Source of the DNA: Hufsiella arboris
GTDB lineage: Bacteria; Bacteroidota; Bacteroidia; Sphingobacteriales; Sphingobacteriaceae
DNA: 50,252 bases
Assembly (NCBI RefSeq): GCF_009834875.1
Contig: NZ_WVHT01000016.1
Coordinates: forward strand, 1-50,252
Reading direction: 5' to 3'
Shown: piece after piece, positions 1 through 50,252 of the stretch
How positions within the stretch are numbered: the stretch's first letter is position 1
Layout of the letters: every line of letters begins with the position of its first letter
Program-made: the position numbers and the translations under genes
The notes under the pieces: generated by a model
The model's database searches: none
What the model was told of the DNA's origin: nothing
Seen by the model: only the letters and a program-made list of their open reading frames with translations

Positions 1-1
1 C

Positions 2-445
2 GATATCTATTATGTGAGCCTTCCACCGCCGCCTCCGCCACAGCCACCTGTTGCGCAGGGACCACCACCGTCACCCAAACCTAAGCCCGGCGTGGTCTTT
101 CAGCTGGAAAAGGTGTATTATGATTTCGACAAATACAACATCCGGCCGGATGCGGCCAAAGCGCTTGACGAGCTGGCCGCTTACCTGAGGCAGGACCCAG
201 AACAGCGGGTAGAATTGAGAGCACATACCGACTCACGCGGGCCGGCCATCTACAATCAATGGCTATCGGATGAGCGGGCCAAGTCAGCAAAGAAATATTT
301 GATAAACAAAGGCATCGAAGCAGCCCGGATGGATACCCGCGGCTTCGGAGAAACGCAGCTGGTGAATGGCTGCAGCGACGGTGTCAAGTGTACCCCGCAG
401 CAGCATCAGATGAACAGAAGGCTGGAGGTGAAAATGCTGGAGTGA
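2..445 (+). CDS. OmpA-family outer-membrane protein, C-terminal part (5' end outside window)
   Basis: The reading frame is already open at base 2, so this is the C-terminal part of a longer gene; the GTG at 14 is not a convincing start. A proline-rich linker is followed by an OmpA-like peptidoglycan-binding domain: the YDFDKYNIRP strand, the HTDSRG motif and the N-x-LS-x-x-RA helix, with the conserved Asp and Arg that bind diaminopimelate, then a closing NRRLEV strand. In the family this domain sits in the periplasm and holds an outer-membrane or lipoprotein partner to the cell wall. In Bacteroidota such a C-terminus often follows beta-propeller (PD40) repeats, but that part cannot be seen here. 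The domain call is secure; the full architecture is unknown. Confidence 0.93.
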   Translation, partial: DIYYVSLPPPPPPQPPVAQGPPPSPKPKPGVVFQLEKVYYDFDKYNIRPDAAKALDELAAYLRQDPEQRVELRAHTDSRGPAIYNQWLSDERAKSAKKYLINKGIEAARMDTRGFGETQLVNGCSDGVKCTPQQHQMNRRLEVKMLE

Positions 446-563
446 TACTCAACGCAGACAGCGGTTACGAAGAGCGTCCGTTGAAGCTGTAACCCATTAC
501 CAGTGAATAAATCGAAGATTCTTATTGCTTATCTGTTTTTTGAAGTGAGACTTTATTTGTTGT

Positions 564-585
564 GTTTCATTTTAAAATGTGAAAC
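564..585. promoter_or_regulatory. 22-nt interrupted palindrome upstream of the moxR-bat operon
   Basis: GTTTCA and TGAAAC arms (6 of 6 paired) enclose a partly symmetric AT core (TTTTAAAATG). It lies about 100 nt upstream of the moxR start, in the 240-nt spacer after the OmpA gene. Palindromes of the same length, also opening with GTTTCAT, occur at 9054-9075 and 12259-12280, so it may be a shared regulator site. Function is inferred. Confidence 0.35.
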
Positions 586-685
586 CCACTTACCAGAAGA
601 TAATTCGTGTCCCTTTTAATTGGTAGCTAATTTTATGTACAGCCGTAGACAACCTGAATAACTGTATAACGATAAAAATTCCTTC

Positions 686-1645
686 ATGTCAGCACTTGAA
701 CAAATAAAAGAATTACGAAGCCGGATTGGAAACTCAATCATCGGGCAGCAGGATGTGATCACTAAAATACTGATAGGTTTGCTGACGGACGGCAACATAC
801 TGCTGGAAGGATTGCCGGGACTTGCTAAAACACGTGCGGTGAAAAGCCTCGCCAGCAATCTCGATTGTAAGCTGAGCCGTATTCAGTTTACACCCGACCT
901 GCTGCCGTCGGATATTACCGGGACAGAAGTATATCAGCCGCAGGCCGACGAAAAGTTTGTTTTTCAGCCCGGTCCGATTTTCAGCAACCTTGTTTTGGCC
1001 GATGAGATTAACCGTGCTCCCGCGAAGGTACAGGCCGCCCTGCTCGAAGCGATGGAGGAAAGACAGGTTTCCGTTGCCGGAAAAACGCATAAAATGGAGA
1101 CTCTTTTTATGGTACTGGCTACCCAAAATCCGGTGGAACAGGAAGGGACCTATCCGCTTCCGGAAGCTCAGCTCGACCGATTTATTATGAAAGTAGAAAT
1201 CGGCTATCCTTCAAATGAAGATGAACTGAAAGTTATGCAACTGGTACGCGAGGAGTCGAAAAGTCAGGCCGAAAAGATAAAAGCTATTCCGCAGCAGGCA
1301 GTTTTTGATGCGCGTGCGGAAATCGCCCAGGTACAGGTTAAGCCTCCGGCCGAGCAGTATATTGTTGATCTGATCTCAGCGAGCCGGTATCCTGATAAAT
1401 TCAGTAAGGATCTTCAGCGATGGATCAGCTACGGAGCAAGCCCCAGGGGTACAATCGGGTTGGACCGCTGCTCGAGGGCGGTGGCCTGGCTCGACAAGCG
1501 CGACTATGTGACACCAGATGACATACGATTCATTGTACACGATGTTTTGCGGCACCGGCTCATCTTGAGTTATGAAGCAAATGCGGAGGGAGTCGGCCCT
1601 GATAAAGTTATAGATGAGATACTGAAGGTCGTATCTGTGTCATAA
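686..1645 (+). CDS. moxR: MoxR-family AAA+ ATPase
   Basis: This is a 319-residue AAA+ ATPase of the MoxR family (AAA_3 fold plus a C-terminal lid). Visible motifs are the Walker A GLPGLAKT at residues 42-49, Walker B with Asp-Glu at 106-107 in LVLADEIN, sensor 1 in TQNPVEQEG (Asn148) and the PEAQLDRF segment that follows it. MoxR proteins are thought to act as chaperones that mature or insert cofactors into partner complexes carrying VWA domains. That fits here: it is the first gene of a run with DUF58 and two VWA genes, the usual Bat arrangement. Length is normal for the family. The start is an ATG with no strong Shine-Dalgarno, which is common in this phylum. Confidence 0.96.
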   Translation: MSALEQIKELRSRIGNSIIGQQDVITKILIGLLTDGNILLEGLPGLAKTRAVKSLASNLDCKLSRIQFTPDLLPSDITGTEVYQPQADEKFVFQPGPIFSNLVLADEINRAPAKVQAALLEAMEERQVSVAGKTHKMETLFMVLATQNPVEQEGTYPLPEAQLDRFIMKVEIGYPSNEDELKVMQLVREESKSQAEKIKAIPQQAVFDARAEIAQVQVKPPAEQYIVDLISASRYPDKFSKDLQRWISYGASPRGTIGLDRCSRAVAWLDKRDYVTPDDIRFIVHDVLRHRLILSYEANAEGVGPDKVIDEILKVVSVS

Positions 1646-1735
1646 CGCTAAAGTTTTTTGATTGTAAAGAGCTTCGATTCCGTTCAGCGCAATATTAAAA
1701 AAGACGACTACTGGATAGTAAATAAAAACACATCA

Positions 1736-1969
1736 ATGACACCTATCATTAAAAAAGTACAGGCCGTCGTTAAAAACGGGTGGGTATCTCTGATATTCGG
1801 CCTTTTATTTCTCGCTACGGGCTTTTGGGTAATTGCAACGCCTTTGCAAAATTATATGGCTCTCAGCCTTCTGTTCAGCGCCTTCACGTTTATTTCCCTA
1901 ATCATGGAGCTGTCGTTTGCCATAATTAACCGGGATGCAATTCGTAGTCATTTAAGGAATAGTGTATAA
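1736..1969 (+). CDS. Small two-helix membrane protein, possibly HdeD/DUF308-like
   Basis: A 77-residue protein with two hydrophobic segments separated by a short loop (about residues 16-37 and 42-63), ending in a short charged tail. The spacing and the pattern of helix, proline-containing loop and helix resemble one repeat of the HdeD/DUF308 family, whose usual members are about 180-200 residues, so this would be a short relative. The same frame is open upstream to a TTG at 1658, but the first ATG at 1736 is preferred. It sits between moxR and the DUF58 gene with 3 nt to the latter, so it is almost certainly cotranscribed. The family assignment is tentative and the role in the Bat system is unknown. 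Confidence 0.6.
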   Translation: MTPIIKKVQAVVKNGWVSLIFGLLFLATGFWVIATPLQNYMALSLLFSAFTFISLIMELSFAIINRDAIRSHLRNSV

Positions 1970-1972
1970 AAT

Positions 1973-2929
1973 ATGCTGGGATTTTTGAAACATAAGGAAA
2001 CTGGTCACCCCAGCGACGTAGCAGTAGCACTGGAAGATCTTATGCGGTACGAGTTCCTGGTACAATCGGGCAACCTGCTGCCGGGCCACCCTGTTTATTC
2101 GATACTGGCGGGCAGGCATGCGTCAAAACTCCGCGGGCGCGGGATGGACTTTGAAGAGGTACGCCAATATGTTGCGGGCGATGACATCCGGAATATCGAC
2201 TGGAAGGTAACAGCCCGTATTGGTGAAACCTATTCTAAGGTGTTTAATGAAGAAAAGGAGCGGACGACTTTTATCTTGCTGGACCAGGGCAGCCGCATGT
2301 TTTTTGGTTCAAAGCGATTTGTTAAATCTGTATCAGCTGCACATGCCGCGGCTATCGGTGCTTTTTATACTATCAAAAGAGGTGATCGTGTCGGCGGAAT
2401 TGTTTTCGGCGATGAAGAATACGATTATGTTGCACCTAAGCGCAGTAAGGCTTTAGTACAGCACTTTATGCAGCTTATTACTAAACATAACCGGGCATTG
2501 CCGGAACGCAAGGTTATTCGCGAAGGCCCCGGCCGCCTGAAGGAAATGCTGAAACGTACACAGGCTGCTGTTTCGCACGACTTTGTTATCACGATTATAA
2601 GCGATTTTTCAGATTTCGACCCCGAACTGCGGCAGCAAATCCTCGGATTGGCAAATCATAATGATGTGATCCTTATACATATTGATGACGAGATGGACGA
2701 AGTGTTGCCTGACGGAAAACTGGTTTTGAGTGATGGCCACCGTCAGATTACCTGGCAAAACAGCCACCGGAAGTGGGGTGGAAAATATACCGAACGATTC
2801 CGGGATATCCATCAGCGTCTGAGCGACAATTTCTCAAGGTACCGTGTGCCGGTGGTTTATTTTAATACGGCTGAAGCGGTGGAGGACCAGGTAATGCAAT
2901 CGATGGGAAAACGACTTAAGCGAAAGTAA
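1973..2929 (+). CDS. DUF58 domain-containing protein
   Basis: A 318-residue DUF58 protein. The signature stretch around residues 50-95 (RGRGMDFEEVRQYVAGDD then IRNIDWKVTAR) is typical, and it is followed by a degenerate von Willebrand A fold beginning TTFILLDQGSRMFFG, where the usual MIDAS DxSxS is not complete. DUF58 proteins are regular companions of MoxR ATPases and Bat proteins; their biochemical activity is not established, though they are suspected partners in assembling the VWA complex. The stop codon directly abuts the start of the DUF4381 gene. No signal peptide is seen, so it is probably cytoplasmic or peripherally bound to the membrane. Confidence 0.93.
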   Translation: MLGFLKHKETGHPSDVAVALEDLMRYEFLVQSGNLLPGHPVYSILAGRHASKLRGRGMDFEEVRQYVAGDDIRNIDWKVTARIGETYSKVFNEEKERTTFILLDQGSRMFFGSKRFVKSVSAAHAAAIGAFYTIKRGDRVGGIVFGDEEYDYVAPKRSKALVQHFMQLITKHNRALPERKVIREGPGRLKEMLKRTQAAVSHDFVITIISDFSDFDPELRQQILGLANHNDVILIHIDDEMDEVLPDGKLVLSDGHRQITWQNSHRKWGGKYTERFRDIHQRLSDNFSRYRVPVVYFNTAEAVEDQVMQSMGKRLKRK

Positions 2930-3433
2930 ATGAATAACGATATAGGAACCTTAATAGAGCCGCAGCCCGTCCCCTTCACATTCGGGGCCCCGGGTTGGTA
3001 CGTCTTGGGGGTTCTCATACTTATTATTTTATTGGTCGCCGGCTGGCTCATAATGAGACATTATCAACTTAACAGGTATCGGGCCGAGGCAGTGCATTAT
3101 CTCGAACAATTAATCGGCGCCGAATCCGACAATCTTTCACCGGATGCCCCTGCCGCACTCGTGTACGAATCCCAGATGCTGTTGAAACGTATAGCGATGA
3201 AAAATTATGGTCGCAGGTTGGTTGCCGGTGAACGCGAATCGGGATGGACGGATTTTATAAACAGTACATGGCGGGAGCGTTCATTTGACGAAAATGATGC
3301 CAGGCTTTTCGGTCAGGCTATCTATTCAAGAGAAGTCATCAAATTACCGCAAGCGACAGAATTCGCTGATAAAGTCAGAAGGTGGATCAGGCAGCATAAA
3401 CGGAGAATGCGATCCGGAGCGACAAAAAGTTAA
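2930..3433 (+). CDS. DUF4381 domain-containing membrane protein
   Basis: A 167-residue protein with one N-terminal transmembrane helix (about residues 21-45) and a basic, helical cytoplasmic region ending in an Arg/Lys-rich tail. The family signature is the start (proline-rich segment, then the helix, then RYRAEAVHYLEQL) and the central block around RIAMKNYGR. DUF4381 members are almost always encoded between DUF58 and BatA in MoxR operons. The start codon touches the stop of the DUF58 gene, implying coupled translation. Function is unknown; it probably helps anchor or regulate the VWA proteins. Confidence 0.85.
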   Translation: MNNDIGTLIEPQPVPFTFGAPGWYVLGVLILIILLVAGWLIMRHYQLNRYRAEAVHYLEQLIGAESDNLSPDAPAALVYESQMLLKRIAMKNYGRRLVAGERESGWTDFINSTWRERSFDENDARLFGQAIYSREVIKLPQATEFADKVRRWIRQHKRRMRSGATKS

Positions 3434-3489
3434 CGGTTCTCGATCTGATAAATTTATTAATTATATCTATGTTCAATATCCCGGCAGAT

Positions 3490-4476
3490 ATGCATTTCGA
3501 AATTGCCTATAAATGGGTGATCTATTTGCTGCCTTTGCCTTTACTGTTCTTCATATTGCTGCCGCCGTTAAGAAAGCGAAGGTCTGCTTTGCTCGCACCT
3601 TTTTTCTGGCGTGCCGCCGATGTATCGGGTCGGCGGCCCAAACGCCGGGCCTGGATCACACGTAAAAACCTGCTGGCCTGGATCGTACTTTCCGCTGTCT
3701 GGGTATGCCTTCTTGCTGCCGCTTCATCGCCGCGATATGTGGGGAAACCTGGTAAAAAAACAAAAACGGTTCGCAGTTTCCTGATAGCTACCGATATTTC
3801 TTATAGCATGGCTACTACCGACTGGATAGTCGACGGTCGAAGAACTACCCGCTGGAACGCGGTTAAGTCGATCATGAAAAGTTTCGTGAGGGACCGCAAA
3901 AGCGACCAGGTTGGCCTAGTTATGTTTGGAACGAATGCTTATCTGCAATCGCCTTTCACAACCGACCTGGAAACGGTAAGCTGGCTGATGGACCAGACAG
4001 AAGTAGGCATGGCCGGGCAAATGACGAGTATCGGTGATGCCATAGCGTATGGGATCAAAGTTTTTAAAGAGGACACGATCAAGCAAAAGGTTATGTTACT
4101 GCTCACCGATGGGATTGACGCAGGTAATGACATCCTTCCGCTCGATGCCGCGCAAGCAGCCAGGCGGGATTCAATAACGATCTATACACTGGGAATTGGC
4201 CAGGCACGCGGAAGCGGAGGCTACGATCTGGACGAAAAAACCCTGAAGAACATTGCCAGCGCTACCGGGGGCATTTATTTCAACGCGATGAACGAGGGAC
4301 AGCTAAAGCGTGTTTATACTACGCTAGACAAGCTTCAGCCCATAAAATATGACGAAGATACCTACAAGCCGGTCGTGCTATTGTACATGTACCCGCTTGC
4401 TGCGGCGATAGGGCTGGCTCTTGTTTACCAGTTGCTGAACGGAATATTCCATTTATTCAGGAGGAGGGCGATATGA
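3490..4476 (+). CDS. batA: BatA-like VWA-domain membrane protein
   Basis: A membrane-anchored von Willebrand A protein: an N-terminal hydrophobic segment right after the start (FEIAYKWVIYLLPLPLL), a second helix (LLAWIVLSAVWVCLLAAA), the VWA fold, and a C-terminal helix (YMYPLAAAIGLALVYQLL). The metal-ion site is intact: Asp-x-Ser-x-Ser in DISYSM, a Thr in AGQMTS and the later Asp in LTDGIDAG. An upstream in-frame ATG at 3469 adds seven residues, but BatA proteins normally begin with the FEFAYP-like motif, favouring 3490. The 3' end overlaps the next gene by 4 nt (ATGA). BatA is linked to aerotolerance and envelope integrity in Bacteroides; the exact ligand is unknown. Confidence 0.92.
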   Translation: MHFEIAYKWVIYLLPLPLLFFILLPPLRKRRSALLAPFFWRAADVSGRRPKRRAWITRKNLLAWIVLSAVWVCLLAAASSPRYVGKPGKKTKTVRSFLIATDISYSMATTDWIVDGRRTTRWNAVKSIMKSFVRDRKSDQVGLVMFGTNAYLQSPFTTDLETVSWLMDQTEVGMAGQMTSIGDAIAYGIKVFKEDTIKQKVMLLLTDGIDAGNDILPLDAAQAARRDSITIYTLGIGQARGSGGYDLDEKTLKNIASATGGIYFNAMNEGQLKRVYTTLDKLQPIKYDEDTYKPVVLLYMYPLAAAIGLALVYQLLNGIFHLFRRRAI

Positions 4477-6239
4477 AGGAAGTTTCGCTCTATTGGGATA
4501 AACTAAAAGATCTGCTGGTGCATATCGACTGGCAGCAATTTCATTTTCTCAGGCCGAAGGCCCTATATCTTTTTGTCCCGCTGACTGTAATCGTTCTGCT
4601 TCTCCTGATCGGCAATAAGGGGAAATTTAAATGGATGTCGGTCGTCAGCAAACCGCTTCGCAAATATATGTTCCGCAAAGGCAGCCCCTGGTCGATTATT
4701 CTGCCGCTGCTTCTTTTTATTATCGGAATGTCGGCTATGATACTGGGATTGGCAGGGCCGGCATGGAAGAAAAAGGAAATCCCCGGAGAAAAAATTCAGG
4801 CAGTGGTCCTGATCGCACTGGATCTTTCAAAATCAATGCTCAGTACAGATATTCAACCGAACAGGCTTGACCGTGCTAAGTTTAAAATTAATGATTTTCT
4901 GGATGCCAATCCCCGGGCACGTGCCGGGTTGGTTGCTTTTGCCGGCACGGCACATCCCGTGCTGCCTTTCACCCAGGATTATAAGATTATAAAATTTCAT
5001 GCATCCAGCCTGGTGAACCGCGTGATGCCTGTTCAGGGAAGCAGTATTGAGATGCTGCTGAAGCAAGTGAATGACATGATGAAAAATGTGGGAGCGCCGA
5101 GCACAGTTTTTCTGCTTACCGATGCGGTCGACAGCCAGGATGCAGCACTGCTAAGCAATTGGGTTGATCAGTCAGTACATCGTATGGAGATCATCGTGGT
5201 TTCTTCGCCTGGGGGCGGATTGATCCCGGGATATAAGGTGCTCTCAAAGCAGGATCCGGCGGTGATTCAGAATCTTTCCCAGAATTCGAAAGTAACCGTT
5301 ACTCCCTTAACGCTTGATAAGTCAGATGTTGACGGAGTTGCAAGGCGAATCGCAGCAAAGCTTGAATTTCAAAAAGAAAAAAAAACGGATGAAAAAGAAT
5401 GGGATGACATGGGTTGGCTGTTGATCATTCCAGCCGCGCTTATCACCGCCTTCTGGTTCAGAAGAGGCTGGGTGATCCAATGGTGTTTTATACCCTTGCT
5501 TATATGTGCGGGATTTACTTCATGCGGCGTGAAAAGCAAACATCCTGACTGGTGGTATTCGAAAGACTACCAGGGGCGATTGTTTGAAGATGCCGGGGAT
5601 TTTGGCGAAGCTGCTGAACGCTACCGGGACGATAGTCACAAAGCAGTGGCCTATTATAAAACAGGAAATTTTGAGGCAGCCGCCGACCTGTTTGCTCTCG
5701 ACAGCACTGCTGCCGGCCAGTATAATCGCGGGCTTGCGCTTTCCCGCCTAGGAAGATATGACGATGCCGACAGTGCTTTCAATAAGGCCATCCTGCTTGA
5801 TCCTTCGCTGGCGGAAAAGATTAACAAAACTATTGAGAAAAGCCATGAAGCTAAGAAACGTACCGATTCTGTAATGCGGTACAGCGGAACTTCGGTGAGT
5901 AAGAACGTGAACAGCCTTCGCGAAAAGAAGAAAAAAAATGATCCGTTAAAAGAGCGTAAGGCGCAAAGTGAGGACGAAGAACTTAGTGCGGATACACGGG
6001 TGAAAAACCTGCCGAAATCCGGAAACCGCGTTACCGACGAAGTTGCGAGCAATATCCGTCGGGCGAAAGAGGCTTCAAAGCCGGATCTTACTAAACCTGC
6101 AAATAGAAATGAGCAGCTTGCCGGCAATATACTTTTGCGGCGTGCCGAGGCCGATCCCGTCGAGTTTTTGCACAAACGCTTTCTGCTGCAGGAACGGCAC
6201 AGTTCATATAAAGTTAAAAAGAGTAAAAATCCATGGTAA
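4473..6239 (+). CDS. batB: BatB/BatC-type fused VWA-TPR protein
   Basis: A 588-residue fusion. Residues 1-100 carry two membrane helices, residues 108-300 a VWA fold with an intact MIDAS (DLSKS, Asp117-Ser121, and LTDAVDS), residues 325-375 two more hydrophobic segments, the second ending in a cysteine like a buried lipoprotein signal (AGFTSCG). Residues 385-480 hold TPR units (GDFGEAAERY, GNFEAAADLF, GRYDDADSAFNKAILLDP), and the tail is highly charged. The layout matches BatB with a BatC-like TPR domain fused on, as in many Proteobacteria, whereas several Bacteroidota keep these as separate genes. It overlaps both neighbours (ATGA upstream, 7 nt downstream). Gene symbol given by architecture. 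Confidence 0.9.
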   Translation: MKEVSLYWDKLKDLLVHIDWQQFHFLRPKALYLFVPLTVIVLLLLIGNKGKFKWMSVVSKPLRKYMFRKGSPWSIILPLLLFIIGMSAMILGLAGPAWKKKEIPGEKIQAVVLIALDLSKSMLSTDIQPNRLDRAKFKINDFLDANPRARAGLVAFAGTAHPVLPFTQDYKIIKFHASSLVNRVMPVQGSSIEMLLKQVNDMMKNVGAPSTVFLLTDAVDSQDAALLSNWVDQSVHRMEIIVVSSPGGGLIPGYKVLSKQDPAVIQNLSQNSKVTVTPLTLDKSDVDGVARRIAAKLEFQKEKKTDEKEWDDMGWLLIIPAALITAFWFRRGWVIQWCFIPLLICAGFTSCGVKSKHPDWWYSKDYQGRLFEDAGDFGEAAERYRDDSHKAVAYYKTGNFEAAADLFALDSTAAGQYNRGLALSRLGRYDDADSAFNKAILLDPSLAEKINKTIEKSHEAKKRTDSVMRYSGTSVSKNVNSLREKKKKNDPLKERKAQSEDEELSADTRVKNLPKSGNRVTDEVASNIRRAKEASKPDLTKPANRNEQLAGNILLRRAEADPVEFLHKRFLLQERHSSYKVKKSKNPW

Positions 6240-7585
6240 TAAAGAGGCTCATACTTATCATCTTTTTTTGCCGGACGATGGCCTGCTTCGCCCAGATTCA
6301 TTGCTTTGCTCGTGCCGAAATGGATAAGCGAAGCGTATATGTTCAGCAGCCTTTCAAGGTGACCTATACAATAATGACGGAAACCTGGTTTACTGCACCG
6401 GTGGATTGGGATGACCTGCAGATCCCTAATGCTTTTATAATTCCCTTCGACAGGACGATGCCCGGAATGTTCGATGTTAATGGGAAACAGTTTGCGGGTA
6501 TTCAATTTTATTTTATTGTTTTTCCTTATAAACCAGGCCATTTTACGCTGCCGGCAATAAATATCGTGGCGACAACTCCCCCGGTCGGAGAATCTGTAGC
6601 CAAAAAAATCAATATAAAAACCCAGCAGCTTTCGTACGTTGTAAAACCTCTTCCCGGTGGCTCGAAAAGTTCAGAATGGCTGGTGGCCAAGGATGTCGCC
6701 ATTACGCAAAGCTGGAACAGATCACTAAAAAATCTTAAGGTAGGCGATGTTTTAAAACGGACGATTGTCATTAACGCGCGGGGAACCCTGCCTCAATTTA
6801 TTCCCGAGCTTAAAAAGGATAGTCTTGACTGGGCGTCAGCTTATCCCGGCCCCGCAAGCCTGGAAGATACCCGTGATGAATACGATGCCAATGGCCGGAG
6901 AACCGAAACAGTGACTTATCTGCTTGAGAAGGAAGGTAATTTTACTTTTCCATCAGTTAGTCTCCGCTGGTGGAACCCCGTCGCCGGGAGAATGTATGCC
7001 CGCGGAACCGGCGTTGTTAATATACGTGTTGGCCCGAATCCAAATCTGGGCATGCTGAAAACCTTAAAGGATAGCTTAAATGCTTCGCAAACACCTGCCG
7101 CGGTTGCGGTGGCAAAAAAAGGGCCTTACCTGATCATGGGAATACCATGGTATTGGTTCCTTTTGTACACGCTTGCTTTTCTCGCAATCGGATATTTACT
7201 GATTACTATGTTCGGTCGATTGTACCGGTTTATCAGGAGGCGATACCAGGAATACACCTCAAGCGAAGTTTATTGGTTTAGGAAGTTTGAAAAGTCTTCA
7301 TTGCTGTTGCCGGCTTTGCTTAGCAACCTGTACGCCTGGTGGGATCGTTTCAAGCCCGCCGGCAGCTCGTCGTCATTGATCAGGGAAACTGGTGTTTATA
7401 TGGATATTTCCGTGGATGAAAATCTAGAAAAATATTATAAACAGGCATTTGGTTCTTCACGAAGAGAAGTCACAGGTGAACCGTCGTTTAAAAAGGAGGT
7501 TGGTTCGTTCCGAAAAGAACTGCGTAAAAAGGAAAAAAAGTCAGAGGGAGTTTTAAATGAAAACCAACAAATGTGGAAGTGTTGA
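6233..7585 (+). CDS. batD: BatD-like protein (oxygen tolerance family)
   Basis: A 450-residue protein with a signal peptide ending about CFA-Q, tandem beta-rich domains (first beginning ARAEMDKRSVYVQQPFKVTYTI, a BatD-type opening), a transmembrane helix near residues 300-325 (YWFLLYTLAFLAIGYLL) and a charged cytoplasmic tail. In the family BatD places beta-sandwich domains in the periplasm and works with the VWA proteins BatA and BatB. It overlaps the VWA-TPR gene by 7 nt and runs 29 nt into the GH18 gene downstream. The sequence is divergent, so the call rests equally on topology and operon position. Confidence 0.8.
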   Translation: MVIKRLILIIFFCRTMACFAQIHCFARAEMDKRSVYVQQPFKVTYTIMTETWFTAPVDWDDLQIPNAFIIPFDRTMPGMFDVNGKQFAGIQFYFIVFPYKPGHFTLPAINIVATTPPVGESVAKKINIKTQQLSYVVKPLPGGSKSSEWLVAKDVAITQSWNRSLKNLKVGDVLKRTIVINARGTLPQFIPELKKDSLDWASAYPGPASLEDTRDEYDANGRRTETVTYLLEKEGNFTFPSVSLRWWNPVAGRMYARGTGVVNIRVGPNPNLGMLKTLKDSLNASQTPAAVAVAKKGPYLIMGIPWYWFLLYTLAFLAIGYLLITMFGRLYRFIRRRYQEYTSSEVYWFRKFEKSSLLLPALLSNLYAWWDRFKPAGSSSSLIRETGVYMDISVDENLEKYYKQAFGSSRREVTGEPSFKKEVGSFRKELRKKEKKSEGVLNENQQMWKC

Positions 7586-8738
7586 ACAGATCAGGAAATT
7601 TGGGTTTGTTCTCATTGGGCTGGCCTTGCTAGGAAGTCTTGAATTTTCGTGCCGGCAGAATGAGGAAAAGAAGATAGCAAGCAACATGGTGCAGGATACT
7701 AGTAAAAAAGATGCATCAGCAATTACAGATAAACGTTTGTCAGTTTCGAAAATATTTCCGCCACCTGCCATATATTTTAAGATAGTTGCTTATGTTATTG
7801 GCGACAGGAAGCCGGAAACGATTCCGGATCAAAAGATCAGGCAGCTAAATATGCTCGTTTTCGCCTTCGGAGAAATTCAAAACAACGGAGGTGTTTTTTT
7901 GAAGGAATCACAAAACCTGCTGGCTTTTTCAAACAAAGCGCATCGTAATAAATGCAAGATATCATTAAGCATTAACGGCAAACATGAAAATTTTAAAAGC
8001 GTCACTTCCGACAGCTTAAAACGTGCCCGCTGTATCCGCCAGCTTATGCAGATTGTTCGCACCCATCACCTGGACGGGCTGGACATCGATTGGGAATTTC
8101 CGAGCAGGAGGGATAAAACAGATAGTGTTTTTACCGTATTTCTGAAGCAATTAAGCGATAGTTGTCATCTGGGCGGCAGATATTACCTTAGCTGTGCAAT
8201 CACTCCGGGAACAAATAAAGGAAGAAGAAGCAGTGCGATTCGTAAAGAACTGCTTACCGGCGATTGGGTGGACTGGTTCAACGTGATGGTGTACGACGAA
8301 TTTAGTTTAACCAAACCTTATAAACATCACAGTGATTTTAATATGGCTTACCGGAGTTTCTGGTACTGGCTTAAAATAAGGAAGATGCCGCAGGAGAAAG
8401 CCGTAATGGGACTGCCGTTATATGGCCGCCCAAGCGGCATCCCTCAAAAAGATCATGTTTTGAATTATAGCTCTATTATAGCTAAAGGTGGAAATGCATT
8501 TTTAGACAGTGCGGTGATTTTGGCGCAAAAACCGATAAGGCAGGGAGATACAAGCAGGTTATATACTATTTATTACGATGGCATAAAAACTATACAACGA
8601 AAAGCCCGCGGGGCAAAGCGATACGGGGGAGGTATTATGTTCTGGGAGTTCGGCATGGATACGAACGATCAGTATTCGCTTATTAATGCTGCATATAATA
8701 CGGTTATAAAAACCAGTAAAGTAAAAATCAAACAATAA
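7557..8738 (+). CDS. Glycoside hydrolase family 18 protein (chitinase-like), probable lipoprotein
   Basis: A 393-residue GH18 protein. The catalytic DxxDxDxE motif is complete in DGLDIDWEF (Asp173, Asp176, Asp178, acid Glu180), and other TIM-barrel blocks are visible: LNMLVFAFGEI, KISLSINGK, FNVMVYDEF, KAVMGLPLYG and GGIMFWEFGMD. GH18 enzymes hydrolyse beta-1,4-GlcNAc bonds by substrate-assisted catalysis (chitinases, endo-beta-N-acetylglucosaminidases). The N-terminus is a hydrophobic signal ending in Ser-Cys at residue 32, a rather poor lipobox (EFSC). The start lies inside batD (29-nt overlap) behind a GGGAG sequence, a good Shine-Dalgarno for this phylum, so it is translationally coupled to the Bat operon, an unusual partner. 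Substrate is not known. Confidence 0.92.
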   Translation: MKTNKCGSVEQIRKFGFVLIGLALLGSLEFSCRQNEEKKIASNMVQDTSKKDASAITDKRLSVSKIFPPPAIYFKIVAYVIGDRKPETIPDQKIRQLNMLVFAFGEIQNNGGVFLKESQNLLAFSNKAHRNKCKISLSINGKHENFKSVTSDSLKRARCIRQLMQIVRTHHLDGLDIDWEFPSRRDKTDSVFTVFLKQLSDSCHLGGRYYLSCAITPGTNKGRRSSAIRKELLTGDWVDWFNVMVYDEFSLTKPYKHHSDFNMAYRSFWYWLKIRKMPQEKAVMGLPLYGRPSGIPQKDHVLNYSSIIAKGGNAFLDSAVILAQKPIRQGDTSRLYTIYYDGIKTIQRKARGAKRYGGGIMFWEFGMDTNDQYSLINAAYNTVIKTSKVKIKQ

Positions 8739-8894
8739 TGTAATTCCTGAATTAGCTCAGTCTTTAAGGCATAGAATTAAACAAGTTGTTTTAATACTGG
8801 TTCACCGGGTTTTGTAGTTAAGATGCGTTATAAATTACCGACGTTGGGGGGAATATTGCATATTCTAAAAAGGCATCCTCTCGTTTGGTTTAAG

Positions 8895-8921
8895 CGTTTT
8901 TTGCATATGAAGCATAAAACG
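8895..8921. repeat. Hairpin, 10-nt arms
   Basis: CGTTTTTTGC at 8895-8904 pairs with GCATAAAACG at 8912-8921 at nine of ten positions, with a 7-nt loop. It lies 160 nt after the GH18 stop. There is no uridine tail, so it is not a typical terminator. Confidence 0.55.
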
Positions 8922-9053
8922 TATTTCGGTAAAATGTTATTGGATTTAAATAAGTTTTTGCAGTTATATAGTGAATGGAATGTATTTAGCTCGTTATGAG
9001 TAAATGTGGGTTTTGAAAGCAAGAGCGTGGAATATATTTATTAGGTGTTTAAT

Positions 9054-9075
9054 GTTTCATCTTATAAGATGAAAC
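9054..9075. promoter_or_regulatory. Perfect 22-bp palindrome
   Basis: The half-site GTTTCATCTTA is followed directly by its reverse complement. No loop is present, which suits a dimeric DNA-binding protein better than an RNA hairpin. Related 22-nt palindromes lie at 564-585 and 12259-12280. Confidence 0.6.
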
Positions 9076-9110
9076 GCAATTCATCGAAAAAACGAGCTTT
9101 AACACTGGTT

Positions 9111-9157
9111 AATTCATTTTCTTTGCTTCATAAACAAAGCAGGGGATTAAATGAATT
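9111..9157. repeat. Nested inverted repeat
   Basis: AATTCATTT at 9111-9119 is the exact reverse complement of AAATGAATT at 9149-9157. Inside it CTTTG (9121-9125) pairs with CAAAG (9135-9139). Confidence 0.5.
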
Positions 9158-9185
9158 TCACCACGAACATAAAAATGTTTGTAAC

Positions 9186-9264
9186 ACCAAAGAAGGCTTG
9201 TTTTTTGATTCCTCCCTCTTCAATCCCTTTTGAAAGTTCTTTCATAAAACAAGCCTTCTTTGGT
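9186..9264. repeat. Inverted repeat with perfect 19-bp arms
   Basis: The arm at 9186-9204 (ACCAAAGAAGGCTTGTTTT) is exactly complementary to 9246-9264, separated by a 41-nt pyrimidine-rich loop. The arms are too long for a simple terminator and there is no T-run after the right arm. Confidence 0.75.
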
Positions 9265-9301
9265 TTGAAAGATATGTTCCGGTATTCTGTTGCCGGTACA
9301 G

Positions 9302-9406
9302 GCCATAAGGTCACCCATATGTATGTTCTGTTTCTTTTGAGCTGGAAATCAGCTTTTGGCGGGCACCAAAAGAAGGAATCTGGAAACATGTGGGTGGCCT
9401 TATGGC
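9302..9406. repeat. Long imperfect inverted repeat just upstream of the DUF4136 gene
   Basis: Outer arms 9302-9322 and 9386-9406 pair over 21 nt (two would be G-U pairs in RNA). Pairing continues with a few mismatches and a 2-nt bulge to 9339 and 9367. A further small repeat, CTTTTGG...CCAAAAG, lies at the inner end. The element ends 50 nt before the lipoprotein start codon, so as RNA it could sit in the leader. Confidence 0.65.
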
Positions 9407-9455
9407 TTTTGTTTTTGATCCGCGATTAAACACCTATCTCTTAAAATATAGTCTC

Positions 9456-10091
9456 ATGAAAATGCTTCTTATTTCTGCCTGCCTCCTGGTGCTTACGCTG
9501 GGATGCCGGAAAACGCCTGATCTTGACGAACTTTCTACCAAACCGTTGGTAGGTACTGCCCAGGACAAGGCGACAAACTTCTCCTCTTACAAAACTTATT
9601 TCGTGTCTGATACGGTAGCGTATTTGTCGGATACATCGGAGGACACGATTTTGGTCGGTGCCACAGCACTAAAACTGGTAACTGCATTCAAGGATAACAT
9701 GGCTAGCCGCGGCTATACATTTGTGCAGAAAAATCAGAAGCCTAACCTGGGAGTACGACTTGGCGTTGTAAAAGATCTTAACGTCGGCGTGTACTATCCC
9801 GGGTATTGGGATGGGTATTACTGGTATTGGCCACCGTATTATTGGGGATATCCTAACTGGGGTTACTATTATCCGTTCTCAGTGGCCTATGCCTACACAA
9901 CCGGCACCGTCATTTCGTCGATGATCGATCTGAAGAACCCGGTGATCACAGATAATAAAAAGGAATTAAAAGTTCTCTGGAATTCGGTGATCGCAGGAGC
10001 CCTGGGAGATAACCCTGACGCAAATGTACAGGCGGGTGTCGACGGGATCAACCAGGCATTTTCTCAATCGCCATACATCAAAACTAATTAA
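9456..10091 (+). CDS. DUF4136 domain-containing lipoprotein
   Basis: A 211-residue lipoprotein when started at the ATG at 9456. The signal peptide ends in LTLGC with Cys17 as the lipid-modified residue, whereas the in-frame extension to 9390 would bury this signal. The mature part fits the DUF4136 family: an N-terminal strand-turn around SYKTYFV, a helix (ATALKLVTAFKDNMASRGY), then a strand (NLGVRLGV). Residues 113-147 form a striking Tyr/Trp/Pro/Gly-rich tract, frequent in Bacteroidota members. Function is unknown; it is presumably anchored in the outer membrane facing the periplasm. It lies 40 nt before the beta-barrel gene at 10132 and probably shares its transcript. Confidence 0.85.
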   Translation: MKMLLISACLLVLTLGCRKTPDLDELSTKPLVGTAQDKATNFSSYKTYFVSDTVAYLSDTSEDTILVGATALKLVTAFKDNMASRGYTFVQKNQKPNLGVRLGVVKDLNVGVYYPGYWDGYYWYWPPYYWGYPNWGYYYPFSVAYAYTTGTVISSMIDLKNPVITDNKKELKVLWNSVIAGALGDNPDANVQAGVDGINQAFSQSPYIKTN

Positions 10092-10131
10092 TAGCAGCGA
10101 TCACTTATACCACGGCAAAAATCAAATAGCC

Positions 10132-10749
10132 ATGAAAAAATATCTTGTAATACTGATTATCATTTGCTTCATCACAAGCGTTTCAAAAGCACAGTCCGGC
10201 TCCATAGGGAAAAGCCAGTTCCTGGTAGGTTGGGAAGTCGCATCACCTACCGGGACAAATTTTGTAAATAAAACTAGTTACAGGGGCGCCACACTTCAAT
10301 ATAGGTATATGGTTAAGCCGAACCTGGCGATAGGTGCAACGGTAAGCTGGAATTCTTTCGAGGAATATGTGGAGAGAAAAACTTACTACGCACCGGATAA
10401 CGGATCTGCTATCACAACAGATATGGATCGTTTTGTTTACGTCTTCCCGGTAACAATCGACGGATATTATTATTTTCAGAACACCGGAAAGCTTAAACCA
10501 TATGCTGGCCTGAGCCTTGGAACAGAGTATAGCGATCAAACTGCATATTTTAACATTTACGGGATACAAGATACGAACTGGGGCTTTCTTGTCAGGCCGC
10601 AGGTGGGATTGCTGATTCCGTTCAACAGTACTGTAGGGGCATTTGTAGGAGCCACTTACAATTATGCAACTAATTCGAACGATTCATTTAAAATAGATAA
10701 TCTCCAGCACCTGGGGGTACAGATAGGATTGGTTTTTTCGACCCGATAG
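10132..10749 (+). CDS. Outer-membrane beta-barrel protein
   Basis: A 205-residue protein with a signal peptide (residues 1-20, cleavage near SKA-Q), followed by alternating amphipathic strands separated by short turns, such as LQYRYMVKPNLAIGATVSWNSF and LKPYAGLSLGTEY, ending in a strand with a terminal aromatic (VQIGLVFSTR, Phe near the end). This is the usual pattern of small 8-stranded barrels of the OMP_b-brl/OmpW-like type. The frame is open to 10024 but overlaps the upstream gene, so the ATG with signal peptide at 10132 is preferred. A strong terminator lies 126 nt downstream. The specific role cannot be told. Confidence 0.85.
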   Translation: MKKYLVILIIICFITSVSKAQSGSIGKSQFLVGWEVASPTGTNFVNKTSYRGATLQYRYMVKPNLAIGATVSWNSFEEYVERKTYYAPDNGSAITTDMDRFVYVFPVTIDGYYYFQNTGKLKPYAGLSLGTEYSDQTAYFNIYGIQDTNWGFLVRPQVGLLIPFNSTVGAFVGATYNYATNSNDSFKIDNLQHLGVQIGLVFSTR

Positions 10750-10874
10750 AGAAAAAAAATGGCAAAAACTTCTCATTTAAGTTAATTTACATGTATATTT
10801 ATTTAGAATTGAGGAGATTAAAATTTGTTGTAACTTTTACTCAACAGCACGAGTATACATTCAAAATAAACCGC

Positions 10875-10895
10875 ACTGCATTTTGCAGTTTTTTT
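10875..10895 (+). terminator. Rho-independent terminator after the DUF4136/beta-barrel pair
   Basis: A 6-bp stem, ACTGCA and TGCAGT, with a TTT loop is followed by a run of T to 10895. It closes the 9456-10749 transcription unit. The rest of the 263-nt spacer 10750-11012 shows no gene. Confidence 0.75.
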
Positions 10896-11012
10896 AATAA
10901 TCAGTCCTTGCCCGGGGAACCTGAGTCTGCCAACATAATTTTCAATTCTTATTGTATTCGAGGGACCGGATGAACCCTTAACGAACTGGATTTTTTATTA
11001 AAGTGCCCGCTT

Positions 11013-12236
11013 ATGAGCCTTTCTTACCTATCGCTGTTTTTCTTTACGGCCAGTCAGCTTGGCCTTCTTATCTCAGGTTTACTGCTTTGGCCGCGTAAAA
11101 ATTTCCGGCAGAATGTCTTTCTGAGTCTCGCTATTTTCAGTCTGGCTATCTGTAGTTTATATAATTTTTGTTTCTCGGCAGGAATTATATCAAGTGGACC
11201 GGTGTTCTTTACACTCGCAAAGTCGCTTTCTTTTCTGATCGCCCCCTGCTCGTTTTTATATATCAGGAATATACTATACCCGAACAACTCGCGAAAAAAA
11301 TATCAATGGGTACATTTTGCGCCCTTTTTTGCCGTACTTATTTATTGTGAGATATACCGGCTTACCCGCTCAAAAGAATACCTGGATATGATGAGCAACT
11401 CGCCTAATGTATGGCAGTTCTACAATGCACTTGGAGTAAGTTTTCAATATTTTTCCCTTTTGAAGGTGGTCATATGGTTTATTTACGGGGCAGCGGAAAC
11501 CCTGCTTATCATAAACTATGAGCGAAGGGCAGCCTACAGTGAATCAGTCTACGATTACAAACTTGTGAACTGGCTGAAAACGTACAATCTTTTGACGATG
11601 ATCTTATACAGTTCGCTGCTCACACAACGCTTATTGAACATTCAATCGGTAAACCTTGATTTTATGAATGAAACAAGTATGAGCCTGATCCTGATCGTTA
11701 TAGCATTATGGCTGATCTTCCAGCCGCATATCCTCTACGGTATGGACATAGCGGCCGAACGTTCGGAAACTAATCCGATTGCGATAAACGGCCATGAGGA
11801 GTATATTGAATTAAGTGATTTATCCCCGCAAGTTCATCCTATGTTTGAGCCCGACAAGCGCAGGCAATATCTCGACACACTGAACGAATTTGTGAAGGAG
11901 ACAAAACCATTTCTAAAAAAGGGCTATCTCATCAAGGAGCTTGCTGAAGCAATAAATATTCCTGTTCACCAGCTATCTTACCTGATCAACACGGAGTTTA
12001 ACCTGCATTTCCAGGATTTTATGAATCTCCAGAGAATCGAATATCTGAAAGAACGTATCAATGATCCGGAGTTGCAGCAGCTGTCACTGGAAGGCATGGC
12101 CTGGGAAGTTGGGTTCAAGTCTCGAACTACTTTTTTCAGGGCGTTTATCAAGTTCACAGGTCACTCGCCTTCAGAGTATTTCGGCCATCTGTCAAAGCCC
12201 GGCGACGCACCATCCGGAGCCGCAGCAACGGCTTGA
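11013..12236 (+). CDS. Membrane-anchored AraC-family transcription regulator
   Basis: A 407-residue regulator with an N-terminal membrane domain of about seven helices (residues 5-240) and a C-terminal AraC-type DNA-binding domain (about 300-395). The two HTH parts are visible as FLKKGYLIKELAEAINIP and LEGMAWEVGFKSRTTFFRAF, joined by the linker helix LQRIEYLKERI, with the closing HSPSEYF. Such proteins are common in Bacteroidota and are thought to sense a signal in or at the membrane and act directly on DNA. It stands alone between a terminator and the OMP gene at 12349, which is a natural candidate target. Ligand and targets are not known. Confidence 0.92.
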   Translation: MSLSYLSLFFFTASQLGLLISGLLLWPRKNFRQNVFLSLAIFSLAICSLYNFCFSAGIISSGPVFFTLAKSLSFLIAPCSFLYIRNILYPNNSRKKYQWVHFAPFFAVLIYCEIYRLTRSKEYLDMMSNSPNVWQFYNALGVSFQYFSLLKVVIWFIYGAAETLLIINYERRAAYSESVYDYKLVNWLKTYNLLTMILYSSLLTQRLLNIQSVNLDFMNETSMSLILIVIALWLIFQPHILYGMDIAAERSETNPIAINGHEEYIELSDLSPQVHPMFEPDKRRQYLDTLNEFVKETKPFLKKGYLIKELAEAINIPVHQLSYLINTEFNLHFQDFMNLQRIEYLKERINDPELQQLSLEGMAWEVGFKSRTTFFRAFIKFTGHSPSEYFGHLSKPGDAPSGAAATA

Positions 12237-12258
12237 ATTATAACAGGATATCGGCCTT

Positions 12259-12280
12259 GTTTCATGTTCTAATATGGAAC
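12259..12280. promoter_or_regulatory. 22-nt palindrome upstream of the OMP at 12349
   Basis: It begins GTTTCAT and ends ATGGAAC, with eight Watson-Crick and two G-T pairs out of eleven positions. It lies 68 nt before the start codon. A nearby AACCC-N5-GGGTT hairpin follows. It shares length and outer bases with the palindromes at 564 and 9054. Confidence 0.4.
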
Positions 12281-12307
12281 ATCTTAACCCCCTTCGGGTT
12301 AGCTTAA

Positions 12308-12334
12308 AGCCAAATCCTTTTCGTTGTTTTGGCT
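12308..12334. repeat. Small hairpin in the 12349 leader
   Basis: AGCCAAA (12308-12314) pairs with TTTGGCT (12328-12334) across a 13-nt loop. It ends 14 nt before the start codon and could affect translation. Function is inferred. Confidence 0.4.
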
Positions 12335-12348
12335 AAACGAAGGTTAAT

Positions 12349-13101
12349 ATGCGAAATCTCTTCTTTGCATCCGCTTTTATTGCGGCAGTAACCCAAACAG
12401 CTTTTGCGCAGCGGAGCGACACCACAAGCCGGCCGTTGGAAAACACTATCCGTTTCAACCTGTCGGCTCCGGTCATTTTCAGCGACCGATATCTTGTCTT
12501 CGGATATGAACGAATGGTTAAAAAAAACCAGTCATTTTCTATCAGTGTTGGCCGGTTTGGATTGCCGTACTTTGTTGGCGGCGATGGTGACAGTGTAACG
12601 ATACAAAATAACCGCACAGACAAAAGTTTTCATATTTCCGGCGATTACCGTTTTTACCTGTCGTCAGAAAATAAATTCGCTGCCCCACACGGTCTTTACG
12701 TCGGCCCTTATATCAATTATAATTGGCTGAAAAGAAACTCAGACTGGACATTCTACTCAAGTTCCGGGGCGTTAAAAGAGCAGGTAGGTGTTGATCTTGA
12801 TATGAACTTTATCGGCATCGGCGCTGAGCTCGGTTATCAATTTATTTTATGGAAACGGCTTTCGCTCGATTTTGTACTGATTGGTCCGGGTATAGCAAGA
12901 TATTCCATCAAACCAAAAGTGACCAGCCAGCTAAGCGTCGAGTCAGACAATAAGCTGTTAAATACTTTATATGGGCGGTTGCAAAAGTCTCTTCCGGGAT
13001 TTGGAAAATTGTTCGACAACGGCGAGTTCGTAGATGATAACGGAATCAAAACCTGGGCTTTTGGTTACCGATATATTTTTCATGTGGGGTACAGATTTTA
13101 G
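12349..13101 (+). CDS. Outer-membrane beta-barrel protein
   Basis: A 250-residue protein with a signal peptide cut near AFA-Q (residue 20). The mature part alternates amphipathic strands and loops (TIRFNLSAPVIFSDRYLVFGYERM, GLYVGPYINYNWL, ELGYQFILWKRLSLDFVLIG) and ends in a strand with C-terminal phenylalanine (FHVGYRF), the outer-membrane insertion signal. It resembles the DUF3575-like small barrels of Bacteroidota, but no named family is certain. A palindrome and a hairpin lie in its leader, and the DUF502 gene follows after 7 nt, so these two are likely one unit. Confidence 0.85.
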   Translation: MRNLFFASAFIAAVTQTAFAQRSDTTSRPLENTIRFNLSAPVIFSDRYLVFGYERMVKKNQSFSISVGRFGLPYFVGGDGDSVTIQNNRTDKSFHISGDYRFYLSSENKFAAPHGLYVGPYINYNWLKRNSDWTFYSSSGALKEQVGVDLDMNFIGIGAELGYQFILWKRLSLDFVLIGPGIARYSIKPKVTSQLSVESDNKLLNTLYGRLQKSLPGFGKLFDNGEFVDDNGIKTWAFGYRYIFHVGYRF

Positions 13102-13108
13102 TTTGAAT

Positions 13109-13690
13109 ATGAAAAGTGTTCTGAGGTTTTTAAAAGCAACAATACTGGGCGGTCTGCTGTTTCTCGCTCCCCTTGTTGTGCTGATCATCGTTTTCGAAAA
13201 AGCCTATCACCTGCTTCACCGGATCACGGCGCCGCTTGCCGCTAACCTGGCTGGCGTAGAATTTCACAACCTGGTCGTGATCTTTTTGCTGGTATTTATC
13301 TGTTTTATATTCGGCTTAATCTCGCTTACAGGCCCCGCCAAGCGGCTGATCGCCGGTTTGGAAGATAAGCTGCTGAGCAATATTCCCGGTTATACTTTCA
13401 TTAAAGAAACCGGTGCAGGGATGATGGGATTGAGTGAAAGCAGTACTCAGAAGGTGGCTGTCGCGCTATTTGATGATAATGCGCAGCTCTGTTTCCTGAT
13501 AGAGGAAATGGAAAACGATCAGCGCATGGTTTACATTCCCGGAGCTCCAAGTCCCTGGACGGGAGGGATATATATTATGCAGTCTGACCGGGTAAAGTTG
13601 ACGGGTCTTAGTTATGGAGAAGCGTTAACTATTATAAAGCAACTTGGTAAAGGAGCGTCAAAAATCAAAGTAAGCTGTAAGCTTTCATGA
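13109..13690 (+). CDS. DUF502 family membrane protein
   Basis: A 193-residue DUF502 protein: two N-terminal transmembrane helices (about residues 9-32 and 50-72), a loop between them, and a soluble C-terminal domain with family blocks NIPGYTFIKE, the TQKVAVALFDD segment and VYIPGAPSPWTGGIYIM. Family members are inner-membrane proteins of unknown function found in bacteria and plants (LCV-like). The upstream in-frame extension to 13034 overlaps the barrel gene and is not needed. It overlaps the next small gene by 4 nt. Confidence 0.9.
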   Translation: MKSVLRFLKATILGGLLFLAPLVVLIIVFEKAYHLLHRITAPLAANLAGVEFHNLVVIFLLVFICFIFGLISLTGPAKRLIAGLEDKLLSNIPGYTFIKETGAGMMGLSESSTQKVAVALFDDNAQLCFLIEEMENDQRMVYIPGAPSPWTGGIYIMQSDRVKLTGLSYGEALTIIKQLGKGASKIKVSCKLS

Positions 13691-13896
13691 TGTTAAACGA
13701 ATTGGAAGAAGATCAAAACCGATTTCGAGACATGAACATGTATGACGATCATCAAAACGGGTTTTTTCATTTAGTCTGGATGAGGATCCGGGCGGTTTTC
13801 GATGCATTGATTCCGGGAAGAAGAAAACGGAGAGAAGCGGGAATGAAGGTGATCTATAAAAAAAAGGGTGGAAGCCGTAAAGCTCCTGATAGTTAA
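13687..13896 (+). CDS. Small basic hypothetical protein
   Basis: A 69-residue protein that starts with an ATGA overlap on the DUF502 stop. An acidic N-terminus (LEEDQNRFRDMNMYDDH) is followed by a short hydrophobic/aromatic segment (FFHLVWMRIRAVFDALI) and a very basic tail rich in Lys and Arg. No family is recognised. The overlap, an open frame without rare features, and a downstream terminator support it as a real gene. It might be an amphipathic membrane-surface or nucleic-acid-binding peptide, but this is a guess. Confidence 0.6.
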   Translation: MMLNELEEDQNRFRDMNMYDDHQNGFFHLVWMRIRAVFDALIPGRRKRREAGMKVIYKKKGGSRKAPDS

Positions 13897-14004
13897 TCTG
13901 CAGCGTTTTTAAGACTAGAACCATCAGTGCGATGTTTAATAATCGAAGGCTCCCATCCTTAGCTTTTTTTAAACAGCAAATCACAAACATTATCCCTGTA
14001 AGTC

Positions 14005-14023
14005 CGGGGTTTCCCGTTTTTTT
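14005..14023 (+). terminator. Probable terminator after the DUF502 unit
   Basis: A short CGGG/CCCG stem with a GTTT loop is followed by seven T residues. The stem is only 4 bp, so strength is doubtful. It lies 109 nt after the small gene and upstream of the giant gene; the rest of 13897-14165 shows nothing clear. Confidence 0.45.
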
Positions 14024-14165
14024 CTTTCTGTACTTGTATCATCTTATAATCTGCTACTAACTGTTTGGATTTTAGCTGGTTGTTGGATGTGTATTTTCTA
14101 AATTTATTTCAAATTATAAATAATTACAGTAAAGGATTTGCACCCTGATTTCGCGTGTTCCTCAA

Positions 14166-17100
14166 ATGGTATTGCGTATGGCGACTTTTACAAAGCAGCT
14201 TCCTTTAAAAAAAATTAATCGGCGTAAAGCATACGTAGCGACTGTACTACTTCTGCTTATATTGACTTCGATAACTGCCCGTGCACAATTTACCATCAAC
14301 AATTCCTTCAAAGACAACAATATTCCCGGCTTAACAATTGGCGGTAACTCATTGCTTACTTCGGGCGTAGCCGACCCGACAAACGATGGATGGTTGCGGC
14401 TTACCACCGATGTTACCAATCAAGTGGGGTATGTGCTGGTAAATCAATCATTCCCGTCTTCATTAGGCGTTTTCGTAGATTTTGAATATACAGCCTGGCG
14501 AAATACCACCCAGGCAGGCGCCGACGGTTTTTCTGTCTTTTTATATGACGCAACAGCTAGTCCGTTCAAAATAGGCGGTTTCGGAGGCTCTCTAGGGTAT
14601 GCACCTAAAACTCCAGCTTTAGGTTTATCGAAAGGATATATCGGTATTGGCCTGGATGAATATGGAAATTATTCCAATCCCAATGAGGGCAGAGTCGGCG
14701 GACCGGGTTTTCGGCCGCAGGCTGTGGCATTGCGTGGTCCTGAATCAGGAAACTTTGCCTATTTATCTGGTACTACCTCTTTGACCGGGAGTCTTATCGA
14801 CTATCAGACTCCTGCAACTACCCGGCCTTCACAAAACCAGTTTTACAGACGTGTGCAAGTTAATATTGTAAAAAATAACGCTTCGGGAAAATACAGCATT
14901 ACAGTACAATGGAAAACATCCTTAACCGGACAGTTTACGAAATTGTTTGGTCCTGTCGAAATTGATAACCCACCGGCAAATTTAAAAGTAGGCCTGGCTG
15001 GCTCAACGGGTGCAAATATTAATAAACACGAAATCCGGAATCTACTCGTCACCACACCCGGCAACCTGCGCATTACAAAAACAGTAGATAAGGTAAACGC
15101 TAAAACGGGCGATCCACTTACTTATACCATCACAGTTTATAACGACGATGTTGTTCAGGCAAACGGGGTCATACTTAACGATGCATTACCTGCAAACTTC
15201 ACTGCAAATTCAATTACTTTTAATAAAAACGGTTCAGCCAGCACAACATCCAACGAAGGCTCGGTAAACGGCGTGACGCTTAACATGGCACCGAGCAGCA
15301 GCGTAACCTATACCGTCGTCGGTGCAATAACATCTGGTTTTCAAGGCACAATTACAAACACCGCATCCCTTGATGTAACTACCAATAACGTTCCCGACAT
15401 AGATCCAACTAACAACATTTCCACTGTACAAACAGTAGTCAGCAACCCGGATTTTGCCATCACGCAAATACCTCCGCCGGCTTGTATCGATGTTACGAAC
15501 GGCTCACCTGTAACTTTCAGAGTGCAAAATGTTGGTTCACCTTCGGTAGGGCAGGTTGATGTGAATTATACAGTTCCCGCCGGATTAGCGGTAGCAGGTA
15601 CGTCCGCTGTTGGCTGGACGGTCACAAATACTGGCAGCGCTTATAAATTCACTCGCTTTGATAACCTGGCAAACGGTGCTTTTTATCCGGATATCACTTT
15701 GACGCTGAAGCCAACTACAGCCAATACTAATTCGGCCTTCACTAGTCAGGCGACGGTTGTTAACGGTTATGATGTAAATACCGCCAACAATACCACCGCA
15801 GCGGCAACGTTTTACACCGCGCCAAACGCCATCACGGGCTCCGCAGTTACTAATTTTTGCGAAACCAGCGCCGGGACAAATATCGCTTTAACCGGAAATG
15901 CAGTTACTGGAGGAACGCCCGCTTTTCAGTGGCAGATCGTTACAGATCAATACAATTTTGATAACGATTTCGCTTACCAGGATATTCCCGGAGCAACAGG
16001 GAAGGATTACAATCCCGGCACGATTACAACCAACAGTGCTTACCGGCGCCTGTTAACCGTTAATGGTTGTACCTCCGCGAGTAATAAAATCAAGTATTAT
16101 GTCACGCCTGTTGTTAATAATGTCATAGCTGCTTCAACCGCTACAACAGCCTGCGGACCTATAAGCGAATACAATATCGGTAATACGGCTACCGGTGGAA
16201 ATCTAAATCAGTTTACGTTCCAATGGCAGTCATCCACCGATGGCACAACTTTTACAAATATCACCGGCCAAACCAGCCAGCAATATAATCCGGGAATTAT
16301 TACATCACCCATCTACTTTCGGAGAGTCGCCTATACCGGTTACTGCACGAATAACAGTAACGTCTTATTTTACAATCCTCTAGGCACCTTTAATCCGGGA
16401 GCAGTTACGTTGATACAACTTCTTTGTGGTACGTCAGCCGACCCGGTATTAATAACAGAAACCACTCCTGCCAGCGGCGGCAGCGGGAACTTTACTTACC
16501 AGTGGCAAAGCAGCCCCGATAATACCAATTTTACAGATATCCCAGGCGCTACCAGCTCAACCTATGATCCACCAGTCATCACTCAAACAACTTACTATCG
16601 GCGGGCAGTCAATGCCGGCGTGTGCGGAACATTGTATTCGCCGGTCAGCGTTTCAAGGATTGTACGTCCAGCTACAATTGCAATCGCAGGACCGGAGCAA
16701 ACAAACTATATTTCTAATGGCTTCACCCTGAACGGGAACAACCCTTTGAGTGGAATAGGTACCTGGAGCGTGGTAAGCGGGCAGGCGGTTATTGGCGACC
16801 CGGCTAACCCGAAAACAACTGTAACCATACCGACGAATTCATCAGCAACGCTGCGCTGGACGATCGCTGCCGAAAGTCCTTGCGCCATCAGCTTCTCAGA
16901 TACGAAAGTAACCAACATCCAGCAAGCCGACCTGGCATTAAGCGACGCAAGTACCAACTTTAATTATACGCCGGGGGCTACACTCACCTACGCGATCACG
17001 GTAACTAATAACGGACCTTCCAATGTGCCCGACGCAAATTTTGTGGTTCCGTCCCCTGTTAATTTCAGCAATGTCTCATGGAGTGCAGCTACCCGGAACG

Positions 17101-20100
17101 GTGCAACGGTAGCGAACAGTTCAGGCACAGGCGGTATAAACGAAATCCTCAATATGCCCGCTGGTTCGTCTGTGACATATACAATAAACGTTTTTGTTGA
17201 TAAAAGCTCATCCGGCCCGCTGATAACAAACGGATCAGTGAATTCTGCTACCATACCCGACCCTAATCTGTTAAATAACTCCGGAACAGTTACACGCAAC
17301 TATGCCCCGCAGTATACTCTGATTATTAATAAAATAGGCCAGCCAACGGTATTGGCCGGCGGAGCGATCAACTACCAGATCCGGGCGGTTAATACAGGGC
17401 CGTCGGATCTGAACACAGCAGTGATTTCTGATGTGATCAGTAATAAGGTAAACAATGTAAGCTGGACCGCCGTTACAGCCGGCAGCGCCGAAGTTTCCGC
17501 AGCATCAGGAACCGGTAATCAGATCAACCTCACGGGCAAACTCCCGGCCGGAAATGCAAATTCCATTACGATCAATATTCGCGGTACAGTTGGGCCGGGC
17601 GAAAGTGGTTCAATCGAGAACTCTGCCACACTTACGCCGGATGCTGGCCCTGCAGTTAACTCGGGAATAACTGAAACGGATATCATCCAGCAAACCGGTT
17701 TGCAAATAACGAAAAGCGGGCCGGCGTCGATCATCCTGGGAGACAATATACAATACACAGTTACAGTAAGAAACGGTGGCCCATCAGATGCGCCCTCTGT
17801 AGCGATAGCAGATATTGTTCCATCGGCTATCACAGGTGTCAAATGGACTGTGCAAACCTCGGGCAATGCGAGGGTCGGCGTGAGTGCCGGAACCGGGAAT
17901 AACATCGCGCTTAACGCGTCAATTCCTGCCGGGGCGAATAATGAAATTATTGTGCTGGTCGACGGCGTTGTTGGCCCCGATGCCGGCACACAAATTTTTA
18001 ACCAGGTGACGGCAACCCCTGCCGGCGGGTCTTCGCTCACAGCTTCGAGCACGGCACAGGTTCTGGTCACCCCGAAATTCAGTTTGAGAAAAAGCGGTCC
18101 TCCGAATGTAAATGCCGGAGAAAACATTAGCTATACGCTGGAAATAATAAACCAGGGATTATCAGCGGCAAGTAATGTTGCAATAAGCGATATCTTACCA
18201 TCCGATATACAAAGTGCAAGCTGGACAGCTACTACCTCGGGAACCTCCAGCATTAACAGCGGCCAAACAGGGACAGGAAACGCAGTAAATTTGAATGTGA
18301 ACCTGCCGGCAGGCGCTGAAAATAAAATTACGCTTACCATCAGCGGACGTGTCGGTGCCAGTGCGAGCGGAATTATAAACAATACTGCTTCTCTTAATTT
18401 CTCAAATTTACCGGTATTAAATTCAAACACAGTAAGCACCACGGTTTTGAGCAACCCTGGTTTGGTGATCACCAAAGCAGGCCCGACAGCATTAACATCC
18501 GGAAGTATCATTACTTATGGAATTGGCCTCAGTAACAACGGCCCCTCTGATGCCCCGGGAGTAGTAATCAGCGACCTAATTCCGCCGCAGATCAAAAATC
18601 CTACATGGACCACAACTGTTAGCGGAGCAGCGGTAATAAGCTCGGGCGCAACCGGGTCAGGGAATCAGGTCAATGTCGTTGTAAATGTTCCGGCTGGCCC
18701 TGATAACAGAGTTATAGTCAGCGTATCAGGTCAGAGCGACCCTTCCTTCACAGGAACCATCACCAACTCGGCAACTGCTGTTTTTGACGGCAAACCGACT
18801 TTTAATTCGAACGTGATCACTACAGTTCTTACAAAAAATCCAGTGCTGGCAATAAGCAAAACAGGTCCGCAAAATGCAATCGCAGGTAGCACGGTCAGCT
18901 ACACCATACGCGTGAATAATTTAGGCCCTTCCGACGCAGATGATGTGGTTATTGCTGATATGATACCCCCGCAGCTCAGAAATGTTTCATGGATAACGTC
19001 AAGTGAACCGATTGTAAAAATTGTGAGCGGCACGTCTGGTGATGGAAATAATGTAAGCGTCGTGTCGGATATTCCGGCCACAAAAAGTTTTTATATACTG
19101 GTCACCGGTCAGATCGATCAGGCTTTCAGTGGTACCATTAATAACCAGGCGAGTGTTACCTTACCGGGATCCGCTCCAATTTTATCAACTCTTGTAAGTA
19201 CGCAGGTAACAAATTCGGCTGCGTTACGTGTTGATAAATCCGGTCCGGCATTTATTTCAGCAGGCGAAGAAATTAATTATTCGGTAATATTAGGTAACGA
19301 TGGCCCTTCTGATGCCTTAAATTTAAGCTTTCGCGATCCTGTATCGCCCAATGTGCAAAATGTTATTTGGACGGCTGAACCTCATGGAAGAGCGCAAGTG
19401 TTGAGCGGGGCTTCGGGTACCGGCAACCTGGTGACAGTAAGTGGTAATATCCCCTACGGCGCTGAAAATTATCTTGTGGTTAACTATAAAGGAAAAATAG
19501 ATCCATCTTTTTCAGGAACTATTTCAAATGCAGCAGGCGCTGTAGTTAACGGGCAGCCGCCAGTGGTCGACGTGATCAGTACGGCTGTGAATAAGAAGGT
19601 AAATCTTATTTTAACTAAAACCGGCCCCCAGGTAGCCAATGCGGGGGAAAATATCGAATACTCCGTTCTGTTAAAAAACAGCGGCCCTGCAAATGCCGTC
19701 AATGTAGCAATAAGCGATAACGTGCCAGTGGAAATACAAAATGTTACCTGGTCTTTAGCTGCTTACGGCGCCGCCAGTTTAAACAGCGCCGTCAGCGGAT
19801 CAGGTAACCAGATTAACGCGTCGGTTAATGTTCCGGCAGGCGATAACAATTACGTGATGCTGAGCATTAAGGGAATTGTCTCACCTTCGGCCGTTAATGG
19901 AACTTTGAGCAATATCGCTTTTGCGACTCCCGCATCGGACGTTGTTAATCCTCAACCGGTAAGCAGTACGGCCAGTACAGTTATCACCCGCTCGGCTGAT
20001 CTGCGTGTTTTAAAATCAGGTCCTTCAAACCTGTCAGTCAATCAGCGGGTACACTATACCTTAGTTGTAACTAACAACGGGCCTTCTGATGCTATCGGTG

Positions 20101-23100
20101 TCACCGTGACAGACAGTGTTCCTTTTGAGATCACGAATGTTACTTTCCAAACCAGCACTACGGGGACGGCAAGCGTAACGGCCGTCAGTCAGCCTGGATT
20201 GCCGGTTGAAATTACCGGTGACGTGGCGTCTGGTGCTGCAAATTCAATTATTATCGATGTTTACGGCGATGCGATAACCGACGGAACCGCAACTAACACG
20301 GCAAAAATAGAACTGCCCGATGGTTTGTCCGATCCTGATCTCACCGATAATGAGAGTGCAATTACTACGGTTATAAACACCGATGTCGGGATTGTTATTT
20401 CCAAAAGCGGTCCGGAGAGCGGAAATATCGGCGGGCAGGTCAGCTATACCATCGATGTACAGAACACAGGGCAAAGTGACGCCGCGAATGTTTCGATAGC
20501 CGATAACATACCAACAGAGCTCGCAGGGATAAGTTGGAGTGTATCGGGAAACAGCCCGGCAACGACCTTTACTCCTGTTGGGCCACAGACAGGTAACAGC
20601 ATAAATGTGACAGCAAACATCCCGGGAGTTAATAATTCCGCAGGATCAGGAATAGTTTCCATTAATGTAACCGGAACCGTAGGTCCGAATGTTGCTGCCA
20701 CCTTAACGAATACAGCCAGTGCGTTTTATGGAGGCGATACACACCAGTCGTCAACATCAGCCAGCATCAGTTCCTCAAAGTTGAAGGTCACAAAGTCAGG
20801 GCCATCGGAAGCTATAGCCGGCCAACAGGTTTCCTATATCATAAATGCCTACAACCTCGGCCCTGCAGTGGCAAACAATGCGACGGTTACCGATATAGTT
20901 CCGCCAGAAATTCAAAATGTAAGCTGGACGGCAACTCCTTATGGCACCGCCACCGTTATTGGAAGTACTACCGGTACAGGCAATACGATCAATGTGCCGG
21001 TTAATCTGCCCATCGACTATGATAACCGGGTTACAATAATGGTTACAGGAACTATAAACGCTTCCTTTACAGGTCCGCTAACAAACACGGCTACTGCAAC
21101 CCCGGCTCCAGGTTTTAACGATCCTTCACCTCCGACAGTGTCTGTAATAACCAACGTCATCAGTAAACCCTCGGTCACAATCATTAAATCAGGTCCCTCA
21201 ATTGCTTATGCAGGTGAACTAGTTAGCTATGTGATTCGAGCAACAAACAAAGGTCCTTCAGATGCGGCTTCGGTAAACATTACAGATATTTTTGATGCCC
21301 GCCTGACAAATGTTAACTGGTCGGCAACGGCGATTGGCGCTGCATCAATTAGCCTGGGAAATCTCAGAGATCAAACTGGCAATGTTAACTTCAATGCATC
21401 AATTCCCGCCGGCGCAGGCAACGCAGTGGAAGTGCGGGTAGTTGGGCTTATCAAACCCGGCGCCACCGGGGGAATTAACAATCACGCCGAAGCCTCGTTC
21501 AGCGGCATGAAAGATACGAGCAATGTCTCAACGCAGATCATTACCCTTTCCAAACTTGGTATAGTTAAAACCGCTCCCGCTATTGCTATCCCCGGCGATC
21601 CGATAACCTATACGATCCGGGTAAATAATCAGGGGCCATCTGATGCTTCGGACATTAATATACAGGACGTTTTTGATCCGCGGATTTTAAATGTGCGATG
21701 GTCGGGAAGAGGGCTCGGTAATGCGAGGCTTAACAGCGGCAACCGCGACACTGTGCCAGGTAACTTTAACCTCAGAGCCACGATACCGGCGGATACGGTG
21801 AGTGTAATAGAAATAGTGGCAACCGGAACAATCGCACCTGATGCCAGCGGTCAGTTGGACAATACAGCCAGCGCGGCGCCACCTGGCGGAACTACTGTCA
21901 CTTCTGCAGTTACCACCACGCTGGAAAAGAGAAGCTTGTTAACCCTGAGCAAAACAGGAACGAATGTTGCCTCATCCGGTCAACTGGCGACGTACCGACT
22001 CCGATTGACGAATGCGGGCCCGTCGGATGCCACCGCCGTGAATATAAGCGATCTCATGCCGCCGCAGTTAAGCAATGTTCAGTGGAACGCTGAAGTTTCA
22101 GGACGAGCCGTCATATCGGCCGGACGTACCGGATCGGGAAACAGGATCCTGGTGACCGGCGACATCGCCGCGGGAACAGGAAACCAGATCACGGTTACGA
22201 TCACCGGCATTATTGATCCGGATTATACTGGTTCTTATACCAATATCGCCAGGGCGACAGTCACCGGTCAGGCTGACGTTCCAAGCAATCCGGTAACGAC
22301 AGTGGTAAGCCGAAGGTTTAATCTTAGCCTGAGTAAAACAGGGGCCGACAGCGTTAATGCAGCCGGCAATATCAGGTATGTGCTGATTGCTGATAACAGT
22401 GGTCCTTCCCTGGCGCGTAATGTTTCAATTGCCGATCAATTACCCGCGGGAATTACAAATGTGACCTGGACCGCGACCGCTTACGGCGCTGCCGCGATCA
22501 CCGGGTCGGCAAGCGGAACCACTGGTAATATTTCGTTAACTGCGGATATTCCCGCCGCCAGCACGGACTATATACGGATTGAAATAAACGGTACCGTAGT
22601 AGCGGGTGTTCTGAATCTGTCGAACCGGGCAAGTTCTTCATTGCCGGATACCACTATTTATTCAAATACGGTAAATACAAAGGTTCGGCAGGTAACCAAT
22701 TTGTCTATCAGTAAGCAGGGGCCAACCAGTATATTTGAAGATAATGAAATCACATACCGGGTCATTCTTCGTAACCTGGGCCCATCAGCAGCGAATGGAA
22801 CAATTGTAACCGATCAGTTGCCGGCGTCTTTTAAAAATATAGTCTATACCGTCGTTTCAACGAACATACCGGATTTTAAACCGGTGGTTCTTCCACGGGA
22901 AGGGAATACCCAGAAATTCCTGCTTCCTGATTTCCCGGCGAACAGCGAATCCATCATAGAAGCGCATGGTACAATTGAAAAAGGTGGTAATACAGTCATC
23001 GTAAATACCGTAAGCCTGGCGGTTCCGCCTGATGTAATAGAGTTGGTTCCAGAAAATACCAGTTCATCAGTTATCACCGTGGTGCAACCGAAAGCTAAAA

Positions 23101-24095
23101 TTAATTTAACTAAAGAAATCATTGAACCAGGCCCTTATTACGTGGGGCAACGGATTACCTATAAAATAACCGGCATAAATACCGGTGAAAGCACCATTAC
23201 ACCGGCGTCTTTGGTCGATAGCATACCGGCCTCACTCACAAATATCGGCGACATAACGACTAACGTTGATACGGCCTTCTACGATCCGCAGACCAGGATA
23301 TTGCACGTCGATGGCACTTTTTTTCCTCCTAAAGGCGTCGCGTTTGTTATGTACAAAGCAACTATCGCCCAGCCGGGTGATATAAGGAATATTGCGATCG
23401 CCTCCGGTCCGTTGGATTCGTCGATACCAGATACAGCTGTTTCAGTTATTAACGCTGTATATTCCGCTGATCTCTCAGTACAGAAGGAAGTTGTTTCGTC
23501 CGCTCCATATACGATTAATGGAAAAATCACCTACAAAATCACGGTTACGAACAATGGTCCGAACGGGGCGACAGCTGTTGTAATGAATGATATTCTTCCG
23601 CCTTCGCTAGATATTCCAACGGCTATTCAAACGGATGCCGGCACAGCGACGATCACCGGAAAGACAATTAACTGGCAGGTAGGATCGCTACCTGTAGGTG
23701 CAAGCCAGACGCTCACATTTACTTCAAAAATTTTAAACGGTCCGATCATAATTAATACAGCTAACGTGACCGGTTTTGAACCAGACATTACCCGCAATAA
23801 CAATGGCGTGACGGTTTCTTCAGAAATCAGCGGTGATTTGATCTTTATACCAAACGTATTTACGCCAAATGGAGATGGCAGGAACGACCGTTTTGTCGTG
23901 GTTGGATTAACAGAAGGAGAGGGGCTATCTGTTGAAATTTATAACCGTTGGGGAAACCAGGTTTATAAGCAGCAGAATTATCATAATGATTGGGACGGTT
24001 CGCAGTTGAACGACGGCACATACTATTATATCCTGACTGTTAAAAGGCCGGCTGGAAACAAAGTGTACAAAGGGTGGGTGCAGTTGCTGCATTAA
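14166..24095 (+). CDS. Giant secreted lectin-DUF11 repeat protein with T9SS type B sorting domain
   Basis: A 3309-residue secreted protein. A basic N-terminus and hydrophobic core end in ITARA-Q (signal peptide; a second ATG at 14178 is also possible). Residues about 40-295 resemble an L-type (legume-like) lectin, with GADGFSVFLYD as the clearest block. About 20 DUF11-type beta-sandwich units follow, most with the pattern (I/L)xKxGP...YTIxVxNxGPSDAxxVxIxDxxP and a length near 125 residues. They are interrupted at about 555-915 by Ig-like units with repeated FQWQSS and YYRR motifs. The last 85 residues (IPNVFTPNGDGRNDRF, IYNRWGNQVY, WDGSQLNDGTYYY) are the gliding-motility-associated C-terminal (type B) T9SS signal. 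It is predicted to be an outer-surface adhesin or polymer-binding stalk; the ligand is unknown. Confidence 0.95.
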   Translation: MVLRMATFTKQLPLKKINRRKAYVATVLLLLILTSITARAQFTINNSFKDNNIPGLTIGGNSLLTSGVADPTNDGWLRLTTDVTNQVGYVLVNQSFPSSLGVFVDFEYTAWRNTTQAGADGFSVFLYDATASPFKIGGFGGSLGYAPKTPALGLSKGYIGIGLDEYGNYSNPNEGRVGGPGFRPQAVALRGPESGNFAYLSGTTSLTGSLIDYQTPATTRPSQNQFYRRVQVNIVKNNASGKYSITVQWKTSLTGQFTKLFGPVEIDNPPANLKVGLAGSTGANINKHEIRNLLVTTPGNLRITKTVDKVNAKTGDPLTYTITVYNDDVVQANGVILNDALPANFTANSITFNKNGSASTTSNEGSVNGVTLNMAPSSSVTYTVVGAITSGFQGTITNTASLDVTTNNVPDIDPTNNISTVQTVVSNPDFAITQIPPPACIDVTNGSPVTFRVQNVGSPSVGQVDVNYTVPAGLAVAGTSAVGWTVTNTGSAYKFTRFDNLANGAFYPDITLTLKPTTANTNSAFTSQATVVNGYDVNTANNTTAAATFYTAPNAITGSAVTNFCETSAGTNIALTGNAVTGGTPAFQWQIVTDQYNFDNDFAYQDIPGATGKDYNPGTITTNSAYRRLLTVNGCTSASNKIKYYVTPVVNNVIAASTATTACGPISEYNIGNTATGGNLNQFTFQWQSSTDGTTFTNITGQTSQQYNPGIITSPIYFRRVAYTGYCTNNSNVLFYNPLGTFNPGAVTLIQLLCGTSADPVLITETTPASGGSGNFTYQWQSSPDNTNFTDIPGATSSTYDPPVITQTTYYRRAVNAGVCGTLYSPVSVSRIVRPATIAIAGPEQTNYISNGFTLNGNNPLSGIGTWSVVSGQAVIGDPANPKTTVTIPTNSSATLRWTIAAESPCAISFSDTKVTNIQQADLALSDASTNFNYTPGATLTYAITVTNNGPSNVPDANFVVPSPVNFSNVSWSAATRNGATVANSSGTGGINEILNMPAGSSVTYTINVFVDKSSSGPLITNGSVNSATIPDPNLLNNSGTVTRNYAPQYTLIINKIGQPTVLAGGAINYQIRAVNTGPSDLNTAVISDVISNKVNNVSWTAVTAGSAEVSAASGTGNQINLTGKLPAGNANSITINIRGTVGPGESGSIENSATLTPDAGPAVNSGITETDIIQQTGLQITKSGPASIILGDNIQYTVTVRNGGPSDAPSVAIADIVPSAITGVKWTVQTSGNARVGVSAGTGNNIALNASIPAGANNEIIVLVDGVVGPDAGTQIFNQVTATPAGGSSLTASSTAQVLVTPKFSLRKSGPPNVNAGENISYTLEIINQGLSAASNVAISDILPSDIQSASWTATTSGTSSINSGQTGTGNAVNLNVNLPAGAENKITLTISGRVGASASGIINNTASLNFSNLPVLNSNTVSTTVLSNPGLVITKAGPTALTSGSIITYGIGLSNNGPSDAPGVVISDLIPPQIKNPTWTTTVSGAAVISSGATGSGNQVNVVVNVPAGPDNRVIVSVSGQSDPSFTGTITNSATAVFDGKPTFNSNVITTVLTKNPVLAISKTGPQNAIAGSTVSYTIRVNNLGPSDADDVVIADMIPPQLRNVSWITSSEPIVKIVSGTSGDGNNVSVVSDIPATKSFYILVTGQIDQAFSGTINNQASVTLPGSAPILSTLVSTQVTNSAALRVDKSGPAFISAGEEINYSVILGNDGPSDALNLSFRDPVSPNVQNVIWTAEPHGRAQVLSGASGTGNLVTVSGNIPYGAENYLVVNYKGKIDPSFSGTISNAAGAVVNGQPPVVDVISTAVNKKVNLILTKTGPQVANAGENIEYSVLLKNSGPANAVNVAISDNVPVEIQNVTWSLAAYGAASLNSAVSGSGNQINASVNVPAGDNNYVMLSIKGIVSPSAVNGTLSNIAFATPASDVVNPQPVSSTASTVITRSADLRVLKSGPSNLSVNQRVHYTLVVTNNGPSDAIGVTVTDSVPFEITNVTFQTSTTGTASVTAVSQPGLPVEITGDVASGAANSIIIDVYGDAITDGTATNTAKIELPDGLSDPDLTDNESAITTVINTDVGIVISKSGPESGNIGGQVSYTIDVQNTGQSDAANVSIADNIPTELAGISWSVSGNSPATTFTPVGPQTGNSINVTANIPGVNNSAGSGIVSINVTGTVGPNVAATLTNTASAFYGGDTHQSSTSASISSSKLKVTKSGPSEAIAGQQVSYIINAYNLGPAVANNATVTDIVPPEIQNVSWTATPYGTATVIGSTTGTGNTINVPVNLPIDYDNRVTIMVTGTINASFTGPLTNTATATPAPGFNDPSPPTVSVITNVISKPSVTIIKSGPSIAYAGELVSYVIRATNKGPSDAASVNITDIFDARLTNVNWSATAIGAASISLGNLRDQTGNVNFNASIPAGAGNAVEVRVVGLIKPGATGGINNHAEASFSGMKDTSNVSTQIITLSKLGIVKTAPAIAIPGDPITYTIRVNNQGPSDASDINIQDVFDPRILNVRWSGRGLGNARLNSGNRDTVPGNFNLRATIPADTVSVIEIVATGTIAPDASGQLDNTASAAPPGGTTVTSAVTTTLEKRSLLTLSKTGTNVASSGQLATYRLRLTNAGPSDATAVNISDLMPPQLSNVQWNAEVSGRAVISAGRTGSGNRILVTGDIAAGTGNQITVTITGIIDPDYTGSYTNIARATVTGQADVPSNPVTTVVSRRFNLSLSKTGADSVNAAGNIRYVLIADNSGPSLARNVSIADQLPAGITNVTWTATAYGAAAITGSASGTTGNISLTADIPAASTDYIRIEINGTVVAGVLNLSNRASSSLPDTTIYSNTVNTKVRQVTNLSISKQGPTSIFEDNEITYRVILRNLGPSAANGTIVTDQLPASFKNIVYTVVSTNIPDFKPVVLPREGNTQKFLLPDFPANSESIIEAHGTIEKGGNTVIVNTVSLAVPPDVIELVPENTSSSVITVVQPKAKINLTKEIIEPGPYYVGQRITYKITGINTGESTITPASLVDSIPASLTNIGDITTNVDTAFYDPQTRILHVDGTFFPPKGVAFVMYKATIAQPGDIRNIAIASGPLDSSIPDTAVSVINAVYSADLSVQKEVVSSAPYTINGKITYKITVTNNGPNGATAVVMNDILPPSLDIPTAIQTDAGTATITGKTINWQVGSLPVGASQTLTFTSKILNGPIIINTANVTGFEPDITRNNNGVTVSSEISGDLIFIPNVFTPNGDGRNDRFVVVGLTEGEGLSVEIYNRWGNQVYKQQNYHNDWDGSQLNDGTYYYILTVKRPAGNKVYKGWVQLLH

Positions 24096-24114
24096 GAAAA
24101 CGGAATTGGTATCG

Positions 24115-24309
24115 ATGAACAGGATTCATTTGAGTATTTTCGAGCTCTGTTCAAGAGCGTATAATGGCATGGAATTTATTGGTTCGGGTGTTAGTCTATC
24201 AATTGTAAAACGGATCCTGGAAAAACAAAACGGGAAGATCTGGTTAGAAAGCGAACCGGCCAAAGGGTCTACTTTTTTGGTCAGCTTCTTAAGAGATTAT
24301 GCAGCTTGA
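24115..24309 (+). pseudogene. Relic of a sensor histidine kinase (C-terminal ATP-binding end)
   Basis: Only the last 64 residues of a kinase survive. IFELCSRAYNGMEFIGSGVSLSIVKRILE corresponds to the F-box and G2 region of HATPase_c domains (usual GTGIGLSIVKRI), with one G2-box glycine changed to Ser, and WLESEPAKGSTFLVSF to the terminal strands. There is no dimerisation helix, phospho-histidine, N box or G1 box, and the frame runs back only into the end of the giant gene in another phase. A start at the TTG 24106 is possible. It begins 19 nt after the giant gene stop. It is best read as debris from a deletion or insertion event. Confidence 0.75.
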
Positions 24310-24391
24310 TTTACAAACACTTTTCAAATAAAATCTGCGGTGACCGATTGCCGATAATTTAGCATCTACCAAGAAGACAGTTTCAATAACG

Positions 24392-24470
24392 TCGTGGCAA
24401 AGCTTTCTTGATTAGAGTAGAAGACTCATAATCTCTTGGTTCCTGGTTGGAGACCAGGTAGACGCACGAT
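24392..24470 (+). other. tRNA-like relic with CAT anticodon
   Basis: A T-arm with a perfect 5-bp stem (CCTGG/CCAGG, 24442-24446 and 24454-24458) has a 7-nt loop TTGGAGA, one base from the usual TTCGAGA. Before it, CTCATAA (24425-24431) forms an anticodon loop with CAT, flanked by a mostly paired stem, and a weak D-arm (GCTT...GAGT) precedes that. The acceptor stem is poor (TCGTG/CACGA with extra bases), so it is not a working tRNA. It resembles a decayed tRNA-Met. Confidence 0.4.
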
Positions 24471-24691
24471 ATAAAAAAGCTGTTTCGCTTTGCTGAAGAC
24501 GACTTTTTAGATTCTAAACACTGTCAGACGGATGCGCAGATAGATTTAAAAGTCTTTAGGATTTATTGTAAAACAATCATTGCTTGGCAACTGCCTTTAA
24601 TCAGTGAATTATTTTAACTATTCGTTAGTCATTTAGATGTCTAAATAATAACTTCGTTTAAAATGGTGTAATCTTTGACATTCTATTGTTT

Positions 24692-24766
24692 TGCTTTGAG
24701 TCAGCTCCATTCCAAGCTAAATTTATTTAGCTGGGCGGGCACCCGGGAATGGGCTGACTCAAAGCA
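24692..24766. repeat. Large inverted repeat with inner hairpin
   Basis: Arms 24692-24713 and 24745-24766 are complementary over about 21 bp with a single bulge (outer core TGCTTTGAGTCAGC). Within the loop AGCTAAAT (24715-24722) and ATTTAGCT (24725-24732) pair perfectly. It could be a small non-autonomous mobile element or a recombination site. Confidence 0.7.
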
Positions 24767-24949
24767 TTTATTTTTAACAGATTAGTCGATTAGCACTCTC
24801 GTCAACAACAGCCCACTTTTTGTATTGAATGAATCGTGAAATGAACACATTATTTTATTTGGTTCATCGAAAACAGCAACACCGCTTACCTATTCCACTA
24901 AATAACTGATTTGTTGTTGGTTCCTAAATTATTTAGACTAAAAACGGGA

Positions 24950-24990
24950 AATACCGTATTTATCTCGCTATCATAGTATAAATACGTATT
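24950..24990. repeat. AT-rich inverted repeat
   Basis: AATACCGTATTTAT (24950-24963) pairs with ATAAATACGTATT (24978-24990) over 13 bp with one bulged C and a 14-nt loop. Confidence 0.55.
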
Positions 24991-25110
24991 CTCCAGGATT
25001 TTTACGTGTTGGCTCGTTTATTCAAAAAAGCGATCACTTTTTTATCTGTCAGAATAGTCACATTCTCTGTCCGTCGTGTTGAGCACAGCGGTCACTACGG
25101 ATTGCAAAAT

Positions 25111-25136
25111 AAAAAGGAGTCGAAAGACTCCTTTTT
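25111..25136 (-). terminator. Strong terminator of the SusCD operon
   Basis: AAAAAGGAGTC and GACTCCTTTTT form an 11-bp stem with a GAAA tetraloop. Read on the minus strand it is followed by T-rich sequence and lies 69 nt after the last gene. It would also work on the plus strand. Confidence 0.85.
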
Positions 25137-25205
25137 TAATTCTATTATTCAATCATGGTTCCTGAAGTGAAACATTTAAAAATCAGGATTAATACGTCTA
25201 AACCC

Positions 25206-25745
25206 TTATGCCTTACCATATCCTACATGCGCCATTCTCTGGCCCATTTCTTCATAAGCCTCGTTCGGCACGGGCGCCCAGGTTCCCAGACCATCGACGT
25301 AGCGGTTATACATGCAAAAAGCTGCCGCAATAAGTACGGTGTCATGTATTTCCTGATCGGTGGCGCCAAGTTCTACTGCAGCTGCAATGTCTGTTTCGGT
25401 AACATGCTTACCTCCGCGCTGAACCTGGTGAGCAATATTTAACAGCGCCCTTAATTTATCAGATACATTGGTCTGAGGTAAGCCAGCCTTAATATCATCG
25501 ATAATACTCAAGCCTGATTGTAAATGTGCCGCTGCTGCCGCCGCGTGAGAGGTGTGGCAAAAGTGGCATTGGTTCCAATACGAAACGGACGCTGCAATAA
25601 TCTCTCTTTCACCGCTAGTTAAAGTCGACTCGCCCCTTAACAAAGTTTCAGCAAGTTCGAGTAAGGGCTTCGCTGTTTCAGGCCGGTAATTCAATAAGCC
25701 AACAATGCCGGGTAGTTCTTCATTCAATAATTTAATGTGTGCCAT
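25206..25745 (-). CDS. AhpD-like peroxidase-related protein (CMD superfamily), copy 1
   Basis: A 179-residue carboxymuconolactone decarboxylase/AhpD-superfamily protein. The redox motif is complete: Glu47 in SGERE, then Cys60-x-x-Cys63 and His67 (NQCHFCHTSH). The block DTVLIAAAFCMYNRYVDGL matches peroxidase-related members of the family. AhpD-type proteins reduce hydroperoxides or pass electrons through this CxxC pair in helical oligomers; the true substrate here is unknown. It is the last gene of the minus-strand operon, 59 nt after its paralogue and just before the terminator. It shares its start, CxxC site and C-terminal helices with the copies at 25805 and 33530. Confidence 0.9.
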   Translation of the reverse strand: MAHIKLLNEELPGIVGLLNYRPETAKPLLELAETLLRGESTLTSGEREIIAASVSYWNQCHFCHTSHAAAAAAHLQSGLSIIDDIKAGLPQTNVSDKLRALLNIAHQVQRGGKHVTETDIAAAVELGATDQEIHDTVLIAAAFCMYNRYVDGLGTWAPVPNEAYEEMGQRMAHVGYGKA

Positions 25746-25804
25746 TTTAAACGGTTTTTATGTTAATCTTTTGTTTGTGTTTATAATATGATCAGCTCAG
25801 TTCG

Positions 25805-26368
25805 TCACGCTTCCCTTTTTACCTTAAAAGGAGGTGTCAGATAGCCTTCCCTGGCCCGCTGTTCTCCCATTTTATCATAAAGCTCATCGTCATGGGGCTG
25901 CCAGGTGGCAAGCCCGTCTACATAACGGTTATACATGCAAAAGGCTGCCGCTATTAAAACCGTATCATGTATTTCAAGATCGGTCGCGCCTTCCGAACGG
26001 GCCAGGGAAACATCCTCGTCCGTAACATTTTTGCCTCCTTTTTGGACCTTGGCGGCAATTTTTAACAGAGCCCGCAGTTTGCTGCTTATATCGGCGGTCT
26101 CCGGGTTTTGGAAAACCTGTTCCATCAGGGCGGCATCGTCGCCTAACTGATGCCTGGCTATGGCGCCGTGAATATTAGAGCAATAGTGGCAATCATTCAA
26201 GCGGGATACATAAGCGGCTATTAATTCCCGCTCTCCCGCGCTTAGCGTTGGGTGCGGATCATGCAGCATGGCTTGAACCAACGCGTTTAACGGAGCAGCC
26301 GTTTTGGGGCGATATATAAACAAACTTCTGATTCCCGGAAATTCGTTTGACAAAGTGATGTGTGGCAT
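25805..26368 (-). CDS. AhpD-like peroxidase-related protein (CMD superfamily), copy 2
   Basis: A 187-residue paralogue with Cys60-x-x-Cys63 and His67 in NDCHYCSNIH and the upstream Glu in SAGERE. It keeps the DTVLIAAAFCMYNRYVDGL helix. Cysteine spacing and length agree with the family. A basic C-terminal extension (TPPFKVKREA) distinguishes it from copy 1. It lies 31 nt after the MFS transporter gene, so it is cotranscribed. Together with copies 1 and 3 it brackets the transport and esterase genes, suggesting repeated duplication inside this operon. Confidence 0.9.
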   Translation of the reverse strand: MPHITLSNEFPGIRSLFIYRPKTAAPLNALVQAMLHDPHPTLSAGERELIAAYVSRLNDCHYCSNIHGAIARHQLGDDAALMEQVFQNPETADISSKLRALLKIAAKVQKGGKNVTDEDVSLARSEGATDLEIHDTVLIAAAFCMYNRYVDGLATWQPHDDELYDKMGEQRAREGYLTPPFKVKREA

Positions 26369-26399
26369 AAATAGAATTTTTGTAATTGGTTCTTATATA

Positions 26400-27656
26400 T
26401 TATTTCTCAACCTGGTTGACGGGTTGGATGTCTCTGATGAATATCACGACAAGCAATCCCACAACAAACACCCATGAAAAAATGAATAATGAATTAGCGT
26501 AACCGCCCATTACGTTTACCAATACGCCTATAAATAATACCGCGGCGCCAGTAAACAATCGCCCTATGTTAAAACAAAATCCGGTAGCCGAAGCTCGTAC
26601 AGACGTTGGAAATAACATTGGGATATAGACAGATAAAACGCCTTGGCTTACACCAAAAAACAACGCTAATACTGCGATTTCGATATAAATTATTGTCGAA
26701 AAATGGTCGTTTGTTTTAAAAAGGATAAAGGCCATGATGGCACAAACTGCGAAGCTGGATATTAAAGACCTCCTGAGGCCAATCGTGTTCGCAACCCATC
26801 CTGAAGAAAATCCTCCGGTTAACCCGCCCATTCCTAAGAACATCATGCTTAAACCCCGCTCTTTCGGCGCATCGACGGTGAACAGGCTTTGTATCCATGT
26901 AGGCATCCACGAGAATAATGCCCACATTCCGATAAGCATTGTGCCGAATATAACCGATCCTGTTATGAGCGCTTTACGGTTACTGATCGAAAAAAGCGCA
27001 TCGGACTTTTTAACCTTGTTAGTTCGGCCCGAGCGGTGCAAAAGCCACAGATCGGATTCCTTCAGTGTCCAAATGCCTATAATGGCGATGGCTATCGGGA
27101 CAAGTCCTACAAAAAATCCCTGCCGCCATGATGATACAAAAAAATTGATGAGGCCTGCGGAAAATATCCCGATAGGAAAAGCAACGGAGATAATGCCGAT
27201 AAATATGGCACGCGTTTTTTCGGGCCATATTTCGGAAAGCAAAACTACCGACACCGCTAACACGCCGCCAACCCCGACACCGCTCAAAAACCGGCACACC
27301 ATCACGCCTTCCCAGTTCGACATTAAGCCTGTCGCTATGGTGGCTAAACCGTAACTGCCAAGAGCTAACAAAAACGCTGTCTTCCTGCCGGTTTTATCGC
27401 TTATTAATCCCCATAAAAATCCGCCGGCCGTCCAACCGAAAATAAACAGTGAATTAATATAACCGCTAATCGTGTCTAGTTTTGCCGTGTTCGTTGTCAC
27501 CTGCAAATCTTTTACCACGACCGGTAAATAAACCGACATTAACGTAGAAATCACGCCGCCAAATGCCGTACTAAGAAAGCATATTACAAAAAGCGAAACC
27601 AGGTGAATGCGTTTTACAGCCGTACTATTTGGCGTTTCAATTATTAAAGTCTCCAT
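26400..27656 (-). CDS. MFS transporter (sugar/organic-acid symporter type)
   Basis: A 418-residue major facilitator with twelve predicted helices. Motif A between helices 2 and 3 is clear (GLISDKTGRKTA), a related loop occurs in the second half (SGWVANTIGLRRS), and the PIGIFSAGLINFF and SVRASATGFCFNIGR segments recall the metabolite:H+ symporter (AAHS/sialate-type) families. It would bring the product released by the operon's outer-membrane and periplasmic steps across the inner membrane. It follows the esterase by 33 nt. The substrate cannot be read from sequence; an aromatic acid or sugar acid is plausible. Confidence 0.9.
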   Translation of the reverse strand: METLIIETPNSTAVKRIHLVSLFVICFLSTAFGGVISTLMSVYLPVVVKDLQVTTNTAKLDTISGYINSLFIFGWTAGGFLWGLISDKTGRKTAFLLALGSYGLATIATGLMSNWEGVMVCRFLSGVGVGGVLAVSVVLLSEIWPEKTRAIFIGIISVAFPIGIFSAGLINFFVSSWRQGFFVGLVPIAIAIIGIWTLKESDLWLLHRSGRTNKVKKSDALFSISNRKALITGSVIFGTMLIGMWALFSWMPTWIQSLFTVDAPKERGLSMMFLGMGGLTGGFSSGWVANTIGLRRSLISSFAVCAIMAFILFKTNDHFSTIIYIEIAVLALFFGVSQGVLSVYIPMLFPTSVRASATGFCFNIGRLFTGAAVLFIGVLVNVMGGYANSLFIFSWVFVVGLLVVIFIRDIQPVNQVEK

Positions 27657-27689
27657 AATGTATTAAGAGGTTAAAAAGATCATAAAGCA

Positions 27690-29156
27690 CTATTTAGCTA
27701 AGCCTGATTCATTGTATTTCTGCTGCAAAAATTGGTATCCAGCAGTGCGGTATTCGGGTGTCGAAACCGTAAAGTGGTCGCCGGGATAATAATTAAAAAC
27801 AAAGCCGGCATCAACTTTCTTCATCTCATCATCCAGCAGGTGTACCGGGTAATTAAGCAGGAAATTATCCTGTTCGCCAACAGATACCCTGATCTTGCCC
27901 TGTAAATCAGCCTTTAATTGTTGCCAGTTGCTGCGCAGGTACAGGCTGATGTCATAGGTTTTCCAACGTTCAACCACCGCCGGATCTATCTCACCGGTAC
28001 GGTAATTTACAAGGTTACGTGGCGTGCCGTCTGCGTTTCGTGTGCTGAACACGCCGTTGAACGAATACATTTGCTCGCCACGCCATATCACGTGTTCCAT
28101 CTTATACATTGTTTTCATCATGATCCAGGGGAAACGGCCCGCAATGGTTCCTGCAACTCGTTGCGAACTGTCTTTAGCATAAAACATATTCTTATCATGG
28201 TATAAGTCGATTTGCTGGAAACTCCTGAAATCAACCGGGTCGGGCGAACTCGACCAGCAGGCGGCAAATACTTTTGGATAATGCGTTTGCAGCCATAAAA
28301 CAGTCCAGCCGCCGCTGCTATGGCCGGTAAGCAGACGAGCCGTATTGGCGCGGTAAGTTTTTTCTACCAGTGGTATTAGTTCGGTTGTGAGTGCATCTCC
28401 CCATGGCCCGTTGTTGTCGCTGTTGGCGTAAACCGAATGGCCAAGCGGGCAGTTCCCATCTAAAAATACCCGGATACAGGCGGTGGTATCTATTGGCATA
28501 CTGACGTCATTACGTCCAGAGTAATTATGGTAATCTCCGCCAAAACCTGAAATCCAGTACAGGACCGGAAATTTGCGGTTAGGCTGACTGTAATACTCTT
28601 TGGGTAACAGCACAGCCGCATTTACAGTCGTCGGCCTTTTATAAAAAGCTGTTAACAGCGCCGAAGGAGATTTCAATTCCTTTATGAATTGCGTCTCAAC
28701 GAATGCCGGTTCTTTCACAACATCGTTGCAAACAACGTTAAAAGTTTGAGTCGTATTTTTAGTAATGTTAACAACCGCCGATTGGTTAAGCATATTGCCA
28801 GGGCTGTTGCCGATAGCTCGTCCGCCCAGGTTACGATCCCACACTATCTGAGCGTTGTATTGCCCGCGTTCAATGTCTGACAAAACTGTAGGGTACGAAA
28901 CGGCTTTGTCATCAAACACTACCTTTTGGCCGGGCTGCACATCTTTAACCGTAATGGAAAAGCAGGGGAATTTGTACGCCCCGATCATTTCATCTTTAGG
29001 GCTTTTCGAATCTTTAGAAAGGTAAAGAAAAACTTTACCGGTAAAGCTTTTGTCGGATGCCGAAGTGGTAAAGCTTGTAGTAAACTTTTGAGCCGATGCG
29101 TCTAACACGCAGGCAAAGCTGAAAGCCGTAAGCAGCACTTTCTTTTGAATATTCAT
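27690..29156 (-). CDS. Secreted esterase (alpha/beta hydrolase, esterase D-like)
   Basis: A 488-residue secreted hydrolase started at the ATG after a TTG seven codons upstream. A signal peptide ends at DASA-Q (residue 23). Residues about 25-150 are a beta-rich N-terminal domain, and 175-488 the alpha/beta hydrolase fold of the PF00756 type. The nucleophile elbow is GHSSGG with Ser280; likely partners are Asp430 (GEQDN) and His461 (GDHF). The NCPLGH segment is a family feature. Such enzymes remove acyl or feruloyl groups from polysaccharides or act on other esters. It lies between SusD and the MFS gene, so it probably processes the imported substrate in the periplasm. Confidence 0.9.
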   Translation of the reverse strand: MNIQKKVLLTAFSFACVLDASAQKFTTSFTTSASDKSFTGKVFLYLSKDSKSPKDEMIGAYKFPCFSITVKDVQPGQKVVFDDKAVSYPTVLSDIERGQYNAQIVWDRNLGGRAIGNSPGNMLNQSAVVNITKNTTQTFNVVCNDVVKEPAFVETQFIKELKSPSALLTAFYKRPTTVNAAVLLPKEYYSQPNRKFPVLYWISGFGGDYHNYSGRNDVSMPIDTTACIRVFLDGNCPLGHSVYANSDNNGPWGDALTTELIPLVEKTYRANTARLLTGHSSGGWTVLWLQTHYPKVFAACWSSSPDPVDFRSFQQIDLYHDKNMFYAKDSSQRVAGTIAGRFPWIMMKTMYKMEHVIWRGEQMYSFNGVFSTRNADGTPRNLVNYRTGEIDPAVVERWKTYDISLYLRSNWQQLKADLQGKIRVSVGEQDNFLLNYPVHLLDDEMKKVDAGFVFNYYPGDHFTVSTPEYRTAGYQFLQQKYNESGLAK

Positions 29157-29226
29157 GTCGAAGTATTTAGCTATCAAACGCCGGGCCTCATCCCAATTGG
29201 TATGGGACCCGGCGTTTCTGATTATT

Positions 29227-30528
29227 TTATTGTTCGGTTACCGGTAATGGGAATTGTACCCAGACATCATCGCCTGTACGATCTATAGGCAGGGTGTTTA
29301 ACAGATTATACCTGCGCAGATCTACCCAGCGATGGCCTTCGGCAAACAAGGAGTACCGTCGTTGCTTAAGCATTTCGGTAATCAGATCTGCTTGTGTCAG
29401 CGCTCCGCTATAAACGCCCAACCCATGGCTTGTACGTATTTTATTGATCGCTTTGAGCCCTTCAGTTAAATTGCCTTGCTGAATGTTAGCTTCCGCGTAA
29501 ATCAGTATCAATTCTTCGTTGCGGATGATGCCGACAGGTGCAGTGCTCGAGGTGTACACCCATACATCCCTGTCGCTGCTCAGACCACTTAAAGAAGCGG
29601 GGGTCGTGCGTAGCGTGGCTTTGCTCAACCTGTCATCTCCTGCTTCAATATCAGTCGCAAAGGATGGATGCGCCACGCGCTGTTCGCCATTTTGGTTTTG
29701 TGGAATGAAAACTGAATTTAACTGGTCGCCGGAGCCGGTACCAAAAACATGGTAAGCGCCTAAGTTAAGGTTCCTGTCGAGGCCAAAGAATGACGCGCTC
29801 AGGTTGCTCAGCGCTCCCTGCCAGTTTTTTTGATAAACGTTAACTCTTGCTGCAAGCGCACGGTTAAACTGTATTAAACCTGCAGCATCGCTCAACCCGG
29901 GGAAACCTGCTAAAGAAAAAGATACAGTGGAACCTGTCAGGTCCGTTTTTCCTTCATCAAGTAAAGAAGCAATTGCGGCTAAACTTTCTGTATAGTTTAA
30001 AAGCGGTCCCAACTGTTCGGGGTTTGCGACATCAACACGTATTCCGTTCTGATAGGTTAAGTTAAGGTTTAGCAGAAGCTGGTAGGCTTCTATCGTTTTA
30101 GCAAAGCCGGTATAAGCCTTTTTCTCGTCTGCCGTTATGAGGGAAGAGTTATTCGCCGACTGTATCAGTATATTACAGTTTTTAACTACCCTGTATTTTG
30201 CCGCCCAGGGAGTAGTGATGTAGAAGTTATTGCCACTCAGCGTCGAACTGTTGGCGCCAAGCAGATCTAAAACGTAGCGTGGCTCCGAACCGGAAAAACG
30301 ATAAATCTCTCGGCCTATAACACCAACGTCATCCAGGTAAAAATTAAGCGAATTACGCGTGCCTGATTCGGTGCCGCTTACTAAGTTATTCAGGTCGCTT
30401 TTCGAAGCGTTTTTCGACAGATCTTCGATTGTTGCATTGTTTAAATTGCCGTAATCCTTTTTACATGCCGTAAAGAACAGGCTGGCGGAGATAAACAAAA
30501 TGCCGTATGTTTTGATATGATTTTGCAT
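29227..30528 (-). CDS. susD: SusD/RagB-family nutrient-binding lipoprotein
   Basis: A 433-residue SusD-like lipoprotein with lipobox FFTAC (Cys22) followed by KKDYGNLN. The body shows the TPR-like helices typical of the family and the C-terminal signature NEELILIYAEANIQQGNLTE with KINKIRTSHGLG and the closing RRYSLFAEGHRWVDLRRYN. It is shorter than many SusDs (500-600 residues). It binds ligand at the cell surface and covers the SusC channel. The gene follows SusC with 19 nt between them. Confidence 0.94.
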   Translation of the reverse strand: MQNHIKTYGILFISASLFFTACKKDYGNLNNATIEDLSKNASKSDLNNLVSGTESGTRNSLNFYLDDVGVIGREIYRFSGSEPRYVLDLLGANSSTLSGNNFYITTPWAAKYRVVKNCNILIQSANNSSLITADEKKAYTGFAKTIEAYQLLLNLNLTYQNGIRVDVANPEQLGPLLNYTESLAAIASLLDEGKTDLTGSTVSFSLAGFPGLSDAAGLIQFNRALAARVNVYQKNWQGALSNLSASFFGLDRNLNLGAYHVFGTGSGDQLNSVFIPQNQNGEQRVAHPSFATDIEAGDDRLSKATLRTTPASLSGLSSDRDVWVYTSSTAPVGIIRNEELILIYAEANIQQGNLTEGLKAINKIRTSHGLGVYSGALTQADLITEMLKQRRYSLFAEGHRWVDLRRYNLLNTLPIDRTGDDVWVQFPLPVTEQ

Positions 30529-30547
30529 GATATGACTTCTCTGACAA

Positions 30548-33481
30548 TTAAAAATTAAACATTAGGTGGAACGCTGCTCTTTTGCTTGATGGGTATGGGT
30601 CTATGTCTACACCGGATGAAAAACCTGTCCCGAAATTGGATACCTCCGGGTCATACGATTTGTATTTCGTGATGGTAAAGTAGTTGTTAAGGGACGCGCC
30701 TAAACTTATCGACTTAACGAATGAAACAGGCAGTTTGGTAAACGAGTAGTACAAACCGATTTCGCGGAAACGCAAATAGGTCGATGTTTCAACCGTTTGC
30801 TGCGCATTGGTGCCGATCTGCATCAACTGCGTAACGCCTTTAGGCATGCCGGATGGAGTTTTCTCATCATAATCAGCAGATGTTCCGCCAAACACGTTTT
30901 GCAGGCTGGTCACGTTAACATTCTGTCCGCCTTTTTTCCAGTGAATCAAAAAGCGAAGGCTTAAATTCTTGAAGAAGGTCACTTCATTGTAGGTGCTCAT
31001 CTGGAAGGTTGGTTCGGCATCGCCCAGTATGCCTACACCCTGGCCGTTAAGTCCTACAATTTGTGTTGCTGATTTTCCTTGTTCTATCTGGTAAGTACCC
31101 AACAGCACGCCACCGGTTGAGCCCAACTGTACCGGTTGTACAGTCAGCTTGGTTACTTTCGACCGGTTGAGCCAAAAATTCACTGAGCTGTTCCACGTAA
31201 CGTTTCTTGCCTCAACGGGACGTGCGTTCAGTCCTAATTCTACGCCGTGGTTTCGCAAGTCGCCCGCATTAACCCAGTGCCGTGCAAAACCCGTCGATGC
31301 AGGCGGAGTGGTTAGCAATAAAAAGTCAGAGATGTTTTTGTTGTAATAAGTAAGCTCGAAACCGAGGCGGCCCTTTAGCAAACTAAAGTCGATACCGGTT
31401 TCAAATTCCTTTTGGCGCTCGGGTTTTATATCGGGCTGTCCCGCGTCTGTGTTAACTAACAGGCCCGGAAAGCCAGAAATATTCGATACGCCGAGCGAAG
31501 TGAATTTACTGCCATAAGCTGGTGTATTATTGGCCTCTCCATAAGCGGTGCGCAACTTTACATTCTCAAAAAAACCTTCCTTGATAAGTCCGAGGCTAGT
31601 AAGGTTTAAAGATACGGCGCCTTTTGGGTATACGTAGTATTTGGCTGTATTGCCGTTATTGCTCGATCTGTCAAAACGAAGACCGCCCGTTAAGGTGAGG
31701 GCATTAGCAATGGTGGCTTCCTCCTGTACAAAAATACCGCTGTTAAGGTATTTGGTACGCAATTGAGTAGCATTTATGGAGCCCGCCTGGTCAATATTCG
31801 ACTGACCCGAAATGATCTGCGTAGCTACGTTTAGCAAGTTGTTGTAATCGCCGGTTTCCTGCGTGATACCTGCCGAGGTATTCAGGCTAAGGTTAGCAGT
31901 TGGAGTGTAAGTATTTACCAATGATAAAATGAAATTCGTGCTCATGTTCTTGGTAAATCCCTGCGCCGATGCACCTTTGTTTATTGCCTCGAATTGCAGG
32001 ACGCTTGGAAACAATAGCTTGGTTTCAAGATTATAAAAATCAAACCCGCCCCGGCCGATAAACCTGGTTAAGCTATGAGCGCTTTTTTGTAAGGACACTT
32101 CCAGGTTCGCGCCGGTTATCAACCTGTTCACATCCTCGTTGTTTTCCATTAAAGCGATTGTTTGTAAAGGATTCGATGCCGCAAATGGATTGGCGGGGTA
32201 GTTGCCGTTTGCGTCAGGATGCAGCTGCGCGAAGCCCGGAGTAGATGATAATGCAATTCCAGTTGTGACACCGGCATTATCATTGCCAAAAATACCTCTG
32301 TCTGAAGATGAATGAATATAATTAGTACTCACCCCTAATTTTATGTGATCGGATATTTTATGATCGACGTTCAGGCGAACATTGGTGTTGTTATAACCGG
32401 TACGGTCCACCAGTCCGTCTTCGTCTTTATGGCCAACGGAGAAGTAAAAACCAGTTTTTTCGTTAGCGCCATTTACACTTAAAACAGTATTTGATGTAAA
32501 AGGAGTGTTGTCATAGATTTCCTTTTCATAATCATAGATTTCTCCTTTCGCATTGGCATCGTTGAACATCTTGGTTAATGTTGCGGGATCACCCGGCAGG
32601 GTCGCCGCGGTTTCGGCAGTAAATTGCCTTACGCCCAGTAATTTTATAGGCCTTAAAAAACCAAGATCCTGTGACAGTGTAACGGCAGTTTTGCCTTGTT
32701 TGCCGCGTTTGGTAGTGATGATAATTACACCACCAGCAGCTTTCGAACCATAAATAGCCGCCGCTGACGCTCCTTTTAATATTTCGATATCATTAATATC
32801 CTCTATTCTCAGGTCGGCAATACGGCCGGAGGGATTATCCTGGTTAGAAGTTGCTCCGCTGGTACCGGCAGACGTTACTGCGTTTAGGCCCCCGGAAGTA
32901 GCCGTATTATCTACAAAAACGCCATCTACCACATACAAGGGCTGTGTATTACCGTACACCGAAGTTACCCCGCGCAGCTTCACCGATATACCACCTCCGG
33001 GCGCACCCGAATTAGCGTTAATGTAAGCTCCGGGAATTTTGCCTTCCAGTGCGGCGTCAAAAGTTTGGGCGGGTGCCGTTCCGCTTAACTGATTTGGACC
33101 GATAACGGCAACCGCATTGGCCAGGTTTTGCCTTTTAACGGAAGTCGATAAGCCGGTTACCACGACCTCGTCGAGCCGTGATACGTCGCCGGCCAGGTTT
33201 ACATTGAGGCTTGTTTGACTGCCAACGTCAATGGTTTGTGTTTTATAACCGATCGCACTGATCGTAAGTACTGCGTTGGACGGCACATTAATCGTAAACG
33301 CACCATTGCCGTCGGTAGCCGCTGCCTGCGAACCATTTTTAACAAGGACCGTTGCGCCGGGAACCGGGATATCTTTACCAGTGGTAACTGTACCGGTAAG
33401 CGTTCTATTCTGTGCAAAAAGAATGGCAGGTATAAGGGTTAGTACCAACCAGCCTATTTTGAAGAGTAATTTATTTCTCAT
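30548..33481 (-). CDS. susC: SusC/RagA-family TonB-linked outer-membrane transporter
   Basis: A 977-residue SusC-type receptor. Signal peptide residues 1-24 (ILFAQ end), carboxypeptidase-regulatory-like domain about 27-100, the DEVVVTG TonB-box segment at 104-110, a plug domain with LRGVTS, PLYVVDGVF and DIEILKGASAAAIYGSKAAGG, then the 22-strand barrel ending in AFHLMFNF. It transports oligomeric nutrients with energy from TonB, together with the SusD partner downstream. No FecI/FecR sigma pair or hybrid two-component gene is adjacent. Confidence 0.96.
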   Translation of the reverse strand: MRNKLLFKIGWLVLTLIPAILFAQNRTLTGTVTTGKDIPVPGATVLVKNGSQAAATDGNGAFTINVPSNAVLTISAIGYKTQTIDVGSQTSLNVNLAGDVSRLDEVVVTGLSTSVKRQNLANAVAVIGPNQLSGTAPAQTFDAALEGKIPGAYINANSGAPGGGISVKLRGVTSVYGNTQPLYVVDGVFVDNTATSGGLNAVTSAGTSGATSNQDNPSGRIADLRIEDINDIEILKGASAAAIYGSKAAGGVIIITTKRGKQGKTAVTLSQDLGFLRPIKLLGVRQFTAETAATLPGDPATLTKMFNDANAKGEIYDYEKEIYDNTPFTSNTVLSVNGANEKTGFYFSVGHKDEDGLVDRTGYNNTNVRLNVDHKISDHIKLGVSTNYIHSSSDRGIFGNDNAGVTTGIALSSTPGFAQLHPDANGNYPANPFAASNPLQTIALMENNEDVNRLITGANLEVSLQKSAHSLTRFIGRGGFDFYNLETKLLFPSVLQFEAINKGASAQGFTKNMSTNFILSLVNTYTPTANLSLNTSAGITQETGDYNNLLNVATQIISGQSNIDQAGSINATQLRTKYLNSGIFVQEEATIANALTLTGGLRFDRSSNNGNTAKYYVYPKGAVSLNLTSLGLIKEGFFENVKLRTAYGEANNTPAYGSKFTSLGVSNISGFPGLLVNTDAGQPDIKPERQKEFETGIDFSLLKGRLGFELTYYNKNISDFLLLTTPPASTGFARHWVNAGDLRNHGVELGLNARPVEARNVTWNSSVNFWLNRSKVTKLTVQPVQLGSTGGVLLGTYQIEQGKSATQIVGLNGQGVGILGDAEPTFQMSTYNEVTFFKNLSLRFLIHWKKGGQNVNVTSLQNVFGGTSADYDEKTPSGMPKGVTQLMQIGTNAQQTVETSTYLRFREIGLYYSFTKLPVSFVKSISLGASLNNYFTITKYKSYDPEVSNFGTGFSSGVDIDPYPSSKRAAFHLMFNF

Positions 33482-33529
33482 TGTTGGGTTTTGGTTTAAT
33501 AGTATTAGTTAGTTAATCAGGACTAGTAA

Positions 33530-34108
33530 TTAGTGTTCTTTATGATGAGCTGCTGGCTGAGGGTTAGTTGCGATATGATTGCCGTAGCCTGTTTCGGCCA
33601 CTTGTTTCGCTCGCAGCGGGTAAGATGACATGTCCGTTGGCGTGGTGGTTGCCAGCCCGTCGACATAGCGATTAAACAGGCAAAAGGCTGCCGCGATAAG
33701 CACCGTATCATGGATATCCCGGTCGGTCGCACCTTCAGCTTTGGCTGCTTCAACCTGCTCCGTGGTTACGAATTTGCCGCCCTTTTGCACACTGCCGGCG
33801 ATGGTCAGCAAGGCTTTTAGCTTATTGGAAATAGGAGCGTTGCTAAAATCTTTTACTACTTGCTCCACCAATTCGGTGTCGCCGTTCAAATAGCAAACTG
33901 CTATGGCGGCATGCGAATGCTGGCAGTAAAAGCAGTCGTTTAAATAGGATACATAGGCGCCAATCAGCTCGCGGTCGGCCATGCTCAGGCTGTCGTTGCT
34001 GCGGAGTAGTATGTTGGCGATTTGACCTAAGGGTTCGCCAATTTCAGGACAAAAAGCCAGCAGCGAACGCATACCAGGAAGGTCCTTGTCTAAGTTGATA
34101 TGAGGCAT
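33530..34108 (-). CDS. AhpD-like peroxidase-related protein (CMD superfamily), copy 3
   Basis: A 192-residue paralogue of the two at the other end of the operon. The redox site is Cys59-x-x-Cys62 with His66 (NDCFYCQHSH), an Asp-Arg-Glu in place of Gly-Glu-Arg-Glu precedes it, and the DTVLIAAAFCLFNRYVDGL helix is retained. A Cys20 in the N-terminal region is not shared with the other copies. It lies 48 nt upstream of SusC and 68 nt after the small secreted protein gene, so it may be the first or second gene of the transcript. Confidence 0.9.
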   Translation of the reverse strand: MPHINLDKDLPGMRSLLAFCPEIGEPLGQIANILLRSNDSLSMADRELIGAYVSYLNDCFYCQHSHAAIAVCYLNGDTELVEQVVKDFSNAPISNKLKALLTIAGSVQKGGKFVTTEQVEAAKAEGATDRDIHDTVLIAAAFCLFNRYVDGLATTTPTDMSSYPLRAKQVAETGYGNHIATNPQPAAHHKEH

Positions 34109-34176
34109 AATTTTAGATTTATGTGTTAATTGAGGATTATCTAACAGTACTTACTGAGCGCAAAAGGCGGCGAATT

Positions 34177-34545
34177 TTAATCATCGGTGTTATCTCTGGA
34201 AAAAATGAATCGTATTGCTGGCAGCGCATCCGGCGGTGTTGGAAATGAAACTTTATAATTCCAGCCTAAACTGCTGAGATAAGTAAAACACGCTGATAAG
34301 GTCTTGAGGTTTTCTACCTTTCTGGTTTTCTCTATCAAAAGTGAATCTTTTTTCGGGAGATTATCTTCAGCTGCTTTTAAGTCGATTTTGGCCACACCAC
34401 CATCAAATTTTACTTTAGTCGAATTGTTATAGCTATACCGAAAATACAATTCGCAATAACTCTGAGATTTTACTTGTCCGTGGGCTGCCGGTTTGAAAAA
34501 CGCCAGACACAGTATGATGTATAGCGAAATACATTTAATATTCAT
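34177..34545 (-). CDS. Small secreted hypothetical protein
   Basis: A 122-residue protein with a clear signal peptide (MNIKCISLYIILCLAFFK then PAAHG-Q), followed by a strand-rich region, a charged helix (DLKAAEDNLPKKDSLLIEKTRKVENLK) and two cysteines (YCEL, SACF) that might form a disulphide. No family is recognised. It may head the SusCD operon as its first gene, on the same strand with a 68-nt gap to the AhpD-like gene. Function is unknown. Confidence 0.7.
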   Translation of the reverse strand: MNIKCISLYIILCLAFFKPAAHGQVKSQSYCELYFRYSYNNSTKVKFDGGVAKIDLKAAEDNLPKKDSLLIEKTRKVENLKTLSACFTYLSSLGWNYKVSFPTPPDALPAIRFIFSRDNTDD

Positions 34546-34704
34546 GATAAAATAAGGTATTGATTTAAACTTGCCGAAACGGCATAGGCTTACCAGCTCC
34601 CTGAGAAGGAGTTTTTTATATACAATTGGTTGTAGTAAAGATATTAAAACCGGCTTATTATTATAATTTCATGAAACTTTTTTTGCATGGCGTTGAAAAC
34701 TTAT

Positions 34705-34834
34705 CGAGCAACGTTACAACGATCCTCATATCGATAGTTGTTATATATTCATAGCGCCTTCATTCGGTTGACATTGTGCTATCTATAATCTGGAAGGTAT
34801 TTTAGCCGAACAAAATACTTTGCTGGAAACCTGA
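34705..34834 (+). repeat. Repeated element, copy A
   Basis: This stretch matches 49909-50059 in order and orientation: an AGC-AACGTTACA-CGA block, a TATATTC-TA block, CGGT..CATTG, and a segment coding LEGILAEQNTLLET then a stop (34790-34834). The other copy codes LEGYFAEQSSLQNR then a stop at the equivalent place. Confidence 0.55.
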
Positions 34835-34977
34835 TTTACCGATAAAGAAGAAATCACGTTAGAAAGACTGGTATCCCTCGCGGGAGATTTGAAAGGTACC
34901 GTCAAAATATCTATAATTACTAGCAGACTTTTGAATGTTCCATATTATAATCTGCAACGTATTTTTAAATATAAATA
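34835..34977 (+). pseudogene. Possible relic of an HTH (AraC-like) regulator
   Basis: In the same phase as the LEGILAEQ peptide, and after its stop, the frame reads FTDKEEITLERLVSLAGDL and later LLNVPYYNLQRIFKYK before another stop. The second part resembles the recognition helix region of AraC-type domains (LxxSYxxLSRIFK). The in-frame stop, short length and lack of start suggest decay. The identification is weak. Confidence 0.3.
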
Positions 34978-35142
34978 ACTCGATCATTCTTTCGGTTAAT
35001 TTAACTTTATATCATCAATATCAATTTTAAATTAATACTCTTTTCGTTTAGAATTTCACCAGCAAAAGCCCGCCGTTGCCAGTACAAAAGGTTTAGTAAG
35101 TGCGCTGCCTAATACAGCATACTTCGCTTATTGTTAGGGCCT

Positions 35143-38100
35143 ATGGGTATTTATTTACGCAAAGTAACTTTTGATCAGGCTTATAGGGTGCCTTACCGCT
35201 ATAAGCCAAGCTCCGCATTCATACTGGCTTTCTTTTGCCTGCTTTTCAGCTTCCAGGCATCAGCCGCTGTTATTGTAACCCTTACCCCGAAGAATGGCAC
35301 CTGTCCCGGTAACGGTTCCATAACTGTAACAACCAGCGGAACCACTGGCTCGGTACTGTATGCTATAAAGCGGAATGGAGATGCTGATTTTTCGCCACAG
35401 CAGGCAAGTAATGTATTTGCAAATCTTGCTTCCGGTAATTATATAGTTGCTGTTTATGATGAGTCAGGAATATCATCGTCAAGTCCGGCAATTCTAAGCA
35501 ATAAAGCCTATACGCCGGTAACGGTAAAGTCAATCACGCCAGGAAACCGCATTGTTACAGCCTGCAACGATGACGCAAGTATCGATCTGGAAATAAGCGG
35601 CGGAAATGCACCCTATACCTATCACCTGAAGAATGGCCCGAGTACACCTGCTGACATTGTTTCTTCCGATCAGAAAGCGGCGTTCCTTCAGTTGACGAGC
35701 GGCACCTATGCGGTGGATATTACGGATGCCTGCGGCAATACGATTACTGCCAATAATATTACGGTCACTTCCAAATACAATCTTCAGGGTATAACATTAA
35801 GCAGTTTTGAGATAGCGGGAACAACGCAAAGCAGTACCGGTTGCGATCTGAGCTTTTACTTTTCCGTTGCCAACGTAACGCTGAAGGATATCAGTGGAAA
35901 CATAATTTTTGAACGAAACGGGAAAAATATGCCAGGTGGATACCCGGTAGATATACGGGTAGAATATCCATCCGGCTCCGGGATATACACGCCATGGGCC
36001 AATATTTTTACGACATTTAACATACCTGGCGATCAATATTTTCCGGCAAACGGCACATACAGGGTTCAGTTCCGGCATCCTTGCGATCCGGGCGCTGTTC
36101 TTACCTCGCCTGAGTATAATTTTATATATCCCTATTCCTCCATCGGCGGTTATTGTGCGCCTTCAGTTGTTCGAAATTTTAGCAGCTATAACTGCGGCCC
36201 TGTCGACATACGGATTAAACATACAACCAGTACAGCTGAGCGGACCTTTACCTGGAATGATAACAATAATTCATACCCGCTGAACCTTAGCGGTCTTCCA
36301 GCAGGAACTTATAATGTGTTTATAACAACTGAAAATGGAACCTATCAGAGCAATAACATAAGTACAACCACAGCGACTACTGTAAGCATGGCTTTTATTT
36401 ACAATTATATCAGTACGCTGGGCTGCGATTTCACAACCGGGGGCATCAGATCTTATGGTATTCCGGTAGATAATACGGTTCCGATTACTTATTCCATTGT
36501 TTCAGGGCCGGTATCCAGGCCTTCGGTTACCAGCACTGCAGATAAGAACCCGATCTGGAACGATCTGCCCGGAGGAATTTACAGGATAGGTTTTAAGTTC
36601 GGTGACTGTAATTATTCAGAAAGAGATTTTACGTTAACGATGCCTTTCGGCGGATTTAATGCCGGCGAAGTTTCTTATGTGCCGGGCAGCGCGTGCGGAA
36701 AATATAAGCTTACAGGGAAGGGTTGGTACCTGGCACCGGATGGAGGTATATCTAACAAAACTGATACGTATGGTGTGCGGATATTTGACAGCTCAAATAA
36801 AAATATAGGAACTGTTCAAAATATACCGAACAATACAGATTATACTTCCACACTTGAAGTTGGCCCCGGAACTTATAAATTAACTTACATGAATTCCGTC
36901 AATTCAAAGGAGGTTTGTCATTACCTGGAACGTACTGTTACCATTCCTCCTTATCAGCCTGTATCGGTGAATGTTGGGAAATCAGGCGGTGTAACCTGCG
37001 ATAACGGTGTCGGTGAGCTGCATATTGAAGCACAGGGTGGAAGCGGTAAAGCGCTTACTTATCGGATCAAGCCCAAGGGAGCCTCTGATGCTAGTTATAC
37101 TGCTTACCAGTCGTCGCCCGATTTTCCGGGCAGCGCGGCAGGTGAATACACCGTCCAGATTGCCGATGCCTGTGGATACTCCACTACCCAAAATTTAACC
37201 CTGATACGAACCACTTCTGTTTCGAGTGTAAGTATATCAGGCGCTGATACTGTCGGGAGAACCGGTGTTGCCTGCCAGGGAAATACAGTCGGGCTAACGC
37301 TGAATATCATCGGAAGATCGTCCAACGTTCAATGGACAAAACCCAACGGAAGCAGAGTCGCTAACGCTATTTTAACGATTGCAAACTTCTCAGCAGCAGA
37401 TGAAGGCAGGTATAACGTGTCTTACGAATCGGGAGGTTGCGTCCGCAGTGATTTCGTCACACTTTCGCTAAAGCCAAAACCTGCCCTTACCACTACACTT
37501 ACTCCGCCGGATATATGCAGCGGTTCTACCTTTATTTATACACCGCAAAGTTCTATTCCGGGATCTATAATTAAGTGGACACGCGCGGCCGTTCCAGGAA
37601 TCGATCAGCCTGCAAGCAGCGGGACCGATGGTGTCAATGAAGTTTTAATCAATTCGACAGCCGGTGCGCTAAACGTAATCTATCAATTTACCACATCTTA
37701 CAATGGCTGCGAAAATGTGCAGCAAGTCGTGGTAAAAGTTAACAGGAAAGCTGTTGCTGCTGACATCTTATTACCGGATGCATCAATCTGCACGGGCGCT
37801 ACCGCTGTTTTAAATGCAACTGCTGCCGGTGTTGTAAATCCCGTATTTACCTGGTACAGCGATGCCGCATTGAATACCCCAATTTTTACAGGTCCATCAT
37901 TTACAACACCCACTCTTAATACAACCACACAATATTATCTAACCGTTAGCGGCGATGGTGTATGTGCGAACGATGCCGCGGGCGCGCGGATAGTTACAGT
38001 AAATGTTAACCGGAAAGCAGTTGCTGCTGATATCCAGATTAATAACCCGTCGATTTGTTCCGGCAGTTCTGCTAACCTGGTTCCCTCCGCCACAATTGCT

Positions 38101-41100
38101 AACGCACGTTTTAAATGGTATGCGGATGCGGCGTTAACACAGCTTTTGAGTGACCAGGATTCTCTTCAAACTCCGGTTCTGTGGACGAGCAAAACATACT
38201 ATGCAACTGTAACTGGGACCGGTGTTTGCGAGAATGAGCCGGGCAGTGCAAAGGCGGTGACTGTAGTAGTGAAGCCGAAATCAGTAAGCAGCGACATTGT
38301 GGTCAATAACGCAACGATTTGCAGCGGCGCCAAAGCGACATTGACTGCGAACAGCCAAGTCGCCGGTGCGGCGTTTGAATGGTACAGTGACGCCGGATTA
38401 ACGAATTTCCTGAGCGAGGGTTCCGTCTACACCACCGGAACATTATTCTCTACTACTACTGTTTATGTCACCGTAAAGGGATCGGCGCAATGCGCTAACG
38501 CACCGGACTCAGCAAAAGCTGTTCAGGTCATAGTTAACAGAAGAGGACAGGCCTCCGACATTTCGGGAACTAACGATGCACTGGTCTGCAGCGGTGACGC
38601 CACTACTCTGCAATTCAGTAGTACAATTCCTAACGCTGCACTTAAAATTTATGATACCCCGCAGATGAATACTGCACTGGCGACAGGAAACGGTAGTCTT
38701 ACTTATAACACTCCGGTATTAAATGAAAGTACCACGTATTACGTAACCGTGAGTGGTGATAATGTTTGCGAAAATTTAAGTGCGAACGCTAAGCAAATTA
38801 CCGTTACGGTAAATAAAAGGGCCGCGGCCGCTGATCTGAACGTTGAAGGTGCACGCCTTAGCTGTACCAACGAAACGGCAACCCTCACAGCTTCGAGCAC
38901 GTTAACAGATCCTCATTTCAAATGGTACTCGGATGCCTCGCTGCAAACCCTTGTAGGTGGCGAAGCAGCTTTTACTACACCTCCCTTAGCACAATCCACT
39001 ACTTATTATGTCACTGTTAGGGGCGCCGGTGTTTGCGAAAGTACGCCTCAAACTGCAAAAGCGGTTACCGTAGAAGTTAGCGCGGCGGGAGCTTCACCAA
39101 CCGTGATCATTCCGGGCACAACCATTTGCCAGGGCGAGGCAACCATTATTTCGGCAAGCAGCAATTTGAAAAACCCGGTTTTTACGTGGTATGCTGATGC
39201 TGGCCATACGGATCCGCCGCTGTATACCGGCAAAGTTTTCAGCACACCAAACCTGAACAACACGGCGACGTACTATGTAGTGGTGACCGGAGACGGCGTG
39301 TGTGATAATGTATCTGCTCCGACAAGGATTCTCGTAGAAAAAGAGGTGACAATAACAGTCAGTCGCCGGGCAGCTGCCGCTGATATAACTGTTCCGGCGG
39401 CTACCGTCTGCAGCGGCGAAGAGGCAACTCTTTCGGCAAGCAGCACAACAGTCGGTTCTCCCGTTTTCAGTTGGTATGCCGATCCTCAACTGAATACCTT
39501 ATTAAGTTCCGGTCCCACTTTTGAAACCGGCGCGTTAACTTCCAACACAACGTATTATGTAACCGTACAGGGTGCAGGCGTTTGCGAGAATCCCGTACCG
39601 ACGGCATTGCCTGTAACCGTTACCGTAAATCGACATGCAGTTACTGCGGACATCCTGGCGCCGAATGTCGCTGTCTGTTCGGGGTCATCAGCTACGCTAA
39701 ATGCTATAACAACAACGGTAACCAACCCGGTATTTAACTGGTATACAAATAGCAATCTTGATCCAGCTTCTCTAGTATTCACTGGTCCGGATTTTACAAC
39801 TCCTGTTCTTACTGGTACCACTTATTATTATGTGACAGTTAGCGGCGATGGTGTTTGTGCGAACGTGGTTCCCAACGTGAAGCAGGTGCAGGTAACCGTT
39901 AATGCCATTCCGAACCTGGTGGTAAATGCGGTAACAAAAATTAACTGCAATAGCTTTTCCGATGTTCCGCCCACATTTAACCTGACAGACCCGGGTTTAA
40001 CTGCAGGAAGTGACGAGGGTATATTGTCTGTTTGGCGAAACCCCGACGGCACCGGTATTGTACCTATGCCGCATGATGTTTTTATCCCCGGAACTTATTA
40101 TATCAAGCTAACGAACGATAAAGGTTGCAGTGTCATCAAACCGGTCGTTGTGCCTGCTATCGTGAAACCCAAACTGGTTATTACTAATCCTGCTGCAGCC
40201 TGCACAGGTGAAGCAGTAAACTTAACACTTCCTGCCATCATCGCCGGAAGCGATCCGAATCTTGCATTCTCTTATTTCTCAGATCCGGCGCTGCTGAATC
40301 AAACTTCTAATCCATCAGGAGTTTCCGCGGCAGGCATTTATTATATCCAGGCGAAAGCAAATGATGGAAGCGGTTGCCCGATCGTGAAGCCGGTGAACGT
40401 TTCATTTAATGAAGTGCCTATATTAACCATTAATCAGCCGGCAGCCGTTTGCGCTCCGCAAGCTGTTGATCTTACCGCCGCCACCATTACATCAGGAAGC
40501 GATGCCGGTACGAAAACTTACTGGCTGGATGGTACAGCCAGCACAACACCTTTAACAAATCCCGCCGCTGTTACCCAAAGCGGAATTTATTATATCAAGT
40601 TGACGAATGCCAGCGGTTGTTCGGACGTTCAGTCTGTTACCGTTACTATTCACCCGCAGCCTGTTTTGGTTATTACCAACCCAGCGCCGGTGTGTTCGCC
40701 TCAAACAATTAATCTAACCGCCGCCGGAGTAACAGCAGGCAGTAGCGGTGGCTCGGCATTTCACTATTGGCTTGATGCCGCCTCGACCCAGCCTCTGGCT
40801 AGTCCGCAAGCCGTGACAGCCAGCGGAACTTATTACATCTCATACCAGAACGAAGAAGGCTGCCAGGTAGTGAAACCAGTTTCGGTAGTCGTCACACCGG
40901 GAACGACGGCCGCTGATATTACTTTAGCCGACGCAAGTATTTGTTCCGGCACTGTAGCTACTTTAACCGCAAGCAGTACTTCGGTTACTGCTCCCGTTTT
41001 CAGGTGGTATACCGATGCTTCCCTCACCAGCCTCAGGTTTACAGGAGCTACTTTTACCACCGGCGCCTTAAACGCAGATACGACCTATTTTGTAACAGTA

Positions 41101-44100
41101 AGCGGAACTGGAGTTTGTGAAACACCGGCAGGTGAAGCGAAAGCAGTGAATGTCACCGTGCAGCGCAGGGCCATCAATGCGGATATAACATCGGATGGAA
41201 AAGCGATTTGCTCCGGAAGCAGCGTTCAGCTGGACGCCTCGGCTGCAGGAATAAACAGTCCTATATTCAAGTGGTACGCCGACGCCGCTTTAACACAGCC
41301 GTTAGCGACGGGAGCTGATTTTACTACACCTGTGTTATGGGCGAACAGTACTTATTATGTAACCGTTAACGGCACTGGTGTTTGTGAGAACAGTCCAAAT
41401 ACGGCAAAAGAAGTTGTTGTTACTGTTAACCGCAAAGCTTTGCCGGCAGATATTATTGCCAATGATGTGCAGACTTGCAAAGGTTCAACAGCTTCGATCT
41501 CAGCGAGCAGCACCATCCCCGGAGCCGTATTCTCCTGGTATAGCGATGCGGCACTCACGAATTTTTTAAGTGAAGGACCGGTTTATACTACCAATGCTTT
41601 GATTGCTAACACTACTTATTATGTGACGGTAAGGGGGACGGGAATTTGTAATAATGCGCCTGATTCTGCGAAAGCGGTTCAGGTAGTAGTCAATCGTCAC
41701 GGGATTGCCGCCGATATCACTGGCAGCGGCAACGCAACTGTTTGTAACGGAGATCCGGTATCGCTTAATTTCAGTACCCTTATTCCTGGTGCGACAATAA
41801 AATTATATAGCGATGCCAATCTAACTACACTGCTAAGCAGCGCCACTGGCACACTTGCTTACACAACACCTCCTTTAGCGGCAAGTACAAGTTATTATGT
41901 AACGGTAAGCGGTGACGGAGTGTGTGAAAATCTTAAACCCGATACGAAACAGGTTAACATCACGGTAAACGACCGGGCAACGACGGCTGATTTGACCGTT
42001 ACGGATGCCAGCCTAACCTGTACCAACGAGCCGGCGACTTTGTCTGCTTCCAGTACGCTGGAAAATCCACAATTCAATTGGTATTCGGATGCCGGATTAC
42101 AAACTAAGGCAGGCACGGGCGCTACGTTTATTACGCCGCCGCTGGCCCAAACTACAACCTATTATGTAACGGTAAGCGGTACCCGTGTTTGTGAAAGCAG
42201 TGCGGCTGCTGCAAAACCTGTAACTGTGAATATTAATGCTTCGACGTCCACACCAACGCTCATCATTCCCGGCGCTGTTATCTGCGAGGGTGAGGCGGCA
42301 ACCTTATCGGCAGCAAGTAACCTGAAGAACCCCGTTTATAACTGGTATGGTGATGCCGCTCATACAGCGCCTGCATTGTTTACCGGGAAAACAATTACCA
42401 CGCCGGCGTTGAATGCGACAACCACTTATTACGTGGTAGCTGTCGGTGATGGAATATGCGACCAGGTAGGCGGACCTGCGGCGCTTCAGGTGGAGCAAAC
42501 GGTAACAGTAACCGTTAATAAGCACGCAGTTGCAACTGATATCGTTGCTGATGATCAAACCATTTGCAGCGGGAGCCGGGTTACCTTGGCGGCCAGTAGC
42601 AGCACGGTTAATGCGGCTGAATTTAAATGGTACCAGGATGCCGCCTTAACACAATACCTGGCGACAGGGCCAACATATACTACTGCTTCACTGACCGCCA
42701 CAACTACTTACTATGTCACCGCGGGTTCAGCCGGAGTTTGTGAAAACAAGCCAAACGAAGCGAAAGTCGTTACAGTGACGGTCAGCCGTAGTGCGACAAC
42801 ATCAGATATTAATCTGGCTGACGTTACTACTTGTCCCGGTACGCCTGCCACACTTGTTGCACAAACAAGCACAGTCAGCAACCCGGTATTTAACTGGTAT
42901 CAGAGCAACGATTTGGCAACACCCATCTTTACCGGACCTGGCTTTACTGCTCCGGCTTTGCTTTCATCCGCCACATATTTCGTAACTGTATCGGGCGATG
43001 GTGTATGCGCGAATAAACCCGGCGATGCCAGATCTGTGGTGGTATCGGTAAACAAGCAATCTGTCGCTGATGATATTGAAGTTGCAGCTGATGCCGTTTG
43101 TGCGGGATCGGCAGCGGAGCTAAGAGCAAGCAGCAATACGATAACAGCGCCGGTTTTTAAATGGTATGCCGATACCTTGTTGTCCACTCTGTTATTTACC
43201 GGTCCGACGTATACTACTGCTCCGCTTACTGCCGAAACTACTTTTTACGTAACGGTCAGCGGTACCAATGTATGTGAAACGTCAGCGGATAATGCGAAAC
43301 CTGTTACTGTTAAATTGAACAGGCTTGCGACAGCATCAGACATTCTTGCAGCCGATGCGAATATTTGTAACGGCAGCAGTACGCTTCTTGCGGTTAGTAC
43401 AAATGATGTTTTAGACCCGGAATTTAACTGGTACGCCGATGCCGCTTTAACTCAATACCTGCATACCGGACCTGATTATCTGACGCCGGTTCTGACAGCT
43501 CCAACCGACTATTATGTAACACTGAAAGGTGACAGTGTATGCGCCAATGCCGTTGGTACCGCCAAAATTATACATGCAGATGTTAACCGCCTCGCCACAT
43601 CCGCTGATATCAGCTCCGCGGATCAGGTTATCTGCGCCGGAAGCACGGCTACTTTGCAGGCTTCATCTACGACGGTTGCCAACCCGGTTTTCAACTGGTA
43701 TGCCGATGCAGGGTTGAGTCAGTACCTGGGAACCGGTGCGCAGTTCGCGACAACGGCCTTAAATTATTCAACTATTTACTATGTGACGGTTAGCGGCAGC
43801 GGCGTTTGCGAAAATGCAGCCAATAATGCCAAAGCGGTTAACGTAACCGTGAATCCCCTCGCAACTGCGTCAGATATAGCGATCACTGATGTTATTACCT
43901 GTTCGGGAGATGCACTGACTCTAACTGCAACAAGCAGTAAGATCCCCAATCCTGAGTTTAAATGGTACGCGGACGAAGCCTTGACATCGTTGCTCTTTAC
44001 CGGTTCAGCTTATCAAACACCTGCCTTAACTTCCAGTACCAGTTACTTCGTCACCGTAAGCGGCACAGGTTTCTGCGCAAACACGCCGCGAACAGCCAAG

Positions 44101-47100
44101 AAAGTTACGGTGACAGTTCAGGCTCGTACAGCATCGACTGATCTAGTTGTAAACGATCAGGCAATATGCGCCGGTTCCTTCGCTATTTTAAACGCATCCA
44201 GTGTTACTATTAATAGCCCGGTATTTAGATGGTATGCGGATAATTCATTAAGCAACTTGCTGCACACCGGTGATATGTATCAAACCCCGGCACTCAACAC
44301 CGACGCTACTTATTACGTCACCGTCAGCGCACCGGGCCTTTGTGAGGCTGCTGCCGGCAGCGCTAAGCCGGTACATGTGAGCATTAAGCGAAATGCTGTT
44401 GCGAGTGACATAACAGCGGCCAACCAGGTTATATGTTATAATACCGCAACTAAAGTAACGGCTTCAAGCGGTACGGTTCAATCTCCTGTATTCAGGTGGT
44501 ATGCCGATGCTGCGTTAACTTCCTTGATATATATTGGAACAGAACTGACCACACCAAATTTACGCGATACGAAAACGTATTACGTAACTGTAAGCGGGAA
44601 CAGTGTTTGTGAAAATGTTCCGGGCAGCTCCTTCCAGGTGTCGGTTGTTGTTAACCGCAGGGCAATACCTGCTGATATCACAGCGAGCGATCAACAGGCT
44701 TGTATCGGAAACAATGTGGTATTAAGTGCATCGAGTGCGATTCCGGGCGCCCAGATAAAATGGTATTCCGATTCAAAGTTGACCAACTACCTGGCGAGCG
44801 GTCCGGAATACAGCACAGCCGAGCTAACCTCGACTTCCACTTTTTATGTGACGGTAAGCGGGAATAATGTATGTGAAAATGCACCGGACGAAGCGAAAGC
44901 TGTAAAAGTAAATGTTAACCGTTTCGGCCGGCCAACCGATATCAGCGGCAGCGGAGATGCGGTTGTTTGCAGGGGAGAGGTGAGCACCATCAATCTTACT
45001 ACAACTGTGGGCAATCCAACTATTCGGTTATACAATGACTCAAGGCTCACATCCCTGGTGGCGAGCGGAAGCAGCATTCAATACATTACACCTGCACTTA
45101 ACTCTAACGCCATATTTTACGCAACCGTTAGCGGCGATGGCATTTGCGAAAACCTGCCCCTAACAGCAAAAGTAATTGAGCTGAAGGTAAACGACGTTGC
45201 GCAACAATCAGATTTAAGCGTTTCCGATCTCAGCATCACCTGTACTAACGAACCAGCAACGCTAACCGCTTCGAGCACGTTAACAAACCCGGTATTCAAG
45301 TGGTACGGTGACGCGAACCTGCAAACAGCAGTGGGCAGCGGCGAATCATTTACCACACCACCATTGTCTCAAAACACTACCTACTACGTTACGGTAAGAG
45401 GGGACGGGGTTTGCGAAAGTTCGCCTTCTGCCGCGAAACCCGTTACCGTGCAGGTGAGCGCCTCTTCAACCGAGCCAACACTACGACTTAGTAATGTTAT
45501 CATCTGCGCCGGCGAAGCCGCCGAATTGTCTGCGGCAAGCAATCTGAAAAACCCGGTTTATAAATGGTATGCTGATGCCGCCCATACCCAACTTGTTTAC
45601 ACAGGGAGTGTTTACAGCGCGCCTGCACTGACTAACACGACTATATACTATATCGTTGCGACAGGAGATGGTGTTTGCGGAAGTGTTTCCGCGCCAGCTA
45701 ATCTCAGCCTTAACGGAACAGCTACAGTTACCGTTAACCGCAAAGGTATGCCTGCCGACATTTCCGTTAACGGCCAGGAAATCTGCAGTGGAGGCGTGGC
45801 AACATTAACTGCAACAAGTACAACGATCGCGGAAGCCGAATTTAAATGGTATGCCGATGCCGGGCTTGCCAACTACCTGGCGACCGGGCCAACTTATACG
45901 ACTGGCTCTTTAACCAGCAATACCACTTACTATGTAACCGTTAACGCAAGCGGTGTTTGCGAAAGTCTAAATGGACAACCTGTTACGGTAAATGTGATAC
46001 GGAATGCTGTGCCATCGGATATTATTGCTAAGGACACCATCGTTTGTTACGGAAACATAGTAACACTTCATGCAACTACCACTACGATTAGCAACCCGGT
46101 GTTTAAATGGTATGCCGATGCGCGTTTAACGCAATTACTGTTTACCGGGCCTGATTATCCGACATTGCCACTGCTGGTCCGCTCTACAACTTTTTACGTA
46201 ACCGTTCAGGGTAATGGTGTTTGTGAGAACAGGGCGTTTACAGCTAACGAGGTAACAGTTACAGTTACACCGTTCCCTGGAAACCTAAACCAGGTCGCTG
46301 TGTCGGCTTCAAACTTCATTGCTACGCTTGGTTCAACAGTAACGCTTAGTGTTCCACCTTCAGCGAATCTTTACCTGTGGGATAAGGACCGGCAGATTCT
46401 TCCCGGCGTAACCGGCAATAGTTATGTTATTTCTTCTTTCAAAAAATCCGATGCGGGAAGGTACCTGGTTGCCTCTATCAACAAAGTGCCTTGCGATAAT
46501 GTGGTTCGATTAGATACCTTCCTGGTTTATCTGCGTGATTTCTCAACATGGAAAACCGTTACAGATGCAAACGGTGATGGAAAGGCGCAACCTGGAGAAA
46601 TACTCACCTATACCATCCATGTAAAAAATACTGGAACCATCAAGCTTAACACATTAACTGTATCGGATCCGCTTCCGGCTATGACGGCGTACGTAAACGG
46701 CGGCACATTCAGCAATAACCAGGTAACGTTTACAGACGCAGGTTTGAACGTTGACGAAGAACGTACATACATTTTCAGCGTTAGAGCATCGGATGCGCCG
46801 ACTCGAGCAAGCGCAATAGCCAACCAGGCAATTGTTAAAGCGGATAGTCTTGAAAAGCCGACGGGCTGCGGTGAAGCCAATCCCAATGCAAATTGTGAAA
46901 CAGAAATTCCGGTCGATGTTATTTCGGAAGTCAAGCTGATTACCTGGAAAACGGTAAGCGATGCCAGCGGCGATGGCAAGGCACAACGGAGCGAAGTGCT
47001 GACTTACACCGTGCATATACGCAATACTGGTCTGGCATCAATCAACTCAATTGCCGTTTCCGATCCGTTACCAGTAGGAACAGCTTACGTTTCGGGTGGT

Positions 47101-47940
47101 ACGTTGAATGGAAATAATATACAGTTCCTGGTTCCGGGACCCTTGGCTCCTAATGCGGAAACATCCGTAAACTTTAGCGTGAAAGTAAACGACGATGTCA
47201 GTATTCCAACGATCAGTAACCAGGCATTGGTAACTGTGGACACACAGACTTTTCCAACCGGTACGAAATCGGATGGAAGTAACCAGGATCCGGTAATTAC
47301 GCCAGTGCAAAATCTGGCAGACCTGAGCATCGTTAAAACTCAGGCAGCAGAGAAAATTTACATTGGTGATCAGTTCGAATACCAATTAACTGTAACTAAT
47401 AACGGACCAGACGACGCAAGAAATGTGACGATAACGGATGTTCTGCCTTTGCAGGTAGATTATATTCCCCTGCCAACAAGCCCCCGCCAGGTCAATTACG
47501 ATCCGGCAACACGTACGCTGATCTGGATACTGGGCACACTGGGATCGGGCGAAAGTACTTCAGCCGGCATCACGGTGCAAGCGCGACTACAGGGAACAGC
47601 AATGAATACTGCTACCATAAGCACAACTGACCAGGATCCGGAAATCTCCAATAATTCATCAACGGTACAAAAGGAGATATCCGGCATGTTCATTCCAAAT
47701 GTTATCACGCCAAATGGGGATAACCGGAACGATAGGTTTGTAGTTAAAGGCGTAGATCCGACTCAGGGAATGGCAATTAGAATATATAACCGCTGGGGAA
47801 ATGAAGTGTATCACCAGGATAACTATAAAAATGACTGGGACGGCTCGCAGCTGAATGAAGGAACTTATTTCTATTTACTGACGATCGGTACCGGGCAAAA
47901 TGCGAAGGTGTATAAAGGGTGGATACAATTGCTGAGGTAA
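35143..47940 (+). CDS. Giant secreted Ig-like repeat protein with T9SS type B sorting domain
   Basis: A 4265-residue protein from the ATG at 35143 (a TTG at 35131 is in frame). The signal peptide ends in FQASA-A near residue 43. Residues 45-865 contain SprB-like and other beta-sandwich units (GGNAPYTYHLKNG, GEYTVQIADACG). Then 28 Ig-like domains of 85-95 residues follow, each with (A/S)DI...ICSG...ATLxASS, NPVFxWYADAxLT and TTYYVTVSGxGVCEN; four different domains (KPKLVITNPAAACTG type) lie between the 8th and 9th. The tail has three DUF11-like units and the T9SS signal (IPNVITPNGDNRNDRF, IYNRWGNEVY, WDGSQLNEGTYFY). It is predicted to be a surface adhesin or gliding-type stalk. Its sorting domain is nearly the same as that of the 3309-residue protein, so both probably use one T9SS. 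Confidence 0.95.
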   Translation: MGIYLRKVTFDQAYRVPYRYKPSSAFILAFFCLLFSFQASAAVIVTLTPKNGTCPGNGSITVTTSGTTGSVLYAIKRNGDADFSPQQASNVFANLASGNYIVAVYDESGISSSSPAILSNKAYTPVTVKSITPGNRIVTACNDDASIDLEISGGNAPYTYHLKNGPSTPADIVSSDQKAAFLQLTSGTYAVDITDACGNTITANNITVTSKYNLQGITLSSFEIAGTTQSSTGCDLSFYFSVANVTLKDISGNIIFERNGKNMPGGYPVDIRVEYPSGSGIYTPWANIFTTFNIPGDQYFPANGTYRVQFRHPCDPGAVLTSPEYNFIYPYSSIGGYCAPSVVRNFSSYNCGPVDIRIKHTTSTAERTFTWNDNNNSYPLNLSGLPAGTYNVFITTENGTYQSNNISTTTATTVSMAFIYNYISTLGCDFTTGGIRSYGIPVDNTVPITYSIVSGPVSRPSVTSTADKNPIWNDLPGGIYRIGFKFGDCNYSERDFTLTMPFGGFNAGEVSYVPGSACGKYKLTGKGWYLAPDGGISNKTDTYGVRIFDSSNKNIGTVQNIPNNTDYTSTLEVGPGTYKLTYMNSVNSKEVCHYLERTVTIPPYQPVSVNVGKSGGVTCDNGVGELHIEAQGGSGKALTYRIKPKGASDASYTAYQSSPDFPGSAAGEYTVQIADACGYSTTQNLTLIRTTSVSSVSISGADTVGRTGVACQGNTVGLTLNIIGRSSNVQWTKPNGSRVANAILTIANFSAADEGRYNVSYESGGCVRSDFVTLSLKPKPALTTTLTPPDICSGSTFIYTPQSSIPGSIIKWTRAAVPGIDQPASSGTDGVNEVLINSTAGALNVIYQFTTSYNGCENVQQVVVKVNRKAVAADILLPDASICTGATAVLNATAAGVVNPVFTWYSDAALNTPIFTGPSFTTPTLNTTTQYYLTVSGDGVCANDAAGARIVTVNVNRKAVAADIQINNPSICSGSSANLVPSATIANARFKWYADAALTQLLSDQDSLQTPVLWTSKTYYATVTGTGVCENEPGSAKAVTVVVKPKSVSSDIVVNNATICSGAKATLTANSQVAGAAFEWYSDAGLTNFLSEGSVYTTGTLFSTTTVYVTVKGSAQCANAPDSAKAVQVIVNRRGQASDISGTNDALVCSGDATTLQFSSTIPNAALKIYDTPQMNTALATGNGSLTYNTPVLNESTTYYVTVSGDNVCENLSANAKQITVTVNKRAAAADLNVEGARLSCTNETATLTASSTLTDPHFKWYSDASLQTLVGGEAAFTTPPLAQSTTYYVTVRGAGVCESTPQTAKAVTVEVSAAGASPTVIIPGTTICQGEATIISASSNLKNPVFTWYADAGHTDPPLYTGKVFSTPNLNNTATYYVVVTGDGVCDNVSAPTRILVEKEVTITVSRRAAAADITVPAATVCSGEEATLSASSTTVGSPVFSWYADPQLNTLLSSGPTFETGALTSNTTYYVTVQGAGVCENPVPTALPVTVTVNRHAVTADILAPNVAVCSGSSATLNAITTTVTNPVFNWYTNSNLDPASLVFTGPDFTTPVLTGTTYYYVTVSGDGVCANVVPNVKQVQVTVNAIPNLVVNAVTKINCNSFSDVPPTFNLTDPGLTAGSDEGILSVWRNPDGTGIVPMPHDVFIPGTYYIKLTNDKGCSVIKPVVVPAIVKPKLVITNPAAACTGEAVNLTLPAIIAGSDPNLAFSYFSDPALLNQTSNPSGVSAAGIYYIQAKANDGSGCPIVKPVNVSFNEVPILTINQPAAVCAPQAVDLTAATITSGSDAGTKTYWLDGTASTTPLTNPAAVTQSGIYYIKLTNASGCSDVQSVTVTIHPQPVLVITNPAPVCSPQTINLTAAGVTAGSSGGSAFHYWLDAASTQPLASPQAVTASGTYYISYQNEEGCQVVKPVSVVVTPGTTAADITLADASICSGTVATLTASSTSVTAPVFRWYTDASLTSLRFTGATFTTGALNADTTYFVTVSGTGVCETPAGEAKAVNVTVQRRAINADITSDGKAICSGSSVQLDASAAGINSPIFKWYADAALTQPLATGADFTTPVLWANSTYYVTVNGTGVCENSPNTAKEVVVTVNRKALPADIIANDVQTCKGSTASISASSTIPGAVFSWYSDAALTNFLSEGPVYTTNALIANTTYYVTVRGTGICNNAPDSAKAVQVVVNRHGIAADITGSGNATVCNGDPVSLNFSTLIPGATIKLYSDANLTTLLSSATGTLAYTTPPLAASTSYYVTVSGDGVCENLKPDTKQVNITVNDRATTADLTVTDASLTCTNEPATLSASSTLENPQFNWYSDAGLQTKAGTGATFITPPLAQTTTYYVTVSGTRVCESSAAAAKPVTVNINASTSTPTLIIPGAVICEGEAATLSAASNLKNPVYNWYGDAAHTAPALFTGKTITTPALNATTTYYVVAVGDGICDQVGGPAALQVEQTVTVTVNKHAVATDIVADDQTICSGSRVTLAASSSTVNAAEFKWYQDAALTQYLATGPTYTTASLTATTTYYVTAGSAGVCENKPNEAKVVTVTVSRSATTSDINLADVTTCPGTPATLVAQTSTVSNPVFNWYQSNDLATPIFTGPGFTAPALLSSATYFVTVSGDGVCANKPGDARSVVVSVNKQSVADDIEVAADAVCAGSAAELRASSNTITAPVFKWYADTLLSTLLFTGPTYTTAPLTAETTFYVTVSGTNVCETSADNAKPVTVKLNRLATASDILAADANICNGSSTLLAVSTNDVLDPEFNWYADAALTQYLHTGPDYLTPVLTAPTDYYVTLKGDSVCANAVGTAKIIHADVNRLATSADISSADQVICAGSTATLQASSTTVANPVFNWYADAGLSQYLGTGAQFATTALNYSTIYYVTVSGSGVCENAANNAKAVNVTVNPLATASDIAITDVITCSGDALTLTATSSKIPNPEFKWYADEALTSLLFTGSAYQTPALTSSTSYFVTVSGTGFCANTPRTAKKVTVTVQARTASTDLVVNDQAICAGSFAILNASSVTINSPVFRWYADNSLSNLLHTGDMYQTPALNTDATYYVTVSAPGLCEAAAGSAKPVHVSIKRNAVASDITAANQVICYNTATKVTASSGTVQSPVFRWYADAALTSLIYIGTELTTPNLRDTKTYYVTVSGNSVCENVPGSSFQVSVVVNRRAIPADITASDQQACIGNNVVLSASSAIPGAQIKWYSDSKLTNYLASGPEYSTAELTSTSTFYVTVSGNNVCENAPDEAKAVKVNVNRFGRPTDISGSGDAVVCRGEVSTINLTTTVGNPTIRLYNDSRLTSLVASGSSIQYITPALNSNAIFYATVSGDGICENLPLTAKVIELKVNDVAQQSDLSVSDLSITCTNEPATLTASSTLTNPVFKWYGDANLQTAVGSGESFTTPPLSQNTTYYVTVRGDGVCESSPSAAKPVTVQVSASSTEPTLRLSNVIICAGEAAELSAASNLKNPVYKWYADAAHTQLVYTGSVYSAPALTNTTIYYIVATGDGVCGSVSAPANLSLNGTATVTVNRKGMPADISVNGQEICSGGVATLTATSTTIAEAEFKWYADAGLANYLATGPTYTTGSLTSNTTYYVTVNASGVCESLNGQPVTVNVIRNAVPSDIIAKDTIVCYGNIVTLHATTTTISNPVFKWYADARLTQLLFTGPDYPTLPLLVRSTTFYVTVQGNGVCENRAFTANEVTVTVTPFPGNLNQVAVSASNFIATLGSTVTLSVPPSANLYLWDKDRQILPGVTGNSYVISSFKKSDAGRYLVASINKVPCDNVVRLDTFLVYLRDFSTWKTVTDANGDGKAQPGEILTYTIHVKNTGTIKLNTLTVSDPLPAMTAYVNGGTFSNNQVTFTDAGLNVDEERTYIFSVRASDAPTRASAIANQAIVKADSLEKPTGCGEANPNANCETEIPVDVISEVKLITWKTVSDASGDGKAQRSEVLTYTVHIRNTGLASINSIAVSDPLPVGTAYVSGGTLNGNNIQFLVPGPLAPNAETSVNFSVKVNDDVSIPTISNQALVTVDTQTFPTGTKSDGSNQDPVITPVQNLADLSIVKTQAAEKIYIGDQFEYQLTVTNNGPDDARNVTITDVLPLQVDYIPLPTSPRQVNYDPATRTLIWILGTLGSGESTSAGITVQARLQGTAMNTATISTTDQDPEISNNSSTVQKEISGMFIPNVITPNGDNRNDRFVVKGVDPTQGMAIRIYNRWGNEVYHQDNYKNDWDGSQLNEGTYFYLLTIGTGQNAKVYKGWIQLLR
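37741..39906 (+). repeat. Ig super-repeat unit 1 (domains 1-8)
   Basis: Eight Ig-like domains in a fixed order. Marker motifs are a TPVLW in the second, FLSEG in the third, a SCTNETATL in the fifth and ASSNLKNPVF in the sixth. The unit is 2166 bp. Confidence 0.8.
40894..43054 (+). repeat. Ig super-repeat unit 2 (domains 9-16)
   Basis: The same eight-domain order as unit 1 with TPVLW, FLSEG, TCTNEPATL and AASNLKNPVY at matching positions. The start lies 3153 bp from that of unit 1, and the SNLKNPV marker is displaced by 3155 bp, showing collinear duplication. Confidence 0.8.
44119..46272 (+). repeat. Ig super-repeat unit 3 (domains 21-28)
   Basis: Third copy of the eight-domain order, with TCTNEPATL and AASNLKNPVY in place. 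It is displaced from unit 2 by 3225 bp at its start and 3223 bp at the SNLKNPV marker. Four extra Ig domains (17-20) lie between units 2 and 3. Domains are diverged in DNA, so the duplications are not recent. Confidence 0.78.
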
Positions 47941-47988
47941 GAGAACTGACCCGGACAAAACAGCTATGACCTGTTGTATACATTTAAG

Positions 47989-48789
47989 CTATATTCCAGA
48001 CACAAATGCCGCCATACTTTCGAACACAACCAGCTGCAACCGATCGACCATCCTTAACGCGGCATTTACCTGGTCAGCGCTAACAATCCAATCGCCGGCG
48101 TAACGCCCTTTTAAATAAGCTTGATCCAGTAGTTTTACTAATTCCCAGTCAATCGCTAAAGAAACGTACAGCGACGGCAGGTAATATCCGGCGCAGCGCA
48201 GCAATATACGTATCTCATGCGAACGTTTCGCCCTTTCGCAAAAAGAAGAGATCACCGCCCGCAAAGCCAGCTCGGCAGATTGGTGCAGCATGAACATAGT
48301 AAGGGGCAGGTTACTTACATTGTTAAAATAAAACCAAGCGCCTTCCGAAAAACTGATAGAACGCTCAAATGCATGGTCAAAGCTACGCCTGGCTTTTAGC
48401 AAAACAAGCTCCTTTAGTTCAGTTGAGAAATCCGGCAAGGGTATTAATCCGGTATCGAATAAGAGATTCTTTTGGATACATACAAATGAATAAAATGGAT
48501 GCCCGCTTCGCAACTGGCGAATCAGCCAATCCGAACGATGCAGCATACAACTCAAAGCCGGCTGGCCGATTATGGCAAAATCTAAATAAGGCTGGAGCTC
48601 ATCGAAAGTAAGCGTGCAATTATCCGGCAAGACGATTATAAGGAGAGTCTGTTCCGGCTCATCAATAAGTTGCTGTTTAATCCGGAAGATCTTGTCCGGT
48701 CTTAGCGTTTCAATAATCAGGCGGATGAAGGATGGTGGTCCAGCAATTTGCGCGTTTATCGGTTTTAGTGAAGTGTTTTGAAGTTTCAT
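47989..48789 (-). CDS. HEPN-domain protein with degenerate nucleotidyltransferase-like N-terminus
   Basis: A 266-residue protein from the ATG at 48789 (a GTG at 48804 adds five residues). The C-terminal half is HEPN-like: a long helix (RRSFDHAFERSISFSEGAWFYF), then LHQSAELALRAVISSFCERAKRSHEIRILL with an Arg-x4-His pair as in the RNase-type motif, and a final DQAYLKGRYAGDW helix. The N-terminal half has an alternating alpha/beta pattern (LLIIVLPDNC) like the MNT nucleotidyltransferase partner, but without a recognisable GSxxR-DxD site. HEPN proteins often act in toxin-antitoxin or defence systems. It diverges from an XRE regulator, with a perfect palindrome between them. The N-terminal call is inference. 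Confidence 0.75.
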   Translation of the reverse strand: MKLQNTSLKPINAQIAGPPSFIRLIIETLRPDKIFRIKQQLIDEPEQTLLIIVLPDNCTLTFDELQPYLDFAIIGQPALSCMLHRSDWLIRQLRSGHPFYSFVCIQKNLLFDTGLIPLPDFSTELKELVLLKARRSFDHAFERSISFSEGAWFYFNNVSNLPLTMFMLHQSAELALRAVISSFCERAKRSHEIRILLRCAGYYLPSLYVSLAIDWELVKLLDQAYLKGRYAGDWIVSADQVNAALRMVDRLQLVVFESMAAFVSGI

Positions 48790-48811
48790 AAAAGAAGATT
48801 TCACGATTTAA

Positions 48812-48835
48812 ATATATAATACATGTATTATATAT
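48812..48835. promoter_or_regulatory. Perfect 24-bp palindrome between the HEPN and XRE genes
   Basis: The half-site ATATATAATACA is followed directly by its reverse complement, with no loop. It lies 22 nt upstream of the HEPN ATG (7 nt upstream of the alternative GTG) and 31 nt upstream of the XRE ATG, so it overlaps both promoters. The obvious reading is an operator bound by the XRE protein, repressing both. A weaker relative is at 49833-49849. Confidence 0.75.
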
Positions 48836-48866
48836 GCAATCATTTTGTTCTATTATTTAGGCTTAA

Positions 48867-49109
48867 ATGAAAAGCCAGGAACGCACTACCGATATTGAAC
48901 AATATGTAATCGACTTTGTAAGGAAACTAAGAGCTGATCATAACTTAAACCAGGAAGATATAGCAACAATTATCGGATCATCTCAGGCATTTGTTGCGAA
49001 TATCGAAAGTTCAAAAAGCAGAGCTAAATATAATTTGAACCACATTAATTTACTGGCAGATCATTTTGGCATATCACCGCAGAAATTTTTGCCGGAAAAA
49101 GCTGTGTAA
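48867..49109 (+). CDS. XRE-family (Cro/C1-type) helix-turn-helix regulator
   Basis: An 80-residue single-domain regulator. The HTH is clear: KLRADHNLNQEDIATIIGSSQAFVANIESSKSR, followed by the fourth helix (HINLLADHFGISPQKFL). The first 17 residues form an extra N-terminal helix. Such small proteins commonly repress their own operon. It is transcribed away from the HEPN gene across the 24-bp palindrome and towards the 49121 gene, with 11 nt between the stops. No DNA-independent antitoxin domain is seen, but it could act as the regulator of a toxin-like partner. Confidence 0.9.
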   Translation: MKSQERTTDIEQYVIDFVRKLRADHNLNQEDIATIIGSSQAFVANIESSKSRAKYNLNHINLLADHFGISPQKFLPEKAV

Positions 49110-49120
49110 AATTTTTACCC

Positions 49121-49828
49121 TTAATTCTCGGTTGATCCCTCATTATCAGGCGCTTGGATCAACCCGCTTTCGATGCAGCACATTCCCGTTATTGTTACAT
49201 TCTTCTGAACGGTTTTTCCTTCAGCTGCCAGCAGCTTTACGCCGAGCAAATACTCTTTATACCCATCAGGAACAGGTAAGATGAACTCAACTTTTTCAAG
49301 CGGTTTGCTTAAAGGAATAACGGGAGTCCAGTCAACGCTGCTGGCGGTTTTCTCTTCTTCGAAATCAGCGAAGAAAGCGATCAGTCCGATGCAATATCCG
49401 TCTACAAATTTTCGCTTAAAATTCGGCGTGCTCAGTTGGAGTGTTGCGTGGATACTGCCATCTTCCACAAAAACATTTTTGGTAGTTACAGTCATCAGCC
49501 GGCTAAGCGGGTAATCCTTATGTATCTCGAAATGCCGGAAACCCTGCAGGTTCGGCGCTTCGTTGTTTTTATAATAGCCGCGGAACACCGACAGCATTCG
49601 CTGCCATAGTAAACCACCGCCAAAGTCATGGCGAAACTGGTCGATCTCCCGTTTTAATAAAGCGGCTGCCTTGTTAGCCTTTGCCAGGTTAACAGCGCTT
49701 GCCTTAAAGGCGGCGTTAATTTCAACAGGTTTATGAGTTCCCCTGGGTTTGCGGGTATGCGTGCCATAAGAGCGGCTTTCAACAATAATGTCGCCTGTTA
49801 CCGTTCGTTCTGCTTTTTTTCTTGCCAT
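49121..49828 (-). CDS. Hypothetical protein, HEPN/XRE neighbourhood
   Basis: A 235-residue protein with no signal peptide or membrane helix. A basic N-terminus (MARKKAERTVTGD) is followed by a helical Ala/Lys-rich segment (AFKASAVNLAKANKAAALLKREID) and a large beta-rich domain, with Trp-containing and acidic blocks such as FFADFEEEKTASSVDWTP and LLGVKLLAAEGK. No family is recognised. The frame is open, starts with ATG and ends 11 nt from the convergent XRE gene. A palindromic motif resembling the XRE operator lies just upstream (49833-49849), suggesting joint control. Function is unknown. Confidence 0.65.
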   Translation of the reverse strand: MARKKAERTVTGDIIVESRSYGTHTRKPRGTHKPVEINAAFKASAVNLAKANKAAALLKREIDQFRHDFGGGLLWQRMLSVFRGYYKNNEAPNLQGFRHFEIHKDYPLSRLMTVTTKNVFVEDGSIHATLQLSTPNFKRKFVDGYCIGLIAFFADFEEEKTASSVDWTPVIPLSKPLEKVEFILPVPDGYKEYLLGVKLLAAEGKTVQKNVTITGMCCIESGLIQAPDNEGSTEN

Positions 49829-49832
49829 TTAT

Positions 49833-49849
49833 AAAATAATATGTATTTT
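49833..49849. promoter_or_regulatory. Operator-like inverted repeat upstream of 49828
   Basis: AAAATA and TATTTT are separated by ATATG, directly before the start codon of the minus-strand gene. The core ATGTATT is shared with the 24-bp palindrome at 48812. It may be a second, weaker XRE site. Confidence 0.4.
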
Positions 49850-49908
49850 AGATCATCCGACTAAAAATAACAATTTCCAGCTGTTTTCAATTCCAATTCT
49901 TCCTAACT

Positions 49909-49963
49909 ACAGCGACGTTACAGCGACTATATAGCGTCTTTTCAGCGACCTTATAGCGATGGT
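49909..49963 (+). repeat. Five tandem 11-bp repeats
   Basis: Five consecutive 11-mers fit the pattern (A/T)(C/T)AGCG(A/T)(C/T)NNT: ACAGCGACGTT, ACAGCGACTAT, ATAGCGTCTTT, TCAGCGACCTT, ATAGCGATGGT. One helical turn per repeat suggests cooperative protein binding on one face of DNA. Confidence 0.7.
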
Positions 49964-50059
49964 TGTCCGTGCTAAAGTCGCCCTATATTCGTACTATACT
50001 CGGTGTTCATTGGGCTGGAAGGCTATTTTGCCGAACAAAGTAGCTTGCAGAACCGATGA
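49964..50059 (+). repeat. Repeated element, copy B (after the 11-bp array)
   Basis: It matches the copy at 34738-34834, ending in a segment coding LEGYFAEQSSLQNR then a stop (50015-50059), at the same spacing. Confidence 0.5.
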
Positions 50060-50095
50060 AAAGGCCTTTGATGTAATGGGATTTTCCGGTGAGTG

Positions 50096-50138
50096 GGGAC
50101 ACGCACCGGGCTGAGAGATTTCCTTGCGTGCGGATCCC
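50096..50138. repeat. Hairpin near the window end
   Basis: CACGCA (50100-50105) pairs with TGCGTG (50125-50130), and outer GGG (50096-50098) with CCC (50136-50138). A CTGAGA in its loop resembles the thi box, but the rest of that riboswitch is lacking. Confidence 0.4.
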
Positions 50139-50216
50139 ATATTGGTGGTCAGCGGAATGGTTTATTGTCGCTGTCATAAATTGCTTTCAAACCTGCGTTT
50201 CCTGCACTACCCGATT

Positions 50217-50232
50217 CCTCCCTCGAGGGAGG
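50217..50232. repeat. Perfect 16-bp palindrome
   Basis: CCTCCCTC is followed directly by GAGGGAGG. It is GC-rich and may belong to a dispersed repeat or to a neighbouring gene's regulatory region outside the window. Confidence 0.5.
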
Positions 50233-50252
50233 TTAGGTGGGTGACGTTACTG

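Follow-up and report, generated by a model that had tools for sequence, protein, structure and literature searches.

Ancient copying of a multi-domain block in a giant Ig-like protein of Hufsiella arboris

Introduction

How does a bacterial protein come to carry 28 Ig-like domains in a row: one domain at a time, or in longer runs? The question is raised by a giant gene in the window analysed here, a stretch of 50,252 nt from Hufsiella arboris (contig NZ_WVHT01000016.1), for which a sequence-only reading had proposed a three-copy super-repeat of eight domains. Growth by copying runs of domains is common in repeat proteins and already known: excerpts of a survey (PMC1553488) describe the duplication of several domains at once as a general way for repeats to grow, with runs of up to nine domains. 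In the same excerpts Ig and EGF are the families most often copied singly, whereas the Ig-like array of the window was copied as a long block. Among the open papers listed as matches in a literature search, none concerned this protein or an eight-domain period in Ig_7 proteins.

Results

The open reading frame extends from 35131 to 47940 on the forward strand, and the ATG at 35143 gives a protein of 4265 amino acids, with a TTG 12 nt upstream as an alternative start. Its N-terminal hydrophobic stretch is signal-like, as judged by eye. The Ig_7 model (PF19081) matched 29 stretches with 1108 bits, above the curated Pfam cut-off, and each of the 28 Ig_7 domains of the array contains precisely two cysteines, which would probably form disulfides, and a single aromatic anchor. 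The protein has in this array the tandem stalk domains that mark a fibrillar adhesin (Pfam). The Pfam table holds no known adhesive domain for the protein, and an unknown one could lie in the N-terminus, where the best Pfam stretches in the first 700 residues were a SprB repeat at 145–169 and nothing else. An Rfam search returned nothing at gathering scores.

The C-terminus carries a type B sorting domain of the type IX secretion system (T9SS), matched by TIGR04131 (46.4 bits, cut-off 35) and CHU_C (87.1 bits, cut-off 27). A search for T9SS genes, covering SprA and PorP/SprF, found SprA in the genome (2646 bits) and ten PorP/SprF genes above cut-off, none of them on the window's contig. The protein is thus predicted from its sequence to be a T9SS type B surface fibre; it would lie at the cell surface as a rod making contacts along its length, and would probably serve as a fibrillar adhesin or appendage.

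Table 1. Features of the giant gene, in window coordinates.
Feature	Coordinates	Strand	Remarks
Giant ORF	35143..47940	+	N-terminal hydrophobic stretch, 28 + 4 Ig-like domains, DUF11 repeats, C-terminal CHU_C
Block A, domains 1–8	37732..39894	+	2163 nt; domain 1 resembles rank 8, domains 2–8 assigned to own rank
Ranks 4–6 of block A	38527..39351	+	Clade-forming ranks; segment modelled
Four divergent Ig-like units, A–B gap	39895..40884	+	Ig_7 matched in two stretches (region 50.7 bits); number of units judged by eye
Block B, domains 9–16	40885..43041	+	2157 nt; 8/8 assigned to own rank
Ranks 4–6 of block B	41683..42507	+	Clade-forming ranks
Extra domains 17–20	43042..44109	+	May alternate in the manner of ranks 1 and 8; weak
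Block C, domains 21–28	44110..46263	+	2154 nt; 23–27 assigned to ranks 3–7, not 21, 22, 28
Ranks 4–6 of block C	44908..45726	+	Clade-forming ranks
CHU_C / T9SS type B sorting domain	47692..47937	+	TIGR04131 + CHU_C matches

The three proposed blocks are indeed near-equal in length, although the 2161 nt first given for one of them is not a multiple of 3, and the marker offsets read from the DNA are 3156 and 3222, slightly different from the earlier 3155 and 3223. CTNE recurs at one rank (position within the block) in all three copies (domains 5, 13 and 25), as does SNLKNPV (domains 6, 14 and 26); FLSEG is confined to domains 3 and 11, and domain 23 lacks it. The units between blocks A and B, taken earlier for four domains of a different kind, are at least in part divergent Ig_7, since two stretches there match that model.

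Same-rank domains of the three blocks shared 52.6% identity, compared with 42.8% when shuffled (sd 1.1; maximum of 2000 shuffles 46.9), and the proposed register was the best of the 64 cyclic registers of three blocks. The three strongest lags in the domain matrix were 8, 12 and 20, the strongest being reached by 0/300 shuffles. Profiles built without the tested block assigned 20/24 domains to the correct rank (all but domains 1, 21, 22 and 28), recognising ranks 3–7 in all three blocks, sometimes narrowly (domain 23: 125 bits for its own rank, 123 for rank 7). Domain 1 scored best as rank 8, its nearest domains being 8 and 16. Identity was highest at rank 5 (65.5%), followed by rank 6 (56.2%), and rank 7 also exceeded shuffles (14/4000); rank 1 lay at shuffle level (46.8 vs 46.4), and ranks 2, 4 and 8 were singly not significant (rank 4, 960/4000 shuffles). 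The signal persisted with ranks 4–6 removed (50.5 vs 46.4, 1/4000) and in ranks 1, 2, 7 and 8 taken jointly (49.9 vs 46.4, 18/4000). Identity, register, lags and profiles therefore all uphold the core of the super-repeat, while its eight-domain extent does not hold at the edges.

In the phylogenetic analysis, ranks 4, 5 and 6 each formed a clade (99/97, 100/98 and 100/99, from a tree of the 28 domains whose bootstrap had not settled), and remained clades when 33 of 873 relatives' domains were added (SH-aLRT 98, 97 and 99); the rank groups together needed 12 tree changes, against 21.0 when shuffled (0/200 as low). Rank 3 came together in the best tree without support, and ranks 1, 2, 7 and 8 were not clades. 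Supported pairing at ranks 2, 3 and 8 was confined to blocks A and B (domains 2+10, 90/85; 8+16, 90/84), domains 9, 17 and 21 clustered at 87/86, and rank 7 was split (3 changes), with domain 7 joining rank 5 at 85/80. Rank monophyly was rejected in 0/8 cases (ranks 3–6 were already together in the best tree; p 0.075–0.31 for the others), whereas that of neighbour triples was rejected in 4/5, so the outcome that would have refuted the sequence-only reading, clustering of neighbours, did not arise. Over ranks 1–8, A and B were the nearest blocks in 87% of column resamplings and B and C in 13%; over ranks 3–7, B and C were ahead in 60%.

Identity at fourfold silent sites was 31.2% between same-rank domains (634 sites) and 30.2% between unrelated pairs (7232 sites). 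Silent sites are thus saturated, so that the copying is ancient and an assembly artefact is excluded. As ranks rather than neighbours cluster, growth by copying of a multi-domain block is supported; of the eight-domain unit, ranks 3–7 are recognisable domain by domain in every block, whereas ranks 1, 2 and 8 of block C and domain 1 are not assigned to their own rank.

Some ranks nonetheless retained residues of their own despite this age. Columns shared only within a rank numbered 15 at rank 6, 12 at rank 5 (including one shared gap), seven at rank 3 and four at rank 4, compared with a mean of 0.59 in random domain triples (99th percentile 3); ranks 1, 2, 7 and 8 had 1–2 each, like random triples. 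As residues specific to ranks 3–6 have persisted, each of these positions is constrained in its own right, and the conservation is most marked at ranks 5 and 6. A model of domains 4–6 consisted of beta strands throughout (pLDDT 89.2), with strands crossing both domain joints. The earlier argument, that conserved order means that particular neighbours or rod length matter, was not borne out, since block copying by itself yields conserved order.

The extra domains between blocks B and C may, on a weak signal in their profile scores, be local copies of the rank-8/rank-1 pair. An even/odd division was the best of ten splits of domains 16–21 (difference 4.87, next 1.44), an idea that arose after the scores were seen. 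Mean identity speaks against the pair: by this measure domain 17 is closest to rank 7 and domain 18 to rank 2. A fourth, half-lost block was also considered and rejected, 0/4 of these domains scoring best as ranks 2–7, with a slim margin for domain 17 (127 bits, vs 126 for rank 7).

Among relatives, the first 867 amino acids found no match over most of their length in 79 other genomes; short matches occurred in 32 of the 79, the best at the Ig-like end. No orthologue of the N-terminal region was found, nor any orthologue in one congener, so phylogenetic dating was not possible. Of the flanking genes, the TonB receptor had a match passing 1e-100 in 1/30 other genomes, at 46% identity, and the HEPN gene had no match in the congener; synteny dating was dropped. 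Giant Ig_7 proteins of Pedobacter, Nubsella, Chitinophaga and other relatives belong to the same domain family. Their arrays were surveyed for periods in 18 genomic stretches and 19 of 24 loci (L059, L066, L077, L079 and L082 omitted; L121 and L122 then dropped, being left with <8 domains or lacking an 800-aa frame), detecting domains with a model built from those of the window protein, discarding hits of ≤8 bits and counting periods in detected domains. A higher-order period was present in 22/35 arrays, many of them surely orthologous and hence not independent cases, the strongest being 2, 3, 4 or 5 domains; a period of 8 was found in 0/35. A first run with 300 shuffles disagreed on the top period of two arrays (L076 and L112), and L061, L065 and L127 were among the arrays changing side of the 0.01 line between runs. 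The survey points to higher-order periods being common among the giant Ig_7 surface proteins of this phylum, the period varying by lineage.

No domain of the rank 5–6 type was recognised in 398 other family genomes, with ≤8 candidates scored in most. The best match to the rank 5–6 profile outside the own genome scored 165 bits (399 family genomes, own included). The blocks' own scores of 343–350 bits are inflated, the blocks being the profile's own rows; fairer comparisons are with other domain pairs within the protein, the best of which reaches 152 bits, a level matched or slightly surpassed by the best relatives, and by rank 5–6 identity, which was 59–61% between blocks and ≤46% with named relatives. 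The rank 4 type was sought among the 873 relatives' domains only.

Discussion

We consider it probable that block copying lengthened the rod at least twice, long ago and in frame. The copied run would have comprised about eight domains, five of them firmly established (ranks 3–7), and a two-domain pair may also have been copied locally in the stretch separating blocks B and C. The domains have since diverged until about half of their residues are identical, while ranks 5 and 6 above all, followed by 3 and 4, retained their own residues and indels. By analogy with titin, the constrained ranks would be the likeliest contact surfaces, occurring three times along the rod.

A narrower version, in which block copying was limited to four or five core domains (ranks 3–7), and ranks 1, 2 and 8 are generic Ig_7 domains, copied locally and in register incidentally, is possible though less probable. 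It would account for domain 1 scoring as rank 8, for domains 21, 22 and 28 lacking own-rank assignment and for ranks 1, 2 and 8 being singly not significant, and the possible alternation of the extra domains like ranks 8 and 1 means that local copying may occur there. It sits less well with the supported pairs 2+10 and 8+16 and the group of 9, 17 and 21, with the joint excess at ranks 1, 2, 7 and 8, and with monophyly being rejected for no rank. That gene conversion between blocks, rather than inheritance from one block, keeps or makes same-rank domains alike is very unlikely: ranks 5 and, less so, 6 are the most alike, as conversion would have it, but a recent conversion, whose traces would still stand at silent sites, is contradicted by silent-site identities of 36.8% at rank 5 and 27.8% at rank 6, near the 30.2% of unrelated pairs; older conversion would be compatible with them.

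A further reading makes the protein part of an appendage like the grappling hook GhpA of Aureispira sp. CCB-QB1 (PDB 9flp and seven others), with several chains bundled into a shaft. GhpA, described in PMC13319060 (which cites Lien et al. 2024) as heptameric, with chains of 5,898 residues, and in a review as secreted by the T9SS (PMC11205867, both in excerpt), is likewise giant, with tandem Ig_7-like domains and a CHU_C end. It was the top sequence match (E 1e-103; profile 2.9e-142) and the only close solved relative, and its fragments filled 8 of the first 9 Foldseek rows; being the sole giant Ig_7 protein among PDB matches, however, its first place says little. The last 96 amino acids match the GhpA C-terminus (E 6e-17), although phmmer found no PDB match with the last 558. 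The first 863 residues had no phmmer match to GhpA at E up to 1, and superposition was loose (TM 0.41–0.49, rmsd 12–23 Å). The grappling hook acts in predation alongside a T6SS, and here the genome gave no T6SS sheath gene with VipB PF05943, a model that detects the E. coli control, or with TssC PF17541, a model that gives hits in 2 of 60 genomes (the own genome counted among the 60). We regard this reading as unlikely.

The likelier history of ancient block copying has a close parallel in titin, where, in the excerpts of PMC10665226, groups of Ig-like domains were copied as blocks, recursively, in the A-band super-repeats, same-position domains are more alike and conservation is focused on two super-repeat positions. 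Titin is eukaryotic, mixes Ig with FnIII and has a known partner for one position, and we claim homology no further than the Ig-like fold. A giant adhesin of Mobiluncus mulieris, which likewise belongs to a bacterial surface and has a long stalk of Ig-like domains, has an LPxTG cell-wall anchor and ester and isopeptide cross-links (PMC10619420, in excerpt); the window protein instead has an end of the T9SS type and, in each domain, two conserved cysteines. More speculatively, and with little probability in our view, the block might be a functional ruler that presents a partner-binding face at ranks 5–6 three times, spaced 1,052 and 1,074 residues apart, on a periodic scaffold, possibly a multi-chain appendage of the GhpA kind without T6SS.

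The array offers a bacterial case, beyond the muscle proteins, in which the copying of Ig-like blocks has been erased at silent sites and kept at particular positions, and the conservation of its ranks indicates which of 28 look-alike domains would merit binding tests.

Results

The giant open reading frame of the window (C8:1-50252, from a 4.8 Mb genome) encodes, from an ATG at 35143, a protein of 4265 residues, in which Pfam matched 29 Ig_7 stretches, 3 DUF11 stretches and, at the C-terminus, CHU_C, and recognised no adhesive domain, and NCBIfam matched a T9SS type B sorting domain. Delimited at the aromatic anchor of each, 28 domains were compared, every one with exactly two cysteines.

Features of the window other than single Ig_7 domains
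Feature	Position	Strand	Remarks
Second giant T9SS-type protein, 3309 aa	14166-24095	+	20 DUF11 stretches, CHU_C end
TonB receptor, SusD, esterase, MFS transporter, three carboxymuconolactone-decarboxylase-like proteins	25206-34108	-	Gene run between the two giant genes
Giant ORF	35131-47940		Opens at TTG
HEPN-domain protein	47989-48804	-	Same-genome paralogues (69% on C14, 42% on C7); no match in the congener

The sequence-only reading had placed domains 1–8, 9–16 and 21–28 (blocks A, B and C) in register as three copies of one unit. This register came top among 64 cyclic registers, with a mean residue identity of 52.6% between domains of the same rank within the block (runner-up 46.9), compared with 42.1% for other pairs and 42.3% for neighbours; 2000 random relabellings gave a mean of 42.8 (sd 1.1, maximum 46.9). 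The three strongest diagonals of the domain matrix lay at lags 8, 12 and 20. Anchor spacings agreed (A: 88, 88, 89, 92, 88, 95, 89; B: 89, 88, 89, 92, 88, 95, 89; C: 89, 88, 89, 91, 88, 94, 87), so that each block has its longer units at matching ranks, and spacing was equal across the blocks at 3/7 steps, as reached by 271/20000 shuffles. Rank profiles built without the tested block assigned 20/24 domains correctly, the misassigned being 1, 21, 22 and 28; domain 1 was similar to domains 8 (55%) and 16 (52%).

In a maximum-likelihood domain tree, whose bootstrap was not fully settled, the expected same-rank clustering appeared as clades at ranks 4 (99/97), 5 (100/98) and 6 (100/99). Rank 3 domains fell together without support (3 and 11 paired at 98/95), ranks 2 (90/85) and 8 (90/84) gave A–B pairs only, two rank 1 domains, 9 and 21, joined extra domain 17 (87/86) apart from domain 1, and rank 7 was split. 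Group changes over the whole tree numbered 12, against 21.0 in shuffles. No rank put to the AU test was rejected (p = 0.12, 0.30, 0.075 and 0.31 for ranks 1, 2, 7 and 8; ranks 3–6 needed no test), but 4/5 triples were in the rival arrangement, in which neighbours cluster. By identity alone, ranks 3 (77/4000), 5 (0/4000), 6 (3/4000) and 7 (14/4000) exceeded shuffles; ranks 1, 2, 4 and 8 did not in 4000 shuffles, and ranks 1, 2, 3, 7 and 8 did so jointly (1/4000). We conclude that at least ranks 3–7 were copied as one block and that three copies stand, the block shared by A and B probably being ranks 2–8; the claim of a full eight-domain block holds to that extent, and not for the four misassigned domains.

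Extra domains 17–20 scored best as ranks 1, 8, 1 and 8 (domain 17 with 127 bits as rank 1 vs 126 as rank 7), and even/odd was the best of 10 splits of domains 16–21, but by mean identity domain 17 was closest to rank 7 and domain 18 to rank 2. Local duplication of a two-domain unit is thus no more than a suggestion. The stretch between blocks A and B, with its four odd units, is at least partly made up of divergent Ig_7 types.

Rank 5 had 12 columns that its three copies share and that are rare in the other domains (one of them a shared gap); rank 6 had 15 such columns, rank 3 had 7 and rank 4 had 4. Random triples had a mean of 0.59 and a 99th percentile of 3 (their largest value, 15, equals that of rank 6 and may be the rank 6 triple itself), and ranks 1, 2, 7 and 8 resembled them with 1–2; ranks 3–6 therefore retain identities of their own.

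Many species of one genus (g13) in the same family have giant Ig_7 proteins. Among named relatives Pedobacter and Nubsella came first, and one record bears the label Flavobacteriaceae; these relatives would place the source in Bacteroidota, probably in Sphingobacteriaceae. The sole congener gave no match at 1e-20. A rank 5–6 profile was scanned over 399 genomes of the family (a selection from a larger group, the own genome among them), in most of which 8 candidates were scored, and among these candidates the best score outside the own genome was 165 bits, only slightly more than the best other domain pair of the same protein reached (152 bits); blocks A, B and C scored 343–350 bits, but are rows of the profile itself. 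Ranks 4, 5 and 6 remained clades of the giant protein alone after the 33 closest of 873 relatives' domains were added. In the material sampled, the block types thus belong to this lineage.

Among 35 relatives' arrays surveyed, 22 showed a significant period of at least two domains (two, n=4; three, n=16; four, n=1; five, n=1), 9 showed neighbour likeness and 4 nothing at 0.01; none had period 8. The giant array with the five-domain period, L120 (G007:C1:1633000-1652999), contains one 100% identical domain pair, which reflects either recent duplication of a block or the assembly itself, and on this account block copying seems to be ongoing in such proteins. Domain pairs 95–100% identical also occur in the Ig_7 arrays L068, L073, L078, L080, L113 and L119.

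Domains 4–6 were modelled as beta strands (mean pLDDT 89.2, pTM 0.61; weak at residues 260–266, which belong to the rank 6 extension). Strands cross both joints, as would suit a presumably stiff rod. The Foldseek list opened with seven fragments of GhpA, the Aureispira grappling-hook protein, then titin Ig81–Ig83 and another GhpA fragment, all superposing loosely. GhpA was also the top PDB sequence match and its likeness extends to the sorting domain, although the first 863 residues have no GhpA match. Because of that unmatched N-terminal part, and because SprA and PorP/SprF genes are present and no T6SS sheath gene was found in the own genome, the protein is filed as a putative T9SS type B giant Ig_7 fibre rather than a grappling hook. 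Ten PorP/SprF genes over the cut-off lie elsewhere in the genome and none on contig C8; two (C34, C54) are ≤400 bases from other Ig_7 matches. CHU_C fibrillar adhesins are on record in Bacteroidetes (PMC8286594), and in Litorilinea aerophila a protein with 49 DUF11 domains is described as forming hook-like filaments (PMC13319060).

Discussion

Could the repeat be an artefact or a recent product? Fourfold sites agreed in 31.2% of cases between same-rank domains (634 sites) and 30.2% between others (7232 sites); silent sites are thus saturated, which excludes both recent conversion and an assembly duplicate; an assembly error was one of the refuting conditions named in the sequence-only reading. 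Its further suggestion, that the kept order reflects a need for particular neighbours or a set rod length, does not follow: block copying hands order down, so that its persistence does not by itself show constraint. The identities of individual ranks are a different matter from constraint on order or length.

In repeat proteins the copying of several domains together is described as the usual mode, with units of up to nine domains (PMC1553488), and the super-repeats of the titin A-band show the same pattern, with conservation likewise centred on two positions (PMC10665226). Block copying itself is therefore already known; what is notable here is how old the copying is, how long its period is, and that ranks 5 and 6 are singled out.
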